In this document: positions 1 through 52,534 of the stretch, in pieces
How the letters are laid out: each line of letters starts with the position of its first letter
Numbering within the stretch: position 1 is the first letter of the stretch
Source: a virus
DNA length: 52,534 bases
Virus record (IMG/VR): IMGVR_UViG_3300046472_000494
Location: 1 to 52,534 of that record
Direction: 5' to 3' (one strand)
Notes under the pieces: generated by a model
What the model saw: only the letters and a program-made list of their open reading frames with translations
What the model was told of the DNA's origin: nothing
Database searches by the model: none
Program-made: the position numbers and the translations under genes

Positions 1-127
1 GCATCGCGTGTGCGCGCGCGGGTGCGCGCGGGCGCGTTATCGCGCGTCATGCGAGAGCGCGCGGGGGTGCGTGCGCGAGGCCGGCAGGGGGGGAAATCGA
101 CGCGCGACAACCTCGACTGCCCCTCCC
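1..127. repeat. terminal overlap, left copy
   Basis: Identical to the last 127 bases of the window. A length of exactly 127 is typical of a de Bruijn assembler closing a circle, so this is read as an assembly overlap and not a biological terminal repeat. The stretch itself is rich in alternating CG/GC and holds no convincing gene. With 128-186 it forms the non-coding DNA downstream of the leftward cassette. Confidence 0.9.
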
Positions 128-186
128 CGTTCTCTGTCCCCGCCCGGGCTATGCGTTTCAGCGAGGGTTGAGGATTTTCGTCCTGC

Positions 187-813
187 TTAGGGCTCGGTAT
201 TCCAGTCGGCGGGCAATCCGTTGGCGAAGGGGTCGTCGATTTCGCCCAATGCGGCGCCGCAGTCGATGTGGCATTTATGGCGCCAGAGGTCGACGTAGAT
301 GAGGCAGAGGATGGTGGCGGGTGGGTCGACCAGGGCGAGGGCTGCGCAGACCCAGCCGTCGACGGAGGCGACTTGATCGCACCAGTCGAAGCATGAGACT
401 TGCTGGGCCAGGAGGAGCTTTTCGTTTTCGACGAGGGGGCGGTAGGCGCGGGTTTGGGGGAAGAGCCTTGCCCAGAGCTGGGCGTGCTCGATGTGGCCGC
501 CGAGGGCCTTGTCGAGGTCCTCGAGGGGTAGCGTCTTGGGGAGGAGCGCGCCGAATTCCGTGCCGGTCATGATCTTTCCGGCTTCGGTCGTGACCAGCGA
601 CGGGATGGCGTGGGCGCCGCGGTAGAGGAACTGGAAGGAGTGCTCGCCGATGACGAGTCGGGTGGGCCGGCCGAATTCGTCGCGGGTGAGGGTGGTGGAA
701 TCGATCTCGGTTGCGATTTCGGCTTGCGGCTGGGTCCGTTTCTCGGGGGCGAAGAATTGCGCGGCCGCCGACTGCGCGAGGAGGAGGATCGCGAGGAGGG
801 GGATGAGCTTCAA
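187..813 (-). CDS. exported Cys-containing protein, unknown
   Basis: A 208-residue protein if started at TTG 811-813. That start lies just after a GGGAGGTG ribosome site and overlaps the upstream stop as TTGA. It begins MKLIPLLAILLLAQSAAAQFF, a clear Sec signal peptide with an AxA-type cleavage site near residue 19. The mature part is mixed alpha/beta. Its last 80 residues hold several Cys (SCFDWCDQ, WVCAAL, TILCL, HKCHIDCG), suggesting disulfides in the periplasm. It is the last gene of the minus-strand cassette and is translationally coupled to the zinc-ribbon membrane protein. No family is recognised. A lysogenic-conversion or host-envelope role is inferred from context only. Confidence 0.7.
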   Translation of the reverse strand: MKLIPLLAILLLAQSAAAQFFAPEKRTQPQAEIATEIDSTTLTRDEFGRPTRLVIGEHSFQFLYRGAHAIPSLVTTEAGKIMTGTEFGALLPKTLPLEDLDKALGGHIEHAQLWARLFPQTRAYRPLVENEKLLLAQQVSCFDWCDQVASVDGWVCAALALVDPPATILCLIYVDLWRHKCHIDCGAALGEIDDPFANGLPADWNTEP

Positions 814-1127
814 GCTGCACCTCCCTTCGGGCTGCCGAGCTCGACCAGGGGCACGAGGCGGACCTGCGCGTACAGCGTGAGGACGGCCACGAACAGGAAT
901 TCGAGGATGTAGGACGTGTCGTTGACGGGGCGCGGCTGGAAGGTGCTCCACGCGATGAACGCCAGCAGGGGTGCGATGGCGAGCGCGCCGCCGATCCGGC
1001 TCACGCCGAGCCGGGTGCCGCAGTTCGAGCAGTTGACGGTGCCGATGGCGGTGGAGCGGATGACGCCCATCGACGCCTTGCGCCAGTTGGAGATGGTTGT
1101 CTTGCCGCAATGGGGGCATGTCTGCAT
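810..1127 (-). CDS. zinc-ribbon membrane protein
   Basis: A 105-residue protein. The N-terminus carries a zinc ribbon with two CxxC knuckles (CPHCG near residues 4-8 and CSNCG near 33-37). Two hydrophobic segments follow (about residues 45-62 and 73-95), with a short tail. This layout of ribbon plus two membrane spans is common in proteobacterial inner-membrane proteins of unknown role. The start is ATG 1127, preceded by a weak GAG. The stop TGA overlaps the TTG start of the next gene. It may act with the exported protein encoded immediately downstream. Function is unknown. Confidence 0.7.
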   Translation of the reverse strand: MQTCPHCGKTTISNWRKASMGVIRSTAIGTVNCSNCGTRLGVSRIGGALAIAPLLAFIAWSTFQPRPVNDTSYILEFLFVAVLTLYAQVRLVPLVELGSPKGGAA

Positions 1128-1252
1128 TTGGAGTCTCGAAGGGGGTGCGAGGGATTTCGCCGGGGCAAGGTACGCCGCGTATTAACGTGGGCAAAGCAGG
1201 TAATTCCCGGCTTATTGGGGGGGGATTGGATTCGGTGCTGATGGGCATGGGC

Positions 1253-1357
1253 TTAGAGGAAGTAGTACGCGAGGAAGGCGGCGGCGTGGACGTAGATGAC
1301 GGCGATGGGGAAGGTGTGTTCGCTCACGAAGTCGAGGAGGCGGCGGATGGTTTTCAT
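1253..1357 (-). CDS. 34-residue membrane micro-protein
   Basis: A small ORF whose ATG overlaps the stop of the lipoprotein gene upstream as ATGA (1354-1357). The product starts MKTIRRLLDFVSEHTF and ends in one hydrophobic helix (IAVIYVHAAAFLAYYFL), so it is a positively charged head plus one membrane span reaching the C-terminus. It is shorter than usual gene-calling cut-offs, but the exact ATGA coupling, GC3 codon use and hydrophobic design argue that it is real. The role is unknown. A holin or regulator of the neighbouring envelope proteins is conceivable. Confidence 0.55.
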   Translation of the reverse strand: MKTIRRLLDFVSEHTFPIAVIYVHAAAFLAYYFL

Positions 1358-1635
1358 GGGCTGGACGTGTGGCATTTGATGATCATGGTCATGCGGCCGT
1401 AGTCGGCGGCGTTGGTGACGTTGGAGGAGACGTCGAAGCCCCTGGGGCAGAGCTTGTTCGCTTCGTTGGCGCAGTAGGTCGGGGAGTCGACGCAGGAGAC
1501 CATGTACTGGCCGGGTCCCATGGGGTTGGACCTGACGGCGGAGAGGGGCGCCTTGCTGTCGGTGGTGCTCACGTTCACGCAGGCGGCGAGCGCGAGCGAT
1601 GCGGCGAGTGTCGCGAGGGTCGTCGTGGCTTTCAC
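1354..1635 (-). CDS. small outer-membrane-type lipoprotein
   Basis: A 93-residue protein from GTG 1633-1635, which overlaps the stop of the YkgJ-type gene as GTGA. It has a lipoprotein signal (MKATTTLATLAASLALAAC) with lipobox LAAC, so Cys19 would be lipidated. The mature domain contains CVDSPTYCANEANKLC and a final IIKC, resembling the small periplasmic lipoprotein domains that follow a Y-x-V-x-C pattern. It lies in the coupled cassette with the YkgJ-type protein upstream and the 34-residue membrane protein downstream. It is a candidate for superinfection exclusion or surface modification in the lysogen. No specific function can be assigned. Confidence 0.65.
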   Translation of the reverse strand: MKATTTLATLAASLALAACVNVSTTDSKAPLSAVRSNPMGPGQYMVSCVDSPTYCANEANKLCPRGFDVSSNVTNAADYGRMTMIIKCHTSSP

Positions 1636-2243
1636 GGGGTTTGCTCTTGGGTGGGCGGGAAGAATTCGCGGATGTCGCCGCGGTCTTCCTGGAGGAAGGC
1701 CTGGGCGATGATGGCCGTCATCGGCAGGTTGAGGGAGGCGATGGAGTTGCCGGGGTGCTTCGCGATGTTGCAGTTGTCGCTCGAGGCCTCGAGGGAGTGG
1801 TGGAGGCGGCAGGCGAGGGGGCGGGCGGGGTAGATCGTGCAGCGGCCGTGGTGGAGGAAGGTGCAGGGGACCTGGCTGAAGCGGCTTCGCATCTCCTGGC
1901 CCAGGCCCGGGAAGCTCACGCCGGCGCGGTGCTGCGGGATGGCGCGCCTGCCGGTGGCGCTTTCGATCGCGCGCACCTCCGGTGCCATCACCGTGACGGC
2001 CTGGTGGCAGCAGTGGGAGCAGCCGTTTCTGCATTCCGTATGCGGGACGACGGCGCGCGAGATCCCCTCGGTGATCTGTGTGAGGCGCGCGAACTTGTGG
2101 CCGATGGGGGCGCGGGAGCCGAGGAGTGCCACCGCCTGGTTCACGAGGTGCACGATGCGCGGCCCTTCGACGGCGACGATCTCGGCGGCGCGCGCCTCGG
2201 GGGTGTGTTCGCGGGCGCTCATTTCCGGCTGCGGCTGGTCCAT
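1632..2243 (-). CDS. YkgJ-family cysteine-cluster protein
   Basis: A 203-residue protein in the YkgJ (Zn/Fe-chelating) family. The signature Cys are present: CRNGCSHCC at residues 71-79, then C127, C135 in CTIYPARPLAC (C145) and C158. The family binds a metal or Fe-S cluster, and its biological role is poorly known. I chose ATG 2241-2243. A TTG at 2262-2264 would add seven residues but falls on an operator, and neither start has a good Shine-Dalgarno. A TACGCT -10-like box six bases before the ATG would make the message leaderless. It is the first gene of the leftward cassette, divergent from the gene at 2351. Confidence 0.8.
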   Translation of the reverse strand: MDQPQPEMSAREHTPEARAAEIVAVEGPRIVHLVNQAVALLGSRAPIGHKFARLTQITEGISRAVVPHTECRNGCSHCCHQAVTVMAPEVRAIESATGRRAIPQHRAGVSFPGLGQEMRSRFSQVPCTFLHHGRCTIYPARPLACRLHHSLEASSDNCNIAKHPGNSIASLNLPMTAIIAQAFLQEDRGDIREFFPPTQEQTP

Positions 2244-2263
2244 TCGCGGAGCGTAGCACTTCA

Positions 2264-2315
2264 ATCCCGTTTATGGGAGTGGGTGTTGACGCCTGCGTAC
2301 CGTTTGCGGGATAAC
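2264..2315 (+). promoter_or_regulatory. divergent promoter P1 with two operators
   Basis: An operator-like 13-mer ATCCCGTTTATGG lies at 2264-2276. The -35 box TTGACG is at 2286-2291. A second operator core CCGTTTGCGGGAT at 2300-2312 fills the spacer up to a -10-like GATAAC at 2310-2315 (18-bp spacing). The same design recurs at both early promoters of the immunity region (46485-46528 and 47193-47236). Rightward transcription would feed the lipoprotein gene at 2351 and the long coupled block behind it. The left operator sits at the start of the leftward cassette. Confidence 0.65.
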
Positions 2316-2350
2316 GGCGCCAGTCCATGCGTTTCCACGGGGATTAACGG

Positions 2351-2503
2351 ATGCGAGCCTGGCTCGGGGTGCTGCTCCTGTGCGGCGGCTGCGCTGGGCT
2401 GGGGCGTCCGGGGGCGACCTTCATGGGGCTGGATGGCGGCGGGCCCGGCGGGCCGGTGAGTGTGGAGTGCAAGGTGACCTACCTCGAGGGGAATGCGCGA
2501 TGA
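2351..2503 (+). CDS. small lipoprotein
   Basis: A 50-residue ORF starting MRAWLGVLLLCGGCAGLG. A hydrophobic signal runs into Cys11/Cys14, with LLLC or CGGC as possible lipoboxes. It is followed by a Gly-rich stretch and a short polar tail. It ends at TGA 2501-2503, overlapping the next start as ATGA. It is the first gene after promoter P1. The size would suit a small outer-membrane spanin-like lipoprotein, but no inner-membrane partner is visible, so that is speculation. Confidence 0.5.
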   Translation: MRAWLGVLLLCGGCAGLGRPGATFMGLDGGGPGGPVSVECKVTYLEGNAR

Positions 2504-3018
2504 CCACGTACGCCGTTTCGCAGGAGCAGCTCGACGCCCACCGCGCCACCCTCCAGCAGGCCATCGCCCAGGTCGACGCCATGGCCGGCACGCCGACGCA
2601 GCCGCCCATCGACCCACCCGTGCAGCCGCCGATCACGCCGCCCGTCGGCGCTGACGTCGTGAACATGGGTGACTTCAGCGCGCAGGGCGGGCCGGCCCAG
2701 AACGGGGTGCCCGGCATGGACGCGGGCATCACCTACGCGCGCCGCCAGCTGATCGACGGCATGGGCGGCGGTTCGATGCAGTTCCAGAGCGGCTATCTCA
2801 CCGGCTACGAGTTGCCGAATTTCGAGGCGTGGCTCTCGGCCTCGCCGGGCGGCCCCGCGCTGCCCTATCCCGGCTGCGAGCGCGTCGAGCTCATGGGCTC
2901 GAACGTGTCGGCCAACATCGTGAACCTCGCGCAGCTCACCGGCGCGGGCGTGCTGGAGGTGTTCTTCTGCCTGCGTGCCAAGGGCCCGACCGGGCGCTAC
3001 ATGCAGCGCACGCCATAG
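2500..3018 (+). CDS. hypothetical protein with Pro-rich hinge
   Basis: A 172-residue protein from ATG 2500, with a GAGGGG site upstream and an ATGA overlap with the lipoprotein gene. Residues 1-25 look helical (SQEQLDAHRATLQQAIAQVD). A Pro/Thr-rich linker follows (PPIDPPVQPPITPP), then a Gly-rich globular part ending ...FFCLRAKGPTGRYMQRTP. The helix, linker and sheet arrangement resembles small phage structural or attachment proteins, but no family is recognised. There is no signal peptide or membrane span. Its place at the front of the late block favours a virion role. Confidence 0.65.
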   Translation: MTTYAVSQEQLDAHRATLQQAIAQVDAMAGTPTQPPIDPPVQPPITPPVGADVVNMGDFSAQGGPAQNGVPGMDAGITYARRQLIDGMGGGSMQFQSGYLTGYELPNFEAWLSASPGGPALPYPGCERVELMGSNVSANIVNLAQLTGAGVLEVFFCLRAKGPTGRYMQRTP

Positions 3019-3027
3019 GAGGCTCGC

Positions 3028-3234
3028 GTGGGACTCGAATCGCTGCTCTCGCTGGTGATCTACGTCCTCGTCATCGGGGCGATCTGCTGGCTGCTGTGGT
3101 GGCTCATCGCGTTCATTGGCGTGCCCGAGCCCTTCGCGAAGATTGCGCGCGGCATCGTGGCGGTGGTGGCCGTGGTGCTGCTGATCGGGCTCCTGCTGAG
3201 CCTCGTGCCGGGTGGCGTCTCGCTCAAGCGCTGA
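3028..3234 (+). CDS. two-span membrane protein, holin candidate
   Basis: A 68-residue protein from GTG 3028, with AGGAGG eight bases upstream. It has two hydrophobic helices (about residues 7-31 and 41-62) separated by a short turn containing GVPEPFAKIARG, and a basic C-terminus (SLKR). The sequence resembles the small Thivi_2564-type membrane proteins found in bacteria and prophages. Two spans and this length also fit a class II holin. With the next small membrane gene it could form the pore-forming part of the lysis system. No endolysin is adjacent, so the holin call is tentative. Confidence 0.6.
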   Translation: MGLESLLSLVIYVLVIGAICWLLWWLIAFIGVPEPFAKIARGIVAVVAVVLLIGLLLSLVPGGVSLKR

Positions 3235-3242
3235 GCCTGGCC

Positions 3243-3416
3243 GTGCACCTCCTGCGTCGCGTGGGTTTTTGCGTGGGTGTCGCCATCCTGGGGGCGCTCG
3301 CGGCGCTCTTCGTGTACGCGGGGGTTGAGCAGATGGGCTCGCGCTCGGTGGCGCTGCTGGCGGCGATCGTGGTGGGTGTGGTGCTGGTGGTGTATTGCTG
3401 CGAGGACGAGGGCTGA
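3243..3416 (+). CDS. small two-span membrane protein
   Basis: A 57-residue protein from GTG 3243, eight bases after the previous stop. It has a short basic head (MHLLRR), two membrane helices (about residues 7-25 and 33-52) and an acidic tail (CCEDEG). Its stop shares one base with the next ATG (TGATG), so translation is probably coupled. It pairs naturally with the preceding membrane protein as a possible holin/antiholin set. No family is recognised. Confidence 0.5.
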   Translation: MHLLRRVGFCVGVAILGALAALFVYAGVEQMGSRSVALLAAIVVGVVLVVYCCEDEG

Positions 3417-3580
3417 TGCTCGCCACGTGCCGGGTGTGCGAAGGTGCCGGCCGCCGGCGGGTGCGCTGGAACGGGCGCCCCGTGGTGGTGAAGTGCCATG
3501 GGTGCGCGGGCCGCGGCAAGGTGGACGCGCGCCGCCAGTACGGGAAGCTCACCGGTCCTGCAGGCGGGCGCCAGCGGTGA
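3416..3580 (+). CDS. DnaJ-type zinc-finger mini-protein
   Basis: A 54-residue protein with two CxxCxGxG-like repeats, CRVCEGAG and CHGCAGRG. This is the DnaJ central-domain zinc-finger pattern without any J domain. Such stand-alone fingers are frequent in phages and are thought to bind one zinc ion. The start ATG 3416 overlaps the previous stop by one base. It may be a chaperone-like or nucleic-acid-binding accessory; the exact role is unknown. Confidence 0.6.
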   Translation: MLATCRVCEGAGRRRVRWNGRPVVVKCHGCAGRGKVDARRQYGKLTGPAGGRQR

Positions 3581-3609
3581 GGCGCAGTGCGCCCGGTTCG
3601 GCGCCGCAA

Positions 3610-3629
3610 GGCCGGTTCATGGACCGGCC
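3610..3629. other. perfect GC hairpin
   Basis: GGCCGGT at 3610-3616 pairs with ACCGGCC at 3623-3629 across a six-base loop. No T tract follows, so it is not a standard terminator. It lies between the DnaJ-finger gene and the next zinc-finger gene and could be an mRNA processing or stability element. Confidence 0.4.
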
Positions 3630-3726
3630 GAACGGGGCGTGGATGGGGAGTTTCGAAGTGCATTCGCGGCGCAGGGCGTCGTTGTCGAGGAACCGCAATG
3701 CGCGCCCGAAGCCGAGGAAGCCGTGA
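3619..3726 (+). CDS. possible 35-residue basic peptide
   Basis: A short ORF from ATG 3619 to TGA 3724-3726. It is rich in Arg, Lys and Pro (ending NARPKPRKP). Its stop overlaps the next start as GTGA, the coupling style used throughout this genome. There is no clear ribosome site and its N-terminus is inside the hairpin loop. It may simply be an open frame, so treat it as weak. Confidence 0.25.
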   Translation: MDRPNGAWMGSFEVHSRRRASLSRNRNARPKPRKP

Positions 3727-3968
3727 GCGTCGAGTCCGAAGCCGTCGACGACGGCGCGGTCGAGATGGTCGCGTGCGCGTGGCCGCCGTGCTCCCGCGAG
3801 TTCATCGTGCGCAAGCGCTGGCAGAAGTACTGCTCGAACAAGTGCCGCATGGCGCACGCCAATTACCTGAGGAAGGTCGGGGTGAGCCACCTGCGTGATC
3901 TCGTGGCGCAGGGCGTGCCGCTGCCGCTGCCGCCCTGCGCGAGCGTTGCGTCGTCGACCGCCTTCTAG
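3723..3968 (+). CDS. treble-clef-type zinc-finger protein
   Basis: An 81-residue protein from GTG 3723, preceded by GAGGAAG. An acidic N-terminus (SVESEAVDDGAVEM) leads into a finger, C-x4-C (CAWPPC) then C-x3-C (CSNKC), with the aromatic/basic spacer EFIVRKRWQKY. This is the pattern of small zinc-binding proteins used for DNA or rRNA contact. The C-terminus is Pro/Ala-rich. The frame is open further upstream, so a longer N-terminus is possible. Role unknown; it is one of several small metal-binding proteins in this block. Confidence 0.6.
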   Translation: MSVESEAVDDGAVEMVACAWPPCSREFIVRKRWQKYCSNKCRMAHANYLRKVGVSHLRDLVAQGVPLPLPPCASVASSTAF

Positions 3969-3971
3969 CCC

Positions 3972-4379
3972 ATGTTCCGCGTGCCCGAGGAATGCCGCAT
4001 CACGATGGCGAACCTGCCCACGGCGAGTTGTGTTGCGATCGCGACCGCCCCGCACGCGGGCCTCTTCGGCGCCTTCGTCCTGCATCCGCGCGCGGGCGAC
4101 CCACTCCTCTGCATCGCTTCCGACATCGTGCCGGGCATCCCGTGGGAGCACGTGAGTGTCAGCGTGCCCAAGAGGACGCGCGTGCCGAACTGGCGCGAGA
4201 TGTGCCACGTGAAGGACGCGTTCTGGGACGAGGAGGACTGCGTCGCGCAGTTCCATCCGCCGAAGTCCGACTACGTGAACTACCACCCTTACGTGCTGCA
4301 CCTGTGGCGGCCGGTGGGGATCGAGCTTCCGCGCCCGCCTTCCATCGCCGTAGGGCCGCGCGCCCGGGTGACAGCGTGA
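3972..4379 (+). CDS. DUF7694-like phage protein
   Basis: A 135-residue protein. The C-terminal half has the conserved run of the phage family annotated as DUF7694: PNWREMCHVKDAFW, then CVAQFHPP, then DYVNYHPYVLHLWRP. No function is established for this family, which is widespread in phages of Gram-negative bacteria. It starts three bases after the previous stop, and its TGA overlaps the GTG of the aminotransferase gene (GTGA). Confidence 0.7.
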   Translation: MFRVPEECRITMANLPTASCVAIATAPHAGLFGAFVLHPRAGDPLLCIASDIVPGIPWEHVSVSVPKRTRVPNWREMCHVKDAFWDEEDCVAQFHPPKSDYVNYHPYVLHLWRPVGIELPRPPSIAVGPRARVTA

Positions 4380-5053
4380 CCGATCAACTCGCCCACGCGG
4401 TATCGGAGCACGAGCTGAGAGGCGACCCGCATCGCGTGACGCGCGACTTCGAGCGGGCCCTTTGCCGCTACACGGGGGCTCCGTACGCGGTGGCGGTGAA
4501 TTCCTGCACCGCGGCGTTGCTGCTCGCCTGCCGCCGGCAGGTGCTGGTGGGCGGCGTGGAAGCGCTGCAGCCCGAGTTCGAGATCCCGCGGCGCACCTAC
4601 GTGTCGGTGCCGCAGTCGGTGATCCACGCGGGCGGGCGCGTGGCCTGGCGCAACGAGGAGTGGCGCGGCTACTACCGGTTGAAGCCGTACCACATCTGGG
4701 ACGCCGCGCGCTGGTTCACCTCCGAGCTCTACTCGCGCATCACCGTGCCCTATGGCGGGGGTGCGGTGTGCGTGTCCTTCCACGCCTCGAAGACGCTCGG
4801 CATCGAGCAGGGTGGGGCCATCCTGCACGACGACCCCGCCGCCGACGACTGGTACCGGCGTGCGCGCTTCGACGGTCGGCGCGAAGGGGTGGCACCCGCG
4901 GACGACGACTTCGACTTCGTGGGCTGGCACTGCTACATGAACCCGTCGACCGCGGCGCAGGCGCTTCTGCGACTCTATTCGCTGCCGCGCGAGAACGCGC
5001 CGCTCGCCAATGACGACTATCCCGACCTTTCACGCCTGAAGGCCTTCCGATGA
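4376..5053 (+). CDS. compact DegT/PseC-like PLP aminotransferase
   Basis: A 225-residue protein resembling the DegT/DnrJ/EryC1 aminotransferases that put the amine on C4 of nucleotide-linked keto-deoxy sugars (PseC/LegC role). Visible landmarks are NSCTAALLLAC (PLP-phosphate region), IWDAARWF (Asp that binds the pyridine nitrogen), VSFHASKTLGIEQGG (Schiff-base Lys in the SFHxxK context) and GWHCYMNPSTAAQALL (the NYRMxxxxAA helix). The family usually has about 370 residues. This one is shortened inside and lacks the C-terminal small domain, so activity is uncertain. It is the first sugar-type gene of the cluster and is coupled by GTGA and ATGA to its neighbours. It would use the ketone made by the dehydratase at 6741-7583. 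Confidence 0.7.
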   Translation: MTDQLAHAVSEHELRGDPHRVTRDFERALCRYTGAPYAVAVNSCTAALLLACRRQVLVGGVEALQPEFEIPRRTYVSVPQSVIHAGGRVAWRNEEWRGYYRLKPYHIWDAARWFTSELYSRITVPYGGGAVCVSFHASKTLGIEQGGAILHDDPAADDWYRRARFDGRREGVAPADDDFDFVGWHCYMNPSTAAQALLRLYSLPRENAPLANDDYPDLSRLKAFR

Positions 5054-5343
5054 CAATCGAGCGCGACCAGATAGACCAGGCGTGGGATGCGCTCGCCGAA
5101 CGAGTGGCGGACGACATGGAAAACCAGCATCGCGAGATCAAGGGCTACCGCGAGCTTTCGCGGGAGGAAATCGACACGATGAACGAGATCAAGGAGCGCG
5201 GGGTCGAGTTGGGCGTGCTCGTGGCGAAGCTGCGCTCGATGGGCGAAGGCCTCGACCAGCGCTGGGTCTCCATCGGTGCCACGGACCTGCAGACCGGCCT
5301 CATGGCGCTCACGCGCGCGGTGGCCAAGCCGACCTTCTTCTGA
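5050..5343 (+). CDS. Acb2/Tad1-like cyclic-nucleotide sponge (anti-CBASS/Thoeris)
   Basis: A 97-residue, mostly helical protein with the Acb2/Tad1 hairpin-domain signature: GYRELSREEIDTMNEIK, then GVELGVLVAKL, then DQRWVSIGATDLQTGLMALT and a final RAVAKPTFF. Characterised Acb2 and Tad1 proteins form oligomers that bind the cyclic nucleotide or cyclic ADP-ribose messengers of CBASS and Thoeris, which blocks effector activation. The assignment rests on sequence recall of this domain; ligand specificity cannot be read from it. The ATG overlaps the aminotransferase stop (ATGA). It is coupled to a 31-residue membrane protein. Confidence 0.72.
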   Translation: MTIERDQIDQAWDALAERVADDMENQHREIKGYRELSREEIDTMNEIKERGVELGVLVAKLRSMGEGLDQRWVSIGATDLQTGLMALTRAVAKPTFF

Positions 5344-5438
5344 TGGCGAACGAGTACCGGCCGCTCGTCCTCCTCGCACTCGTCCTCCTCGCCATCGCGG
5401 CGGTTGTCGTGGTGCTGGTGATGTGCGAGACGCCATGA
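5343..5438 (+). CDS. 31-residue single-span membrane protein
   Basis: Starts at ATG 5343, sharing one base with the previous stop (TGATG). It encodes a short polar head (MANEYRP), one long hydrophobic helix (LVLLALVLLAIAAVVVVLVM) and the tail CETP. It is too small for family assignment. Its stop overlaps the next ATG (ATGA), so it is embedded in the translational chain, which supports its reality. It could be a membrane-targeted host-takeover or lysis-modulating peptide. Confidence 0.5.
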   Translation: MANEYRPLVLLALVLLAIAAVVVVLVMCETP

Positions 5439-5662
5439 GCTACCTCGTGAGGCTCGTGAACTCCACCGGCCGCGAGGGGTGGCTCAAGCGCGGCATGGTG
5501 ATCCATCGCCGGGAGCATGCGACGGTCTACTCGTCGCCCTCGGGCGCGCGTCTCGCACGCGCGAACTTCCTCGAGCGTCACCCGGACAGCGGCTACGTGG
5601 TCGAGGTGGTTGGGCTGCGCACGGGAACCCCCCTCCTGCAGCAGGGCGCAGCGCCGCAGTGA
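5435..5662 (+). CDS. hypothetical protein
   Basis: A 75-residue basic protein beginning MSYLVRLVNSTGREGWL. The region to about residue 60 reads like a small beta-rich domain (HATVYSSPSGARLARANFLERHP ends in a helix). No family is recognised and there is no membrane span. It is coupled on both sides (ATGA at the start, GTGA at the end). Confidence 0.55.
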   Translation: MSYLVRLVNSTGREGWLKRGMVIHRREHATVYSSPSGARLARANFLERHPDSGYVVEVVGLRTGTPLLQQGAAPQ

Positions 5663-6003
5663 GCGCCCAGATCCTCATCGACGAAGACGGCACGCGCACG
5701 GTGCAGCTATCCGACCGCGACGGGCTTGTGGTGATGCACTTCGAGAAGCCGGTGCGCTGGTGCGCGCTCGATCCGGCGACGGCCGCCCGGTTCGCCGAGG
5801 CCTGCGCGCGCGCCGCTTACAAGGCCGTGGCGGGCGACACGCCGACCACGCAAGCTAAGTCGCAGGTAACGGAGCAGATCCGTGTGCGCCTGGTCGCCCG
5901 CGTGGAGCTGATGCTGCGCACCTTCGAGGGAGAAGCGCCGCGGCCGGAATTGAAGGTGCAGGCCTCGAACGTGGTGGACGCTTGCATGAAGGAGCTGGCT
6001 TGA
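5659..6003 (+). CDS. hypothetical protein
   Basis: A 114-residue protein from GTG 5659 (GTGA overlap). The first 45 residues are beta-rich (ILIDEDGTRTVQLSDRDGLVVMHF). The rest is helical and alanine-rich, ending NVVDACMKELA. No family is recognised. The coupled position just before the sugar-nucleotide genes suggests co-expression, not shared chemistry. Confidence 0.55.
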   Translation: MSAQILIDEDGTRTVQLSDRDGLVVMHFEKPVRWCALDPATAARFAEACARAAYKAVAGDTPTTQAKSQVTEQIRVRLVARVELMLRTFEGEAPRPELKVQASNVVDACMKELA

Positions 6004-6164
6004 AGCTCTGGATTACGTGGAATGTGAAACCGCCAGCGAGTGCGCGATGGTGGCGCCTCGGGCGCCTGGTCTTCGCGGTGAAGTCCGAGAAGACGAGGAT
6101 TACGCCGAGGCAGATCGGCGCGGAAGCCATCGGGGCGTTTGAAGCAAAACGCGATCGACCGTGA
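6000..6164 (+). CDS. small basic hypothetical protein
   Basis: A 54-residue ORF. TTG 6000-6002 overlaps the previous stop as TTGA, the same rare-start junction seen at 810-813. The product (MKLWITWNVKPPASARWWRLG then a basic helical part) is Trp- and Arg-rich. Its own stop overlaps the GTG of the cytidylyltransferase (GTGA). Function is unknown. Confidence 0.5.
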   Translation: MKLWITWNVKPPASARWWRLGRLVFAVKSEKTRITPRQIGAEAIGAFEAKRDRP

Positions 6165-6748
6165 AAATCTGCGTCATCCCCGCGAGATGTGGGTCGGTTC
6201 GCATTCCCGGCAAGAACATCCGCGCTTTCCACGGCAAGCCCATCATCGCGTATTCCATCGAGTGCGCGCGCGATACCGGCGTCTTCGACCGCGTGATCGT
6301 GTCGACCGACGACGTGGCGACCGCCGACGTGGCGAGGAGCTTCGGGGCCGAGCCGATGATGCGACCGCCCGGCTGGGACGACATCGGCACGCAGGAAGTG
6401 GGTGCGCGCGTGGCCGAGGCCGTCGCCACGCGCGAGATGATCCCGCTCTACGTGTGCGTGCTGTACGCGACGTGCCCGCTCTTGAGGCCGTCCGACCTGA
6501 TGGACGGACTCCTGCTGATGCGCACGACCGAGGCCACCTTCGCCTTCGCGGTGGGCCGCGAGCCGCTGCGCGACGCCGGCGCCTTCTACTGGGGACGCGG
6601 CTGGGCGTACATCGCGCGCGAGCCGCTCATCGGGACCAGGACCGCGCTGGTGCCGCTGCCCGAGGACCGGGTGTGCGACATCAACACCGAGAGCGACTGG
6701 CAGCGCGCCGAGCGCATGTATGCCGCGCTCATTGCGACGAATGCGTAG
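6161..6748 (+). CDS. PseF-like CMP-nonulosonate cytidylyltransferase
   Basis: A 195-residue protein of the CMP-sugar (NeuA/PseF/LegF) synthetase family, which uses CTP to activate a nonulosonic acid before transfer. The N-terminal nucleotide loop reads IPARCGSVRIPGKNI (family usual IPARGGSxxIPxKNI, so one Gly is Cys here). The next motifs fit PseF well: GKPIIAYSIECARDTGVFD, RVIVSTDD, YATCPLLRPSDL and the closing CDINTESDWQRAE (family IDTxxDWxxAE). It is slightly shorter than the usual 225-235 residues. The GTG start overlaps the previous stop; the end overlaps the dehydratase start by eight bases. Confidence 0.85.
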   Translation: MKICVIPARCGSVRIPGKNIRAFHGKPIIAYSIECARDTGVFDRVIVSTDDVATADVARSFGAEPMMRPPGWDDIGTQEVGARVAEAVATREMIPLYVCVLYATCPLLRPSDLMDGLLLMRTTEATFAFAVGREPLRDAGAFYWGRGWAYIAREPLIGTRTALVPLPEDRVCDINTESDWQRAERMYAALIATNA

Positions 6749-7583
6749 CGTGCTCCTGACAGGTGGCTCTGGTTACTTCGGCCGCGCCTTCACGCGCCGG
6801 CTGCTGGCGGGCGACAAGGTGGAGCGCATCTGCATCTTCTCCCGCTGCGAGCACCGCCAGGCGGCGATGCGCGAGGCATTCGCGGGCAACGAGCGACTGC
6901 GCTTCTTCGTGGGTGACGTGCGCGACCGCGACCGGCTCGTGCGCGCGATGGAAGGTGTGGACGTCGTGGTGCACGCCGCGGCGCTGAAGCGGATCGAGGT
7001 GGGCTACTACAACCCCGACGAGATGGTGAAGACCAACGTGGGCGGGACCATGAACGTGATCGACGCCGCGATCGCGACCTCCACCGTGCATTCGATGGTG
7101 CTCCTCTCCTCGGACAAGGCCTTCGAGCCGGTGAGCGCGTACGGGCAGTCGAAGGCGCTCGCCGAGTCGCTCGTGCTCGCGGCCAACCGCACGCACGGCG
7201 GCCGGCGGCCGCGCTTCTCCACGACCCGCTACGGCAACGTCGTGTGCTCGACCGGCTCCGTGATCCCGCGGTGGCGCGAGTTCATCGCACGCGGCGAAGC
7301 GGTGCCAGTGACGGATCCGGAATCGACGCGCTTCTGGATGACGGTGGACGAGGCGGTGGACCTGGTGCTGGACACCATCGAGCGCATGCCGCCCGAGCCC
7401 GCCATTCCGGACCTTCCCGCCTTCTGCCTGGGCGACCTCGCCGAGGCGCTCGGCGCCACGATGCGCGTGACGGGCTTGACCGCCTTCGAGAAGCGCCACG
7501 AGTCGATGCGCGCGGGGCTTTCCAGCGACACGGCGCGGCGCCTCACCGTGCCGGAACTGCGCGAAAGGCTCGCCCATGTCTGA
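6741..7583 (+). CDS. PseB-like NAD(P)-dependent UDP-GlcNAc 4,6-dehydratase
   Basis: A 280-residue extended short-chain dehydrogenase. It has the Rossmann motif TGGSGYFG at residues 7-14, the PseB/FlaA1-type substrate core (VHAAALKRIEVGYYNPDEM) and the catalytic LSSDKAFEPVSAYGQSK with the YxxxK pair. Inverting 4,6-dehydratases of this group turn UDP-GlcNAc into the 4-keto-6-deoxy-L-ido sugar, the first step towards pseudaminic acid. Specificity is inferred from these motifs and the neighbours. I chose ATG 6741 (MRSVLLTGG); an in-frame start seven codons earlier lies inside the previous gene. It is about 50 residues shorter than characterised PseB. Confidence 0.82.
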   Translation: MRSVLLTGGSGYFGRAFTRRLLAGDKVERICIFSRCEHRQAAMREAFAGNERLRFFVGDVRDRDRLVRAMEGVDVVVHAAALKRIEVGYYNPDEMVKTNVGGTMNVIDAAIATSTVHSMVLLSSDKAFEPVSAYGQSKALAESLVLAANRTHGGRRPRFSTTRYGNVVCSTGSVIPRWREFIARGEAVPVTDPESTRFWMTVDEAVDLVLDTIERMPPEPAIPDLPAFCLGDLAEALGATMRVTGLTAFEKRHESMRAGLSSDTARRLTVPELRERLAHV

Positions 7584-8172
7584 GCACGAGCGCTTCTGGG
7601 CGGGCGATTTCGGCATCGCCTATGCGCTGCGGAACATGAAGGTGGACTGGATGGCGCGGCGCTCGTTCTGGGAGCTCGTGCTCGAGCGCACGCGGGCCTC
7701 CCGCGTGCTCGAGGTGGGCTGCGGCGCGGGCTGGAACCTGCTCGCCATCCGCGACGTGGACGCACGCGTGCGCGCCATCGGAGTCGACGTGAACCTGGTG
7801 GCGCTGGACATGGCGCACGACGCGGGCGTGGATGCGATCGAGCTGGCCGCGGCGCAGGTCGCCAGCCGCTGGCCGCTGGCCTTCGACCTCGCGTTCACCG
7901 CGGGGGTGCTCATCCACGTGCCGCCCGCGGAGCTCGCCGCCACGATGGCCTCCATCGTCGCGGCCTCGCGCCGCTGGGTGCTCGCGATCGAGTACGAGGC
8001 CGCCACCGAGGAGGAGGTGCCTTACCGCGGCCACGCCGAGCGGCTGTGGCGCCGCCCCTTCGGGCTTCTCTACGAGGCGATGGGCATGGAGCTCGAGGAT
8101 AGCGGGGGCCTCGAGCGCGGCGACGGCTTCGATTCGTGCACGTGGTGGCTCCTGAGGAAACCCGAACCATGA
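7576..8172 (+). CDS. pseudaminic-acid-associated SAM methyltransferase
   Basis: A 198-residue class I methyltransferase. The SAM motif is VLEVGCGAGWNL (residues about 43-54). Its pattern matches the pseudaminic acid biosynthesis-associated methylases (TIGR03587 type): FWAGDFGIAYALRN at the start, FTAGVLIHVPP in the middle, IEYEAATEEEVPYRGHAERL, and a C-terminal SCTWWLLRK. The acceptor in this family is not established to my knowledge; context argues for methylating the nonulosonic acid or its precursor. It overlaps the dehydratase by eight bases and the amidotransferase as ATGA. Confidence 0.85.
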   Translation: MSEHERFWAGDFGIAYALRNMKVDWMARRSFWELVLERTRASRVLEVGCGAGWNLLAIRDVDARVRAIGVDVNLVALDMAHDAGVDAIELAAAQVASRWPLAFDLAFTAGVLIHVPPAELAATMASIVAASRRWVLAIEYEAATEEEVPYRGHAERLWRRPFGLLYEAMGMELEDSGGLERGDGFDSCTWWLLRKPEP

Positions 8173-9278
8173 ACCGCTGCAAGCTCTGCGTCATACCCGA
8201 CACGAGGCCGGACACGGCCTTCGTGGACGGCGTGTGCTCGGCCTGCCTCACGGCGGCGAAGCGCCCGGACATCGACTGGCGGGGCCGGCGCCGCGCGCTG
8301 GAAGACCTCCTCGAGCGCCACCGCAACCCGTCGGGCTTCGACTGCATCGTGGCCTCCTCGGGCGGGAAGGACTCGACCTTCCAGGCGCTGAAGCTCCTCG
8401 AGCTCGGCGCGCGGCCGCTCGTGGTGACGGCGACCACGTGCATGCTGACGCCGATGGGACGCGCGAACATCGACAACCTCGCGCGCTTCGCGACGACGAT
8501 CGAGGTGACGCCGAACGTGCGCACGCGCGCGATCCTCAATCGGCTGGGCCTGTACCTGGTGGGCGACATCTCCTGGCCCGAGCACGTCTCCATCTTCACG
8601 ACACCCTTCCGCGCGGCGGTCCAGCTCGGCATCCCGCTCATCTTCTACGGCGAGAACCCGCAGGCGCAGTACGGCGGGCCGCCAGGGGCCGAGGAGGCGA
8701 GGACGATGACGCGCCGCTGGGTGGCCGAGTTCGGCGGCTTCCTGGGGCTGCGCCCCGCCGACCTCATCGGCGAAAGCGACATCACCGAGCGCGACATGCT
8801 CGACTACATGCCGCCCGACGAGAGCGACGTCGAGCGCGTGGGCGTGGAAGCGCACTTCCTCGGGCAGTACGTGGAGTGGGATAGCTGGGTGAATGCCGCG
8901 ATTGCGCGCGATGCCGGATTCGAGACGCGGCTGCCCAGCATGGCGAACTGGTGGGAATTCGAGAACCTCGACAACGCGATGACGGGGCTGCACGACCACG
9001 GCATGTATCGCAAGTTCGGCTACGGGCGGCTCGCGGCCCAGGTGAGCGTCGACATCCGCGCCGGTCGCATGTCGCGCGAGCAGGCGATGGCGCTCGTGCA
9101 CGAGCGGGACGGGCTCTTTCCGGGGCAATACATGGGTGTCCCCGTAGGGCGCGTGCTGCACCGCATCGGCATCGCGGGCGAGGACCTGCACGTGACCCTC
9201 GACCGGTTCACGAACTGGCAACTCTTCAACGGGGTGGAGCTCGCGCGCCCCCTGCTCTGCGAGTTCGAGGAGGCCTGA
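8169..9278 (+). CDS. N-acetyl sugar amidotransferase (WbuX/WbpG/PseA type)
   Basis: A 369-residue PP-loop ATPase. It has a zinc knuckle (C4, C7, C23, C26), the PP-loop SSGGKDST at residues 63-70 and the family-typical CMLTPMGRANIDNLARF, PLIFYGENPQAQYGG and MANWWEFENLD. Members adenylate an N-acetyl group of a sugar and replace its oxygen with ammonia, giving an acetamidino group. WbpG does this in Pseudomonas O-antigen and PseA in Campylobacter pseudaminic acid. It is followed one base later by a HisF-like gene, its expected ammonia-channel partner. The HisH/WbuY glutaminase is missing from the window, so ammonia must come from the host or free solution. Confidence 0.88.
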   Translation: MNRCKLCVIPDTRPDTAFVDGVCSACLTAAKRPDIDWRGRRRALEDLLERHRNPSGFDCIVASSGGKDSTFQALKLLELGARPLVVTATTCMLTPMGRANIDNLARFATTIEVTPNVRTRAILNRLGLYLVGDISWPEHVSIFTTPFRAAVQLGIPLIFYGENPQAQYGGPPGAEEARTMTRRWVAEFGGFLGLRPADLIGESDITERDMLDYMPPDESDVERVGVEAHFLGQYVEWDSWVNAAIARDAGFETRLPSMANWWEFENLDNAMTGLHDHGMYRKFGYGRLAAQVSVDIRAGRMSREQAMALVHERDGLFPGQYMGVPVGRVLHRIGIAGEDLHVTLDRFTNWQLFNGVELARPLLCEFEEA

Positions 9279-10030
9279 TGGGACTTGCCACGCGCGTGAT
9301 TCCGGTGCTGCTCGCCCGCGGCGACGAGCTGGTGAAGGGGAAGCGCTTCGACGCCTGGCGGTCGGTCGGCCACGTGCTGCAGGCGGCCCACGTGCATGCC
9401 GCTCGCGGCGTGGACGAGCTCGTCGTGCTCGACATCGCGGCGACCCGCGAAGGGCGCGGGCCGAACCTGGCGCTGGTCGAGAAGATCTGCCGCGCCATGT
9501 TCACGCCCGTCACCGTCGGCGGTGGCGTGCGCAACGTGCAGGACGTGCGCGACCTCCTCGCGGCCGGCGCCGACAAGGTGGCGATCTGCACGCACTGGAA
9601 CGTGATTGGCGACGCGGCCGACAAGTTCGGGCGGCAGGCCATCGTGGCCGCGGTCGACGCGAACAGGGGCTTCGCGTGGACGCATGCCGGTACCGTCGCG
9701 ATGCGCTGGGGCGACATGCCGAATCCCGTGGACGTCGAGTACGTGGTGAAGATGGTGGCGGGGATGGGCGCGGGCGAGATCCTGCTCACCTCGATCGCGC
9801 GCGAGGGAACGATGGAGGGATACGACCTGGAGTTGATCCGCCGCGTGGCGCCGCTCGTCACGGTGCCGGTCATCGCGAACGGTGGCTGCGGCACGTATCT
9901 CGACATGCTGGACGCGCTCGCGGCCGGCGCGCACGCCGTCGCGGCCGGGGCCATGTTCCAGTTCACTGACCAGACGCCGCGCGGGGCGAGCCGGTACCTC
10001 GCCCAGCGTGGCGTGGAGGTGCGCCTGTGA
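9278..10030 (+). CDS. HisF-like glycosyl amidation protein (WbuZ type)
   Basis: A 250-residue (beta/alpha)8 barrel related to HisF. Conserved pieces are RVIPVLLARGDELVKG at the start, ELVVLDIAA, PVTVGGGVRN, GADKVAI, IVAAVDANRG and VPVIANGGCG. True HisF has an Asp in the first strand (IPCLDV). Here that position is Leu (IPVLL), while the second catalytic-type Asp (D127, AAVDANRG) remains. This fits the WbuZ branch, which passes ammonia to the sugar amidotransferase and does not make imidazole. ATG 9278 shares one base with the preceding stop, and the end overlaps the GNAT gene as GTGA. Confidence 0.85.
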   Translation: MGLATRVIPVLLARGDELVKGKRFDAWRSVGHVLQAAHVHAARGVDELVVLDIAATREGRGPNLALVEKICRAMFTPVTVGGGVRNVQDVRDLLAAGADKVAICTHWNVIGDAADKFGRQAIVAAVDANRGFAWTHAGTVAMRWGDMPNPVDVEYVVKMVAGMGAGEILLTSIAREGTMEGYDLELIRRVAPLVTVPVIANGGCGTYLDMLDALAAGAHAVAAGAMFQFTDQTPRGASRYLAQRGVEVRL

Positions 10031-10491
10031 GGAAGGCAGTCGACCCCAACGCTCCGCGGCTGGTGGCCATCGGGCACGTGCCGCAGGCGGCCGAGTTCCT
10101 CTACAAGCTGCTCGCCGAGCGCCCGGCCGAGGCGAACATCTCGCACCGCGAGATGCCCTCCTGGGAGGATCACCTCTCCTTCACGCAGCGCTATCCGTAC
10201 CGCCTCTGGTACATCGTGAGGCACGGCGACGAGAGCGTGGGCGCCATCTACCTCACCCACAAATACGAGATCGGTCTCGCGATCGCGAAGGAGCACCAGG
10301 GCTGCGGCTACGGGACGTGGGCCGTGCGCGAGCTGGTGCGCAAGTGCTCGAAGCACGTCCTGGAGAAGCCGAGCCTCGTCCGCAAGGCGTTCCTCGCGAA
10401 CATCGCGCCGGCGAACGAGGCCTCGCGGGCCTTCTTCCGCGAGCTGGGTTTCGTGCACATCCAGGACACCTACGCACTGGACCTCGAATGA
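10027..10491 (+). CDS. GNAT N-acetyltransferase, PseH-like role
   Basis: A 154-residue GNAT protein from GTG 10027. The early segment ANISHREMPSWEDHLSF and RLWYIVRHGDESVGAIYLT matches the sugar-pathway GNATs. The acetyl-CoA site is QGCGYGTWAV (Q/RxxGxG/A). The C-terminal ANEASRAFFRELGF closes the fold. In the pseudaminic pathway PseH acetylates the C4 amine made by PseC, and the location between the amidation genes and the synthase supports that job. GNATs vary in substrate, so the acceptor is inferred. Its stop overlaps the HNH gene start as ATGA. Confidence 0.78.
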   Translation: MRKAVDPNAPRLVAIGHVPQAAEFLYKLLAERPAEANISHREMPSWEDHLSFTQRYPYRLWYIVRHGDESVGAIYLTHKYEIGLAIAKEHQGCGYGTWAVRELVRKCSKHVLEKPSLVRKAFLANIAPANEASRAFFRELGFVHIQDTYALDLE

Positions 10492-10985
10492 GCGCGCCCC
10501 GCACGACGCACGCAGAGATTAGAGCGGCGCTCGACTACAACCCGCTCACCGGGATCTTTAGCTGGAAAGCGCGTCCACGAATCAAGGCCGGCAAAATCGC
10601 TGGCAACGTCTCGTCGTGCGGCTATCTTCGCATCGGCATTGGCGGAAGACCATCTTGCATCGTTCAGGCGCATCGTCTCGCGTGGTTTTGGATGACGGGA
10701 GAATGGCCGAGAGGCGACATCGACCACATCAATGGCGTTAGAACGGATAACCGCTGGGCTAACTTGCGGGACGTGCCGAGGCACATCAATCTACAAAATC
10801 AGCGGCGCGCAAGGTGCAACAGCAAAGCCGGATTGCTGGGAGTCGCGATGTGTCGCGACCGTTTTCAAGCGAAGATCCAGATCGACGGCAAGCGTACTTA
10901 TCTCGGGACATTCAACACCGCGATAGAGGCCCATCAAGCGTACGTCGCGGTTAAGCGCCGGCTGCATTCAGGCTGCACGATATGA
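10488..10985 (+). CDS. HNH homing endonuclease with AP2-type domain
   Basis: A 165-residue protein. The core AHRLAWFWMTGEWPRG then DIDHINGVRTDNRWANLR is the HNH_3-type nuclease motif (DH..N..N). The C-terminal GVAMCRDRFQAKI and TYLGTFNTAIEAHQAY form an AP2-like DNA-binding strand-helix unit. Base and codon use is clearly less GC3-biased than its neighbours (for example runs of AGA, ATA, TTT), pointing to recent arrival. It is joined to both neighbours by perfect ATGA overlaps, so it did not break the translational chain. Free-standing HNH genes of this kind spread by nicking uninfected alleles. Confidence 0.88.
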   Translation: MSAPRTTHAEIRAALDYNPLTGIFSWKARPRIKAGKIAGNVSSCGYLRIGIGGRPSCIVQAHRLAWFWMTGEWPRGDIDHINGVRTDNRWANLRDVPRHINLQNQRRARCNSKAGLLGVAMCRDRFQAKIQIDGKRTYLGTFNTAIEAHQAYVAVKRRLHSGCTI

Positions 10986-12037
10986 CCTGTCCAATGATCG
11001 TCGCTGAGATGGGTGCTGCTCACCTCGGTGATTTCGATCGCGCATTACGCATCGTTGGCGCGGCGGCCTCTGCGGGGGCAATGGCTCTGAAACTCCAGAC
11101 CTGGGACACGATGACGGTGTGCGATCGCCGGCTCCTGGCGGGCCCCTGGGCGGGCGCCCGGCTCACCGAGTTGTACGAGCGCTGCAGGACGCCGTGGGAC
11201 TGGCACGCGCGCATCTTCGAGGAGTGCCGCACGCGTGGCATGGCGGCCTTTTCGACGCCCTTCGACGAGCGCTCGGTGGACTTCCTCGAGACGCTGGGCT
11301 GTCCCGTCTACAAGATCGCGTCCTTCGAGATCACGTACCTGGCGCTCATCCGCCACGCGGCATCCACCGGCAAGCCCCTCATCATCTCGACCGGCATGGC
11401 GACCGAGGACGAGATCGATGCCGCGGTGGACGCGGCGACGGAATTCGGCGCGGGAGGCATCACGCTCTTGCGCTGCGTGAGCGCCTATCCGGCCCACGCC
11501 TCCGCGTACAACGTGATCACGATGGCGCACATGCTCGAGCGCTTCGGCACGCGCGTGGGGCTCTCGGACCACACGCACGGGACCACCGCGGCGGTGGTGG
11601 CCACGGCCCTCGGCGCGGAAGTCATCGAGAAGCACCTGTCGCTCGACATGGAGGGGCCGGACGGGCGCTTCGCCACGATGCCGGCGGAGTTCGCGTCCCT
11701 CGTGCGCGACGTGCGCGCGGCGGCCGCGGCCGTGGGCACTGTCGCCTACGGGCCGTCAATCGCCGAAGTGCCGTCGATGGAGCTGCGCCGCTCGATCTGG
11801 GTCACGCGCGACGTCGCCGCGGGGGAGGCGCTCACCGAAGACAACATGGCCGTGCTGCGGCCGGCCGAAGGCCTCGCCCCCGAGCACTACGAGGCGCTCC
11901 TCGGCGCACGCGTGACGCGCGATGTTCCCCGTGGAACACCCGTTTCAATGGGTTTGGTACAAGATGATCGGGTACCAAACCATAATGGTTGTGATGAAAC
12001 GCATCAGCTTGACAGCGATGCTCCGGTTGCGCCATAA
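10982..12037 (+). CDS. PseI/NeuB-family nonulosonic acid synthase
   Basis: A 351-residue protein that condenses phosphoenolpyruvate with a six-carbon N-acyl sugar to make a nonulosonic acid. The NeuB/PseI barrel is complete: IVAEMGAAHLGDFDRAL, AMALKLQTWD, FSTPFDERSVDFLE, YKIASFEI, PLIISTGMAT, LLRCVSAYPA, VGLSDHTHGT and VIEKHLSLD. A C-terminal SAF/antifreeze domain follows (about residues 270-325, SIWVTRDVAAGEAL to VTRDVPRGTPVSMGL). PseI-type features (PWDWH, GPDGRFA) favour pseudaminic over sialic acid. The family usually ends near RGTPxxxxLI. Here about 23 extra residues are read through an AT-richer regulatory stretch. ATGA overlap with the HNH gene. Confidence 0.87.
   Translation: MTCPMIVAEMGAAHLGDFDRALRIVGAAASAGAMALKLQTWDTMTVCDRRLLAGPWAGARLTELYERCRTPWDWHARIFEECRTRGMAAFSTPFDERSVDFLETLGCPVYKIASFEITYLALIRHAASTGKPLIISTGMATEDEIDAAVDAATEFGAGGITLLRCVSAYPAHASAYNVITMAHMLERFGTRVGLSDHTHGTTAAVVATALGAEVIEKHLSLDMEGPDGRFATMPAEFASLVRDVRAAAAAVGTVAYGPSIAEVPSMELRRSIWVTRDVAAGEALTEDNMAVLRPAEGLAPEHYEALLGARVTRDVPRGTPVSMGLVQDDRVPNHNGCDETHQLDSDAPVAP
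11923..11981 (+). promoter_or_regulatory. parS-like palindrome and 10-bp hairpin
   Basis: TGTTCCCCGTGGAACA at 11923-11938 differs by one base from the symmetric ParB-site form TGTTCCACGTGGAACA. GGTTTGGTAC (11951-11960) then pairs perfectly with GTACCAAACC (11972-11981) over an 11-base loop. Both lie in the last codons of the synthase gene, where codon choice (GTT CCC CGT GGA ACA) departs from the GC3 bias of the rest. A regulatory role is inferred. Confidence 0.4.
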
Positions 12038-12038
12038 G
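12009..12038 (+). promoter_or_regulatory. sigma70-type promoter for the virion block
   Basis: A consensus -35 TTGACA (12009-12014) is separated by 18 bp from the -10-like CATAAG (12033-12038), inside the 3-prime end of the synthase gene. It points towards the morphogenesis genes. A terminator sits only about 60 bases downstream, so the initial transcript would be either a 70-80 nt RNA or an antiterminated late message. Confidence 0.5.
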
Positions 12039-12094
12039 GGGCCGTTCAACGCGCGGCGCGGTCGCCCGCTTCCTTGTCGACTCATCGCCTTTGG

Positions 12095-12119
12095 CGCCCG
12101 CTTCCACGCGGGCGTTTTT
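12095..12119 (+). terminator. rho-independent terminator
   Basis: CGCCCGC (12095-12101), loop TTCCAC, GCGGGCG (12108-12114), then TTTTT (12115-12119). The seven-pair GC stem and immediate T run are classic. It separates the sugar cluster and its internal promoter from the gene at 12140, so readthrough or antitermination would be needed for late expression from upstream. Confidence 0.8.
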
Positions 12120-12139
12120 CATGGCGGAGGGCCCACGCG

Positions 12140-12292
12140 ATGCCACTCACGAAGAAGGGCGAGACCATCATGTCGTCGATGGTGAAGGAGTACGGTACCA
12201 AGCGCGCGAAGCGCATCTTCTACGCCTCGGCCAACAAGGGGCGCATCAAGGGCGTCGAAGGACGCCGGCCGCGCACGGTGGTGTCGAAATGA
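12140..12292 (+). CDS. small conserved-looking phage protein
   Basis: A 50-residue basic protein (MPLTKKGETIMSSMVKEYG then KRAKRIFYASANKGRIKGV). Start ATG 12140 has GGAGG upstream. The pattern of YG-x-K-x-A-x-x-x-FYASxNKGxIKG recurs in small proteins encoded near phage head genes; its role is unknown. Its TGA overlaps the next ATG (ATGA). Confidence 0.6.
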   Translation: MPLTKKGETIMSSMVKEYGTKRAKRIFYASANKGRIKGVEGRRPRTVVSK

Positions 12293-12624
12293 AGACGCTC
12301 GGCATGCTGCACCCGACCGACGTCCTGAATTACTCGGACGCGATCGGCACGGTGGTCTGTGTCGCCGGCACGCCCCAGGCGTTCGACACGCCCGCGGGCG
12401 CGGGCTTCGTGTCCTTCTCGCCCACGGGCGGCATCGACTTCTACGTGGCCTTCGGATCCACGGGCGCCACGGTGCCGACCACGAGTTCCACGGCGGGCAC
12501 GACCGCCAACCGCTCGGTCGCCAATCCGACGGTGCGCAACATCGGCAGCACGCAGTCCTGCACCGGCATCTCCGTCGTGTCGGGATCCGCGGGCGTGGTC
12601 ACGGTGGAGTGGTTCCACGGCTGA
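12289..12624 (+). CDS. hypothetical, Ser/Thr/Gly-rich, likely virion protein
   Basis: A 111-residue beta-rich protein (FVSFSPTGGIDFYVAFG, then a Thr/Ser-rich run, then TGISVVSGSAGVVTVEWF). The composition is typical of small head-decoration or fibre-associated proteins. It is coupled at both ends (ATGA at the start, one-base TGATG at the end). No family is recognised. Confidence 0.55.
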   Translation: MKTLGMLHPTDVLNYSDAIGTVVCVAGTPQAFDTPAGAGFVSFSPTGGIDFYVAFGSTGATVPTTSSTAGTTANRSVANPTVRNIGSTQSCTGISVVSGSAGVVTVEWFHG

Positions 12625-13355
12625 TGTTCCGGCGCAACCTCTTTAGCAGGAGCGGCGCCGCAGTTCTCGACCGGCCGTACCAGATGCCGCGCTTCAACGC
12701 TTTGCGCTCGGCGATCTTCGGCCCCACGCAAATCCTGCAGCTCGGCCCCGTCGCCTGGTTCCGTTTCAATAGCGCGATCACGGTCGGCACCGGGGTCGCG
12801 CAGTGGGGCGACCAGAGCGGCAACGGCAACACGCTGAAGCAGGCCTCGGCCACGTTCCAGCCCGCCTTGCAGGGCGACGGCTCGATCCTCTTCGACGGCA
12901 TCTCGCACACCATGAAGTGCGTGCCCTTCGCCTTCAAGCAGCCGGAATCGATCTACATCCTCTTCCGGCAAGTGACGTGGACCGTGAACCACTACATCTT
13001 CGACGGCGATGCGGCCAACTCGGGCCGCGTCATCCAGTCGGCCGTGACGCCCGCGCTCACCGCCAACGCAGGCGCCTCGCTCGCGGCCGACGCCGAGCTC
13101 GCGGTGAACACCTACGGCGTACTCACCACGGTCTTCAACGGCGCGGCTTCTTCCATGCAAGTGAACTTCGGCACGCTGGTGACGGGCGCCGGGGGCGCAT
13201 TGGACATGGCGGGATTCTCGCTCGGCTCCGCTGGCAGCGGGGGACTTCCCAGCAACATCCAGGTGAAGGAGGTGATCCTTTTCCCCGTCGTTCACGACGC
13301 GCAGACGCGCGCGCGAATCATCCTTTACCTCGGAAAGCTGGGCGGCATTTTCTAG
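12624..13355 (+). CDS. LamG/concanavalin-like structural protein
   Basis: A 243-residue protein. Residues about 30-243 read as a LamG/concanavalin-A-like jelly roll: VAWFRFN, VAQWGDQSGNGNTLKQ, then DGSILFDG, ESIYILFRQV and a closing KEVILFPVVHDAQTRARIILYLG. Such domains bind glycans and occur on phage tail or capsid surface proteins. An internal start near the tail-gene cluster and lack of a signal peptide fit a virion component. It could help the particle adhere to surface sugar; that is inference. Confidence 0.65.
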   Translation: MFRRNLFSRSGAAVLDRPYQMPRFNALRSAIFGPTQILQLGPVAWFRFNSAITVGTGVAQWGDQSGNGNTLKQASATFQPALQGDGSILFDGISHTMKCVPFAFKQPESIYILFRQVTWTVNHYIFDGDAANSGRVIQSAVTPALTANAGASLAADAELAVNTYGVLTTVFNGAASSMQVNFGTLVTGAGGALDMAGFSLGSAGSGGLPSNIQVKEVILFPVVHDAQTRARIILYLGKLGGIF

Positions 13356-13427
13356 TCGCAATCCGCCAGCGGTCGGCCACCGCTCACCCTCGCAGCAGCT
13401 TCGGCGAGCAAATCCAAAGAGGGCAAC

Positions 13428-13901
13428 ATGGCAAACCTTCTCGAGAGCATCCGCAACAGCATCCAGACGTCCATCTACGGGCGCCGGCTGGGCCTCACGA
13501 ACGACTTCCTCGCCGGTGTGCGCGGCACGCTCGATCCCATCGAGGACGTGCAGGCAAGCGCTCCGAGCTCGGCCGTGCCGTACGGCATGACCAACATCCT
13601 CACCTCCGGCTCTTCGCAGACGGGCCTCTTCTCGCTGCAGGCGCCGCCCTCGGCCGGCATTCGCAAGACGCTGCGCCTGCAGTCCACGTCCACCGGCACG
13701 CAGCAGTTCCAGTTGAGCGGGCCGTCCATCGTGATCGGCGCCTCGCTCACGACCCTCGGCGCCACGGTCATCTCGCTGGTGAAGCAGAACGCGATCGCGA
13801 ACCTGCTGTCGCTGTCGACGTCGGTCTGGGCGTTCATGGGCGGGGCCTCGAGCCTCGCTTCGTCCGACGGCCCCGGCGTCATCTTCTCGACGAGCACCTG
13901 A
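13428..13901 (+). CDS. hypothetical virion-type protein
   Basis: A 157-residue protein with ribosome site GAGGGC before ATG 13428. It is rich in Ser, Thr, Leu and Gly and looks beta-sheet-forming (LQSTSTGTQQFQLSGPSIVIG). The N-terminus is helical (LLESIRNSIQTSIYGRRLG). No family is recognised; its position before the Maf-like and terminase genes favours a structural role. Its stop shares one base with the next ATG. Confidence 0.6.
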   Translation: MANLLESIRNSIQTSIYGRRLGLTNDFLAGVRGTLDPIEDVQASAPSSAVPYGMTNILTSGSSQTGLFSLQAPPSAGIRKTLRLQSTSTGTQQFQLSGPSIVIGASLTTLGATVISLVKQNAIANLLSLSTSVWAFMGGASSLASSDGPGVIFSTST

Positions 13902-14698
13902 TGGGCTCGAAGATCGCGCTCCTCGGCAGCGCTCCCTCGAGCATTCGCCTGGCACCCCTCAAGGATCCGGCGTGGAGCATCTGGGCGTGCTCCCCGGGCG
14001 CCTACGCCATCATCGGCCAGGAGCGCACCTACCACGAGGGGGATGCGTTCTTCGAGCTCCACCGCTGGGAGCCGCCCGTCATCGGCGACCCCACGCGCCA
14101 GGTGGCGTGGTTCTCGCCCGAGTACGTGGAGTGGATGCGGCAATTCAAGGGGCCGGTGTACACGGGCGAGATGATTCCCGACATCCCGCGCTCGGTGCGG
14201 CTCCCGCGCGAGCGCCTGCTCGAGCGCTACGGCCCCTACTTCTTCACGAGCTCGCTCGCGTGGATGCTCGCGATGGCGCTGGAAGTGCCCGACGTGGAGG
14301 AGATCGCGCTCTACGGCGTGGACATGAGCGCCACCGAGGAATACGCGCAGCAACGCCCGGGTTGCCACTTCTTCATCCAGGCGGCCATGCTGCGCGGCGT
14401 GCGCGTGTCGGTGCCTCCGGAATCGGACCTCATGCAGCCGATGCCGCTCTACGGCATTTGCGAATGGGAGCCGATGATGGTGAAGGCCACCGTGCGCAAG
14501 CGCGAGCTCGAAGCGAGGCTCGTCGCGGCGCAGGCGAGCCTGCAGGCGGCAACCCAGCAGTGCGGCTTCCTGCAGGGCGCGCTCGACAATCACAAATACT
14601 GGATGGCGACCTGGATCGGCACCGCGTCCATCGACAGGATCGTCGAGCAGATGGCCCGGCGCGCCGACGTGGTGCCGCTGCACGTGGCGTCGGACTGA
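13901..14698 (+). CDS. MptE/Maf-like phage protein
   Basis: A 265-residue protein of a type common in phages of GC-rich Gram-negative bacteria. It begins with a Rossmann-like strand-loop (SKIALLGSAPSSIRLAPL) followed by SIWACSPG, FFELHRWEPP, YFFTSSLAWMLAMAL and EIALYGVDMSATEEY, and ends in a long helix (about residues 200-240). The core resembles the MptE/Maf fold; Maf proteins transfer pseudaminic or legionaminic acid to flagellin. That likeness is recalled, not computed. Lying in the same block as the sugar cluster and directly before the large terminase, it is a candidate glycan transferase or sugar-phosphate enzyme. Confidence 0.6.
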   Translation: MGSKIALLGSAPSSIRLAPLKDPAWSIWACSPGAYAIIGQERTYHEGDAFFELHRWEPPVIGDPTRQVAWFSPEYVEWMRQFKGPVYTGEMIPDIPRSVRLPRERLLERYGPYFFTSSLAWMLAMALEVPDVEEIALYGVDMSATEEYAQQRPGCHFFIQAAMLRGVRVSVPPESDLMQPMPLYGICEWEPMMVKATVRKRELEARLVAAQASLQAATQQCGFLQGALDNHKYWMATWIGTASIDRIVEQMARRADVVPLHVASD

Positions 14699-14702
14699 AT
14701 CC

Positions 14703-16310
14703 ATGAGCGCCGGTCTCGAAAAGCTCGAAGCGGCCTTCGCGCGAAAGACCAAGCCCGAGCTGGCCGCGATCGACGCCGAGCTCATCAAGGCCACGGGCCA
14801 CCTGCGCTGGGTGCCCAACCCGGGTCCGCAGACCGAGGCGTACTTCTCGAAGGCGGACGTGATCCTCTACGGCGGGCAACCGGGCGGCGGCAAGACGGAC
14901 CTGGTGCTCGGCCTCGCCTTCAACGAGCACCAGCGCGCGCTCGTGATGCGCCGCCGCTACACGGACCTCTCCGGCATCGTCGATCGCATGATCGCGATGA
15001 ATGGCGGCAAGGATGGGTTCAACGGCTCGCCGCCACCGTCGCTCAAGACGAAGAACCTCGTGATCGAGCTCGGCGCTGCGAACAATCCCGGCGACGAGCA
15101 AAGCTGGATCGGGCGCGCGCGCGACCTCCTCGGCATCGACGAGGCCACGCAGTTCACCGAGGCGCAGGTGCGCATGCTGATGGGCTGGGTGCGTTCGGAG
15201 AACCCGAAGCAGCGCTGCCGCACCATCCTCGCCACCAACCCGCCGCTCACCTCCGAGGGGCTGTGGGTGATCCAGATGTTCGCGCCGTGGCTGGACGACA
15301 CCTACCCGCGGCCCGCGAAGGCGGGCGAGCTGCGCTGGGTGGTGTCCGACGACGACGGCGATCGCTGGGTGGACGGCCCGCGACCCGTGGAAGTGACGCA
15401 GGATGGGCAGCGCAAGGCGGTGACGCCGACCTCGCGCACGTACATCGCCTCGAGCGTGGGGGACAACCCGTTCTACGTGCGAAGCGGCTACCAGAAGCAG
15501 CTCGATGCGCTGCCGGCGCAGATCCGCCGCATCCTCATGGGCGGCTTCAAGGCGAGTTTCCAGGACGCCGAGAACCAGGTGATCCCGACGGCGTGGATCC
15601 GGGACGCGCAGCGCCGCTGGACGAAGACGCCGCCCCTCGAGGTGCCGATGTGCGCGATCGGGGTCGACATGTCGGGCGGCGGCACCGACCCGATGGTGCT
15701 CGCGCCGCGCCGCGACGGCTGGTACGCGCCGCTCGTGGTGGTGCCGGCGAAGAGCATTCCGCAGGACAAGGCCTCGAGCTTCGCCTTCGGCCAGATCCTG
15801 ATCCACCGCCGCGACCACGCGATCATCGTGCTCGACATGAGCGGCGGCTACGGCAGCGGCTGCTTCCAGCTCGCGCGCGAGAACAGCATCGACGTCTTCC
15901 CCTACAAGGGCGCGGCGAAATCGGCCGGGCGCACGAAGGACAAGCAGCTCGGTTTCTTCAACACACGCAGCGAAGCCATCTGGAAGTTCCGCGAGGCGCT
16001 CGACCCCGACCAGGATGGCGGCTCCATCGTGGCGTTGCCCGACGATCCGGAGCTCGTGGCGGACCTCACCGCGCCGCGCCTGGACATGGAGTTCCGCGTC
16101 GGCATCAAGGTGGAATCGAAGGAGGAGGTGTGCGCGCGCCTCGGCCGCTCCACGAACAAAGGCGACGCGGTGGTGATGTCGTGGTTCCGCGGCCCGAAGG
16201 CCCTGCACACGATGGTGCGCGGCGGGGCCTATGGCGAGTTCGGCGAGTTCGGCGGCGCGCGCCGCCGTGTGCCGCAAGTGATCATGGGGAGGCAACATGA
16301 CCGGCATTGA
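14703..16310 (+). CDS. terL: terminase large subunit
   Basis: A 535-residue DNA-packaging motor. The ATPase domain has Walker A GGQPGGGKTD (about residues 57-66), Walker B DLLGIDEATQF (about 140-150) and coupling motif ILATNPP. The nuclease domain shows the expected acidic residues in AIGVDMSGGGTD, IIVLDMSGGYG and NKGDAVVMSWF. Length and order fit podovirus large terminases of the Terminase_6-like group. The start ATG 14703 follows the previous stop by four bases. The small subunit candidate is not adjacent; it lies across the circle junction at 51588-52157. Confidence 0.92.
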   Translation: MSAGLEKLEAAFARKTKPELAAIDAELIKATGHLRWVPNPGPQTEAYFSKADVILYGGQPGGGKTDLVLGLAFNEHQRALVMRRRYTDLSGIVDRMIAMNGGKDGFNGSPPPSLKTKNLVIELGAANNPGDEQSWIGRARDLLGIDEATQFTEAQVRMLMGWVRSENPKQRCRTILATNPPLTSEGLWVIQMFAPWLDDTYPRPAKAGELRWVVSDDDGDRWVDGPRPVEVTQDGQRKAVTPTSRTYIASSVGDNPFYVRSGYQKQLDALPAQIRRILMGGFKASFQDAENQVIPTAWIRDAQRRWTKTPPLEVPMCAIGVDMSGGGTDPMVLAPRRDGWYAPLVVVPAKSIPQDKASSFAFGQILIHRRDHAIIVLDMSGGYGSGCFQLARENSIDVFPYKGAAKSAGRTKDKQLGFFNTRSEAIWKFREALDPDQDGGSIVALPDDPELVADLTAPRLDMEFRVGIKVESKEEVCARLGRSTNKGDAVVMSWFRGPKALHTMVRGGAYGEFGEFGGARRRVPQVIMGRQHDRH

Positions 16311-16569
16311 AGAGCTCGCGGCGGCGGCCGCCTCGGCGGTCGGCGATTTCGCGGCGTCGGACACGGTGCTCACCGCCGCCACCGCAGCGACCGCCGCGGC
16401 CGGTGTGAGCGCGCTTACCACACCCAAGGCGCCCGGCATCCAGGGGCCGACGGCGATGCCTGGCCAGCAGGCGATCGACGATGCGCGCCGGCGCTCGCTC
16501 GCCGACCAGATGATGCGCCGCGGGCGGGCGAGCACGATCCTCACCGACCGGGACGACACCCTTGGATAG
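16297..16569 (+). CDS. small head-region protein
   Basis: A 90-residue Ala-rich protein. The C-terminal half, ARRRSLADQMMRRGRAST then ILTDRDDTLG, is a motif seen in small proteins next to portal genes in many podoviruses and siphoviruses. The ribosome site GGGGAGG precedes ATG 16297, which lies 14 bases inside the terminase gene. It may be a head-assembly accessory; the exact role is unknown. Confidence 0.65.
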   Translation: MTGIEELAAAAASAVGDFAASDTVLTAATAATAAAGVSALTTPKAPGIQGPTAMPGQQAIDDARRRSLADQMMRRGRASTILTDRDDTLG

Positions 16570-16879
16570 CCTGCGCGCCAACGCCGTCGATCCCAAGTCG
16601 GTCGCGGAAACCGCGGTCGCGCGGGCCGACGTGATGGATGCGCCGGTATTCCTCACCTCGGCCTACGAGCCCACGCCCGCGGGCGCGTTCACGCACCTCA
16701 CCACGCACGTCGAGACGACGATCCCGACCACGCTCGTGCAGCCGTTCACCTCGGCCACCGCAATGACGAGCAATGCGGTCGTCGCCGCGTGCGCGGCGAT
16801 GGTGGACCAGATGAACACCACGCTGCTGGTGATGAACCGCATCGCCTACACGCTCGAATCGAACGGGCTCACGTCGTGA
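16562..16879 (+). CDS. hypothetical head-region protein
   Basis: A 105-residue protein from TTG 16562, overlapping the previous gene by eight bases. It is Thr/Ala-rich (THLTTHVETTIPTTLVQPF) with a helical C-terminus (AACAAMVDQMNTTLLVMNRIAYTLES). No family is recognised. The stop overlaps the portal GTG start (GTGA), so it is co-translated with the portal. Confidence 0.6.
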   Translation: MDSLRANAVDPKSVAETAVARADVMDAPVFLTSAYEPTPAGAFTHLTTHVETTIPTTLVQPFTSATAMTSNAVVAACAAMVDQMNTTLLVMNRIAYTLESNGLTS

Positions 16880-18504
16880 ACGCCAAGGAGCTGGCCCAGC
16901 AGGCCGACAACCTCTACAGCAAGAGGACGCAGCTGCTGCTCCTGTGGCAGGAGATCGCGCTCAACTTCTACCCGGAGCGCGCGGACTTCACCTACCGGCG
17001 CGTGGTGGGGCAGGAATTCGCCGTGAACCTCGCCACGAGCTATCCCATCCTCGCGCGCCGCGACCTCGGCAATTCGCTCGGCACGATGCTGCGGCCGACG
17101 GCCAAGTCGTGGTTCCACCCGCGCGTCGCGCACGAAGGCCCGAAGGTGGACATCGAGGCGCGGCGCTGGCTCGAGTGGGCCGAGGGCGTGCAGCGCCGGG
17201 CGATGTACGACCGTGCCTCGCTCTTCACGCGCGCCACGAAGGAGGGCGACCACGACTTCTCGGCATTCGGCCAGTGCGTGATCTCGATCGAGCTCAACAA
17301 GAACGCCGATACCCTCCTCTATCGCTGCTGGCACCTGCGCGATGTCGCGTGGGCCGAGAACGCCGAGGGCAACGTGGGGCAGATTTTCCGCAAGTGGAAG
17401 CCGACCTCGCGCAACCTCTGCAACACCTTCCCCGGCAGGTGCCACCCGAACGTGGAGCAGGTGGCCTTGAAGGATCCGTTCGCGGAGGTGGAGTGCCGCC
17501 ACATGGTCGTGGAGTCCGACATGTACGACGGCAAGTTCCGCACGCCGTACGTGTCGATCTACTACGACCAGGACCACGACAAGGTGCTCGAGGAGGTGGG
17601 CATCTACAACAAGTTCTACGTGATCCCGCGCTGGACGACGGTTTCCGGGTCGCAGTACGGCTACTCGCCGGCGACCGTTGCGGCACTGCCCGATGCGCGG
17701 CTGCTGCAGGCCATGACGGCCACGATCCTCGAGGCGGGCGAGAAGTTCACCAACCCGCCGATGGTCGCGGTGCAGGAGGCGATCCGCGGCGACGTGGCGA
17801 TCTACGCGGGCGGCATCACCTGGGTGGACCGCGACTACGACGAACGCCTGGGAGAGGTGCTGCGCCCGCTCACACAGGACAGGTCGGGCATGCCGATGGG
17901 CCGCGATATGCAGGCCGACACGCGCTCCATGATCGCGGAGGCCTTCTTCCTCAACAAACTCAGCATGAGCAATCCCGACCGCGGCAAGGCCGAGATGACC
18001 GCCTTCGAGGTGGGCCAGCAGGTGCAGGAATACATCCGCAACGCGCTCCCCATCTTCGAGCCGATGGAGATGGACTACAACGGCGCGGTGTGCGAGATGA
18101 CCTTCGATACCCTCATGCGCGCGGGCGCGTTCGGCTCGCCCTTCAACATGCCGAAGACCCTGCGGGGGAGCGAGATCGAGTTCCACTTCGAGAGCCCGCT
18201 GCACGACGCGATCGAGAGCGAGAAGGGCGCTAAGCTGCAGCAGGCGAAGATGATGATGGCCGATGCCATCGCGCTCGACCCCTCCAATGCCGACGTGCTC
18301 GACGCGCAGGTGGCGCTGCGCGAGGCGCTCATCGGCATCGGCGTGCCGGCGCTCTGGGTGCGAAGCGAAGACGAGGTGGCGCAGCGCGCGCAAGCGCGGC
18401 AACAGCAGCAGAACGTGCAGCAGACGCTCGCCAACGTGCAGCAGGGGGCGGAAGCCGCGAAGGCGCTGGGCGAGGCCTCGCAGGCCATGAGGCCCGCGGC
18501 ATGA
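16876..18504 (+). CDS. portal / head-to-tail connecting protein
   Basis: A 542-residue portal of the podovirus Head-tail_con type. Typical stretches are LLLLWQEIALNFYPERADF near the start, LATSYPILARRDLGNSLGTML, the PTAKSWF turn, and SGSQYGYSPATVAALPDAR. A Gln-rich helical tail closes the protein (ARQQQQNVQQTLANVQQ). It forms the dodecameric ring through which the terminase threads DNA. The GTG start is set by the GTGA overlap. Length and motifs place the phage with BPP-1/BcepC6B-like podoviruses. Confidence 0.92.
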   Translation: MNAKELAQQADNLYSKRTQLLLLWQEIALNFYPERADFTYRRVVGQEFAVNLATSYPILARRDLGNSLGTMLRPTAKSWFHPRVAHEGPKVDIEARRWLEWAEGVQRRAMYDRASLFTRATKEGDHDFSAFGQCVISIELNKNADTLLYRCWHLRDVAWAENAEGNVGQIFRKWKPTSRNLCNTFPGRCHPNVEQVALKDPFAEVECRHMVVESDMYDGKFRTPYVSIYYDQDHDKVLEEVGIYNKFYVIPRWTTVSGSQYGYSPATVAALPDARLLQAMTATILEAGEKFTNPPMVAVQEAIRGDVAIYAGGITWVDRDYDERLGEVLRPLTQDRSGMPMGRDMQADTRSMIAEAFFLNKLSMSNPDRGKAEMTAFEVGQQVQEYIRNALPIFEPMEMDYNGAVCEMTFDTLMRAGAFGSPFNMPKTLRGSEIEFHFESPLHDAIESEKGAKLQQAKMMMADAIALDPSNADVLDAQVALREALIGIGVPALWVRSEDEVAQRAQARQQQQNVQQTLANVQQGAEAAKALGEASQAMRPAA

Positions 18505-18785
18505 AGCGCGAAGGCATCCCGCCCGCGTTCCAGCCGGCGCCGTACGAGCTCGCGGATCTCACGGCCGTGCAGGCCGTGGCCGACGGGCGCGCGAGCGCCG
18601 AGCAGCAGAAGCGGGCGATGCGCTGGATCGTGGAAAAGGCGTGCGACGCGTACGGCCTGGGGTGGCATCCGGAAAGCGCGCACGCGGCCTCCTTCTGCAG
18701 TGGCCGGCGCTTCGCCGGGCTGCAGATCGTGAAGGCCATCAACCTCAATACGGCAGTGCTAAGGAAGGCGGAACATGCGAGCTAA
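18501..18785 (+). CDS. Bbp19-like phage protein
   Basis: A 94-residue protein with the Bbp19-type core, EQQKRAMRWIVEKACDAYGL and SFCSGRRFAGLQIVKAINLN. The name comes from Bordetella phage BPP-1, where the gene also sits between portal and scaffold. Function is not established. ATGA overlap with the portal; the end overlaps the scaffold gene by 11 bases. Confidence 0.78.
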   Translation: MKREGIPPAFQPAPYELADLTAVQAVADGRASAEQQKRAMRWIVEKACDAYGLGWHPESAHAASFCSGRRFAGLQIVKAINLNTAVLRKAEHAS

Positions 18786-19695
18786 GTGGTTCAGGCAGGA
18801 CAAGGTGGACGGCGACGCCGGCGCGGGTGACGGCGGCGCTGCCGCAGCGGCGGCCGCGGCAACTGCAGCTGCGGCCGACGCCGGCAAGGGGCAATTCGCC
18901 TGGTCGGATGGCTGGCGCGAGCACCTCGCCGGCGGCGACGAGAAGCTGATGAAGCGCCTCGAGCGCTTCGACACGCCCGCCGCGATCTTCACCTCCTACC
19001 GCGCGCTCGAGCAGAAGCTCTCGAGCGGCGAGCTGCGCGCGAACGTGCCCTTCCCCGAGAAGGGGACCGATGACGAGAAGGCCGCCTGGCGGAAGGACGC
19101 GGGCCTGCCCGACAAGCCGGAGGCGTACGACCTCAAGTTCGACGACGGCTTCGTGATCGGCGAGGACGACAAGGGCCTCGTCGACGGATTCCTCAAGGCG
19201 GCGCACGAGAAGAACCTGCCACCTGCGGCGGTGAAGGCCTCGGTGCGCTGGTACTTCGACACGGTGGAGAAGCGCGCGCAGGACCGGCAGCAGCAGGACG
19301 CGGCCTTCCGGCAGGAGTCGGAGGACTCGCTGCGCGCCGAATGGGGCGGCGATTACCGCAAGAACGTGAATCTCGTGAAGTCGCTGCTGGACACGGCGCC
19401 CGAGGAGATCCGCGACCAGATCATGTTCGCCCGCCTGGAGGACGGCAAGCCCCTCACCAGCCACCCGAAGGCGCTGCAGTGGCTCGTGGGTCTCGCGCGC
19501 ACCGTGAATCCGGTGACGACCGTGGTGCCAGGTGCCGACGCGGCCACCATCGCGAATTCGATCGACGACGAGATCAAGAAGATCGAAACCACGATGCGGA
19601 AGGACCGCAAGGCGTACAACAACGACGACAAGATGCAGGAGCGCTATCGCGAACTCCTCGGGGCGCGCGAGCAACTGAAGGCGCAGCGGAAGTAA
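18775..19695 (+). CDS. capsid scaffolding protein
   Basis: A 306-residue acidic protein. After an Ala-rich flexible N-terminus come conserved phage-scaffold phrases: TDDEKAAWRKDAGLPDKPEAY, YDLKFDDGFVIGEDD, LRAEWGGDYRKNVNL and IRDQIMFARLEDGKPL. A strongly charged helical C-terminus follows (DDEIKKIETTMRKDRKAYNN). It would assemble with the major capsid protein in the procapsid and then leave. The position between portal and capsid genes supports this. Confidence 0.82.
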   Translation: MRAKWFRQDKVDGDAGAGDGGAAAAAAAATAAAADAGKGQFAWSDGWREHLAGGDEKLMKRLERFDTPAAIFTSYRALEQKLSSGELRANVPFPEKGTDDEKAAWRKDAGLPDKPEAYDLKFDDGFVIGEDDKGLVDGFLKAAHEKNLPPAAVKASVRWYFDTVEKRAQDRQQQDAAFRQESEDSLRAEWGGDYRKNVNLVKSLLDTAPEEIRDQIMFARLEDGKPLTSHPKALQWLVGLARTVNPVTTVVPGADAATIANSIDDEIKKIETTMRKDRKAYNNDDKMQERYRELLGAREQLKAQRK

Positions 19696-19868
19696 GCGGA
19701 TCGAGCCGGCGGAGAACTGCGCGAGCATCCCGCCGGCGCAGCACAGAGCACCAGTAGCGCGGCCCCATGGACAAGGCTCGCTGGCCCCGACAGGGAAACC
19801 CGGTAACGCCGTGAGTGGACAACCCGAGCGACGGTCGATGCCAACCGTTTCGTTTAGGAGCCAAACAC
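19696..19868 (+). other. leader region of the capsid gene with hairpin
   Basis: A 173-base gap without a convincing gene. GCCGGCGG (19705-19712) pairs with CCGCCGGC (19730-19737) over a 17-base loop, with no T tract. The ribosome site TAGGAG precedes ATG 19869. The long untranslated leader with a stable hairpin could boost or stabilise the abundantly needed capsid message. No promoter is obvious. Confidence 0.4.
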
Positions 19869-20717
19869 ATGGCCGACACCGCATTCCAGACGCAATACCG
19901 CCAAGAGTTCATCGCTGGATTCGAGGCAAAGCAAACCCTCCTGCGCGACCTCGTGACGACGGAAGCCGTCATCAAGGGCAACACGGCCGTCTTCCTCGTG
20001 GCCGACTCGGGCGGCGCCGTCGCGGTCACGCGCGGCACCAACGGCCTCATCCCGGCGCGCGCGGACAACCTCAACCAGAACCCGTGTGTCCTCGGCGAAT
20101 GGCACGACCTGGTGAGGAAGACCGACTTCAACATCTTCGCCAGCCAGGGCAACCAGCGCGAGATCATGCAGGTGACCTCGATGGGCGTCGTCAACCGCAA
20201 GATCGACGACCAGATCATCACCGTGCTCAACACGGGCACCGTGTCCATCGGCGCCGCGGGCGTGATCCCGAACGTCTCGCTCTTCCAGAACGGGCGCGTG
20301 AAGCTCTCCAACGCTTCCGTGCCGTGGGACTCGCGCATCTCGTTCGTGTGCCAGCCGAGCTTCCTCGCCTATCTCGAGCAGGCGCCCGAGTTCACGAATG
20401 CGCAGTACGTGGACGTGCGCCCGTATGCGAGCGACGAGCCCTCCTGGCGCGACAAGCCGATGGCCTACCGGTGGAGGAACGCGCTCATCGTCGAGCACCC
20501 GAACCTGCCGGGCAAGGGCAGCACGACCGAGCGCTCGTTCCTCTTCCACCAGACCGCGCTCGGGCACGCGATGGACGTCGAGGGCCTCGAAAGCCCGGTC
20601 GGCTACAACGAGGAGAACGACTACTCGTGGGCGCGCGTCTCGGGCTTCATGGGCGCGGTGGGCCTGCAGAACGCCGGGATCATCGTCATCACCCATGACG
20701 GCTCGCAGTACGCCTGA
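19869..20717 (+). CDS. major capsid protein
   Basis: A 282-residue protein. The start is ATG 19869 with a TAGGAG site; an upstream in-frame ATG would add 18 unlikely residues. It begins ADTAFQTQYRQEFIAGFEAK (the typical helical arm) and continues with beta-rich P-domain-like sequence (ISFVCQPSFLAYLEQAPEF, PMAYRWRNALIVEHPN, SWARVSGFMGAVGLQNAG). Length and order after the scaffold match BPP-1-like major capsids, inferred to have an HK97-type fold. Confidence 0.85.
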   Translation: MADTAFQTQYRQEFIAGFEAKQTLLRDLVTTEAVIKGNTAVFLVADSGGAVAVTRGTNGLIPARADNLNQNPCVLGEWHDLVRKTDFNIFASQGNQREIMQVTSMGVVNRKIDDQIITVLNTGTVSIGAAGVIPNVSLFQNGRVKLSNASVPWDSRISFVCQPSFLAYLEQAPEFTNAQYVDVRPYASDEPSWRDKPMAYRWRNALIVEHPNLPGKGSTTERSFLFHQTALGHAMDVEGLESPVGYNEENDYSWARVSGFMGAVGLQNAGIIVITHDGSQYA

Positions 20718-20746
20718 CAACCCGCGCGCAACGAAAGGAGATTCAC

Positions 20747-21103
20747 ATGGCATACAGCGGAACCACGGCAGCCTCCTCGCTCGCCAACCCGCCCATCCTG
20801 CTCGTACGCGGCCTGGGCACCCTCGTCAACGCCGGCGCCGTCGTGGGCTCGACCGTCCAGCCCAACGTGGGCGGCACGGGCCTCTGGTACTACGCCTCGA
20901 CCGACGGCTCGACGCTGCTGCAGGCGGCGGGCTACTTCAGCGATGGCCGACTCCTCGGCATGCGCAACGGCGATTTCATGCTGATCGCCGCGGCCACCGC
21001 CGTGGGCTCGACCACCGTCGGCATCGGCCTCGGCATGCTGATGACCACCAACAGCACCGCGGGCTACAACATCGCGGCCAACGCGCTGATCGCGTCTTCG
21101 TGA
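20747..21103 (+). CDS. head decoration/cement-type protein
   Basis: A 118-residue protein with a strong AAAGGAG site. It is rich in Gly, Ala, Thr and Val with little charge (MAYSGTTAASSLANPPILLV, LWYYASTDGSTLLQAAGYF). This is typical of the cement protein encoded right after the major capsid in BPP-1-like phages. A terminator follows directly, so capsid and this protein close a transcription unit. Confidence 0.7.
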   Translation: MAYSGTTAASSLANPPILLVRGLGTLVNAGAVVGSTVQPNVGGTGLWYYASTDGSTLLQAAGYFSDGRLLGMRNGDFMLIAAATAVGSTTVGIGLGMLMTTNSTAGYNIAANALIASS

Positions 21104-21111
21104 TCCGCCAG

Positions 21112-21143
21112 CGGGGCCGGGCCGCATTCCCGGCCCCGATTTT
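21112..21143 (+). terminator. rho-independent terminator after capsid genes
   Basis: CGGGGCCGGG (21112-21121), a seven-base loop, CCCGGCCCCG (21129-21138), then ATTTT. Ten GC pairs and a short T run make it strong. It probably sets a higher transcript level for capsid genes than for the tail genes downstream. Confidence 0.78.
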
Positions 21144-21158
21144 CCAAGGAGACAGGCA

Positions 21159-21623
21159 ATGCCGGAAGACAAACAGGCGCCCACCAAGCAGTTGTTCGAC
21201 CCGAAGCGCATCCAGTTGTCCGAGTACGCGACGCGATCGTTCACGGTGACGGTGGAGCAGGGCACCGCCGAGCGCGACGTGCTGGATCCCGCGTTCTTCG
21301 CCCACTTCGCGCCGCAGTTCAACGTGTACGACGAGATCACGGTGCGTGTCGATGACGGCACCTGGTACGGCAAGTTCCTTGTGTGCTCGTGCGGGCGCAC
21401 GTGGACGAAGCTGCGCACCATCTTCTGCATGCAGCTCACCGAGCAGGACGTCGACATGTCGCAGGCGGCGGTGTTCGACGGCTACGAGGTGAAGTGGCGC
21501 GGGCCGCTCTGCAAGTGGAGCGTCATCCGCAAGCAGGACAAGATGGCCGTGTTCGAGAAGGGCGAGGACAAGCTCGCCGCCGACACGTGGCTCGCACAGC
21601 ACGTGAAGTCCCCGGTGGCCTGA
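21159..21623 (+). CDS. head-tail region hypothetical protein
   Basis: A 154-residue protein with an AAGGAGA ribosome site. A beta-rich middle (FNVYDEITVRVDDGTWYGKFLVCSC) and EVKWRGPLCKWSVIRKQDKM suggest a compact fold. Proteins of this length and place (between capsid and tail tubular genes) are common in BPP-1-like phages. No function is recognised; possibly a head-completion or adaptor protein. Confidence 0.65.
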   Translation: MPEDKQAPTKQLFDPKRIQLSEYATRSFTVTVEQGTAERDVLDPAFFAHFAPQFNVYDEITVRVDDGTWYGKFLVCSCGRTWTKLRTIFCMQLTEQDVDMSQAAVFDGYEVKWRGPLCKWSVIRKQDKMAVFEKGEDKLAADTWLAQHVKSPVA

Positions 21624-21624
21624 C

Positions 21625-22704
21625 ATGGCCGCCCCGACCAGGCTGCAGCTCTACAACAACGCGCTCCTCGACGTGGGCGAGCGGCAGCTTGCGTCGCTCG
21701 ACGAGGCGCGCGAGCCTCGCCGGCTGCTGGACATGGCGTGGGACGCGGGCGCCGTCGACTGGTGCCTCGAGCAGGGGCGGTGGGACTTCGCCACCCGCTC
21801 GGCGCAGCTCGACTACTCGCCGTCGGTCGAGCCGCCATTCGGCTACGTGCGCGCGTTCGACAAGCCCGTGGACTGGCTCAGCACGCTCCTGGTCGCGGAG
21901 GATCCGCAGTTCCGCGTGAAGCTGCACCAGTACGTCGACGAGGCCGGGTTCTGGTTCGCGGACCTGGACACGATCTTCGTGCGCTATGTCTCGAACGCCG
22001 ACGACTACGGGATGGATTTCGGCAAGTGGCCGAGCACGTTCCAGCGCCTCGTGACCGCGTACCTTGCCTCCGAGATCGCGACCAAGCTCACGCAGGACAA
22101 GGAGAAGCGCGATGAGCTGCAAAAGGCGCTGCAGGCGGCACTCGTCAACGCGCGCAGCCTGCACGAGCGCGACGAGAACGCGACGGCACTCCAATGGGTG
22201 CTCGAGCAGGGCCAGTGGAACTTCGCCATCCGCTCGGTGAAGATCGACTTCGACCCGACGTTCGTCCATGTCTTCGGCATGCAGCGGCAGTACGTGAAGC
22301 CCCCCGATTGGGTGCGCACGGCCGCGCTCTGCAGCGACGAGTACTTCAAGACGCCGCTCCTCAACTACGTGGACGAGGGCGGCAAATGGCAGGGCGACCT
22401 CGACACGATCTACGTGAAGTACGTCTCGAACGACCCGGAGTACGGCAACAACATCAACCGCTGGCCGCAATCGTTCCAGATGGCCGTCACGGCGCGGCGC
22501 ATGTACGACATCGCCGTGGACACGGGCGACGAGCACCGCATCGCGCGGGCGAAGAAGATGATGGATCTCGCGCTCACCGATGCGCTCTCGAAGGATGCGC
22601 AGAACGGGCCCACGCGCTTTGCACCCCCGGGCACGTGGACGCTTTCGCGTCGCGGCCGCCGCACGCGCTTCGACCGGGGCAATAGCGGCTCGCTGATCGG
22701 CTGA
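21625..22704 (+). CDS. tail tubular A-like protein with tandem duplication
   Basis: A 359-residue protein that reads as two copies of one domain. Copy 1 (about residues 46-190) has WCLEQGRWDFATRS, KPVDWLS, YVDEAGFWFADLDTIFVRYV and KWPSTFQRLVTAYLASEIA. Copy 2 (about 190-335) has WVLEQGQWNFAIRS, KPPDWVR, YVDEGGKWQGDLDTIYVKYV and RWPQSFQMAVTARRMYDIA. Tail tubular A/gp11-type adaptors form the ring under the portal. The duplication would give two domains per subunit. The C-terminus is Arg/Gly-rich. It starts one base after the preceding stop. Confidence 0.78.
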   Translation: MAAPTRLQLYNNALLDVGERQLASLDEAREPRRLLDMAWDAGAVDWCLEQGRWDFATRSAQLDYSPSVEPPFGYVRAFDKPVDWLSTLLVAEDPQFRVKLHQYVDEAGFWFADLDTIFVRYVSNADDYGMDFGKWPSTFQRLVTAYLASEIATKLTQDKEKRDELQKALQAALVNARSLHERDENATALQWVLEQGQWNFAIRSVKIDFDPTFVHVFGMQRQYVKPPDWVRTAALCSDEYFKTPLLNYVDEGGKWQGDLDTIYVKYVSNDPEYGNNINRWPQSFQMAVTARRMYDIAVDTGDEHRIARAKKMMDLALTDALSKDAQNGPTRFAPPGTWTLSRRGRRTRFDRGNSGSLIG

Positions 22705-22708
22705 CGTG

Positions 22709-25700
22709 ATGGACCAGAAGCTCTCGGTCCGGCAGAACTCGGCCATCTACCACTTCAACCGCGGGATCATCTCGCGGCTGGCGCTGGCACGCCTGGACCT
22801 GAAGCGCACGGCCTTCTCGGCCGAGCAGATGAAGAACTGGATGCCGCGCGTGCTGGGCTCCATGATGCTGCGCCCCGGCATGGAGCACCTCGGCGGCATG
22901 AGCTCCGCGCCGCGCATGCTGCCCTTCGTCTTTTCCACGAACGACACGGCGCTCGTCGAGCTCACCGACCACACGATGCGCCTGTGGATCGACGATGCGC
23001 TGCTGTCGCGGCCGGCCGTGTCCACCGCCGTGAACAACGCGTCCTTCGACCTGGACCTCGCCGGCTGGACCCTCCTCGACGAGCCGGGGACCGCGACCAC
23101 GTGGGAATTCGGGGGCCTCGCGAAGCTGGTTGGCAACGGCACGGCCGCGGCCATCATGGAGCAGAGGGTGACACCCGTGAACGCGGGCATCGAGCATGCG
23201 CTGCGCGTCGTGATCGAGCGCGGGCCCGTCACCTTCATGGTCGGATCCACCTCGGGCGGCGACGACTACGTGGCCGAGTCGGACCTCGCGACCGGCACGC
23301 ACAGCCTCAACTTCACGCCGTTCACCGACTTCTTCATCCGCTTCCGCAGCCGGCTCGCGCGCATGGTGCTCGTGGCATCCTGCGCCATCGAGGGGCCGGG
23401 TGCGGTGACACTCCCGACGCCGTGGTCCTCGAACGACCTGCGCAGGATCCGCACGGACCAGTCGGCCGACGTGATCTTCTGCGCGTGCCAGAACATCCAG
23501 CAGCGCAGGATCGAGCGGCGCGCGAAGCGCTCCTGGTCCGTGGTGCTGTACCAGTCCGACAACGGGCCCTTCCGCGTCGAGAACCTGGGCCCCGTCACGA
23601 TCGCGCCGAGCGCCATGACCGGCAACGTGCAGCTCACCGCATCCAAGGCGCTCTTCAAGCCGACGCAGGTGGGCACGCTCTTCAAGATCCGCTCGACAGG
23701 GCAGCGCACGACCGCGGACCTCACCACGGAGAACAGCTTCACCGATCCGGTGCAGGTGACGGGTGTAGGCGAGGCACGGCGTTTCGCCTGGACGATCGCG
23801 GGCACCTGGACCGGGACCGTGACACTGCAGCGCTCCATCGGCGCCGTGGGCTTCTGGGAGGATGTGGCGACCCGCACCGATAACGCCGACGAAAGCGACA
23901 ACGACCACCTCGACAACCAGATCGTCTTCTACCGCCTGGGCTTCAAGTCGGGCGACTACGGCTCCGGACTTGCCACCTGCACGATCACCTACACGCTGGG
24001 CAGCATCACCGGCATCGCGCGCGTGACGCTCTATTCCAACCCGACCTCGGTGGACGCCGAGGTGCTCAAGAATTTCGGCGGCACGGACCCGTCGGAATTC
24101 TGGTCGGAAAGCGAGTGGTCCGATCGCCGCGGCTGGCCCACGGCGGTGACGCTCTACGAGGGACGGCTCTGGTGGGCCGGCAAGAAAATCTGGGGCTCGG
24201 TGTCGGACGCCTTCGACAGCTTCGACGAGGACCTGGAAGGCGACGCGGGGCCCATCAATCGCACCATCGGCAGCGGCCCCATCGACAACATGAACTGGCT
24301 GCTGCCGATGCAGCGGCTGCTCCTGGGCGCCGAGGGTTCGGAGATCTCGATCCGCTCCACCACGTTCGACGAGCCGCTCTCGCCCACGAATTTCAACCTG
24401 AAGGCCGCGTCGACGCTGGGCTCGGCACCCGTGCCGGCCGTGAAGATCGACAGCCGCGGCATCTTCATCCAGCGCGGCGGCAGCCGCGTGTACGAGCTCG
24501 CCTTCGACTCGCAGGCCTTCGACTACGGTGCCACCGATCTCACGACGCTCACCCCGGAGATGGGCCTGCCCGGCATCGTGTCGGTGGCCGTGCAGCGCCA
24601 GCCGGATACGCGCATCCACTGCCTGCGCTCGAACGGCACCGTGGCGCTCGCCGTGATCGACCGCGTGGAGAACGTGCTGTCCTGGCAGGAAGTCATCACC
24701 AGCGGGGTCATCGAGGAGGTGGTCACGCTGCCGGGCCCGAGTGGCGTCGCGGAGGATAGCGTCTACTACGTGGTGCAGCGCGTGCTCGGCAACACGGGCG
24801 TGACCGACCTCTCGGTGACGGCTCCGGGCTCGGGCTACACGCATCCGCCGGCCATCACCTTCGAGGGCGGCGATGGCGACAACGCTTCGGGCACCTGCAC
24901 GCTTCAGGTGGTCGTGGCCGCGGCGGGTGCCGCCGGTACCGGCTACGTGCCGGGCGACGCGCTCACGGTCGTGGGTGGCACCGCCGCGGTCCCGGCGCGG
25001 CTTGCGGTGGCCACGGTGAACGGCGTGGGCGGGGTGCTCACGGTCACGATCGCCAACGGCGGAGCCTACGCGGTCGTGCCGCCGAATGCCGTGGCAGTCA
25101 CGGGCGGCAGCGGCGCGGGCTTCACCGTGAACGCGACCTGGGGCGTGGGAACCGCGACGGTAGCGAGTAGCGGCAGCGGCTACACGTCGGCCCCGGTCGT
25201 GCGCGTGACCGGTGACGGCGTGGGTGCTGCCATCGCGGCCGCAATCGGCACGGCCATCCTCACCGGCCACTACCTCGAGAAGTGGGCGCTCGAATCCGAG
25301 TGCCGCGGCGGCGTGGTGAACAAGCAGGCCGATTCCTTCATCGTGAGCGAGGGCGCCACGTCCGCGGTGTCATCGGGCTTCGTCTCCTCGCTCTCGGTGC
25401 TCGCGGGCGCGGGCTACACGAATCCGCCTACGCTCACCTTCGCGGGCGGAAGCGGTTCGGGTGCGGCGGCGACCGTGGGCCTTCAGCTCGTGGCGCTCAC
25501 GCTCAACACGCTCGGCAGCGGCTACTCGCGCGGCGACGTGCTCACGCTCGATGGGGGCGCCTTCACGCGCCCGGCGCAGATCGAAGTGCTGAGTGTCTTC
25601 GGCAGCGGCCAGATCAACGGCGGCTTCAACGTCATCATCGTGGACCCGGGCGAGTACACGGCCGTCGCAGGCTTCTATCCGAGTGTCGCGGTGAATGTCA

Positions 25701-26434
25701 CGGGGGGCACGGGCTTCGGCGCCTCGATCATGCCGTGCTGGGGGCTCGCCGACGCGCACCTCCTGAGTCCAGGCTCGGGCTATACCTCGGCCCCCATCGT
25801 GACCGTGAGCAACGAGCTCCTGTCGGTCGTGCCGCCGGGCAACGCGCGCGGCGTTCCCGGGAGCGTGAGCGCGTCCGTCACGGTGCTCACCGAAACCTCG
25901 TCGTCCACGCTCGACACCATCTCGGGGCTGAATCACCTCGAGGGCCGCGAGGTGGTGGTGTGGGCCGATGGGCGCGACCTGAGCCCCACGGACGACCAGG
26001 GCGTGCAGACGCGCTACACCGTGGCGGGCGGCAGCATCGGGCTGCCCGTGGCCGTCTCGCGCGCCGTGGTGGGCTTGCCGTACAAGGCCACGTGGGTGTC
26101 GACGAAGCTGGGCCTCCAGGCGGGCGAGAACGCGCCGCTCACGACGCGCCGGCGCATCTCGCAGTTGGGCGTGATCCTGCAGGACACGCACATCCGATCG
26201 CTGCGCTACGGCAATTCCAACGGGGCGCCGCCGGCGGTGCTGGACGCGCTCCCGCTCGTGGAGGCGGGTGCCGTGCAGTCCGTCGACACGATCTACGAAG
26301 GCTACGACGCGGACCTCTTCGAGTTCCCTGGCGAATGGGCGACCGACAACCGCCTGTGGCTGGAAGCGGAAGCGCCGCGTCCGTGCACGCTGCTCGCCGT
26401 GGTGATGGCGCTCGAGGAGAACGTGAAATCGTGA
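22709..26434 (+). CDS. tail tubular B-like nozzle protein, very large
   Basis: A 1,241-residue virion protein. The N-terminal 150 residues (LSVRQNSAIYHFNRGIISRL, MKNWMPRVLGSMMLRPGMEHL) match the opening of large tail nozzle/stabilisation proteins that follow the tubular A gene in podoviruses. From about residue 700 to 1030 there are repeated beta-rich units with GxGYT motifs (PGSGYTHPPAITF, SGSGYTSAPVV, AGAGYTNPPTLTF, PGSGYTSAPIV). These look like sugar-binding or shaft modules inserted in the nozzle. The start is ATG 22709; a GTG three bases earlier is possible. Its end overlaps the next gene as GTGA. Confidence 0.75.
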   Translation: MDQKLSVRQNSAIYHFNRGIISRLALARLDLKRTAFSAEQMKNWMPRVLGSMMLRPGMEHLGGMSSAPRMLPFVFSTNDTALVELTDHTMRLWIDDALLSRPAVSTAVNNASFDLDLAGWTLLDEPGTATTWEFGGLAKLVGNGTAAAIMEQRVTPVNAGIEHALRVVIERGPVTFMVGSTSGGDDYVAESDLATGTHSLNFTPFTDFFIRFRSRLARMVLVASCAIEGPGAVTLPTPWSSNDLRRIRTDQSADVIFCACQNIQQRRIERRAKRSWSVVLYQSDNGPFRVENLGPVTIAPSAMTGNVQLTASKALFKPTQVGTLFKIRSTGQRTTADLTTENSFTDPVQVTGVGEARRFAWTIAGTWTGTVTLQRSIGAVGFWEDVATRTDNADESDNDHLDNQIVFYRLGFKSGDYGSGLATCTITYTLGSITGIARVTLYSNPTSVDAEVLKNFGGTDPSEFWSESEWSDRRGWPTAVTLYEGRLWWAGKKIWGSVSDAFDSFDEDLEGDAGPINRTIGSGPIDNMNWLLPMQRLLLGAEGSEISIRSTTFDEPLSPTNFNLKAASTLGSAPVPAVKIDSRGIFIQRGGSRVYELAFDSQAFDYGATDLTTLTPEMGLPGIVSVAVQRQPDTRIHCLRSNGTVALAVIDRVENVLSWQEVITSGVIEEVVTLPGPSGVAEDSVYYVVQRVLGNTGVTDLSVTAPGSGYTHPPAITFEGGDGDNASGTCTLQVVVAAAGAAGTGYVPGDALTVVGGTAAVPARLAVATVNGVGGVLTVTIANGGAYAVVPPNAVAVTGGSGAGFTVNATWGVGTATVASSGSGYTSAPVVRVTGDGVGAAIAAAIGTAILTGHYLEKWALESECRGGVVNKQADSFIVSEGATSAVSSGFVSSLSVLAGAGYTNPPTLTFAGGSGSGAAATVGLQLVALTLNTLGSGYSRGDVLTLDGGAFTRPAQIEVLSVFGSGQINGGFNVIIVDPGEYTAVAGFYPSVAVNVTGGTGFGASIMPCWGLADAHLLSPGSGYTSAPIVTVSNELLSVVPPGNARGVPGSVSASVTVLTETSSSTLDTISGLNHLEGREVVVWADGRDLSPTDDQGVQTRYTVAGGSIGLPVAVSRAVVGLPYKATWVSTKLGLQAGENAPLTTRRRISQLGVILQDTHIRSLRYGNSNGAPPAVLDALPLVEAGAVQSVDTIYEGYDADLFEFPGEWATDNRLWLEAEAPRPCTLLAVVMALEENVKS

Positions 26435-26784
26435 GCCCCGTCATCATGCCGGCCACCGCTGAAATGTTTGCGCAGTTCACGGGCAAGCCGCTGCGCCATA
26501 CGGTGCGCGCGCTCGCCGCGGTGCTGGACGGCGAGCCACTTTGCATCGCTGGCGTGCATTGCGACGGCAAGCGGTACATCGCGTTCGCGTCGGTGAAGCC
26601 GATGATGCGCGAGCGCTACCGGAAGACGGGGCTGCGCATGGCAAGGCAACTCATGCAAGCGTGGGGCGCGCTGGGCATGCCGGTGTTTGCCGTGGCCGAC
26701 GAGTGCGTGGAAGCAGCGCCGCGGTTCCTCGAGCATCTCGGCTTCCGCGAGATCAGGAAGGGGGTGTACGCATGGACGACCTAG
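26431..26784 (+). CDS. GNAT-fold phage protein
   Basis: A 117-residue protein from GTG 26431. It reads as a reduced GNAT acetyltransferase: LCIAGVHCDGKRYIAFASV, then MPVFAVADECVEAAPRFLEHLGF and REIRKGVYAW. Such small GNATs are regularly encoded between nozzle and ejection-protein genes in BPP-1-like phages. Substrate and role are unknown; it might acetylate a virion or host protein. The end overlaps the next ATG by 13 bases. Confidence 0.68.
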   Translation: MSPVIMPATAEMFAQFTGKPLRHTVRALAAVLDGEPLCIAGVHCDGKRYIAFASVKPMMRERYRKTGLRMARQLMQAWGALGMPVFAVADECVEAAPRFLEHLGFREIRKGVYAWTT

Positions 26785-27335
26785 CCGGCACGGTGCGCAA
26801 GTTCGGATCGTCGCCGGGGATGACGGCGGCGGGGACTGTCCTCTCGGCGGGCTCGCAGATCGGCTCCGGCATCGCCGCGCGCCGCGCCGGGCAGTTCATG
26901 GGGGCGCAGGGCGACATGGCGGCGGGCCAGGCGGAAGCCGCCTCCCAGCGCACGGCCGCCGATGTGACGCGCCGCTCGAACATCCTGCAGTCCAAAGCAC
27001 TCGCGAACGCCGCGGCGAGCGGCGGTGGCGCCTCGGACCCCACGGTGACAGACGTGATAAGCCGCATCGCAGGCGAGGGCGCCTACCGCTCGCAGCTGGC
27101 GCTCTACGAGGGCAGTGACCAGGCGCGGGCGCTGCGCCAGCGTGCGGACGTGGCGCGCTACCAGGGCACGCTCGCCGAACGCGCGGGCTTCATCGGCGCG
27201 GCGGGTTCGGTCCTCAAGGGTGGCGCGACACTGCTCGACAAGTATGGCGGCCCGAATAAGGGCGCTGTCCTCGGATCGTCTGACGTGGGCGGCGTGGAGC
27301 CCTACTTCGATCCGTCCACCTGGGGCATGAGTTAA
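26772..27335 (+). CDS. small internal virion/ejection-type protein
   Basis: A 187-residue Ala/Gly-rich helical protein (AAGTVLSAGSQIGSGIAARR, AAGQAEAASQRTAADVTRRS). It resembles the first of three ejection proteins of podoviruses in size, composition and place, directly before two very large internal proteins. Such proteins leave the head with the DNA and help it cross the envelope. No enzymatic motif is visible. Confidence 0.65.
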   Translation: MDDLAGTVRKFGSSPGMTAAGTVLSAGSQIGSGIAARRAGQFMGAQGDMAAGQAEAASQRTAADVTRRSNILQSKALANAAASGGGASDPTVTDVISRIAGEGAYRSQLALYEGSDQARALRQRADVARYQGTLAERAGFIGAAGSVLKGGATLLDKYGGPNKGAVLGSSDVGGVEPYFDPSTWGMS

Positions 27336-29663
27336 ATGCCGCGGCTACCCACCCTCGACGACCTCGGCCAGCGGCCGTCGCCGACACCGCAGCTCGGCGT
27401 GGTGCCGATAGACATGAGCGCTCCGGCGCACGCGCTGGCCGGCGTGGGCGACGCCATCAACCAGATCGACGCGCACCTCACGGAAGCGCGCCGAGCGACC
27501 GACTTGACCGACGCGCTCTCGGGTGCCACGCAAGCGCTGGGCGAGCAGGAAATCGGCTTCCAGCGGGATCCGGACTTCAAGACCGTGCCGCAGCGCTTCG
27601 GCAAGGTGGCCGCCCAGATCGGGCAGGACAGCGCCGGCCAGATCACCGATCCCGTCGTGCGGCAGGTGTTCCAGCGCGAGTACCAGAAGCTCGCCGTCGC
27701 GAAGCAACTCGGCGTCACGCAATTCGCCGCCAAGCAGGAGGCCGACTACCACGCGGGACAACTCGAAACGAACCTGCAGACCATCGCGCAGCAGGCCGCG
27801 ACCGCGAAGACGGACCTCGAGCGCGACGTGATCGGGAACCAGGCGAAGATCGCCATCGGGGAGACGCGCGCCGCGCGCTGGATCACCGAGGAACATGCGA
27901 CGCGGCTGGAAACGCAGTTCCAGCGCAACTACGAGGAAGCGCTCGTCACGCGCGACATGGGCGACGACCCGGGAACGACGTACAGCCGGCTGAAGAACGA
28001 CCCGCAGTACGGCATCCACATCGACCCGATCGTGCGCGCTCGCATCCTGCATTGGGCGGCGAGCGCGGCGCTGCCGTACGAGATGAAGAAGGCGGCCGAT
28101 ACGGTGATGTCCGCGCCGCTGCCGTCGACCGCGCCAACGACGGGCGCCGAGGCGGGCACGGCTTCGGCCACGACGGCGACCGCCACGCCGGAGTTGATCG
28201 GCGCCATGAAGAAGGTGGAAAGCGGCGGCAACCAGGCGGCGGTGTCGCCGAAGGGCGCCGTGGGCGTGATGCAGTTGATGCCCGACGCCGCAGCCGACGC
28301 GGCGAAGAGCCTCGGCGTGCCGCTCGACATGGACCGCGTGCGAGCCGACCCCGCGTACAACGAGCAACTCGGCACGCAATACATGCAGATGATGCTCGAC
28401 CGCTATGGCGGCAATCGGACGCTGGCGCTCGCGGCCTACAACGCCGGCCCCGGCAGGGTCGACCAGTGGATCGGGAGCATCGGCGATCCGAACTCGGGTG
28501 CCATCAGCGATGCCGACTTCGCGGCGAAGATCCCGTTCAAGGAAACGCGCGACTACGTGGCGAATGTGGGCGCGAGCGCTGGGGCGACCGCGCCCCCTTC
28601 GGGGAGCGTCACGTCCGATGCCATGACACCCACGCAGGCGCACGACACGCGCGCCATGTTGCCGACGTGGATTTCCGCCGCCGAGCGCGAGGCCGAGCGC
28701 CTGCACCCGGGCGATCCCACGTTTCGCGATCACCTCATCACCGAGGTGAAGGGCCGGGTGGCGACCATCGCGGCGGCACAGCAGGCGGTGCAGACGCAGG
28801 CGCACGACACGCTCCTCACGCGGCTCTACGGCCTGGACAAGTCCGGCGACGGCACCAAGCCGCTCACGATGGGCGATCTACTCGCGACGCCGGAGGCGAC
28901 CCTCGCCTGGTCGCGGCTCGACGGCCCGGCGCAGGCCGGGATCGTGCATGCGCTGCAGCAGAACCAACTCGCCGCCGAGGGCAGGCCCGCGCAGATCAAC
29001 GCGCGCCTGGTGAGCGACCTCTTCCGGCGCATGTACCTGCCATCCGATGATCCGGACGCCATCACGCAGGCCACACAGCTCACGCCCTATATCGCGAAGG
29101 GGCTCACGCCGCAGGGCCACACCACGCTGGTCGACGAGTTGAAGAAAATCCAGAACCCCGAGGGCCGCGACTTCCAGACCGACGTCCAGCACGCGCGCTC
29201 GGTCGGTCGGTTGATGCTGACGCGCAGCCTCCTCGGCTCGATCAGTCCCGAGGTGGCCGAGGAAGCGGCATTCCGCTTCTCGAGCGAGCTCGGCGCAAAG
29301 GTGGACGAGTACCGCAAGGCGGGCAAGGATCCGCGCGACCTCATCACGCCGGGCAAGCCCGACTACATGCTGGACCCGAAGAAGGTGGCGAGTTTCCTGC
29401 CGTCCTCGAAGGACGCCGTGCGCGACGCAGCAGCCGAGATTGCACGCACGTCGCCGGACGCGGGCGGCCAGCCGGCGCCGGGAGCCACGCCAGGGGGCGC
29501 CGCGAATGACGCGAAGGGACGCGCGGTGAAAGATGCGAAGGCCGCACTCGCGCAGGGCGCGTCGCGCGACAAGGTTGAGGCCCGCCTGAAGGAGATGGGC
29601 GTGGATCCGTCGCTGTTGAAGGACGCGGAAGCGCCGATGAACCCGCCGCCCCTCCTCTTCTAG
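27336..29663 (+). CDS. ejection protein with lytic transglycosylase domain
   Basis: A 775-residue internal virion protein. Residues about 283-378 form an SLT (Slt70-type) domain: MKKVESGGN with the catalytic Glu, [30 protein letters not shown] and [17 protein letters not shown]. This cuts peptidoglycan glycan strands so the genome can pass. The flanking regions are helical and rich in Ala, Gln and Glu, as in T7 gp16-like or P22-like ejection proteins. It starts directly after a TAA stop. It is the only peptidoglycan hydrolase I can recognise in the genome. Confidence 0.88.
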
Positions 29664-29666
29664 CCG

Positions 29667-32600
29667 ATGGGCGCCTTCGACGACCTCATTCCATCGAACG
29701 CGGCGCCCGCGAATGCGCCGCGACCTGGGCTATTCGGCGACCTGATCCCGCAGCAACGCCAGGCCTCCGGAATCCTCGAATCGCTGCAGGCCGGCTACCA
29801 GGGCTCGGCCACGGGCCTCATTGCGCGCGCGGCGCTCCCCGACGTGGTGCTCGATCCCTCGCATGCGAAGTGGTACGAGCGCGCGCTCTCGGCGGGCGCC
29901 GGCATGCTGGCAGACCTCCCCGAGATGATCGCGGGTGCCGTCGCCGGAGGGGCCGGAGGAGGGGCTTTGGGTGGTGCCGTGGCTTCGGTGCCTGGCGCCG
30001 CGGTTGGAAGCGTCCTGGGGGCCGGTGCGGGCTCCTTCGCACTGCCCGCGGCGATCCGCGAAAGCTACACGCAGGCGCTCACGCGCGGCGACATCACGAG
30101 CGCTTCCGACTTCCTCGACCGCGCGCGCATCGTGCTGCAATCGGCTGGCAAGGAAGGACTCGTCGGCGCGCTCACCTTCGGCGCGGGTGGCGCGGCCGCT
30201 CGCACCGTGGGCAAGGTCGTGGCGCCCGCCATCGGCGAGACCTTGTCGGTGCCGGCGGCACGCTCGATCATCGGCACGGCGAGCTCCGCGGCCGAGCTCG
30301 GCACGATGGTGGTGGCCCCCGCGGCGCTCGAGGGCAAGCTCCCCGAGCCGGAGGACTTCTTGAACGCGGCGATCGTGCTGGGCGGGATGAAGGGCGCGGG
30401 CCACGTCGCGGGCAAGCTGCGCGAGGTGTACGCGAAGGCCGGCGTGCCGCCCGAGAAGGTCGTGGCCGATGCGCAGCGCGACCCGTCGATTCGTGATGAC
30501 CTGTTGGATAGGACGCCGAATTCCGGACTTGAACGAGCGGCGGCTAACAATACGTTCGTCTACGAGACGTTATATCCGTCCTACGGCAATCGCATGGGGT
30601 TTCCGCAGCGCGAGGGGACACCCGTAGAAAAACTGTTCTCCAACTTTGCCAATACGCCTAAGCCACCCGGCATGACCGACGAGGCGTGGGCAGGAAAACA
30701 AGCAGATTTTCGACAAGCGATGTTCGAGCGGGCGAATCAGGATCCGCGTGCGTTCACGAACGATGACGTCGCAACGTCGACGGTCCCGATGGGCGACGAC
30801 CTCACGGTGCGCGTCGACGCTGCGGCCTCGGGCAATACGCGCGTGCAAGTCCTCGATGGGGAAACCGTCGTCGGGGCGGCTCACATCCAGCGCGGGATGA
30901 TGGACTCTATCGCCGTGGTGGAAGGCGCGAAAGGACGCGGTATCGGCGAGGACATGGTGCGCTTCATGCGCGACCAGAAGATCGCAAACGTCGCGGAAGT
31001 GCCGGATCGCAGTCCGGGGTTTGTGAAAATTCAGAAGAAGGTTCTGTCCGAACCACCCAAGGAAAGTGAGCCCGCCGCGCCATCGACCGGCGAGGGCGAG
31101 CCGCCGCCAGGAACCAGTCGCGCGTATCACGGCACCACGACGGAATTCGGCGACCAGTACGTTGGCACGGGCCTCGGGCCGCACTTCGGCTCGACGGAAA
31201 CGGCAAACCAGTTCGCTGTCGAGGGAGAAGGCGGGCACGTCCGGCCCGTGGACTTGACATTCAACAATCCCCTGCGCTTGCCTGACGGTTCCTGGGAAGA
31301 GCCGTTCGGTGTGATGAAGAAGTTGCAGGATGCCGGAATTATCTCCGAAGCCGAGGCCGCAGAATTTACGAACCAGTTTTTCAAGGGGCGCGCGAACACC
31401 GAAGCGGAGAACAAGGCGGCGTTCGACTTCCTGAAGGCGAAAATCGAGGAGAAGGGATATGACTCGATCATCTACAAGAACGAATCCGAAGGCGGCGGCG
31501 ACAGTTACATTGCGCTGAAGCCGGACGAGCAGGTTAAGTCGGCGTTCGCGGCGAAGGCAGACGAAATTCCCCGCGCCTACCAGCCGGCCGCTGCCGAGGA
31601 GCGCGGACGCCAGATCGTGCCGGGCGAGAAGGCGTACGACGTGTCGACGAGCCCGTTCGCGCAAGAAGTGCCGCAACTCCCCGGCGAGCCCGCGCAGCCT
31701 ACGCACGTCAATTACAACTACATCAACTCGCCCGAGGACACGAAACTCGCGCTCGTGCGCATCTCCGAGGTGTACGAGGCGGAAATCCAGGAGCAGCGCC
31801 GGGGCACGGTGGACTGGGCCGCGACCAGCGCCGAGGCGGCGCGCATGGTGAACGACGCCATCGGCGGCACCGATCCGCAACTGCTTCTGCCGCGCGAGCC
31901 CGGCACGCCCGCAGGTGCCGCCGAGATCCTCGCGCGCAAGCAGATGGTCGTCGGCGCGGCCGAGGCGATGATGGGCGCGCGTGACGAGCTGCTGGCGAAG
32001 GGCGCCAATGCCAGCGCCGAGGACCACCTGGCTTTCCTCGCCTCGATCGAGCGCCTCGCCATGATCCAGGCCGAGTTCCTCGGCGCCCGTGCCGAAGCGG
32101 GGCGGGCGCTCAACATCCTGAAGAACACCGCGATGGATGCCGAGCGCGTGCGCCAAATCCAGGACCTGATCGAGCGGTTCGGCAAGGATCCCGCGAAGCT
32201 CGCCGAGATGATGAAGGAAATCGACACGGTGGAAGGGGCCGCGAAGATGGCGCGCGAGATCGCCCGCGCGACCACGTGGGAGAAGATCGTGTTCGCGTGG
32301 AAGGCAGGGCTCGTCTCCGGCCCCATCACGCAGATTGCGAACATCATGGGCAACACGACCTTCCTCGCCGTGAGGCCGATCGTGGATTCGGTCGCCGCAG
32401 CCTTCGGGGTCGTGCGCGGCGCCCCAGCCGATCGCGTGACCGCGATGGAGCCGGCGGCGCGCATCTTCGGCAACCTGCAGGGCGTCATGGACGCGGCGAA
32501 GGTGGCCGCCGCCGAATTCAGGATGGGCGAGGATACGCTCGGCAAGTCGGAGAACTACCAGGCGCAGCCCATCGGCGGCGCGGCGGGCGAGGTGATCGGG

Positions 32601-33956
32601 TTGCCGTTCCGCGCGCTTTCCGCTGCCGACGCCTTCTTCCGCACCATGAACGAGCGCGGCGAGGCCTATTCGCTCGCCACCCGCCAGGCTACGGCCGAGG
32701 GCTTCAATCCGACCTCCCGCGAATTCATGGAGCGCGTCGCGCGAATCGTCGCCGAGCCCACGCGGCAGATGCAGGACCAGATCGATGCGGCGGGCCTGCG
32801 CTTCACGTTCAACACGCCGCTAGGCGACTTCGGCCGCAGCGTCCAGAGCGCCATACGCAAGGGACACCTCGAGTGGGCGATCCCCTTCGTGCGCACGCCG
32901 ACGAACATCCTGAAGGAAATGCTGCGCCTCACGCCGGCGGCACCCGCACTCGGAGAGTGGCAGGCAGCGTTCAAGGAAGGAGGTGCTGCTCGCGACCAGG
33001 CGTTCGCCGAGATGGCCGTCGGCACGAGCCTCATGGCGGCGACCGCGGCGCTCACCTTCTCCGGCGCCATCACCGGCGCGGGCAGCCCCGACACCGGCAA
33101 GCGGCGCGTGAAGCAGGCCGCAGGATGGCAGCCGTACAGCGTGAAGATCGGCGACAAGTACTACAGCTACCAGCGGCTGCAGCCCATCGGCACGCTGGTG
33201 GGGCTTGCGGCCGACTTGGCCGAGACGTGGGACCACGTGACGGACGGCGAAGCGGACAAGGCGCCGAAGATGCTGGCGACCGCCTTCGCCAACGCCGTCA
33301 CGAACCAGACCTTCCTGCAGGGCATCACCACGCTCGTGAACGCCGTGAGCGACCCCACGCGCTTCGGCCCGCGCTTCCTGCAAAGCTACGCGGGCTCCAT
33401 TGTGCCGGGCATCGTGGCGCAGACAGCGCAGATGACGGATCCCGTCGTGCGCCAGGTGGACAGCATGCTCGACGCCATCAAGTCGCGCCTGCCCATCGAA
33501 CGCGAGACGCTCCTGCCGCAGCGCGACGTCTTCGGCGCTCCGGTGGAAACAAAGGAGCGGCTGGGAGGGCTATCGCCCATCACCGAGTCCAGGGAATCGA
33601 CCGACAAGGTGCGTTCCGAGGCTGCGCGCCTGGACGTGAGCGCCGCCGACGCGCCGAAGAAGACGCACGTGGGCCGTGGGAGCGGACGCCTGGGCGACGT
33701 GGAGCTCACGCCCGAGCAGCGCGACACGTTCCAGAAAGTCGGCGGCGAGCTCGCGCACGACATCCTCGCCCCGGTCGTGAACTCGCCCGGGTGGGATGAC
33801 ATCCCCGACCTGATACAGCGGCGCGTCTACGCGAAGGCGTTCGCGATGGCGCACAGGCACGCCGCGATCGTGGCGCTGCCGCCCGAGCAGCGCGCCTCGG
33901 CCATCGAGCAGATCACGGAGAAGATCCGCACCGAGCTCGAACCTGAAACCGAATAG
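29667..33956 (+). CDS. polyvalent ejection protein with GNAT and ADP-ribosyltransferase domains
   Basis: A 1,429-residue protein. The N-terminus (to about 280) has Gly/Ala-rich membrane-like segments. Residues about 373-455 read as a GNAT domain (VVEGAKGRGIGEDMVRFM acetyl-CoA loop, then SPGFVKIQKKV). Residues about 482-630 read as an ART/polyvalent-type ADP-ribosyltransferase: RAYHGTTTEFGD, GPHFGSTETANQFAV, KGYDSIIYKNESEGGGDSYI, ALKPDEQVKSAF. The remainder is helical ejection-protein sequence with another hydrophobic stretch near 1110-1135. DNA between about 30,500 and 31,560 is less GC3-biased than its flanks, suggesting inserted effector modules. It would be injected with the genome and could modify host proteins at once. 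Confidence 0.78.
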   Translation: MGAFDDLIPSNAAPANAPRPGLFGDLIPQQRQASGILESLQAGYQGSATGLIARAALPDVVLDPSHAKWYERALSAGAGMLADLPEMIAGAVAGGAGGGALGGAVASVPGAAVGSVLGAGAGSFALPAAIRESYTQALTRGDITSASDFLDRARIVLQSAGKEGLVGALTFGAGGAAARTVGKVVAPAIGETLSVPAARSIIGTASSAAELGTMVVAPAALEGKLPEPEDFLNAAIVLGGMKGAGHVAGKLREVYAKAGVPPEKVVADAQRDPSIRDDLLDRTPNSGLERAAANNTFVYETLYPSYGNRMGFPQREGTPVEKLFSNFANTPKPPGMTDEAWAGKQADFRQAMFERANQDPRAFTNDDVATSTVPMGDDLTVRVDAAASGNTRVQVLDGETVVGAAHIQRGMMDSIAVVEGAKGRGIGEDMVRFMRDQKIANVAEVPDRSPGFVKIQKKVLSEPPKESEPAAPSTGEGEPPPGTSRAYHGTTTEFGDQYVGTGLGPHFGSTETANQFAVEGEGGHVRPVDLTFNNPLRLPDGSWEEPFGVMKKLQDAGIISEAEAAEFTNQFFKGRANTEAENKAAFDFLKAKIEEKGYDSIIYKNESEGGGDSYIALKPDEQVKSAFAAKADEIPRAYQPAAAEERGRQIVPGEKAYDVSTSPFAQEVPQLPGEPAQPTHVNYNYINSPEDTKLALVRISEVYEAEIQEQRRGTVDWAATSAEAARMVNDAIGGTDPQLLLPREPGTPAGAAEILARKQMVVGAAEAMMGARDELLAKGANASAEDHLAFLASIERLAMIQAEFLGARAEAGRALNILKNTAMDAERVRQIQDLIERFGKDPAKLAEMMKEIDTVEGAAKMAREIARATTWEKIVFAWKAGLVSGPITQIANIMGNTTFLAVRPIVDSVAAAFGVVRGAPADRVTAMEPAARIFGNLQGVMDAAKVAAAEFRMGEDTLGKSENYQAQPIGGAAGEVIGLPFRALSAADAFFRTMNERGEAYSLATRQATAEGFNPTSREFMERVARIVAEPTRQMQDQIDAAGLRFTFNTPLGDFGRSVQSAIRKGHLEWAIPFVRTPTNILKEMLRLTPAAPALGEWQAAFKEGGAARDQAFAEMAVGTSLMAATAALTFSGAITGAGSPDTGKRRVKQAAGWQPYSVKIGDKYYSYQRLQPIGTLVGLAADLAETWDHVTDGEADKAPKMLATAFANAVTNQTFLQGITTLVNAVSDPTRFGPRFLQSYAGSIVPGIVAQTAQMTDPVVRQVDSMLDAIKSRLPIERETLLPQRDVFGAPVETKERLGGLSPITESRESTDKVRSEAARLDVSAADAPKKTHVGRGSGRLGDVELTPEQRDTFQKVGGELAHDILAPVVNSPGWDDIPDLIQRRVYAKAFAMAHRHAAIVALPPEQRASAIEQITEKIRTELEPETE

Positions 33957-33968
33957 ACGGAGACGAAC

Positions 33969-36299
33969 ATGCCCGCGACCGTGACCGACCGCCTCAATGG
34001 CCTCACCACCAGCGTCGCCGTGAAGCCCCCGTGCGTTGCCGCCACGACCGCGCCGGTCGCACTCGCCGGCCTGCAGATCGTGGGCGGCGTGGCACTCGCC
34101 GAGGGCGACCGCGTGCTCGTGAAGGACCAGGCCGACACGCGCGTGAACGGCATCTACATCGCGAGCACGAGCTCGTGGCAGCGCTCGGAGGACTTCGACG
34201 GCCAGCGCGACGTCGTGAACGGCACCATCGTGATCGTGGTGTCGGCGTCGGGCCTGGGCTCGCAATACCGTGTGATCGCCGTGGATCCCGTGGTGATCGG
34301 TACCTCGAGCATCACGTTCACGCTGTCGGCCTTCGCCGTGGTCGATTCCTCGAACGTGAACTTCCTGCAGGCCGGCAACGGCGCGGTGCTGCGCACCATG
34401 CAGTCGAAGATGCGCGAGGAGTTCTCGGTGACGGACTTCTTCTCCGTGGGCGACGGCATCGCAGATGACAGTGCGCGAATCCAGAATGCGGCCGATGCCG
34501 CATCGGCGCGCGCCTCGGGCAGCGAGCTCGCCAACAAGCGGCGCGTGCTGCTGCGTTTCCCGGCGAACTACACCTTCCTCTCCTCCCTCGGCATCCGCGT
34601 GGGCGAGAACGTCGATGTCCTGATGGAAAGTCCGCTCATCGTCTCGGGCGCGGCCGGGGTCGCCATCTCCGGCATGACCATCGGCGGCAACAACATGACG
34701 CACCACGGCCGCTACGTGCTCGACGTGCGCCGCGCCACGCAATCCAACTGGTCTACCTCGGCCGATGTGGGCATCGTGCTCACGAACATCGCCTCGAGCG
34801 ACATCGAGATCCGCCGCTCGCAGGGCTTCTGCGTGGGCGCGCAGGGCCTCGGCAACAACAATGGCTTCACGTTGAACCACATCTTCCTCGGCGAGCTCCG
34901 CGGCGCCAAGTACGGCCTCGAGTTGATCGGCGTCGGCACCGGCTACGCGAACGGCAACAACGTCTTCGGCGGCGAGATCGCGGTGGCGTCCGGCGAGGGT
35001 GTCAACGGCCAGTCGCGCTACGGCATCCACATCACCAGCACGGGGAGCAACGGCAGCAACACGAACCAGTTCTTCGGCACGTCGTGCGAGCTCGGGCTCG
35101 TGAACGCGCAGAACGGCAACCCGGCGGCCGAGGCGATTCCGGTTCTCATCGATGCCGCCAACTGCTCGTGGAATAGGGGCTACGGCATCAGGAGCGAGGG
35201 CAACAGCGACACGTTCCTCAAGGTCGTGGGCGACAGCTATCGCAACTTCTTCCAATCGTCCTTCTCCACGCGCGGCAACGCGTTCCCCAGCATTGCGAAC
35301 GCAGGCTTGGTCGACACGTCGAAATTCCAGCTGAACAACGTCACGTCCTACCTGGACGAGCTCATGGCGCGCTCGTACGAGGTGTTCAATTCAGGCGACC
35401 TCGGCAAGCGCATCAACCAGTACGACGGCGCCAACCTCTACACCATCGACGGATTCGACACGGCGAATTCCACCTTCGCGCTGGCACCCGCCCAGCCGGG
35501 TGTCACGCGCGGCGACGACAACGTGATCGTCTTCAGCACCTCGGCGAGCCTGGTGCGCTTCCTCGACACGCGCGTGAACAAGCGCTTCATCGCGTTCTTC
35601 GACACGGGCGGCACCGGCAACCTCGTGGACTTCGCCGTGAAGCCGTTCGCGGCCGACGGCTCGCTGCTCGCTGACAACCCCACGCCCGCGCACGTGTACG
35701 GCGAGGATCTCAACGTCTTCACGTGGAATTCGGGCGTGCTGGGGGGCTCCTATTTCTCGAACGGCGCCGGCGCCTACGCGTTCATTTATTTCGTGGTCGA
35801 TGCACTCACCCAGCGCACGGCCTTTTGCTACCAGGCCTTCGCAGGCTATACCTTGAAGAGCCTGCGCATCTACGCGCTCGACTATCCGTGCTCGAGCTTG
35901 ATGCTCACGCGCGAGCGCGAGTTCGAGGGGCTGATGATCGCGACCGCAATGCCGAATCAGCTCAATTTCAAGGTCGGCGATCGCGTCTACAACCACACGC
36001 CCGCCGCGGCGGGCACCGAGGGCTGGATCTGCACGACCTCGGGGACATTCAGCACGTCGCCGCTCTCCGGCGTCACCGCCAACACGACGACGGGCTCGGT
36101 CGCCGTCACGGTGAACACGTCCTCGAACTTGAAGGTGGGCATGTTCATCACCATCGCGGGGGTGCCGGGTGTCAAGCGCATCGTCGGCAAGAGCGGGCTC
36201 AACATCACGATCGACACGCCCGCGAACGCCTCGTTCAGCGGCGTGGCCGTCGCCTACCAGGTACCAGTGCTCAAGACATTCGGGACGATCGCGGCCTAG
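33969..36299 (+). CDS. tailspike with beta-helix domain
   Basis: A 776-residue receptor-binding protein. The N-terminal ~135 residues form a particle-binding part (LAEGDRVLVKDQADTRVNGI, a motif of phage fibre heads). SVTDFFSVGDGIADDSARIQ near residue 155 marks the start of a pectate-lyase-like right-handed beta-helix, the fold of spikes that cut capsule or O-antigen. Long Asn/Gly-rich repeats follow (GNNVFGGEIAV, NGSNTNQFFGTSCELG). A C-terminal Thr/Val-rich knob completes it. The ribosome site is GGAGACG. It defines host range and probably digests a surface glycan. Confidence 0.85.
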   Translation: MPATVTDRLNGLTTSVAVKPPCVAATTAPVALAGLQIVGGVALAEGDRVLVKDQADTRVNGIYIASTSSWQRSEDFDGQRDVVNGTIVIVVSASGLGSQYRVIAVDPVVIGTSSITFTLSAFAVVDSSNVNFLQAGNGAVLRTMQSKMREEFSVTDFFSVGDGIADDSARIQNAADAASARASGSELANKRRVLLRFPANYTFLSSLGIRVGENVDVLMESPLIVSGAAGVAISGMTIGGNNMTHHGRYVLDVRRATQSNWSTSADVGIVLTNIASSDIEIRRSQGFCVGAQGLGNNNGFTLNHIFLGELRGAKYGLELIGVGTGYANGNNVFGGEIAVASGEGVNGQSRYGIHITSTGSNGSNTNQFFGTSCELGLVNAQNGNPAAEAIPVLIDAANCSWNRGYGIRSEGNSDTFLKVVGDSYRNFFQSSFSTRGNAFPSIANAGLVDTSKFQLNNVTSYLDELMARSYEVFNSGDLGKRINQYDGANLYTIDGFDTANSTFALAPAQPGVTRGDDNVIVFSTSASLVRFLDTRVNKRFIAFFDTGGTGNLVDFAVKPFAADGSLLADNPTPAHVYGEDLNVFTWNSGVLGGSYFSNGAGAYAFIYFVVDALTQRTAFCYQAFAGYTLKSLRIYALDYPCSSLMLTREREFEGLMIATAMPNQLNFKVGDRVYNHTPAAAGTEGWICTTSGTFSTSPLSGVTANTTTGSVAVTVNTSSNLKVGMFITIAGVPGVKRIVGKSGLNITIDTPANASFSGVAVAYQVPVLKTFGTIAA

Positions 36300-36625
36300 T
36301 TGAGCCGCCTCTTGTCGTCGGGGCTGCGGTAGGGGTCGTCGCTGTCGCCCAGGTCCGGGCGCTCCTGGAAGCCGCGCAGGAGGAACCGGCGCGCCTCGCT
36401 GATCGCGCCCTGGTCCAGGAGCCTCTTCAGCGTCTCGATGCCGGGGCTGTCCTCGAAGCAGAAGTAGGCGCTGCGCAGCCTGAGATTCGGCCACGGCGGC
36501 GGCATCTTGTCCATCTGGAAGATGGCCGGATCGTGCCGGCGCATCCGCTCGATCGTCGACTCGTCGGCGATCACGACCAGGTCGTATTCGTGCGGGCTCA
36601 CCTGCACGGGCATGCAATGGAGCAT
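36296..36625 (-). CDS. hypothetical protein convergent with tailspike
   Basis: A 109-residue protein from ATG 36625, with CAGGAG nine bases upstream. The frame stays open to 36829, but that extension reads through the tRNA gene and is surely untranslated. The product (LVVIADESTIERMRRHDPAIF, LRLRSAYFCFEDSPGIETL) is mixed alpha/beta and ends in a charged tail. Its stop overlaps the tailspike stop by four bases on the other strand. No family is recognised. Confidence 0.6.
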   Translation of the reverse strand: MLHCMPVQVSPHEYDLVVIADESTIERMRRHDPAIFQMDKMPPPWPNLRLRSAYFCFEDSPGIETLKRLLDQGAISEARRFLLRGFQERPDLGDSDDPYRSPDDKRRLN

Positions 36626-36741
36626 GTCGTCGGACTCCTGCAATCGGGTGGGGTGCGCCACGCGAAATTGTGCTCGATGCAGGGTAAATCGTACCTGCGA
36701 TGGGGAGCGTGCGGCTATTGCCCGAATGGGCATTGCGAGGG

Positions 36742-36816
36742 TGGTGGGCCCTGCTGGTATCGAACCAGCGACCTCTTCCGTGTGAAGGAAGCGCTCTACC
36801 ACTGAGCTAAGGGCCC
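36742..36816 (-). tRNA. tRNA-Val (CAC anticodon)
   Basis: Full cloverleaf on the minus strand, 75 nt with an encoded CCA. Acceptor GGGCCCT/AGGGCCC, D stem GCTC/GAGC with loop AGTGGTA, anticodon stem CTTCC/GGAAG around TTCACAC (anticodon CAC), T stem GCTGG/CCAGC with loop TTCGATA, discriminator A. It reads GUG, a major Val codon here. It lies next to the integrase, so it may be a phage tRNA or part of the attachment site. Confidence 0.9.
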
Positions 36817-36832
36817 CGCTTTCATGCACCGG

Positions 36833-37082
36833 ACTTCCATACTACTTCCATACTTCCGGCGCTTGTGCTGCTAACTTCTTGGTTTTATTGGCGCTTTATT
36901 TTCGCCGAATTGCTGTGTGAAGGCGCGATAACCGGTATAATCTGTCCATGTGTGGATACGGGCGTCCATGGGTGATGTAGAGTAATCAAGGATTTAACAT
37001 AAAACGTGTCACCCGCGTCCATCGGAATCCACGACCGGCTAGTTTCATACTCACTTTCATACTCGGCGGCGACTTTCATACT
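36833..37082 (+). promoter_or_regulatory. attP-like region with five iterons and int promoter box
   Basis: Five same-direction copies of ASTTYCATACT: two in tandem at 36833-36843 and 36844-36854, three at 37041-37051, 37053-37063 and 37072-37082. They flank an AT-rich 185-base centre and look like arm-type integrase or Xis sites. A perfect TATAAT sits at 36936-36941 with a weak -35. GTCCATG-type 7-mers recur three times in the centre. GGCGGCGA and TCGCCGCC around the last iteron form a hairpin just before int. No ORF above 60 codons is convincing in this 290-base gap. Confidence 0.6.
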
Positions 37083-37107
37083 CGCCGCCTTCGGGGGAGA
37101 AAAACAG

Positions 37108-38307
37108 ATGGCACAGATCCAGTTGAGCAGAGTCGAAAAGCGCGAGGCGCTCGAGCCCCGCCGCGACCCGTACTTCGAGAGCCTCGGCGACGGCCGCAGC
37201 CTGGGCTACCGCGTGATGACGAAGGGCACGAGCGCGGGCAGCTGGATGGCTCGCATCTATCGCGACGGGAAGTACGAGCAGAATCCGCTCGGCGATTACG
37301 CGCAGTTCGAGCCGCGGCAGCGCTACCGCGCCGCGCGGGACGACGCCGAGAAGTGGTTCGCGCACATCGAGAGCGGCGGGGCGCCCAAGTCCGGCACCGT
37401 GGCCGACGCCTGCCGCGCCTACGTCGCGAAGTTGCGCGACCAGGCCGAGGACGGCGAGGAAGAGCAGGACCGGGCCCCGTACAAGGATGCGGAAGGCCGC
37501 TTCACGCGCCTGGTCTACGGCGGTGAGCGCCGGCGCGGCGTCGACGGCAGCAGCGTGTTCAAGCCGGATCCGATCGCGAACATCGAGCTCTCGAAGCTCA
37601 CCAAGGCCCACGTGTCGGCCTGGCGCGCACGCGTGCTGAAGGAGCACACGCCCTCGACATTCAATCGCAATGCGACCGCGCTCAGGGCCGCGTTGAATTG
37701 GGCGAAGGACTGCGGCTTTGTTGCGAGCGACCAGGCCTGGCTCATCCTGCTGAAGGAGATCAAGGGCGCTGGCACGCGCCGTGACCTCTACCTGGACGCG
37801 GCACAGAGGAAGCTCCTCCTCGAGCACGCCGACGCCGAGGTGCGGCCGTTCTTCACGCTGCTCAACATGATTCCGTTCCGGCCTGGCGAGGCGGCAGACC
37901 TCAAGGCGAGCAACTTCAACGCGCGCACGGGCGAGCTCGTCATCGATGGCAAGACGGGAGAGCGCAGGATCCTGCTCGGCGACGCGGCGCAATCATTCTT
38001 CAGGGAGTGCGTGAAGAGCAAGCTGCCGGGCGCCTGGCTCGTGAACCGCGCCAATGGTTCGCAGTGGAAGGCCTGGGACTGGAAGCGCTCGATGGCGCTC
38101 GCCGTGGCGGGTGCGCGCCTGCCGCGCAACACGGTAGCCATGACGCTTCGCCACTCCGTCATCACGGATCTCGTGGTGGGCGGGCTCGACATCTTCCACG
38201 TGGCCAAGATGGCGGGCACGAGCGTGAAGATGATCGAGAACCACTACGGGCACCTGCAGCAGCTGCGATCGAAGGAGGCGCTCGACCGCCTGGCGACCCT
38301 CGCCTAG
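37108..38307 (+). CDS. int: tyrosine-type integrase
   Basis: A 399-residue site-specific recombinase. The start is ATG 37108 after GGGGGAG; the open frame upstream runs through the iterons and is rejected. An N-terminal arm-binding part is followed by a SAM-like core-binding domain (about 150-205) and the catalytic domain. R258 (PFRPGEAADL), K282, R348 (MTLRHSVITDL) and the nucleophile Y380 (MIENHYGHL) are all present. The usual first His of the HxxR box is Met345 and the usual His/Trp position is Thr, variations seen in some proteobacterial phage integrases. It mediates lysogeny at the neighbouring attP. Confidence 0.9.
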   Translation: MAQIQLSRVEKREALEPRRDPYFESLGDGRSLGYRVMTKGTSAGSWMARIYRDGKYEQNPLGDYAQFEPRQRYRAARDDAEKWFAHIESGGAPKSGTVADACRAYVAKLRDQAEDGEEEQDRAPYKDAEGRFTRLVYGGERRRGVDGSSVFKPDPIANIELSKLTKAHVSAWRARVLKEHTPSTFNRNATALRAALNWAKDCGFVASDQAWLILLKEIKGAGTRRDLYLDAAQRKLLLEHADAEVRPFFTLLNMIPFRPGEAADLKASNFNARTGELVIDGKTGERRILLGDAAQSFFRECVKSKLPGAWLVNRANGSQWKAWDWKRSMALAVAGARLPRNTVAMTLRHSVITDLVVGGLDIFHVAKMAGTSVKMIENHYGHLQQLRSKEALDRLATLA

Positions 38308-38558
38308 GTGGTTCCCGCGACTGGCCGCGCCGGGGGTGCGGCCAGCTCCTCCAGCACCTTCACCGGGATCCGGCGCCGGCCGCCGATCGATACCCAGCGC
38401 ACCTCGCCGCTCGCCATCATCAGGTAGAGCTTGGCCCGGCTCACGCTGAGGGCCTTCGCCGCAACCTCCGGCGTCACGACCAGGCGCGGCATGATGTCGA
38501 TGCTGGGCTCGTCGGCGGGTTCCGGCGGTTCCACCCGGATGATCTTCTTCCTCCCCAT
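38304..38558 (-). CDS. excisionase/AlpA-like HTH protein
   Basis: An 84-residue DNA-binding protein with a MerR-like winged helix of the HTH_17 type: VTPEVAAKALSVSRAKLYL, then GEVRWVSIGGRRRIP and VKVLEEL. The same fold is used by Xis and AlpA. The ribosome site is AAGGAGC before ATG 38558. It converges on int (stops overlap by two bases) and lies at the far end of the leftward early operon, the usual place for a directionality factor. Confidence 0.75.
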   Translation of the reverse strand: MGRKKIIRVEPPEPADEPSIDIMPRLVVTPEVAAKALSVSRAKLYLMMASGEVRWVSIGGRRRIPVKVLEELAAPPARPVAGTT

Positions 38559-38559
38559 T

Positions 38560-39003
38560 TCAGGCTCCTTCCAACGGGCGATATTCGTAGTCGCCTTCGA
38601 CGACGACGGCTTCGGTGTCCTTGCACGCGCATTCGAGCCCGATCATCGGATCGGCCACAGGGCGCCAGAAATTGCGTACGACGCCGCCCGGAACGTGGTT
38701 GTCCTCCTCCCACCCGTCGAGGCCGCCGAAGGTCCGCAGGACGAGCTGCGCGAGTTCCTTGGGGCATCGCGCCGGACCGACCGGCCCGAGTGCCGCGATG
38801 CTGACGTGGTACTCGGGGCCGCGGTCGATCCCGTCGGCATCCTTCGACACCTCGACCGCACTGATGACGGATACAGCGAGCTGCAGGTGCTGCCACAGGT
38901 ATCCCTCGAAGCCGAGCATGACTCGCGGCGGAAGCTCGATGGGTCCGATCCATCCGCTGCCACTCGGGCGCAGCGGCTTGATGATGCTTAGATTGGTGTT
39001 CAT
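38560..39003 (-). CDS. hypothetical early protein
   Basis: A 147-residue protein (MNTNLSIIKPLRPSGSGWIG, YHVSIAALGPVGPARCPKEL, WEEDNHVPGGVVRNFWRP). The mixed alpha/beta region with a conserved-looking EYHVSIA strand resembles small phage proteins seen near integrase, but I cannot name a family. It ends one base before the Xis-like gene starts, so the two are probably co-translated. Confidence 0.6.
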   Translation of the reverse strand: MNTNLSIIKPLRPSGSGWIGPIELPPRVMLGFEGYLWQHLQLAVSVISAVEVSKDADGIDRGPEYHVSIAALGPVGPARCPKELAQLVLRTFGGLDGWEEDNHVPGGVVRNFWRPVADPMIGLECACKDTEAVVVEGDYEYRPLEGA

Positions 39004-39034
39004 TACCGCTCCGGTGTGAGGATATAGAGACGGG

Positions 39035-39787
39035 TCATGCGCCGGCGCCCTGGAAGAAGTCGTCGCTCGCGCGCAGCTCGGCGCGGCCCCTGATGAGCTC
39101 GAGCGTGCGCAGGCGGCTCAAGCCATTGTTGAATCCGCCGCCCTCGGCTTCGTAGCCGGCGCGGTTCGCGACCTGCGCCTTGGAGAGCGAGCGCGGGTAG
39201 GACTCGGCGAGCGTCTCGAGGATCTTCCGCTCGCACTTCGACCCCTTCCGCAGCCAATGGTCGAGGAGTGCGCGCCCCGTGGGCAGCGGATCGTACCGGC
39301 CGAGGGCCTTCAGGCCGGCCGCGGTGATGCGCAGCGCGTCGGGCATGCCTTCCAGCCTGCCCGCGGAGCGCAGCGCGCTTATGGCGTTGTTGAAGCCCCC
39401 GCCGGTGGATGAGTACCTGGTGAGGAGAGCGACCTGCGTCTTCGTGCGCCCCTGCCGGTACTGCGCGAGCGCGGTGAGGATGAGGCGCTCGGCCTTGGAG
39501 AGCTGCTCGCCCGGGCCGCGCGCGATGCGCGGGGCAGGAATATGACGCGGCGCTGCCGGAGCTTGCTCGGCTGGTGGCATCTCTACCGCTGCCTCGATCT
39601 CGCGCTGCAACGTGGCACACGCCTGCTGCAGCGAGTGCTGGACAACATGGAGCGTGGCAGAGGCCTCCGCGCGGCCGCGCTCGTAGCCGCGGATCTCGGC
39701 CTCGGCGATCGCGCGGTCGTGCTCCTCCTGGCCGATGCTGTCGCCGGGCGCCTGGTCGAGAATGTGATCGGGTTCTCTCTTGGGCAT
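39035..39787 (-). CDS. tandem winged-helix protein
   Basis: A 250-residue protein. Residues about 97-150 and 183-240 are two copies of the same unit: LSKAERLILTALAQYRQG with TKTQVALLTRYSSTGGGFNN, and CERKILETLAESYPRS with LSKAQVANRAGYEAEGGGFN. Each has a helix-turn-helix followed by the GGGFNN(A/G)xSxLR recognition helix. The first 90 residues are a helical, possibly oligomerising part. The double wing suggests a DNA-binding protein that reads two half-sites. Start ATG 39787; it lies in the leftward early operon. The target is unknown. Confidence 0.65.
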   Translation of the reverse strand: MPKREPDHILDQAPGDSIGQEEHDRAIAEAEIRGYERGRAEASATLHVVQHSLQQACATLQREIEAAVEMPPAEQAPAAPRHIPAPRIARGPGEQLSKAERLILTALAQYRQGRTKTQVALLTRYSSTGGGFNNAISALRSAGRLEGMPDALRITAAGLKALGRYDPLPTGRALLDHWLRKGSKCERKILETLAESYPRSLSKAQVANRAGYEAEGGGFNNGLSRLRTLELIRGRAELRASDDFFQGAGA

Positions 39788-39891
39788 CGCCCGTCGATCG
39801 CACCGTGCAGAGCCCACGGCTCGCCGCAGTTGGCGCACATGGCGGTCATCTTCGGCTCCGGGTTTGGATAGGTTGGCGCGCGCTGGGTCAC
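39583..39891 (-). CDS. zinc-knuckle protein overlapping the winged-helix gene
   Basis: A 102-residue frame from GTG 39891 (GTGA overlap with the upstream stop). The first 40 residues contain a credible finger (MCANCGEPWALHGAIDGRCP). The rest, from about residue 38, overlaps the winged-helix gene in another frame and is Arg/Ser-rich, like a shadow. Either the genes really overlap by about 205 bases, or a frameshift has separated an N-terminal finger from the winged-helix protein. Confidence 0.4.
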   Translation of the reverse strand: MTQRAPTYPNPEPKMTAMCANCGEPWALHGAIDGRCPRENPITFSTRRPATASARRSTTARSPRPRSAATSAAARRPLPRSMLSSTRCSRRVPRCSARSRQR

Positions 39892-40367
39892 GACTGCGAA
39901 CTCCCTTCACGGAGCGCAGCGCGGGCGGCGAGGCAGGAGGGCAGGTCGAGCTTGTCGTGCGGCATCCAAGTCATCCAGTCGCACAGGACGGCATGCAGCA
40001 GCGAGCGGTAGTCCGGTTGCGGCGAGTGCCCTCCACCGAGGCGCTTGAAGTAGGCGTCGATCTCCGCGATGAGCGGGACCATGTTTTCGCCCGTGCCTTC
40101 AAGGTCGCCGACGCCTTGGTAGGCTTCGCGCACTTTTCGCAGCAACTCGTCGGCTGTCCCTTGAGGGAGGGGAGCGCCGGGCGCGGAACCGAAGACCGGA
40201 TTCGTAACGCACAGCTTGCATATCACGCGGCGCTTATGGCCAATGAATCGACTGCCGCATTGGGCACAGGAGCATTCATAATTGCCGTGCGTGAAGTCAT
40301 CGGACCAGTTGTGAGGGTCGCCCGGCACTAAACGGTCTTGCGAAAACGGCTTGCCTGTATCGCTCAT
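39888..40367 (-). CDS. hypothetical zinc-binding early protein
   Basis: A 159-residue protein from ATG 40367 with GGAG nine bases before. Residues about 31-55 hold a finger (CSCAQCGSRFIGHKRRVICKLC). The C-terminal half has helices and HAVLCDWMTWMPHDKL. It overlaps both neighbours (ATGA upstream, GTGA downstream). No family is recognised; it is probably a small host-takeover or DNA-metabolism accessory. Confidence 0.6.
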   Translation of the reverse strand: MSDTGKPFSQDRLVPGDPHNWSDDFTHGNYECSCAQCGSRFIGHKRRVICKLCVTNPVFGSAPGAPLPQGTADELLRKVREAYQGVGDLEGTGENMVPLIAEIDAYFKRLGGGHSPQPDYRSLLHAVLCDWMTWMPHDKLDLPSCLAARAALREGSSQS

Positions 40368-40537
40368 CGCGTGCCACTCCTCTTCGGTTTTAACTCGTTG
40401 CACTTCCGCGCCAGGCGCGCGTCGGAGCATGCGGTGTAGGCGAGCATTTCGGATACCTGCGCGTAGTCGCCCTCCGCGGGTTGTTGTCGGGGTTCATCGT
40501 CTCGCGCAGCATGTGTCGAATGAATTTCACTTTTCAC
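40364..40537 (-). CDS. small hypothetical early protein
   Basis: A 57-residue charged protein from GTG 40537 (MKSEIHSTHAARDDEPRQQ to CNELKPKRSGTR). It overlaps the upstream ORF by 11 bases and the next gene as ATGA. Cys in ACSDARLARKC may bind metal or be structural. Function is unknown. Confidence 0.45.
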   Translation of the reverse strand: MKSEIHSTHAARDDEPRQQPAEGDYAQVSEMLAYTACSDARLARKCNELKPKRSGTR

Positions 40538-40697
40538 CGCCTTCTCGCCGGAGCGATTGCTTGGCGGCCCAGAGGGCGCGCCTGCGATACTCGTCGAGCG
40601 AGATGTAGGTGCGTGCCGCCGCGGCCTTTCTGGCCTGCGCCAGTTCGCGCTCCCGCTCCAGGCGCCGCGCAGCATCGCGCTCGTCGAACCGAATCAC
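40527..40697 (-). CDS. small helical hypothetical protein
   Basis: A 56-residue, strongly charged helical protein from GTG 40697 (GTGA overlap): MIRFDERDAARRLERERELA, then RTYISLDEYRRRALWAAKQS. The likely coiled helix suggests a binding peptide. No family is known. Confidence 0.5.
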   Translation of the reverse strand: MIRFDERDAARRLERERELAQARKAAAARTYISLDEYRRRALWAAKQSLRREGGEK

Positions 40698-40924
40698 AGC
40701 GCCTTCTGCAGCCGAGTGATGAACGCGACGAGCTCGCACGCCTCATTCGCCGACAGCGTGACGTCTCCCTTCGTGATGAGCACGCTGCCGTCGCTGAAAA
40801 CCGCGAACGGCGGGCGGTCCGTTGATGCGGGTTTCCTGCGGCCGCGCTGCTTCGGCGGCTCGATGGTCGAGGCCTCGATGCTTGTCTTCTTCGCCTTCTT
40901 GCGCACGTAGACTCCCCTGGGCAT
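40694..40924 (-). CDS. small basic early protein (MPRGVY type)
   Basis: A 76-residue protein with an AAGGAG site before ATG 40924. It starts MPRGVYVRKKAKKTS, an opening shared by many small phage proteins with basic N-termini, possibly DNA-binding. A beta-rich part (FAVFSDGSVLITKGDVTLS) and a helix (ANEACELVAFITRLQKAL) follow. Role unknown. Most of it is overlapped in another frame by 40743-41105. Confidence 0.6.
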   Translation of the reverse strand: MPRGVYVRKKAKKTSIEASTIEPPKQRGRRKPASTDRPPFAVFSDGSVLITKGDVTLSANEACELVAFITRLQKAL

Positions 40925-41105
40925 GGCCGGCTCCTTCGTGGTGACGAGCTTCGCCCTTCGCGTCGGGCGCAACCATCGGACGGATCTCGGGCTGCGGCGC
41001 GCCATTCGCGCCTGCCCGGTTCTCTTCCTCGTCGTCGCCGTCATCGGCGCACACGTGCACGCGGCGCACGGGCGGCAGGGGTGGTACTGAGGCGAGCCTG
41101 GTCAT
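40743..41105 (-). CDS. possible overlapping early ORF
   Basis: A 120-residue frame whose ATG overlaps the DUF5131 stop as ATGA. The first 60 residues (MTRLASVPPLPPVRRVHVC, DDGDDEEENRAGANGAPQPE) look like a genuine acidic small protein. The last 60 run over the MPRGVY gene in another frame and look like shadow sequence. The gene may be real with a long overlap, or it may have lost its original stop. Confidence 0.35.
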   Translation of the reverse strand: MTRLASVPPLPPVRRVHVCADDGDDEEENRAGANGAPQPEIRPMVAPDAKGEARHHEGAGHAQGSLRAQEGEEDKHRGLDHRAAEAARPQETRINGPPAVRGFQRRQRAHHEGRRHAVGE

Positions 41106-41833
41106 GCCGGGAACGCGCGGTGCTCGTGCCCGTCGAGGAGGTGGCCGCTCGACTTCGGGCGCGCGCCACCCCATTGCTTGAAGTGGAAGGGGATCTCGCG
41201 CGCCGCGCACTCATCGCGCAGGCCGCGCACCCAATTCGCCTGCATGGTCCGCGCACCCGGGCCGCTCTCGCCGCCGACGATCACCCAGTCCGGCCACCAG
41301 ATGCGCTCCAAGGAAATAGGCCCGAGTAACGGCTCGAGACTCAGCCAGCGCAGCGCGGTGCCGATGGTGGCGAGCTTGGGCCAGTCGCGATCGAGCTCCA
41401 CCTGGTTGACGGCCGTGATGCCGAGCCAGACGTGCGAGTAGTTCTCGGAGCGCCAGTCAGAGGGCAAGCGGCCCGGGATGTTGCCCACGCGCTTGGTGAG
41501 CAGCATCCACGTCAGGGCGGGAGTCTCGCGGATGAGTGTCCACAGGTCATCGCGCCATTCGTCCGGCACCTCGTTGTCGAACACGTCGGCCAAGCTCGCG
41601 CAGAACACCCGCCACGGCTTGCCGGAAGCCACCGCCAATCGATTCCAGCGCCGCGGCTGGTCCCACGTCTTCGTCCGCTGCCGGGCCTCGCCTGCGCCCC
41701 ATTTCACGCGTCCGTAGCGATCATCCATGAGCGTTGCCGCATAGCAGCGGTCGCACCCGGGCGAGACGCGCGTGCAGCCGATCCACGGATTGAACGTGGA
41801 GTCGGCCCAGGAGATTTCGGTGTGCTCAGCCAT
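41102..41833 (-). CDS. DUF5131 (phage Gp37/Gp68) protein
   Basis: A 243-residue protein of the phage Gp37/Gp68 family. It has the motif ISWADSTFNPWIGC with C20, C27 and C30 (CTRVSPGCDRCYA), recalling a radical-SAM-like Fe-S ligand set. TWMLLTKR, WLGITAVNQ, LRWLSLEPLLGPI, WVIVGGESGPGAR and FHFKQWGG follow. The family is widespread in phages and mobile elements. Its reaction is not established to my knowledge. Start ATG 41833, one base after the preceding stop. Confidence 0.88.
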   Translation of the reverse strand: MAEHTEISWADSTFNPWIGCTRVSPGCDRCYAATLMDDRYGRVKWGAGEARQRTKTWDQPRRWNRLAVASGKPWRVFCASLADVFDNEVPDEWRDDLWTLIRETPALTWMLLTKRVGNIPGRLPSDWRSENYSHVWLGITAVNQVELDRDWPKLATIGTALRWLSLEPLLGPISLERIWWPDWVIVGGESGPGARTMQANWVRGLRDECAAREIPFHFKQWGGARPKSSGHLLDGHEHRAFPA

Positions 41834-41834
41834 A

Positions 41835-42044
41835 TCACTTCTTCGGCGGCCGCAGGTCGTCGATGGCGCGCAATGCGTCCGTGAGCGCGCCATCCCACTG
41901 CGGCGAGTCGCCATCGACGAGCGCCGCCACGGCGGTGCTGGCGAGCAGCTGGCACGCGCGAAAGCCCTCCAGGAACCGCGCGTCGCTCAAGGTCTGCATC
42001 GCCTTGGAAATCTCCTCGGCCGTGTTCACCGCCTTCGTGTCCAT
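41835..42044 (-). CDS. small hypothetical early protein
   Basis: A 69-residue helical protein (MDTKAVNTAEEISKAMQTLS, GFRACQLLASTAVAALVDG, TDALRAIDDLRPPKK). GCGGAG precedes the ATG. The next gene starts one base after its stop. No family is recognised. Confidence 0.6.
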   Translation of the reverse strand: MDTKAVNTAEEISKAMQTLSDARFLEGFRACQLLASTAVAALVDGDSPQWDGALTDALRAIDDLRPPKK

Positions 42045-42060
42045 GTAGATCTCCGCGGGG

Positions 42061-42660
42061 TCAGTGCATCAACGGCGTGATGGGCTCGCCGTCGCTCGTG
42101 GCCTTCGAGCCGTCGTCGATCGGGAGCTCGCCCTGGTTCGCATCCTTCTGCGGGCCCTCGGGCTCCGCGAGCGGCTTCTGCGTGAGCTTCGAGAAGGTCG
42201 CCTTCACCGCGTGGCGCAGGATCCCGTCCAACTTGCCACGCAGCTCCGCGTCGTCGGTCTCGACGATCGCGTTGACCTTGAGCGCGACCATGCCGGTCGC
42301 GAGCGGCTCGAAGGTGATGTCTTTCGCGTTCACGCCGCCCAGCGTGAGGTGCTTGTCCTCGAAGTCGAGGTCGTCCAGGTCGGACAGGTCGAGCTTGAGC
42401 GTGCCGTGCTCGTACTCGGTCCTCCAGCCGATCGGTCCGTCGAGCTCGGGGATCGATGGCACGCGCGGCGCCTTGTCGGCCGCCTGGTCGAAGAAGCGGT
42501 CGGTCAAGCCGGCGCGGAACTGCTCGAGGATCTCGGGCGCCACCTCGGCGCGAAACGTGAGCGCCTTCGCGGGCACCTGGGTCGCCCCCTCGCCGGACCC
42601 ATGCTTCAGCATCAGGTTGGTGACTGCCGTGACGTTGGCGATGGGCAGGTACAGCTTCAT
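42061..42660 (-). CDS. hypothetical, possible ssDNA-binding-like early protein
   Basis: A 199-residue protein with a CGAGGAG site. The N-terminal 150 residues are beta-rich (MKLYLPIANVTAVTNLML, LTFRAEVAPEILEQF, LDLSDLDDLDFEDKHLTLGG, MVALKVNAIVET). The C-terminus is disordered and acidic (DANQGELPIDDGSKATSDGE). This layout, and its place next to a Sak4-like ATPase and a RecE-like nuclease, resembles a single-strand DNA-binding or annealing partner. There is no motif proof. Confidence 0.5.
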   Translation of the reverse strand: MKLYLPIANVTAVTNLMLKHGSGEGATQVPAKALTFRAEVAPEILEQFRAGLTDRFFDQAADKAPRVPSIPELDGPIGWRTEYEHGTLKLDLSDLDDLDFEDKHLTLGGVNAKDITFEPLATGMVALKVNAIVETDDAELRGKLDGILRHAVKATFSKLTQKPLAEPEGPQKDANQGELPIDDGSKATSDGEPITPLMH

Positions 42661-42792
42661 TGCGTGTTCTCCTCGCGGTGGGGAAAGAGCCCATTCGGCT
42701 GCTTGGCCGCAGCCGGATGCGTTCTCCCGCGCATCTGCTGTGCCTTCGCTCGCCTCCTCTAAGTCAGGCCGGACGTCGCGCCGGCGCTCGCG

Positions 42793-43827
42793 TTACTGCG
42801 TGTGAGTCCCGCTGGCGCGCTTGCGCTCGCCCACGCGCTGCAGCCAGTCGATCGCGCGCTCGTAATCGGCGCGATGCACGCTCGCGAGCGTGGGCACCTC
42901 GAGCTTCTCGCGCAGCTTCTGGACGGTGACGCCGTTGTCCTGGCAGAGCGTCTCGAGGGTGAGGCACTCATCGGGCGTGATGAGCTCGGTGGCGTCCGCG
43001 GCCGAAGGCGACGGGGACGAAGACGGCAGGGATACCGTCTCCGGGCGCAGGCCCGTCGCCTCCGGTGCGGACTTCGGTTGGCCGCCAGCGGCCCACGCGG
43101 CGAGCTGGCGGCCCGATTCCTCGGTGATCGGCTTGTCGAGCGGGAAGAACGCGCGGTGCTGCTCCTGCAACTTGATGGGCTGCGGCATGCCTGGCGCGCT
43201 CGCCAGCAGCAAGAAGTAGCACGTGGTCTCGAACGGCAGGTTCTTCTCGCAGATCGGGATCCAGCCATCTTTCCCGACGAGCGACTGCTTCGCCTGGATC
43301 TCGAGCTTGCCGTCCTTCCCTTTCACCATCTCGACCTTCGGCTCGGCGCGGAAGCAGAGGATGAGGTGGGCGCGCACCTGCAGCAGCTTCTGCACCATGT
43401 GCTTGTGCTGCATCTTCGGCTTGATCCACGCGGCCATCTTCACGCGCTCGCGCTTCGCGTAGTCGTTGCCCGCCATGCGGTCGAGCTCGGCCTCCTGCAT
43501 GTCGAGCACGCCGCCGTCGCCCGCCCACTCGTGCGAGCAGGAGTCGACCACCACCACCGGGTAGCCCGCCTTGTCCGCTGCGACGATCGCCTCGGTGTAG
43601 CGATCCGGCGTGAACGGCGGCTCCAGGTCGCCGTGATCGAAGGCGAACTGGTCGGCGTAGTGCTTCGCGCGGCCGGCCTCGGTGTCGATCACGCAGAAGC
43701 GCCTGGTACCCGCCATGCCTTCGGCGAGGCGCATCGCCGTGAAGGTCTTGCCGCTCCCCGTGCCGCCGGCAAGCCCGATGATGAGCCCGACTTGCTCCCG
43801 CACGGCGGGACGAAAGCTGAACCCCAT
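42793..43827 (-). CDS. RecA-like AAA ATPase (Sak4-type recombination)
   Basis: A 344-residue protein. Walker A GGTGSGKT is at residues 21-28 and Walker B YPVVVVDSCSHEW at about 90-101. RFCVIDTEAGRAKHYAD lies between. The middle (MAAWIKPKMQHKHMVQKLLQ, HLILCFRAEPKVEMV) is typical of the phage ATPases grouped with Sak4/RAD51-like annealing helpers. The C-terminal 90 residues are a Ser/Pro linker and a helical domain (LETLCQDNGVTVQKLREKL). With the nuclease gene upstream it should process DNA ends for recombination-dependent replication. Confidence 0.8.
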   Translation of the reverse strand: MGFSFRPAVREQVGLIIGLAGGTGSGKTFTAMRLAEGMAGTRRFCVIDTEAGRAKHYADQFAFDHGDLEPPFTPDRYTEAIVAADKAGYPVVVVDSCSHEWAGDGGVLDMQEAELDRMAGNDYAKRERVKMAAWIKPKMQHKHMVQKLLQVRAHLILCFRAEPKVEMVKGKDGKLEIQAKQSLVGKDGWIPICEKNLPFETTCYFLLLASAPGMPQPIKLQEQHRAFFPLDKPITEESGRQLAAWAAGGQPKSAPEATGLRPETVSLPSSSPSPSAADATELITPDECLTLETLCQDNGVTVQKLREKLEVPTLASVHRADYERAIDWLQRVGERKRASGTHTQ

Positions 43828-43833
43828 GGCGGT

Positions 43834-44832
43834 CTACTCGGGCAATGCGTCGTAGGTGCGCGCGAGCTCGTCGCGCGAGGGGTAGAACTTGGCGGGGTCG
43901 AAAGGGATGCCATGCGATTCGACATCCTCCTCGGCGCGCGCGAGCTCCCACCGCGGGGTCTCCGGATACGCCACACGGTTGGGGTAGCCTGGCCACCGGC
44001 CCGAGCGCATGCACTCCTTCCACTCGCGGATCGCGCGGGCGACCTTCATCTCGCCGAGTGTCTCGGCCGCGGGATCGCAGCCCACGAGCGAGCAGAGGTG
44101 CGGCGCTTCCTGCTCCTGCGGCAGCCACACATACGCGGGGCGCTCGCCGGTGGTGCGCTCGACGCCACGCCGATAGAACGCGGCAGCGACGTAGTAGCCC
44201 GCGCCGAAGAGCTGCGTGCGGCCCCACCGGTCCGGCTCGGCCACGGTCTTCGTCGTCTTCACGTCGACCATGAGATCGAGCGCGGCCGAGATGCGGTCGG
44301 GCCGGATGCGGAAGAGGAAGCCGTCCTCCTCCCACACGAGCGTCACCTCCGACTTGCCGCCGCCTGGCTGGAAGGCGGCGTGGATGGCGGGCTCGCTCTG
44401 CGCGAGAGTGGCGATGTACGCGCGCGCCTCGGCCACCATCGCCTGCACCGCGTCGGCCACCTCCGGGAACACCGGGATCATCCCGGCCGCGAGGGCGCGA
44501 TCGCGCGCGGCGCGAATCGCCTTGTTGGTCCAGCCCTCGGGGATGTTGCCGGTCTTCTCGGCCGGGTAATCGTTGGGGTCGATCACCTCGAGCTTCGCCG
44601 TGCTGTTCTCCAGCAGCAGCGCATGCGCGAGCGTGCCCACGGACTGCGCCTCGGTGCTCGTGCGCGCCGGGCACCGCGGATTCATCCACGACGCGAACCA
44701 GGCCGCGCGCGCGCATTGCTCGATGAGCACCTGCAGGAGTGACGCGCTGCAGGCCGGCATCGCGAGGTATTCCTCCATCGAGAGGCCCTCGTAGATGCCG
44801 GGCTTGAGGGCGGGTTTCACGAGCGCGTTCAC
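43834..44832 (-). CDS. RecE-like PD-(D/E)xK exonuclease
   Basis: A 332-residue nuclease from GTG 44832 (GTGA overlap with the ATPase gene). The N-terminus GIYEGLSMEEYLAMPACSAS and ALLLENSTAKLEVIDPNDYP match the DUF3799/RecE-type family. Active-site acids lie in KSEVTLVWEEDG, FLFRIRPDRI and LMVDVKTT (D190, K192), followed by the QLFGAGYYVAAA helix. It should be a 5-to-3 exonuclease making single strands for the neighbouring ATPase/annealing proteins. Confidence 0.8.
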   Translation of the reverse strand: MNALVKPALKPGIYEGLSMEEYLAMPACSASLLQVLIEQCARAAWFASWMNPRCPARTSTEAQSVGTLAHALLLENSTAKLEVIDPNDYPAEKTGNIPEGWTNKAIRAARDRALAAGMIPVFPEVADAVQAMVAEARAYIATLAQSEPAIHAAFQPGGGKSEVTLVWEEDGFLFRIRPDRISAALDLMVDVKTTKTVAEPDRWGRTQLFGAGYYVAAAFYRRGVERTTGERPAYVWLPQEQEAPHLCSLVGCDPAAETLGEMKVARAIREWKECMRSGRWPGYPNRVAYPETPRWELARAEEDVESHGIPFDPAKFYPSRDELARTYDALPE

Positions 44833-46133
44833 GCCGCGGCCTCGGGCGCGTGAGCGACGCTCTGCTTCACCATGCCGTCCTCGATGAGGACGCCCACCTT
44901 GCCATCCGTCGCCACGCGCTCGATCCAGATCTGGTAGTCCTGCTCCTTCGCCATCGCGGCGATCGCAGCGAGGCTCTCGTCGTCCAAGAGCGAGCCGTCC
45001 TGGATGCGGATCACGCGGATCTTCGGGTTGGCCGCCATCGCGAGTGCCACGCTCACGCGCAGCTGCTCGGCGCTCGAGCACTGCACGAGCGGCACGCCGT
45101 TGTACGTGACCAGCCCGTCGCCGAAGCCCAGGCCCTCCACCGGCATCTGCGCGGCACGGATCGCATCCGCCTTCGCCTGCTCGCGCGCTTCCATCTGCTC
45201 GGTGAACGCACGCGCCCCGGCTTCCTTCGCCGCGGCCTCGCCGATGAGCTTAGCCTTGAGCGCGCGCTTCGCCACGTTGCCCGCAACGACGCGCGCGTGA
45301 TCGATGCGCTTGCGTAGCTCCGCCGTGTCGATGGGAGGTGGGAGCGTGGGCGCCGTGTCAAGGCGCGCCTGGAGGCCGTTCGCCTGCACCACGATGTCCG
45401 CCGCCTGGGCGTCGAGCGCCTCGGCCTGACGGCGCAGCTCCTGCGCACGCTCACCAAGCTCCGCCACGACTTGGCGCTTCGCCGCGATTTCCTGCTGCGC
45501 GGCCTCGCGGCGCGCCCGGCGCTGTTCAAGGTCGGTATTGTGCCGGCCGGCGTCTTCGAGCTCGTCCACCAGCGTGCGCTCGTCGTCCGCGAGCTCCTCG
45601 GGCGTGTCCGCAGGAAAGGTGACCGCGTCGGCCTGCGCGCGCAACGCCTTCGCGTCGCGGTTCACGTCGGTGCGCTTCGCGTAGTCGCTGCGGTTCAAGC
45701 CGTCCAGCTGGTCGATGTCGACCTCGAGCCGGGCCACGTGGCGCAGCTCGTCGAACTGCCGGCGCGCGTCCATGCGCGAGAAGGCCAACGGATCGAACGA
45801 GAGCTCGCCCAGGAGTGCATCCAGCATCTTCTGCGGCGAGGGGAAGCGCGCGCCTTCGGCGTTCTCGACCGAGAGCGTGCTGGCCCCCTCGGTAAAGCGG
45901 CGCTCGACCACGAGCTCGCCCAGGTCGAGGCGGATGCGCGCCTTGTTCTGGCCGCGGCGGATGGGTGCGGCCTGGATGTGGGACGTGCCGGCGAGCGCCC
46001 ACCAGATCGAATCCAGCACGGACGTCTTCCCCTGGCCGTTCCTGCCGGTGATGGTGACGATCTCGCCCTCGGGCGTGATCTCGACCACCTGCAGGCGCTT
46101 CACGTTCTCGGCATTGAGCTTCAGGATCTTCAT
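44829..46133 (-). CDS. RecF/SbcC-like ABC ATPase with coiled coil
   Basis: A 434-residue protein. The N-terminus MKILKLNAENVKRLQVVEIT and P-loop GRNGQGKT (residues 30-37) are RecF/SMC-like. Residues about 150-330 form a charged coiled coil (VDELEDAGRHNTDLEQRRAR, LRRQAEALDAQAADIVVQA). The C-terminal head has an ABC signature-like CSSAEQLRVSVALAMA and a Walker B-like RVIRIQDGSLLDDESLAAI. The short arm suggests a structural relative of SbcC or RecF acting with the RecE-like nuclease encoded directly after it. Start ATG 46133, ATGA overlap. Confidence 0.83.
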   Translation of the reverse strand: MKILKLNAENVKRLQVVEITPEGEIVTITGRNGQGKTSVLDSIWWALAGTSHIQAAPIRRGQNKARIRLDLGELVVERRFTEGASTLSVENAEGARFPSPQKMLDALLGELSFDPLAFSRMDARRQFDELRHVARLEVDIDQLDGLNRSDYAKRTDVNRDAKALRAQADAVTFPADTPEELADDERTLVDELEDAGRHNTDLEQRRARREAAQQEIAAKRQVVAELGERAQELRRQAEALDAQAADIVVQANGLQARLDTAPTLPPPIDTAELRKRIDHARVVAGNVAKRALKAKLIGEAAAKEAGARAFTEQMEAREQAKADAIRAAQMPVEGLGFGDGLVTYNGVPLVQCSSAEQLRVSVALAMAANPKIRVIRIQDGSLLDDESLAAIAAMAKEQDYQIWIERVATDGKVGVLIEDGMVKQSVAHAPEAAA

Positions 46134-46447
46134 CGCCAGCCCTTCCGTTGGAGCTCGGCGGCGGCGATCGCCTCGGCGCGCGCCCAGTGCTCGATGGACT
46201 TCACGAGATGCAGGTGTGTTGCCGACAGGTGAGCCGCGAGTTCGCGCTCGAGCGCCTCGCGCGAGACACGCGCCTCGTACTCCATGTCCTCGAGCGTCTC
46301 GCGCATCGCGGCGTCGACGGGCTTTTCGAGCTGGTCGGCCTCGGCCTTCGAAAGCTCGCCACGGGGCTCGGGCAGCTCCGCGTCTGCAATCGGCCGCTCG
46401 GCAAGCGCGCGTGCCGCTTCTGCCATCCGCATGTCGTCGTCGGTCAT
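46130..46447 (-). CDS. first gene of leftward early operon, hypothetical
   Basis: A 105-residue helical, acidic protein (MTDDDMRMAEAARALAERPI, MRETLEDMEYEARVSREALE, LHLVKSIEHWARAEAIAAAE) with CGGAGG before ATG 46447. The frame is open far upstream through the repressor gene, but that part is a shadow. It follows leftward promoter P2 by about 38 bases. No family is recognised; lambda N-like position, but no Arg-rich motif is visible. Confidence 0.6.
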   Translation of the reverse strand: MTDDDMRMAEAARALAERPIADAELPEPRGELSKAEADQLEKPVDAAMRETLEDMEYEARVSREALERELAAHLSATHLHLVKSIEHWARAEAIAAAELQRKGWR

Positions 46448-46484
46448 CGCGCAGATCCTCCGATTGCAAGCGGGGCGGGGGAAA

Positions 46485-46528
46485 AGCGTAGTACCGAAAA
46501 CGGGATACGTCAATGCCGTAAACGGGAT
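46485..46528 (-). promoter_or_regulatory. leftward early promoter P2 with two operators
   Basis: On the minus strand: operator ATCCCGTTTACGG (46528-46516), -35 TTGACG (46513-46508), 17-bp spacer filled by operator ATCCCGTTTTCGG (46506-46494), and -10 TACGCT (46490-46485). The start point would be near 46478, about 30 bases before ATG 46447. It would be repressed by the HTH protein encoded next door. Confidence 0.75.
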
Positions 46529-46577
46529 TGCGCGGGAACCGCCGGAAGGATTTCCGGCGGGCCGCGTTCGCGCGCGC

Positions 46578-47135
46578 TTATTCGCGGCGGGGCTTGCCGC
46601 CAGGGGGATGGAGCGGCGTATGCGGGTGCAGGTGGGCGTTCGTGTGCGGCTGCGTTTCCGGATGGGGATCCGGGTGCGGGTGCAAGTGGGGAGCGGGCAC
46701 GAGCCAGACCTCCACCCGGTGTGCGTTCGTCGACTCCTCGCCGGCATCGATGTCGGTGTCGTTGTCGCGCCCGCGCGGCCGACGATTAAGGCCTGCCAGC
46801 TGTGCCACGACCTCCGGGGTGAGCAGTTTCGGCGGGACGAGCAGGTCGAGCGGCGTGAGCGGCGTGGCGAGCAGCTGCCACGGCTGCAGGCCAAACGGGG
46901 CGCCGATCTTCTTTAGAACGGGGATCCCGACGACGGCCCTGCCAGCCTTCATCGATTCGATGGCACTGGTTCCCGTGCCGCAGAACTTCGCGAAGGTGCT
47001 GGGGCTGCGGTATCCCACGGGGGCGGCCTCCATCAGCACGCGGATGTTATGCCAGAGCACGTACTCGAGCGTTCCGCGTGGGGGCGGCTCGGGTTCGGGT
47101 GCCCCGGTCGGCGGTTCCTTCCGCTTTTGTCCCAT
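46578..47135 (-). CDS. XRE-type repressor with His/Pro-rich tail
   Basis: A 185-residue protein. Residues about 20-90 read as a helix-turn-helix (TLEYVLWHNIRVLMEAAP, SPSTFAKFCGTGTSAIESMK, VLKKIGAPFGLQPWQLL). There is no S24 peptidase domain. Residues about 147-180 are almost all His, Pro and polar (HLHPHPDPHPETQPHTNAHL), encoded by a degenerate GGGTGC-type repeat. Divergent from a Cro-like gene and flanked by operators, it is the best CI-like candidate. The ATG sits inside an operator-like site (47132-47144) and has no well-spaced Shine-Dalgarno. The tail could bind Ni, Zn or Cu. Confidence 0.68.
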   Translation of the reverse strand: MGQKRKEPPTGAPEPEPPPRGTLEYVLWHNIRVLMEAAPVGYRSPSTFAKFCGTGTSAIESMKAGRAVVGIPVLKKIGAPFGLQPWQLLATPLTPLDLLVPPKLLTPEVVAQLAGLNRRPRGRDNDTDIDAGEESTNAHRVEVWLVPAPHLHPHPDPHPETQPHTNAHLHPHTPLHPPGGKPRRE

Positions 47136-47144
47136 ATTCGGGAT
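47131..47144 (-). promoter_or_regulatory. operator-like site at the repressor start
   Basis: The minus strand reads ATCCCGAATATGGG across the repressor ATG. It matches the operator at 2264-2277 except for two bases in the middle. Binding here would let the repressor control its own synthesis. Confidence 0.5.
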
Positions 47145-47192
47145 TACGCCATTTCCTTTTCACGGGTTTGTCCCCGGGTTTTCCACAGATTG

Positions 47193-47236
47193 ATCCCGTT
47201 TGCGGTGTTGACGTGTACCGCAAACGGGATGAAGAT
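47193..47236 (+). promoter_or_regulatory. rightward early promoter P3 with two operators
   Basis: Operator ATCCCGTTTGCGG at 47193-47205, -35 TTGACG at 47208-47213, spacer carrying the inverted operator CCGCAAACGGGAT (47218-47230), and a -10-like GAAGAT at 47231-47236. Transcription would start one or two bases before ATG 47245, so the Cro-like message would be nearly leaderless. It mirrors P2 and P1. Confidence 0.72.
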
Positions 47237-47244
47237 TTGCCGCC

Positions 47245-47514
47245 ATGAACGACGAGCTCCTGGTTGTGTTCGTCCGGCGACGCCTGCGCGAGGAAGGGTC
47301 GAAGAACTGGCCCGCCATCGCGGCCGCGTGCGGCAAGCCGCTGTCCGTCCTGCGCAAGCTCGCGTACGGCGACAAGGCCAATCCGCGCATCGACACCATC
47401 GAGCCGATCGCCATCCACCTGCGCATGCGCCTGCTGGTGGCCGAGAACGCGCCGAAGGCCCCGAAGAGGAAGGCCACGAGCGAGCGCCGGAAAGTCACGC
47501 CTCGATCGTCCTGA
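47245..47514 (+). CDS. Cro-like HTH regulator
   Basis: An 89-residue DNA-binding protein. The HTH is NWPAIAAACGKPLSVLRKLA, with an ending (IDTIEPIAIHLRMRLLVAEN) typical of XRE/Cro-type small regulators. The C-terminus is a basic tail (APKRKATSERRKVTPRSS). It is divergent from the repressor, the first gene of the rightward early operon, and has no Shine-Dalgarno. It should compete for the same operators to favour the lytic path. Confidence 0.7.
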   Translation: MNDELLVVFVRRRLREEGSKNWPAIAAACGKPLSVLRKLAYGDKANPRIDTIEPIAIHLRMRLLVAENAPKAPKRKATSERRKVTPRSS

Positions 47515-47571
47515 GGCCGCCCGCGCGGCGCGCAGCAGGCCTCCCACGTTTACCGCAAGGCCTTCCCACCG

Positions 47572-47811
47572 ATGAACGACACGGCCGTCCCGCTTCCCGC
47601 CTCCACCGCGAGCGCTGCGTGCAAGCGCCGCCGGCGGTTCGCAAGCGAGAGCGCGGCGTGGACCGCGATCGGCAACCTGCGAACCCGCGGCCAGGACTGT
47701 GAGCGCGTAACGGTGGTCCATTGCACGCACTGCCGCGGCTGGCACCTCGCCGCCGCGCCGTCGATCCTGGGGGCGGCCATCCAGCGCTTCCACTTCCGGA
47801 TGCGCGCGTGA
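47572..47811 (+). CDS. small zinc-finger-like early protein
   Basis: A 79-residue protein. The core RRRFASESAAWTAIGNLRTR followed by VVHCTHCRGWHLA is a pattern shared by many small phage early proteins (helix, then C-x2-C-x-GWH). It probably binds one zinc ion. Its stop overlaps the next start (GTGA). Role unknown. Confidence 0.65.
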   Translation: MNDTAVPLPASTASAACKRRRRFASESAAWTAIGNLRTRGQDCERVTVVHCTHCRGWHLAAAPSILGAAIQRFHFRMRA

Positions 47812-48059
47812 TCGAGCACGGCGACGGCTTCCCCGACGATCGCGTGCTGTGCGAGCGGTGCACGCAGCGCGACCCCGACGCGAACTGGTGCCGCGCACGC
47901 CGCTTCCACGTGATCCGCGAGTTGCCGGTCCGATGCGTGAAGTTCATTCCGCTGCGCGGGGCGCCTGACCAACGCACCGGGCAGGAGCGGTGGCCGGGGC
48001 TCGAGGAGCTGATCGCGGAGCTGCGCGAGATGGATCGCATTTATGCAGCGCGAAGGTGA
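47808..48059 (+). CDS. small Cys-containing early protein
   Basis: An 83-residue protein from GTG 47808. VLCERCTQRDPDANWCRARR gives a three-Cys knuckle, then FHVIRELPVRCVKFIPLRG and an acidic helix (LEELIAELREMDRIYAAR). It is typical of small phage accessory proteins with a zinc or Fe-S knuckle. Function is unknown. It is followed by a pentamer array. Confidence 0.6.
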   Translation: MIEHGDGFPDDRVLCERCTQRDPDANWCRARRFHVIRELPVRCVKFIPLRGAPDQRTGQERWPGLEELIAELREMDRIYAARR

Positions 48060-48062
48060 AGG

Positions 48063-48267
48063 GGCAAGGCGTGGCACGGCAGGGTCTGGCGCGGCTGGCT
48101 GGACTAGGCGGGGCCGGGCTAGGAGCGGCCAGGCAGGGCGGAGCCAGGCGCGGAAGGGCAGGCGCGGCTGGGCGCGGTAGGGCGTGGCCAGGTGCGGTGA
48201 GGCATGGCAGGCAAGGACAGGCAGGAAGCGGCGCGGCTCGGTTCGGCAGGGCATGACAAGGCAGGCA
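48063..48267 (+). repeat. degenerate GGCNN pentamer array 1
   Basis: About 205 bases made of phased five-base units of the form GGCNN (GGCAA GGCGT GGCAC GGCAG and so on), drifting in phase through small indels. It fills the gap between the gene ending at 48059 and ATG 48336. The period of five is incompatible with coding. It ends with GCATGACAAGGC, a string shared with array 2. Bases 48268-48335 carry the ribosome site for the next gene. Confidence 0.8.
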
Positions 48268-48335
48268 ACTAAGCAACACCCCGGTAAGCGATCCCGCCGG
48301 TGCAAGTGGATCGCACTTAGCAAACGGAGCTGAAC

Positions 48336-49013
48336 ATGACGAAGAAGAAGGCAACGGAAACGAAGGACCAGGAAATTGTAATAACGCCTCCAGATATTCG
48401 CTCGATCCCGTTCAAGATCCGCGGCACTGCGCCGTACGTCCAGGCGCGGTTCACCGCGAAGGCGATGCAAGCCATGAGGGACAAGATGGAGGCCGGGCCG
48501 ACGGCCAAGACCGAGAAGAAGCCCAAGGCCCCGCGCGACTTCGCCGACGATTACCAGCAGGCCATGCACATCAGCGAGGACGGATGGCACGGCATTCCCG
48601 CGTCCGCTTTCCGGAACGCGATGATCTCGGCGTGCAGGGTGGCGAAAGGCCCCACGATGACACTCGCAAAGCTGACCGTGTTTGTGAAGCAAGACGGTAA
48701 CGATCGGGTCGATGGCATTCCGCTGGTCCGAATCGAAGGCAAGCCGGAGCGCACCGAGATGGCCGTGCGCAATGCGACCGGCGTCGCCGACATCCGCGTG
48801 CGCCCGATGTGGCGCAAATGGAGCGCAAACGTCGTTGTGCAATACGACGCCGACCAGTTCACCCCGACCAGCGTCGCGAATCTCATGCTGCGCGCCGGCG
48901 CGCAGGTCGGGATCGGCGAGGGCCGCCACGACAGCCACAAGTCCGCAGGCATGGGATGGGGCACATTCGAGTTCGATACACCCGATGAGCCCGATAAGTC
49001 GGACAAGCACTGA
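48336..49013 (+). CDS. conserved-type phage protein, possible RAMP-like fold
   Basis: A 225-residue protein with a CGGAGC site. After a Lys-rich start come FKIRGTAPYVQARFTAKAMQ, GWHGIPASAFRNAMISACRV and MTLAKLTVFVKQDG. It closes with a Gly-rich SAGMGWGTFEFDTPDEP. The pattern of an FxIxGxAPLxxxRF start, central IPxxxFRxA and final Gly-rich GxGWGxF recurs in a phage family of unknown role. The glycine-rich ending faintly recalls RAMP proteins. The gene is less GC3-biased than its neighbours and lies between two pentamer arrays. Confidence 0.6.
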   Translation: MTKKKATETKDQEIVITPPDIRSIPFKIRGTAPYVQARFTAKAMQAMRDKMEAGPTAKTEKKPKAPRDFADDYQQAMHISEDGWHGIPASAFRNAMISACRVAKGPTMTLAKLTVFVKQDGNDRVDGIPLVRIEGKPERTEMAVRNATGVADIRVRPMWRKWSANVVVQYDADQFTPTSVANLMLRAGAQVGIGEGRHDSHKSAGMGWGTFEFDTPDEPDKSDKH

Positions 49014-49068
49014 AGGCTAAAGGTCGCGAGCGCGGGCGCGTCGTCCCGCGCCATGACAGGAGCACGCG

Positions 49069-49572
49069 TTGAGAAAACAGAAACCAAATGCGGACACGAT
49101 CCAAGTCCGCACCGAGCTGGAACGGCTTTACGGGCAGAAAGGTGAGTTGAAGCCGAGTGCGGTCGTGGATGCCGCACGCGCGAAGGACAGCCCGCTGCAC
49201 AGGTGCTTCGAGTGGCGAGATGGCAAGGCGGCCGATGAATATAGGCTGATCCAAGCCCGCAAGTTGATTCGTCTCACGGTCACGATCATCGACGACAAAC
49301 CCGAGTCGTACATGCATGTCCCCGCGCGCGGCACGGCCGACGATCAGGAGGGTGCATACCACCCGGTCAGCGTCATAGTGCAGAACTTCGACTGGTACGA
49401 GCGCGCGTTATCAGAACTCACGTCGAAGGTGCATAGCGCGATGGCGAGCGCCGATGAGCTGCGGCGCGCGGCTGAATCGGTGGACGCTCCAGATGCGGAA
49501 CGGCTCGCGAAAATCTCGCTGGCGATTTCCGCCTTGCAAACGGCGGGCGCCGCTATTCAAGCGCTCCACTAG
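49069..49572 (+). CDS. hypothetical partner of the preceding gene
   Basis: A 167-residue protein from TTG 49069 with AGGAG seven bases upstream. It starts MRKQKPNADTIQVRTELERL and contains LKPSAVVDAARAKDSPLHRC, FEWRDGKAADEYRLIQARKL (a segment seen in small phage proteins) and a helical end. The 55-base gap before it holds the inverted repeat GCGCGGG/CCCGCGC. Paired with the preceding gene between the arrays. Function is unknown. Confidence 0.55.
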   Translation: MRKQKPNADTIQVRTELERLYGQKGELKPSAVVDAARAKDSPLHRCFEWRDGKAADEYRLIQARKLIRLTVTIIDDKPESYMHVPARGTADDQEGAYHPVSVIVQNFDWYERALSELTSKVHSAMASADELRRAAESVDAPDAERLAKISLAISALQTAGAAIQALH

Positions 49573-49925
49573 CGAGGCTAGGCGCAGCAGGCGATGGCAG
49601 GGCGGGGCAACGTCCGGCGCGGCAAGGCGTGGCGTGGCAGGCAGGGCGAGGAGCGGCGTGGCGAGGAGCGGCCAGGACTGGCGCCGTCAGTAGTGGCGTG
49701 GCAGGCAAGGAACGGCTAGTCGGGGCAAGGCTTCCCAGGGTCAGGCCAGGCGCGGCGGGCACGGCTAGTCGCGGCAGGGCCAGGTTTGGCATGACAAGGC
49801 AAGGCAGGCGTGTCTGGGCATGAATGGATTGGCACGGTTCGGCCCGTCAGGACAAGGCAGGCGCGGTCCGGCTGGGCCCGGCACGGCGCGGCGAGGCGGG
49901 GCACGGCAGGCATGACATGACAAGG
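49573..49925 (+). repeat. degenerate GGCNN pentamer array 2
   Basis: About 350 bases of the same GGCNN five-base rhythm, more eroded than array 1. Shared strings with array 1 include GGCAAGGCGTGGC and GCATGACAAGGCA. It runs from the stop of the preceding gene to the ribosome site AAGGATGAA of the next. No coding frame or hairpin explains it. Confidence 0.8.
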
Positions 49926-49930
49926 ATGAA

Positions 49931-50134
49931 ATGAGCGGCCAGCATTCCTCGTACCTGAAGATGGCCCGCGCCCAGGGCAAGGTCGACCGGCTGGACAGCG
50001 AGCTCGAGGGGCTATGGCAGCAGCAGCTCCGCGTGCATCACGTCCGCCCGTGGGTGAGGAACCTCGTGTTCCTCGCCGGCCGCAAGCTCGAGCTCGACTT
50101 CGCCTGGCCGGACGTGCTGGCGGTGACGCCGTGA
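49931..50134 (+). pseudogene. truncated phage endonuclease N-terminus
   Basis: A 67-residue product: SSYLKMARAQGKVDRLDSE, LWQQQLRVHHVRPWVRNLVF, RKLELDFAWPDVLAVTP. This matches the beginning of phage VRR-NUC/DUF559-like nucleases, where the FDFAWPD motif carries the first metal-binding Asp and is followed by LAVEVEG. Here the frame stops right after the motif, so the catalytic part is missing. It still has a ribosome site and a GTGA coupling to the resolvase, so it may persist as a translational leader. Confidence 0.55.
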
Positions 50135-50667
50135 AGGTGAGCCTCGTGATCCTGGGCGAGCCCGCCTCGAAGGCCAACAGCCGCGAGCTCGTGACCTTCG
50201 GCCGCGGAGAGGACGCACGCCCCGCCATGATCAAGTCGAAGAAGGCGCGCGACTACGAGCGCGATGCACTGCTGCAGATCCCGCCGGCGGCGCGCGCGAT
50301 GCTCGAGGGCCCGGTGCGCGTCACGCTACGCATCTACTACGCCAGCGAGCGCCCCGACCTAGACGAGAGCGTGGTGCTGGATGTCCTGCAGGCACGGTTC
50401 GCGAAGCGCGTCGAAGGCCGCAGGGCGCGCTTGGTCGAGCGCACCGGTGTCTACGTGAACGACCGCCAGGTGCGCGAGAAGCACGTGTACCACGCGATCG
50501 ACCGCGCGAACCCGCGTGCGGAGATCGAGGTCGAGGAGCTCGTCCCCGCACCGGCTGCCCTCTTCGACGAGCTCCCCATCCCCATCGCGAAGCCGCGGCG
50601 CAAGGAGGAGCGCGCGGCTGCCCATCCATCACTCGCCGACGTCGCCCCGGGCGCGGATCCGTTCTAG
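50131..50667 (+). CDS. RusA-like Holliday-junction resolvase
   Basis: A 178-residue protein from GTG 50131 (GTGA overlap). VSLVILGEPASKANSRELVT is the RusA opening (PxSKxxxR). The acidic metal-binding motif is PDLDESVVLDVLQ, followed by GVYVNDRQVREKHVYHA, equivalent to the D-D-R-Q region of RusA. It resolves four-way junctions formed during recombination-dependent replication, complementing the nuclease/ATPase module on the other strand. The C-terminal 45 residues are a proline/alanine-rich extension. Confidence 0.8.
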   Translation: MKVSLVILGEPASKANSRELVTFGRGEDARPAMIKSKKARDYERDALLQIPPAARAMLEGPVRVTLRIYYASERPDLDESVVLDVLQARFAKRVEGRRARLVERTGVYVNDRQVREKHVYHAIDRANPRAEIEVEELVPAPAALFDELPIPIAKPRRKEERAAAHPSLADVAPGADPF

Positions 50668-50670
50668 CCC

Positions 50671-51591
50671 ATGGACTACTACCGCCGCTACGTCGGCGAC
50701 TACCTCAAGAAGACACTCGATCTCAGCCTCGCCGAGGACGGCGCCTATGGCCGGCTGCTGGACCATTACTACGCCGTGGGAGCTCCACTTCCGAGCGATT
50801 TCTCGAAGCTTTTCGACATCGCGCGCGTGCGCCGCACAGCGGAGCGCGACGCCGTGCGCCGCGTGATCGAGAAGCACTTCTACCTCGCCGAGGACGGCCT
50901 CTACCACAACCACAGGTCGGACCAGGAACTCGCCCAGGCGCTGCCGAAAATCGAGAAGATGCGCGAGGTTGCGCGCGAGAACGGCAAGAAGGGAGGACGA
51001 CCGAAGAAACCAAAACAGGTTTCTAGCGCAAACCAAAACGGGTTTAAGCACGAAACCGAATCAGGTTCTTATCCACAACCGGAATTGGTTCCTACGCGCG
51101 CGTCTCAAGCAACCGCCAACCATCAACCACCAACCAAAAGCAAAACCTACCCCCAGCAAGCGCCTCCCGGTATTGAAACCACCGAGCCCCCTCACACGCC
51201 GCTCGCGCTCGCCGAGGCCAAGCTCAACCCCGACACCCCCGCGGCCATCCTCGCCGCCGTGTGCGTCGCCAACAGCATCCGAGCCACGGCGTTCCATCCG
51301 CTCGTGGTCCAGTGGGCGAGCGAGGGCGTGACCATCGAGCGCCTCAAGTCCGCCATCGCCACAGCAAAGCAGCGCAAGGGCGATGCGAGCATCCCCATCG
51401 CGTACCTCGACCCCATCCTCGGCGATGACTCGAAGCCAGCGCAGAAGCCCTGGAAGAACGACGACGCCGAAGCCGAAGCGCTCTGTGCCAAGCTCGGGAT
51501 CAGGACCGCGAAACCCGGCGAGAGCCGCGAGGCGTGGCACCAACGCATCGAAACCGCACTCGCCGAACAGGCGAGAGCCAAGATCGCGTGA
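50671..51591 (+). CDS. DUF1376 replication-initiation-type protein
   Basis: A 306-residue protein. The N-terminus MDYYRRYVGDYLKKTLDLSL, EDGAYGRLLDHYYAVGAPLP and RRVIEKHFYLAEDGLYHN are typical of DUF1376 (YdaU-like) phage proteins, a winged-helix replication family. KNGRPKKP-like GKKGGRPKKPKQV acts as an AT-hook-style linker. A low-complexity Gln/Pro/Thr region (about 115-175) follows, then a C-terminal domain (PLVVQWASEGVTIERLKSAI). The linker DNA is AT-richer and contains repeated caaaa/ggttt words, a possible origin, as many phages place it inside the initiator gene. Confidence 0.75.
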   Translation: MDYYRRYVGDYLKKTLDLSLAEDGAYGRLLDHYYAVGAPLPSDFSKLFDIARVRRTAERDAVRRVIEKHFYLAEDGLYHNHRSDQELAQALPKIEKMREVARENGKKGGRPKKPKQVSSANQNGFKHETESGSYPQPELVPTRASQATANHQPPTKSKTYPQQAPPGIETTEPPHTPLALAEAKLNPDTPAAILAAVCVANSIRATAFHPLVVQWASEGVTIERLKSAIATAKQRKGDASIPIAYLDPILGDDSKPAQKPWKNDDAEAEALCAKLGIRTAKPGESREAWHQRIETALAEQARAKIA

Positions 51592-52157
51592 AAAACCCCA
51601 GCGAAGACCACGAAATTGGCGTCGCAGCCGACGCAACATCGCGCGGGCGTGACCAGGCCGCTGCGGTGATGCCGGCGGCCACTCCCGATCGCGACGCCAG
51701 GATTGCCTTCGCGCTCGAGCGGACGCGCCAGGGCAAGTCCCTGGAGGAAACCGCGACAGAGCTCGGCGTCAACAAGTCCACCATCTGCCGATGGTTGCTG
51801 GGCAAGATGCCGGAGGCGTACGAAGCCGCGCGGCACGAGGGCATCACCGCGAAACTGAACGACGTCGCCGACCTGATCGAGATTGCGCCGAGCCACCTGC
51901 ACGTCGCACGCCTGCGAGAAACGCTCCGGTTCTGGCAGTGGGTGGCCGAGCGGCGGCTGCGCGAGTTCGCGCCGAAAGCGGAACTCTCTGGCCCCAACGG
52001 CGGCCCGATCGAGATCCTGGACCACCTCGAGCGCGCACGGCGCCTGGCGTTCCTCAACGCACAGGCCGAGCGCGAGCCGCCCCCGATCGATGCCGAGCTC
52101 GTCGAGGACGATCCGCAGGACTCCGAGCAGGGCGGCTCAGACGCATCCTCGCCGTAG
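51588..52157 (+). CDS. terminase small subunit-like HTH protein
   Basis: A 189-residue protein from GTG 51588 (GTGA overlap). The HTH is SLEETATELGVNKSTICRWL, followed by MPEAYEAARHEGITAKLNDV, a central helix pair (LRETLRFWQWVAERRLREFA) and PKAELSGPNGGPIEI. The last two features match the ARxxxWxxxxxxPKxYG...GGPI pattern of phage small terminases. It is the last gene before the non-coding packaging-site candidate and is separated from terL by about 15 kb across the circle. It could also be another HTH regulator. Confidence 0.6.
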   Translation: MKNPSEDHEIGVAADATSRGRDQAAAVMPAATPDRDARIAFALERTRQGKSLEETATELGVNKSTICRWLLGKMPEAYEAARHEGITAKLNDVADLIEIAPSHLHVARLRETLRFWQWVAERRLREFAPKAELSGPNGGPIEILDHLERARRLAFLNAQAEREPPPIDAELVEDDPQDSEQGGSDASSP

Positions 52158-52407
52158 CAAGGCAAAGGCAACGCGCTCCGAGCGCTTGCACGTCAATGGC
52201 TTAGCGCTGCAGGCCTGCCGAGTATGGAACTCGGTATGGAAACTCGGCGCCTGCAAACCCTGCTTTCGGCCTCGAAGCCGTGGTCCGCGCCGGCACCAAC
52301 GATGGCCTTCCGGCTTGCCAGGAGCCGCGCAGGAGCTGCGCTACGGCCTTGGACCGTACCCGGAGCCATCCCGAGCGCTTTGCGTGCGCCAGAGGCGCTC
52401 CTCGTCG
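52158..52407. other. non-coding region after small terminase, cos/pac candidate
   Basis: 250 bases which, with 1-186 across the junction, give about 435 bp without a convincing gene. A 72-codon minus-strand frame here has no family or ribosome-site support. It contains a small hairpin GCGCT/AGCGC at 52173-52185 and the compound inverted repeat at 52208-52255. The junction side turns into CG-alternating sequence with a G7 run. Position next to a small terminase makes it the best packaging-site candidate. Confidence 0.5.
52208..52255. repeat. compound inverted repeat with tandem TATGGAA motifs
   Basis: TGCAGG (52208-52213) pairs with CCTGCA (52250-52255), and inside it GCCGAGT (52217-52223) pairs with ACTCGGC (52242-52248). 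The loop holds two near-tandem units, TATGGAACTCGG (52223-52234) and TATGGAAACTCGG (52235-52247). The minus strand reads AGTTCCATACT here, matching the integrase iteron consensus. Confidence 0.65.
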
Positions 52408-52534
52408 GCATCGCGTGTGCGCGCGCGGGTGCGCGCGGGCGCGTTATCGCGCGTCATGCGAGAGCGCGCGGGGGTGCGTGCGCGAGGCCGGCAGGGGGGG
52501 AAATCGACGCGCGACAACCTCGACTGCCCCTCCC
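52408..52534. repeat. terminal overlap, right copy
   Basis: Identical to bases 1-127. It indicates that the sequence closes into a circle of 52,407 bp. See the left copy for why it is read as an assembly overlap. Confidence 0.9.

Follow-up and report, generated by a model that had tools for sequence, protein, structure and literature searches.

A pseudaminic acid-type gene block and a putative CMP-nonulosonate transferase beside terL in a lineage of short-tailed phages

Results

We identified, in a complete podovirus-like phage genome, eight clustered genes for a near-complete pseudaminic acid (Pse)-type pathway with its own tailoring enzymes, and, directly before the terminase gene terL, a protein with a predicted CstII/Maf fold that we call GSAP. 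Pse is a rare sugar of bacterial surfaces. We favor the interpretation that CMP-pseudaminic acid, amidinated and methylated, is produced by the phage enzymes and that the phage then transfers this sugar, most likely to a virion protein, with a probability of roughly 0.55. The more specific version, in which this short-tailed phage lineage O-glycosylates its own virion proteins with self-made, amidinated and methylated Pse through a minimal Maf/CstII-like transferase, is put forward tentatively, at somewhat less than even odds.

The window is the whole 52,534-nt IMG/VR virus record, and all features below lie on the plus strand unless otherwise indicated. Its ends are an identical 127-nt direct repeat (1-127 = 52408-52534), so the genome is closed, with a length of about 52,407 bp. 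The terminase large subunit (14703-16310) had Bordetella phage BPP-1 as its nearest named relative, with 41.6% identity. A podovirus-type portal, or head-tail adaptor (16879-18504; phrog_332, 3.8e-74), and a major capsid protein (19869-20717; phrog_3437, 1.4e-44) were identified downstream, and the capsid, tail and internal virion proteins were podovirus-like by their phrog matches. The related TerL, the portal type and the internal virion proteins together place the phage among BPP-1-like podoviruses. The genome also carries a tyrosine integrase (37108-38307; phrog_1, 7.7e-30; PF00589) and a tRNA-Val(CAC) on the minus strand (36742-36816) which could be the attP. Chimeric assembly was ruled out, given that the record closes through its repeat and that a sibling contig and many relatives share the block; in the sibling the block is 100% identical, except for pseI (87%). 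Assignment of a host through prophages was dropped, since the sole module-bearing cellular genome was a 49-kb contig with phage-like genes only in a Betaproteobacteria metagenome-assembled genome; GSAP was found in none of 368 other genomes of that class.

An earlier note, made from the letters of the DNA, had read the sequence as a podovirus-like temperate phage whose Pse-type pathway is nearly complete and accompanied by tailoring genes, and profiles, catalytic residues and synteny support this reading. The genes are open and overlapping as it had placed them. It had further named candidates for five core steps, among which PseB, PseF and PseI were confirmed by profile, while PseC and PseH were assigned by fold or position. 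PseI, the pseudaminic acid synthase (10982-12037), scored 367 bits against TIGR03586 (cut-off 340), which is 108 bits higher than NeuB; its closest solved structure is the pseudaminic acid synthase 8h2c (E 9e-64), and its SDH and EKH motifs were kept in 81 homologues. The WbuX/PseA-type N-acetyl sugar amidotransferase (8169-9278) likewise exceeded its NCBIfam curated cut-off (TIGR03573, 250 bits, cut-off 203); it matched PDB 8wex at E 1e-36, and the SGGKDS loop (PP-loop) and CxxC pairs were kept among homologues. Four proteins fell below their cut-offs, with the named family still the best match in each case. PseB, the inverting UDP-GlcNAc 4,6-dehydratase/5-epimerase (6741-7583), scored 275 bits against TIGR03589 (equivalog cut-off 408), far above its LegB score; its best solved relative is the UDP-GlcNAc C6 dehydratase 2gn4 (E 3.8e-62), and residues D125, K126, Y134 and K138 were invariant in 46 homologues. 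PseF, the CMP-pseudaminic acid synthetase (6161-6748; TIGR03584, 170 bits, cut-off 206), lacks about 33 internal residues compared with NeuA, as reflected by a two-part alignment to 9ftb, and keeps R9, S12, K18 and N19 invariant among homologues. The Pse-associated methyltransferase (7576-8172) reached 109.5 bits against TIGR03587 (cut-off 112). HisF2/WbuZ, the amidotransferase partner (9278-10030), scored best with the WbuZ model TIGR03572 (215 bits, cut-off 300), followed by NF038364 (204) and HisF (202). These matches agree with the methylase and amidation genes proposed earlier. In one relative (G003), PseB scored 334 bits, the methylase 237 bits and PseF 203 bits against the same models. 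Across the enzymes the catalytic residues were conserved near 100% in 36 to 81 homologues.

The aminotransferase and the acetyltransferase are candidates for the PseC and PseH steps, respectively. The former (4376-5053; PF01041, 1.6e-16; TIGR03588, 3.1e-10) is a compact DegT-family protein of 225 aa, compared with about 380, and its match to the PseC profile TIGR03588 was weak (39.5 bits versus 423.5). Its AF2 model (pLDDT 86) matched H. pylori PseC 2fnu in Foldseek (E 3.8e-9), as well as ArnB and perosamine synthase, and is much shorter; Asp109, Lys139 and Ser43-Cys44 were invariant in 36 homologues. This suggests a PseC-like enzyme, as judged from fold and a weak profile. The GNAT acetyltransferase (10027-10491; PF00583, 2.2e-10) matched no PseH model in the library scans, accompanies the module in relatives, and is a PseH-step candidate by position.

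The earlier note also took all genes to be translationally coupled. The genes from PseF to PseI (6161-12037) abut or overlap, with a likely mobile HNH endonuclease gene (10488-10985; phrog_99, 4e-55) interposed. The aminotransferase gene is set apart from them, 1.1 kb upstream, with small ORFs in between, among them one for a small conserved protein (5659-6003) between pseC and pseF that recurs in 26 of the 32 module regions examined. Compared with the order in relatives, the aminotransferase is split off and pseB is placed after pseF. The likely starts of PseB, WbuX and HisF2 are 6741, 8169 and 9278. A Rho-independent terminator-like hairpin (12093-12119), with a 9-bp stem followed by a T-run, closes the sugar operon (-20.5 kcal/mol for 12085-12125, z -3.4), and comparable sites were found in some relatives. 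It sits between the sugar operon and the GSAP-terL genes, a point against our explanation, and joint timing of the two is no more than possible. A sigma-70 promoter scan returned nothing. Both the hairpin and GSAP had been overlooked in the earlier note.

To survey the block, IMG/VR relatives were gathered by terL and PseI searches. All eight enzymes were found in about 25 diverged phage contigs, mostly in one order (PseB, PseC, PseF, methylase, WbuX, HisF2, GNAT, PseI, GSAP, TerL), and much of the block was found in many more; the block contigs that reach far enough also hold GSAP and terL. Among 50,697 phage records WbuX had no match, and named phage records contained only distant PseI relatives and no DNA similar to that of this genome. 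The earlier view that such a pathway is unusual in phages is correct for cultured phages, where the gene set is rare, but not for the uncultured relatives of this phage, where it is widespread. We found no description of a phage Pse pathway in the open-access literature. Median pairwise identity was 37-58% for the module genes, 46% for TerL and 48% for the portal. Since the block recurs largely syntenic in about 25 diverged phages with identities resembling those of TerL and the portal, it appears to be an old trait of the lineage. Mantel co-divergence of the module genes with terL was weak to moderate (rho 0.15-0.38, compared with 0.63 for portal and terL), which suggests some reshuffling. 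Closed module genomes with an integrase comprise this genome, G014 and G023, while three others (G021, G022 and G031) carry neither a Tyr nor a Ser integrase, indicating that the module is not tied to lysogeny and arguing against a purely lysogenic role.

GSAP (13901-14698) matched nothing in any profile library scanned, and its sequence profiles retrieved nothing significant from the PDB (9c08 at E 0.71; the alignment of TSSLAWMLAMALE...IALYGVDM with TSGVYMCAVAIAM...IYLTGID of 9c08 is not significant). GSAP of this genome has no Pfam match and so does not belong to the GT42/Maf families by sequence; the Maf domain PF01973 was matched weakly (E 0.035) in 2 of 21 GSAP members. By fold, in contrast, its AF2 model (pLDDT 82) falls with GT42/Maf: the top eight Foldseek matches in the PDB were all CstII/Pasteurella sialyltransferases, with a best E of 8.8e-5 to CstII, probability 1.0 and TM about 0.41. 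The CstII fold is shared by Maf flagellin transferases; Maf_flag10 was reported to be similar to CstII (PMC11339370). Moreover, GSAP co-occurs with the module. Of the 75 terL contigs that extend 5 kb or more upstream, 38 held GSAP and the module, none the module alone, 34 neither, and 3 GSAP with a cut module. When whole records were searched, 17 module genomes of the lineage were covered and GSAP was found in 16 of them; the seventeenth, a linear contig (G033), has a weak homologue. GSAP was present even in G031, in which it is distant from the module, and a homologue was found in a genome of another architecture (G034). Two phages with yet another, third architecture (G037 and G038) carry Pse-like genes but no GSAP. 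On the terL tree the pattern needs four to five gains or losses, which leaves the correlation dependent on a small number of independent events. Fold similarity and co-occurrence make GSAP a putative CMP-nonulosonate transferase.

Between pseI and GSAP we found two small Ser/Thr-rich proteins. One (12289-12624, 26% S+T) is a candidate acceptor or virion protein, the other (13428-13901, 27% S+T) a candidate acceptor; of 32 module regions, 14 contain a homologue of the first and 23 one of the second. A virion-like protein (12609-13355) between them weakly matched the virion structural protein phrog_10356 (3.7e-7). GSAP and both Ser/Thr-rich genes fall within the packaging/head gene run.

Discussion

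We infer that the purpose of the sugar is decoration, and with moderate confidence we favor the virion over the host surface as its destination, given the closed genomes without an integrase, the position of GSAP before terL, its Ser/Thr-rich neighbors, and the activity of Maf enzymes, which put nonulosonic acids onto Ser/Thr (PMC11339370). The chief rival, which we consider possible but clearly less likely, is that the same sugar is placed on lipooligosaccharide, capsule or flagellin of the host, altering receptors and excluding other phages. The integrase in this genome would fit such a role, CstII itself works on lipooligosaccharide (PMC3426422), and phage O-acetyltransferases are known to act on capsule nonulosonic acids of Acinetobacter (PMC6586298). 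However, the integrase-free module genomes and the location of GSAP among head and packaging genes argue against it, and the block contains no recognized flippase or other surface-glycan gene.

Modification of the virion would start from UDP-GlcNAc in the infected cell, which PseB and the compact PseC would convert to a 4-amino-L-altro sugar for acylation by the GNAT. UDP would be removed by a host enzyme or one not recognized here, PseI would condense the product with phosphoenolpyruvate, and PseF would activate it with CTP. WbuX/HisF2 may use ammonia from the host to turn an acetamido group into acetamidino, and the methylase may methylate the sugar; an amidinated and methylated product is predicted from the functions of the families to which WbuX/HisF2 and the methylase (TIGR03587) are assigned. 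In the last step GSAP would move the sugar from its CMP carrier onto an acceptor, most likely a virion protein rich in Ser/Thr.

Two of these steps lack a gene. Profile searches found no PseG (TIGR03590) in this genome, as the earlier note had observed, or in about 38 related viral contigs, but this is not the only gap, since a HisH/WbuY glutaminase was also absent from the 20 contigs searched. Screening conserved ORFs within the block for an unnamed hydrolase yielded no convincing candidate, and GSAP was ruled out as the missing PseG by its CstII-like predicted fold. These absences count against our explanation, as do the weak profiles or position behind PseC and PseH and the fold-level similarity of GSAP. 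They would be expected if the enzymes were real but not self-sufficient, boosting or redirecting a host Pse/Leg pathway that supplies PseG and HisH, with a different role for GSAP; the shortened enzymes and the GNAT without a PseH match point the same way. We regard this as improbable, because the eight genes stay together across wide divergence, a transferase-fold gene co-occurs with them, and the host Pse pathway is an assumption.

CMP-nonulosonates are not known as donors for DNA modification, which counts against use of the sugar on DNA. That the product is another nonulosonate, or that the sugar goes onto DNA, is very improbable: PseB, PseF and HisF2 do score below strict cut-offs and DNA is often the target of phage glycosyltransferases (as cited in PMC12619734), but PseI is above its cut-off and well above NeuB with a Pse synthase as nearest solved structure, and PseB scores far over LegB.

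If virion or surface modification by this system is correct, these phages both synthesize a nonulosonic acid and attach it, and would thereby encode glycosylation with a sialic-acid-like sugar from donor to transferase. Such a system would bring a further layer to the chemistry of virions or surfaces, one that would affect the choice of receptor, adsorption and masking. New enzyme variants would be represented by the compact PseC, by a pathway that dispenses with PseG and by the minimal Maf/CstII-like domain. A testable function is also proposed for a conserved, unannotated terL neighbor in dozens of phages.

The phage set resembles the Pse5Ac7Ac pathway of Helicobacter and Campylobacter (PseB-C-H-G-I-F; PMC7910423) in the families of PseB, PseI and PseF, in their catalytic residues and in the reaction order inferred. 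It differs in lacking PseG, in its compact PseC and PseF, in having an unassigned GNAT in the place of PseH, and in its location, a phage genome where a gene with the Maf/CstII fold adjoins terL. With the acetamidino systems (WbuX/WbuZ, HisF2, AglZ family) it shares an amidotransferase above cut-off and a HisF2-like partner, but not the HisH/WbuY glutaminase gene. GSAP is similar to the Maf and CstII (GT42) transferases (PMC11339370, PMC3426422) in predicted core fold and in proximity to CMP-Pse genes, whereas it is small (265 aa), has a long C-terminal helix and shows no significant sequence match. The use proposed here, phage-encoded sugar transfer to virion proteins, has a parallel in the glycosylation of mycobacteriophage virions (Freeman et al. 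2023, cited in PMC12619734); as cited there, mycobacteriophages encode glycosyltransferases, whereas this phage would encode the whole donor pathway too. Phage genes in nonulosonic acid chemistry are also known from the pseI of marine phages (PMC6359870) and from the acetyltransferases acting on Acinetobacter nonulosonic acids (PMC6586298), each a single gene, compared with eight genes and a transferase candidate in this phage.

Local divergence of pseI from the sibling contig

We compared the window with G001, the sibling contig of this phage, and found 156 differences clustered at 11105-12579, in pseI and the Ser/Thr-rich gene, adjacent to the HNH gene. Outside this segment, identity between the two was virtually 100% (span 5.6-39.8 kb). 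For pseI, dN was 0.086 and dS 0.31. Judged from this sequence comparison, the divergence at 11105-12579 represents a local allele replacement.

Elsewhere in the window, a complete tRNA-Val(CAC) with an encoded CCA (36742-36816) adjoins the integrase and is a possible attP. In contig G008, a 6.7-kb tail region was present in two copies with 89.5% identity (L052:4741-11405 and L055).

GSAP and Pse-type genes in other phages

Some relatives carry a second, diverged gene resembling that of GSAP, the conserved terL-adjacent protein, upstream of pseF (L103:1349-2437, L105, L110, L126 and L142). At L012:8395-10017, an intein-like insert appears to split the GSAP relative directly after GVDM, its most conserved motif.

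The module of G009 (L061) has diverged, with a full-length DegT aminotransferase and a WbuX of 33% identity, and its product is perhaps another nonulosonate. G037 (L170) and G038 (L171), different phages that encode DNA polymerase A and measure 51 and 64 kb, have a Pse-type set rearranged as PseB-PseC-PseI-WbuX-HisF-methylase-GNAT; GSAP was not found in either. Jumbo, Flavobacterium and Synechococcus phages also encode compact aminotransferases that can be aligned from end to end (matches H4-H10).
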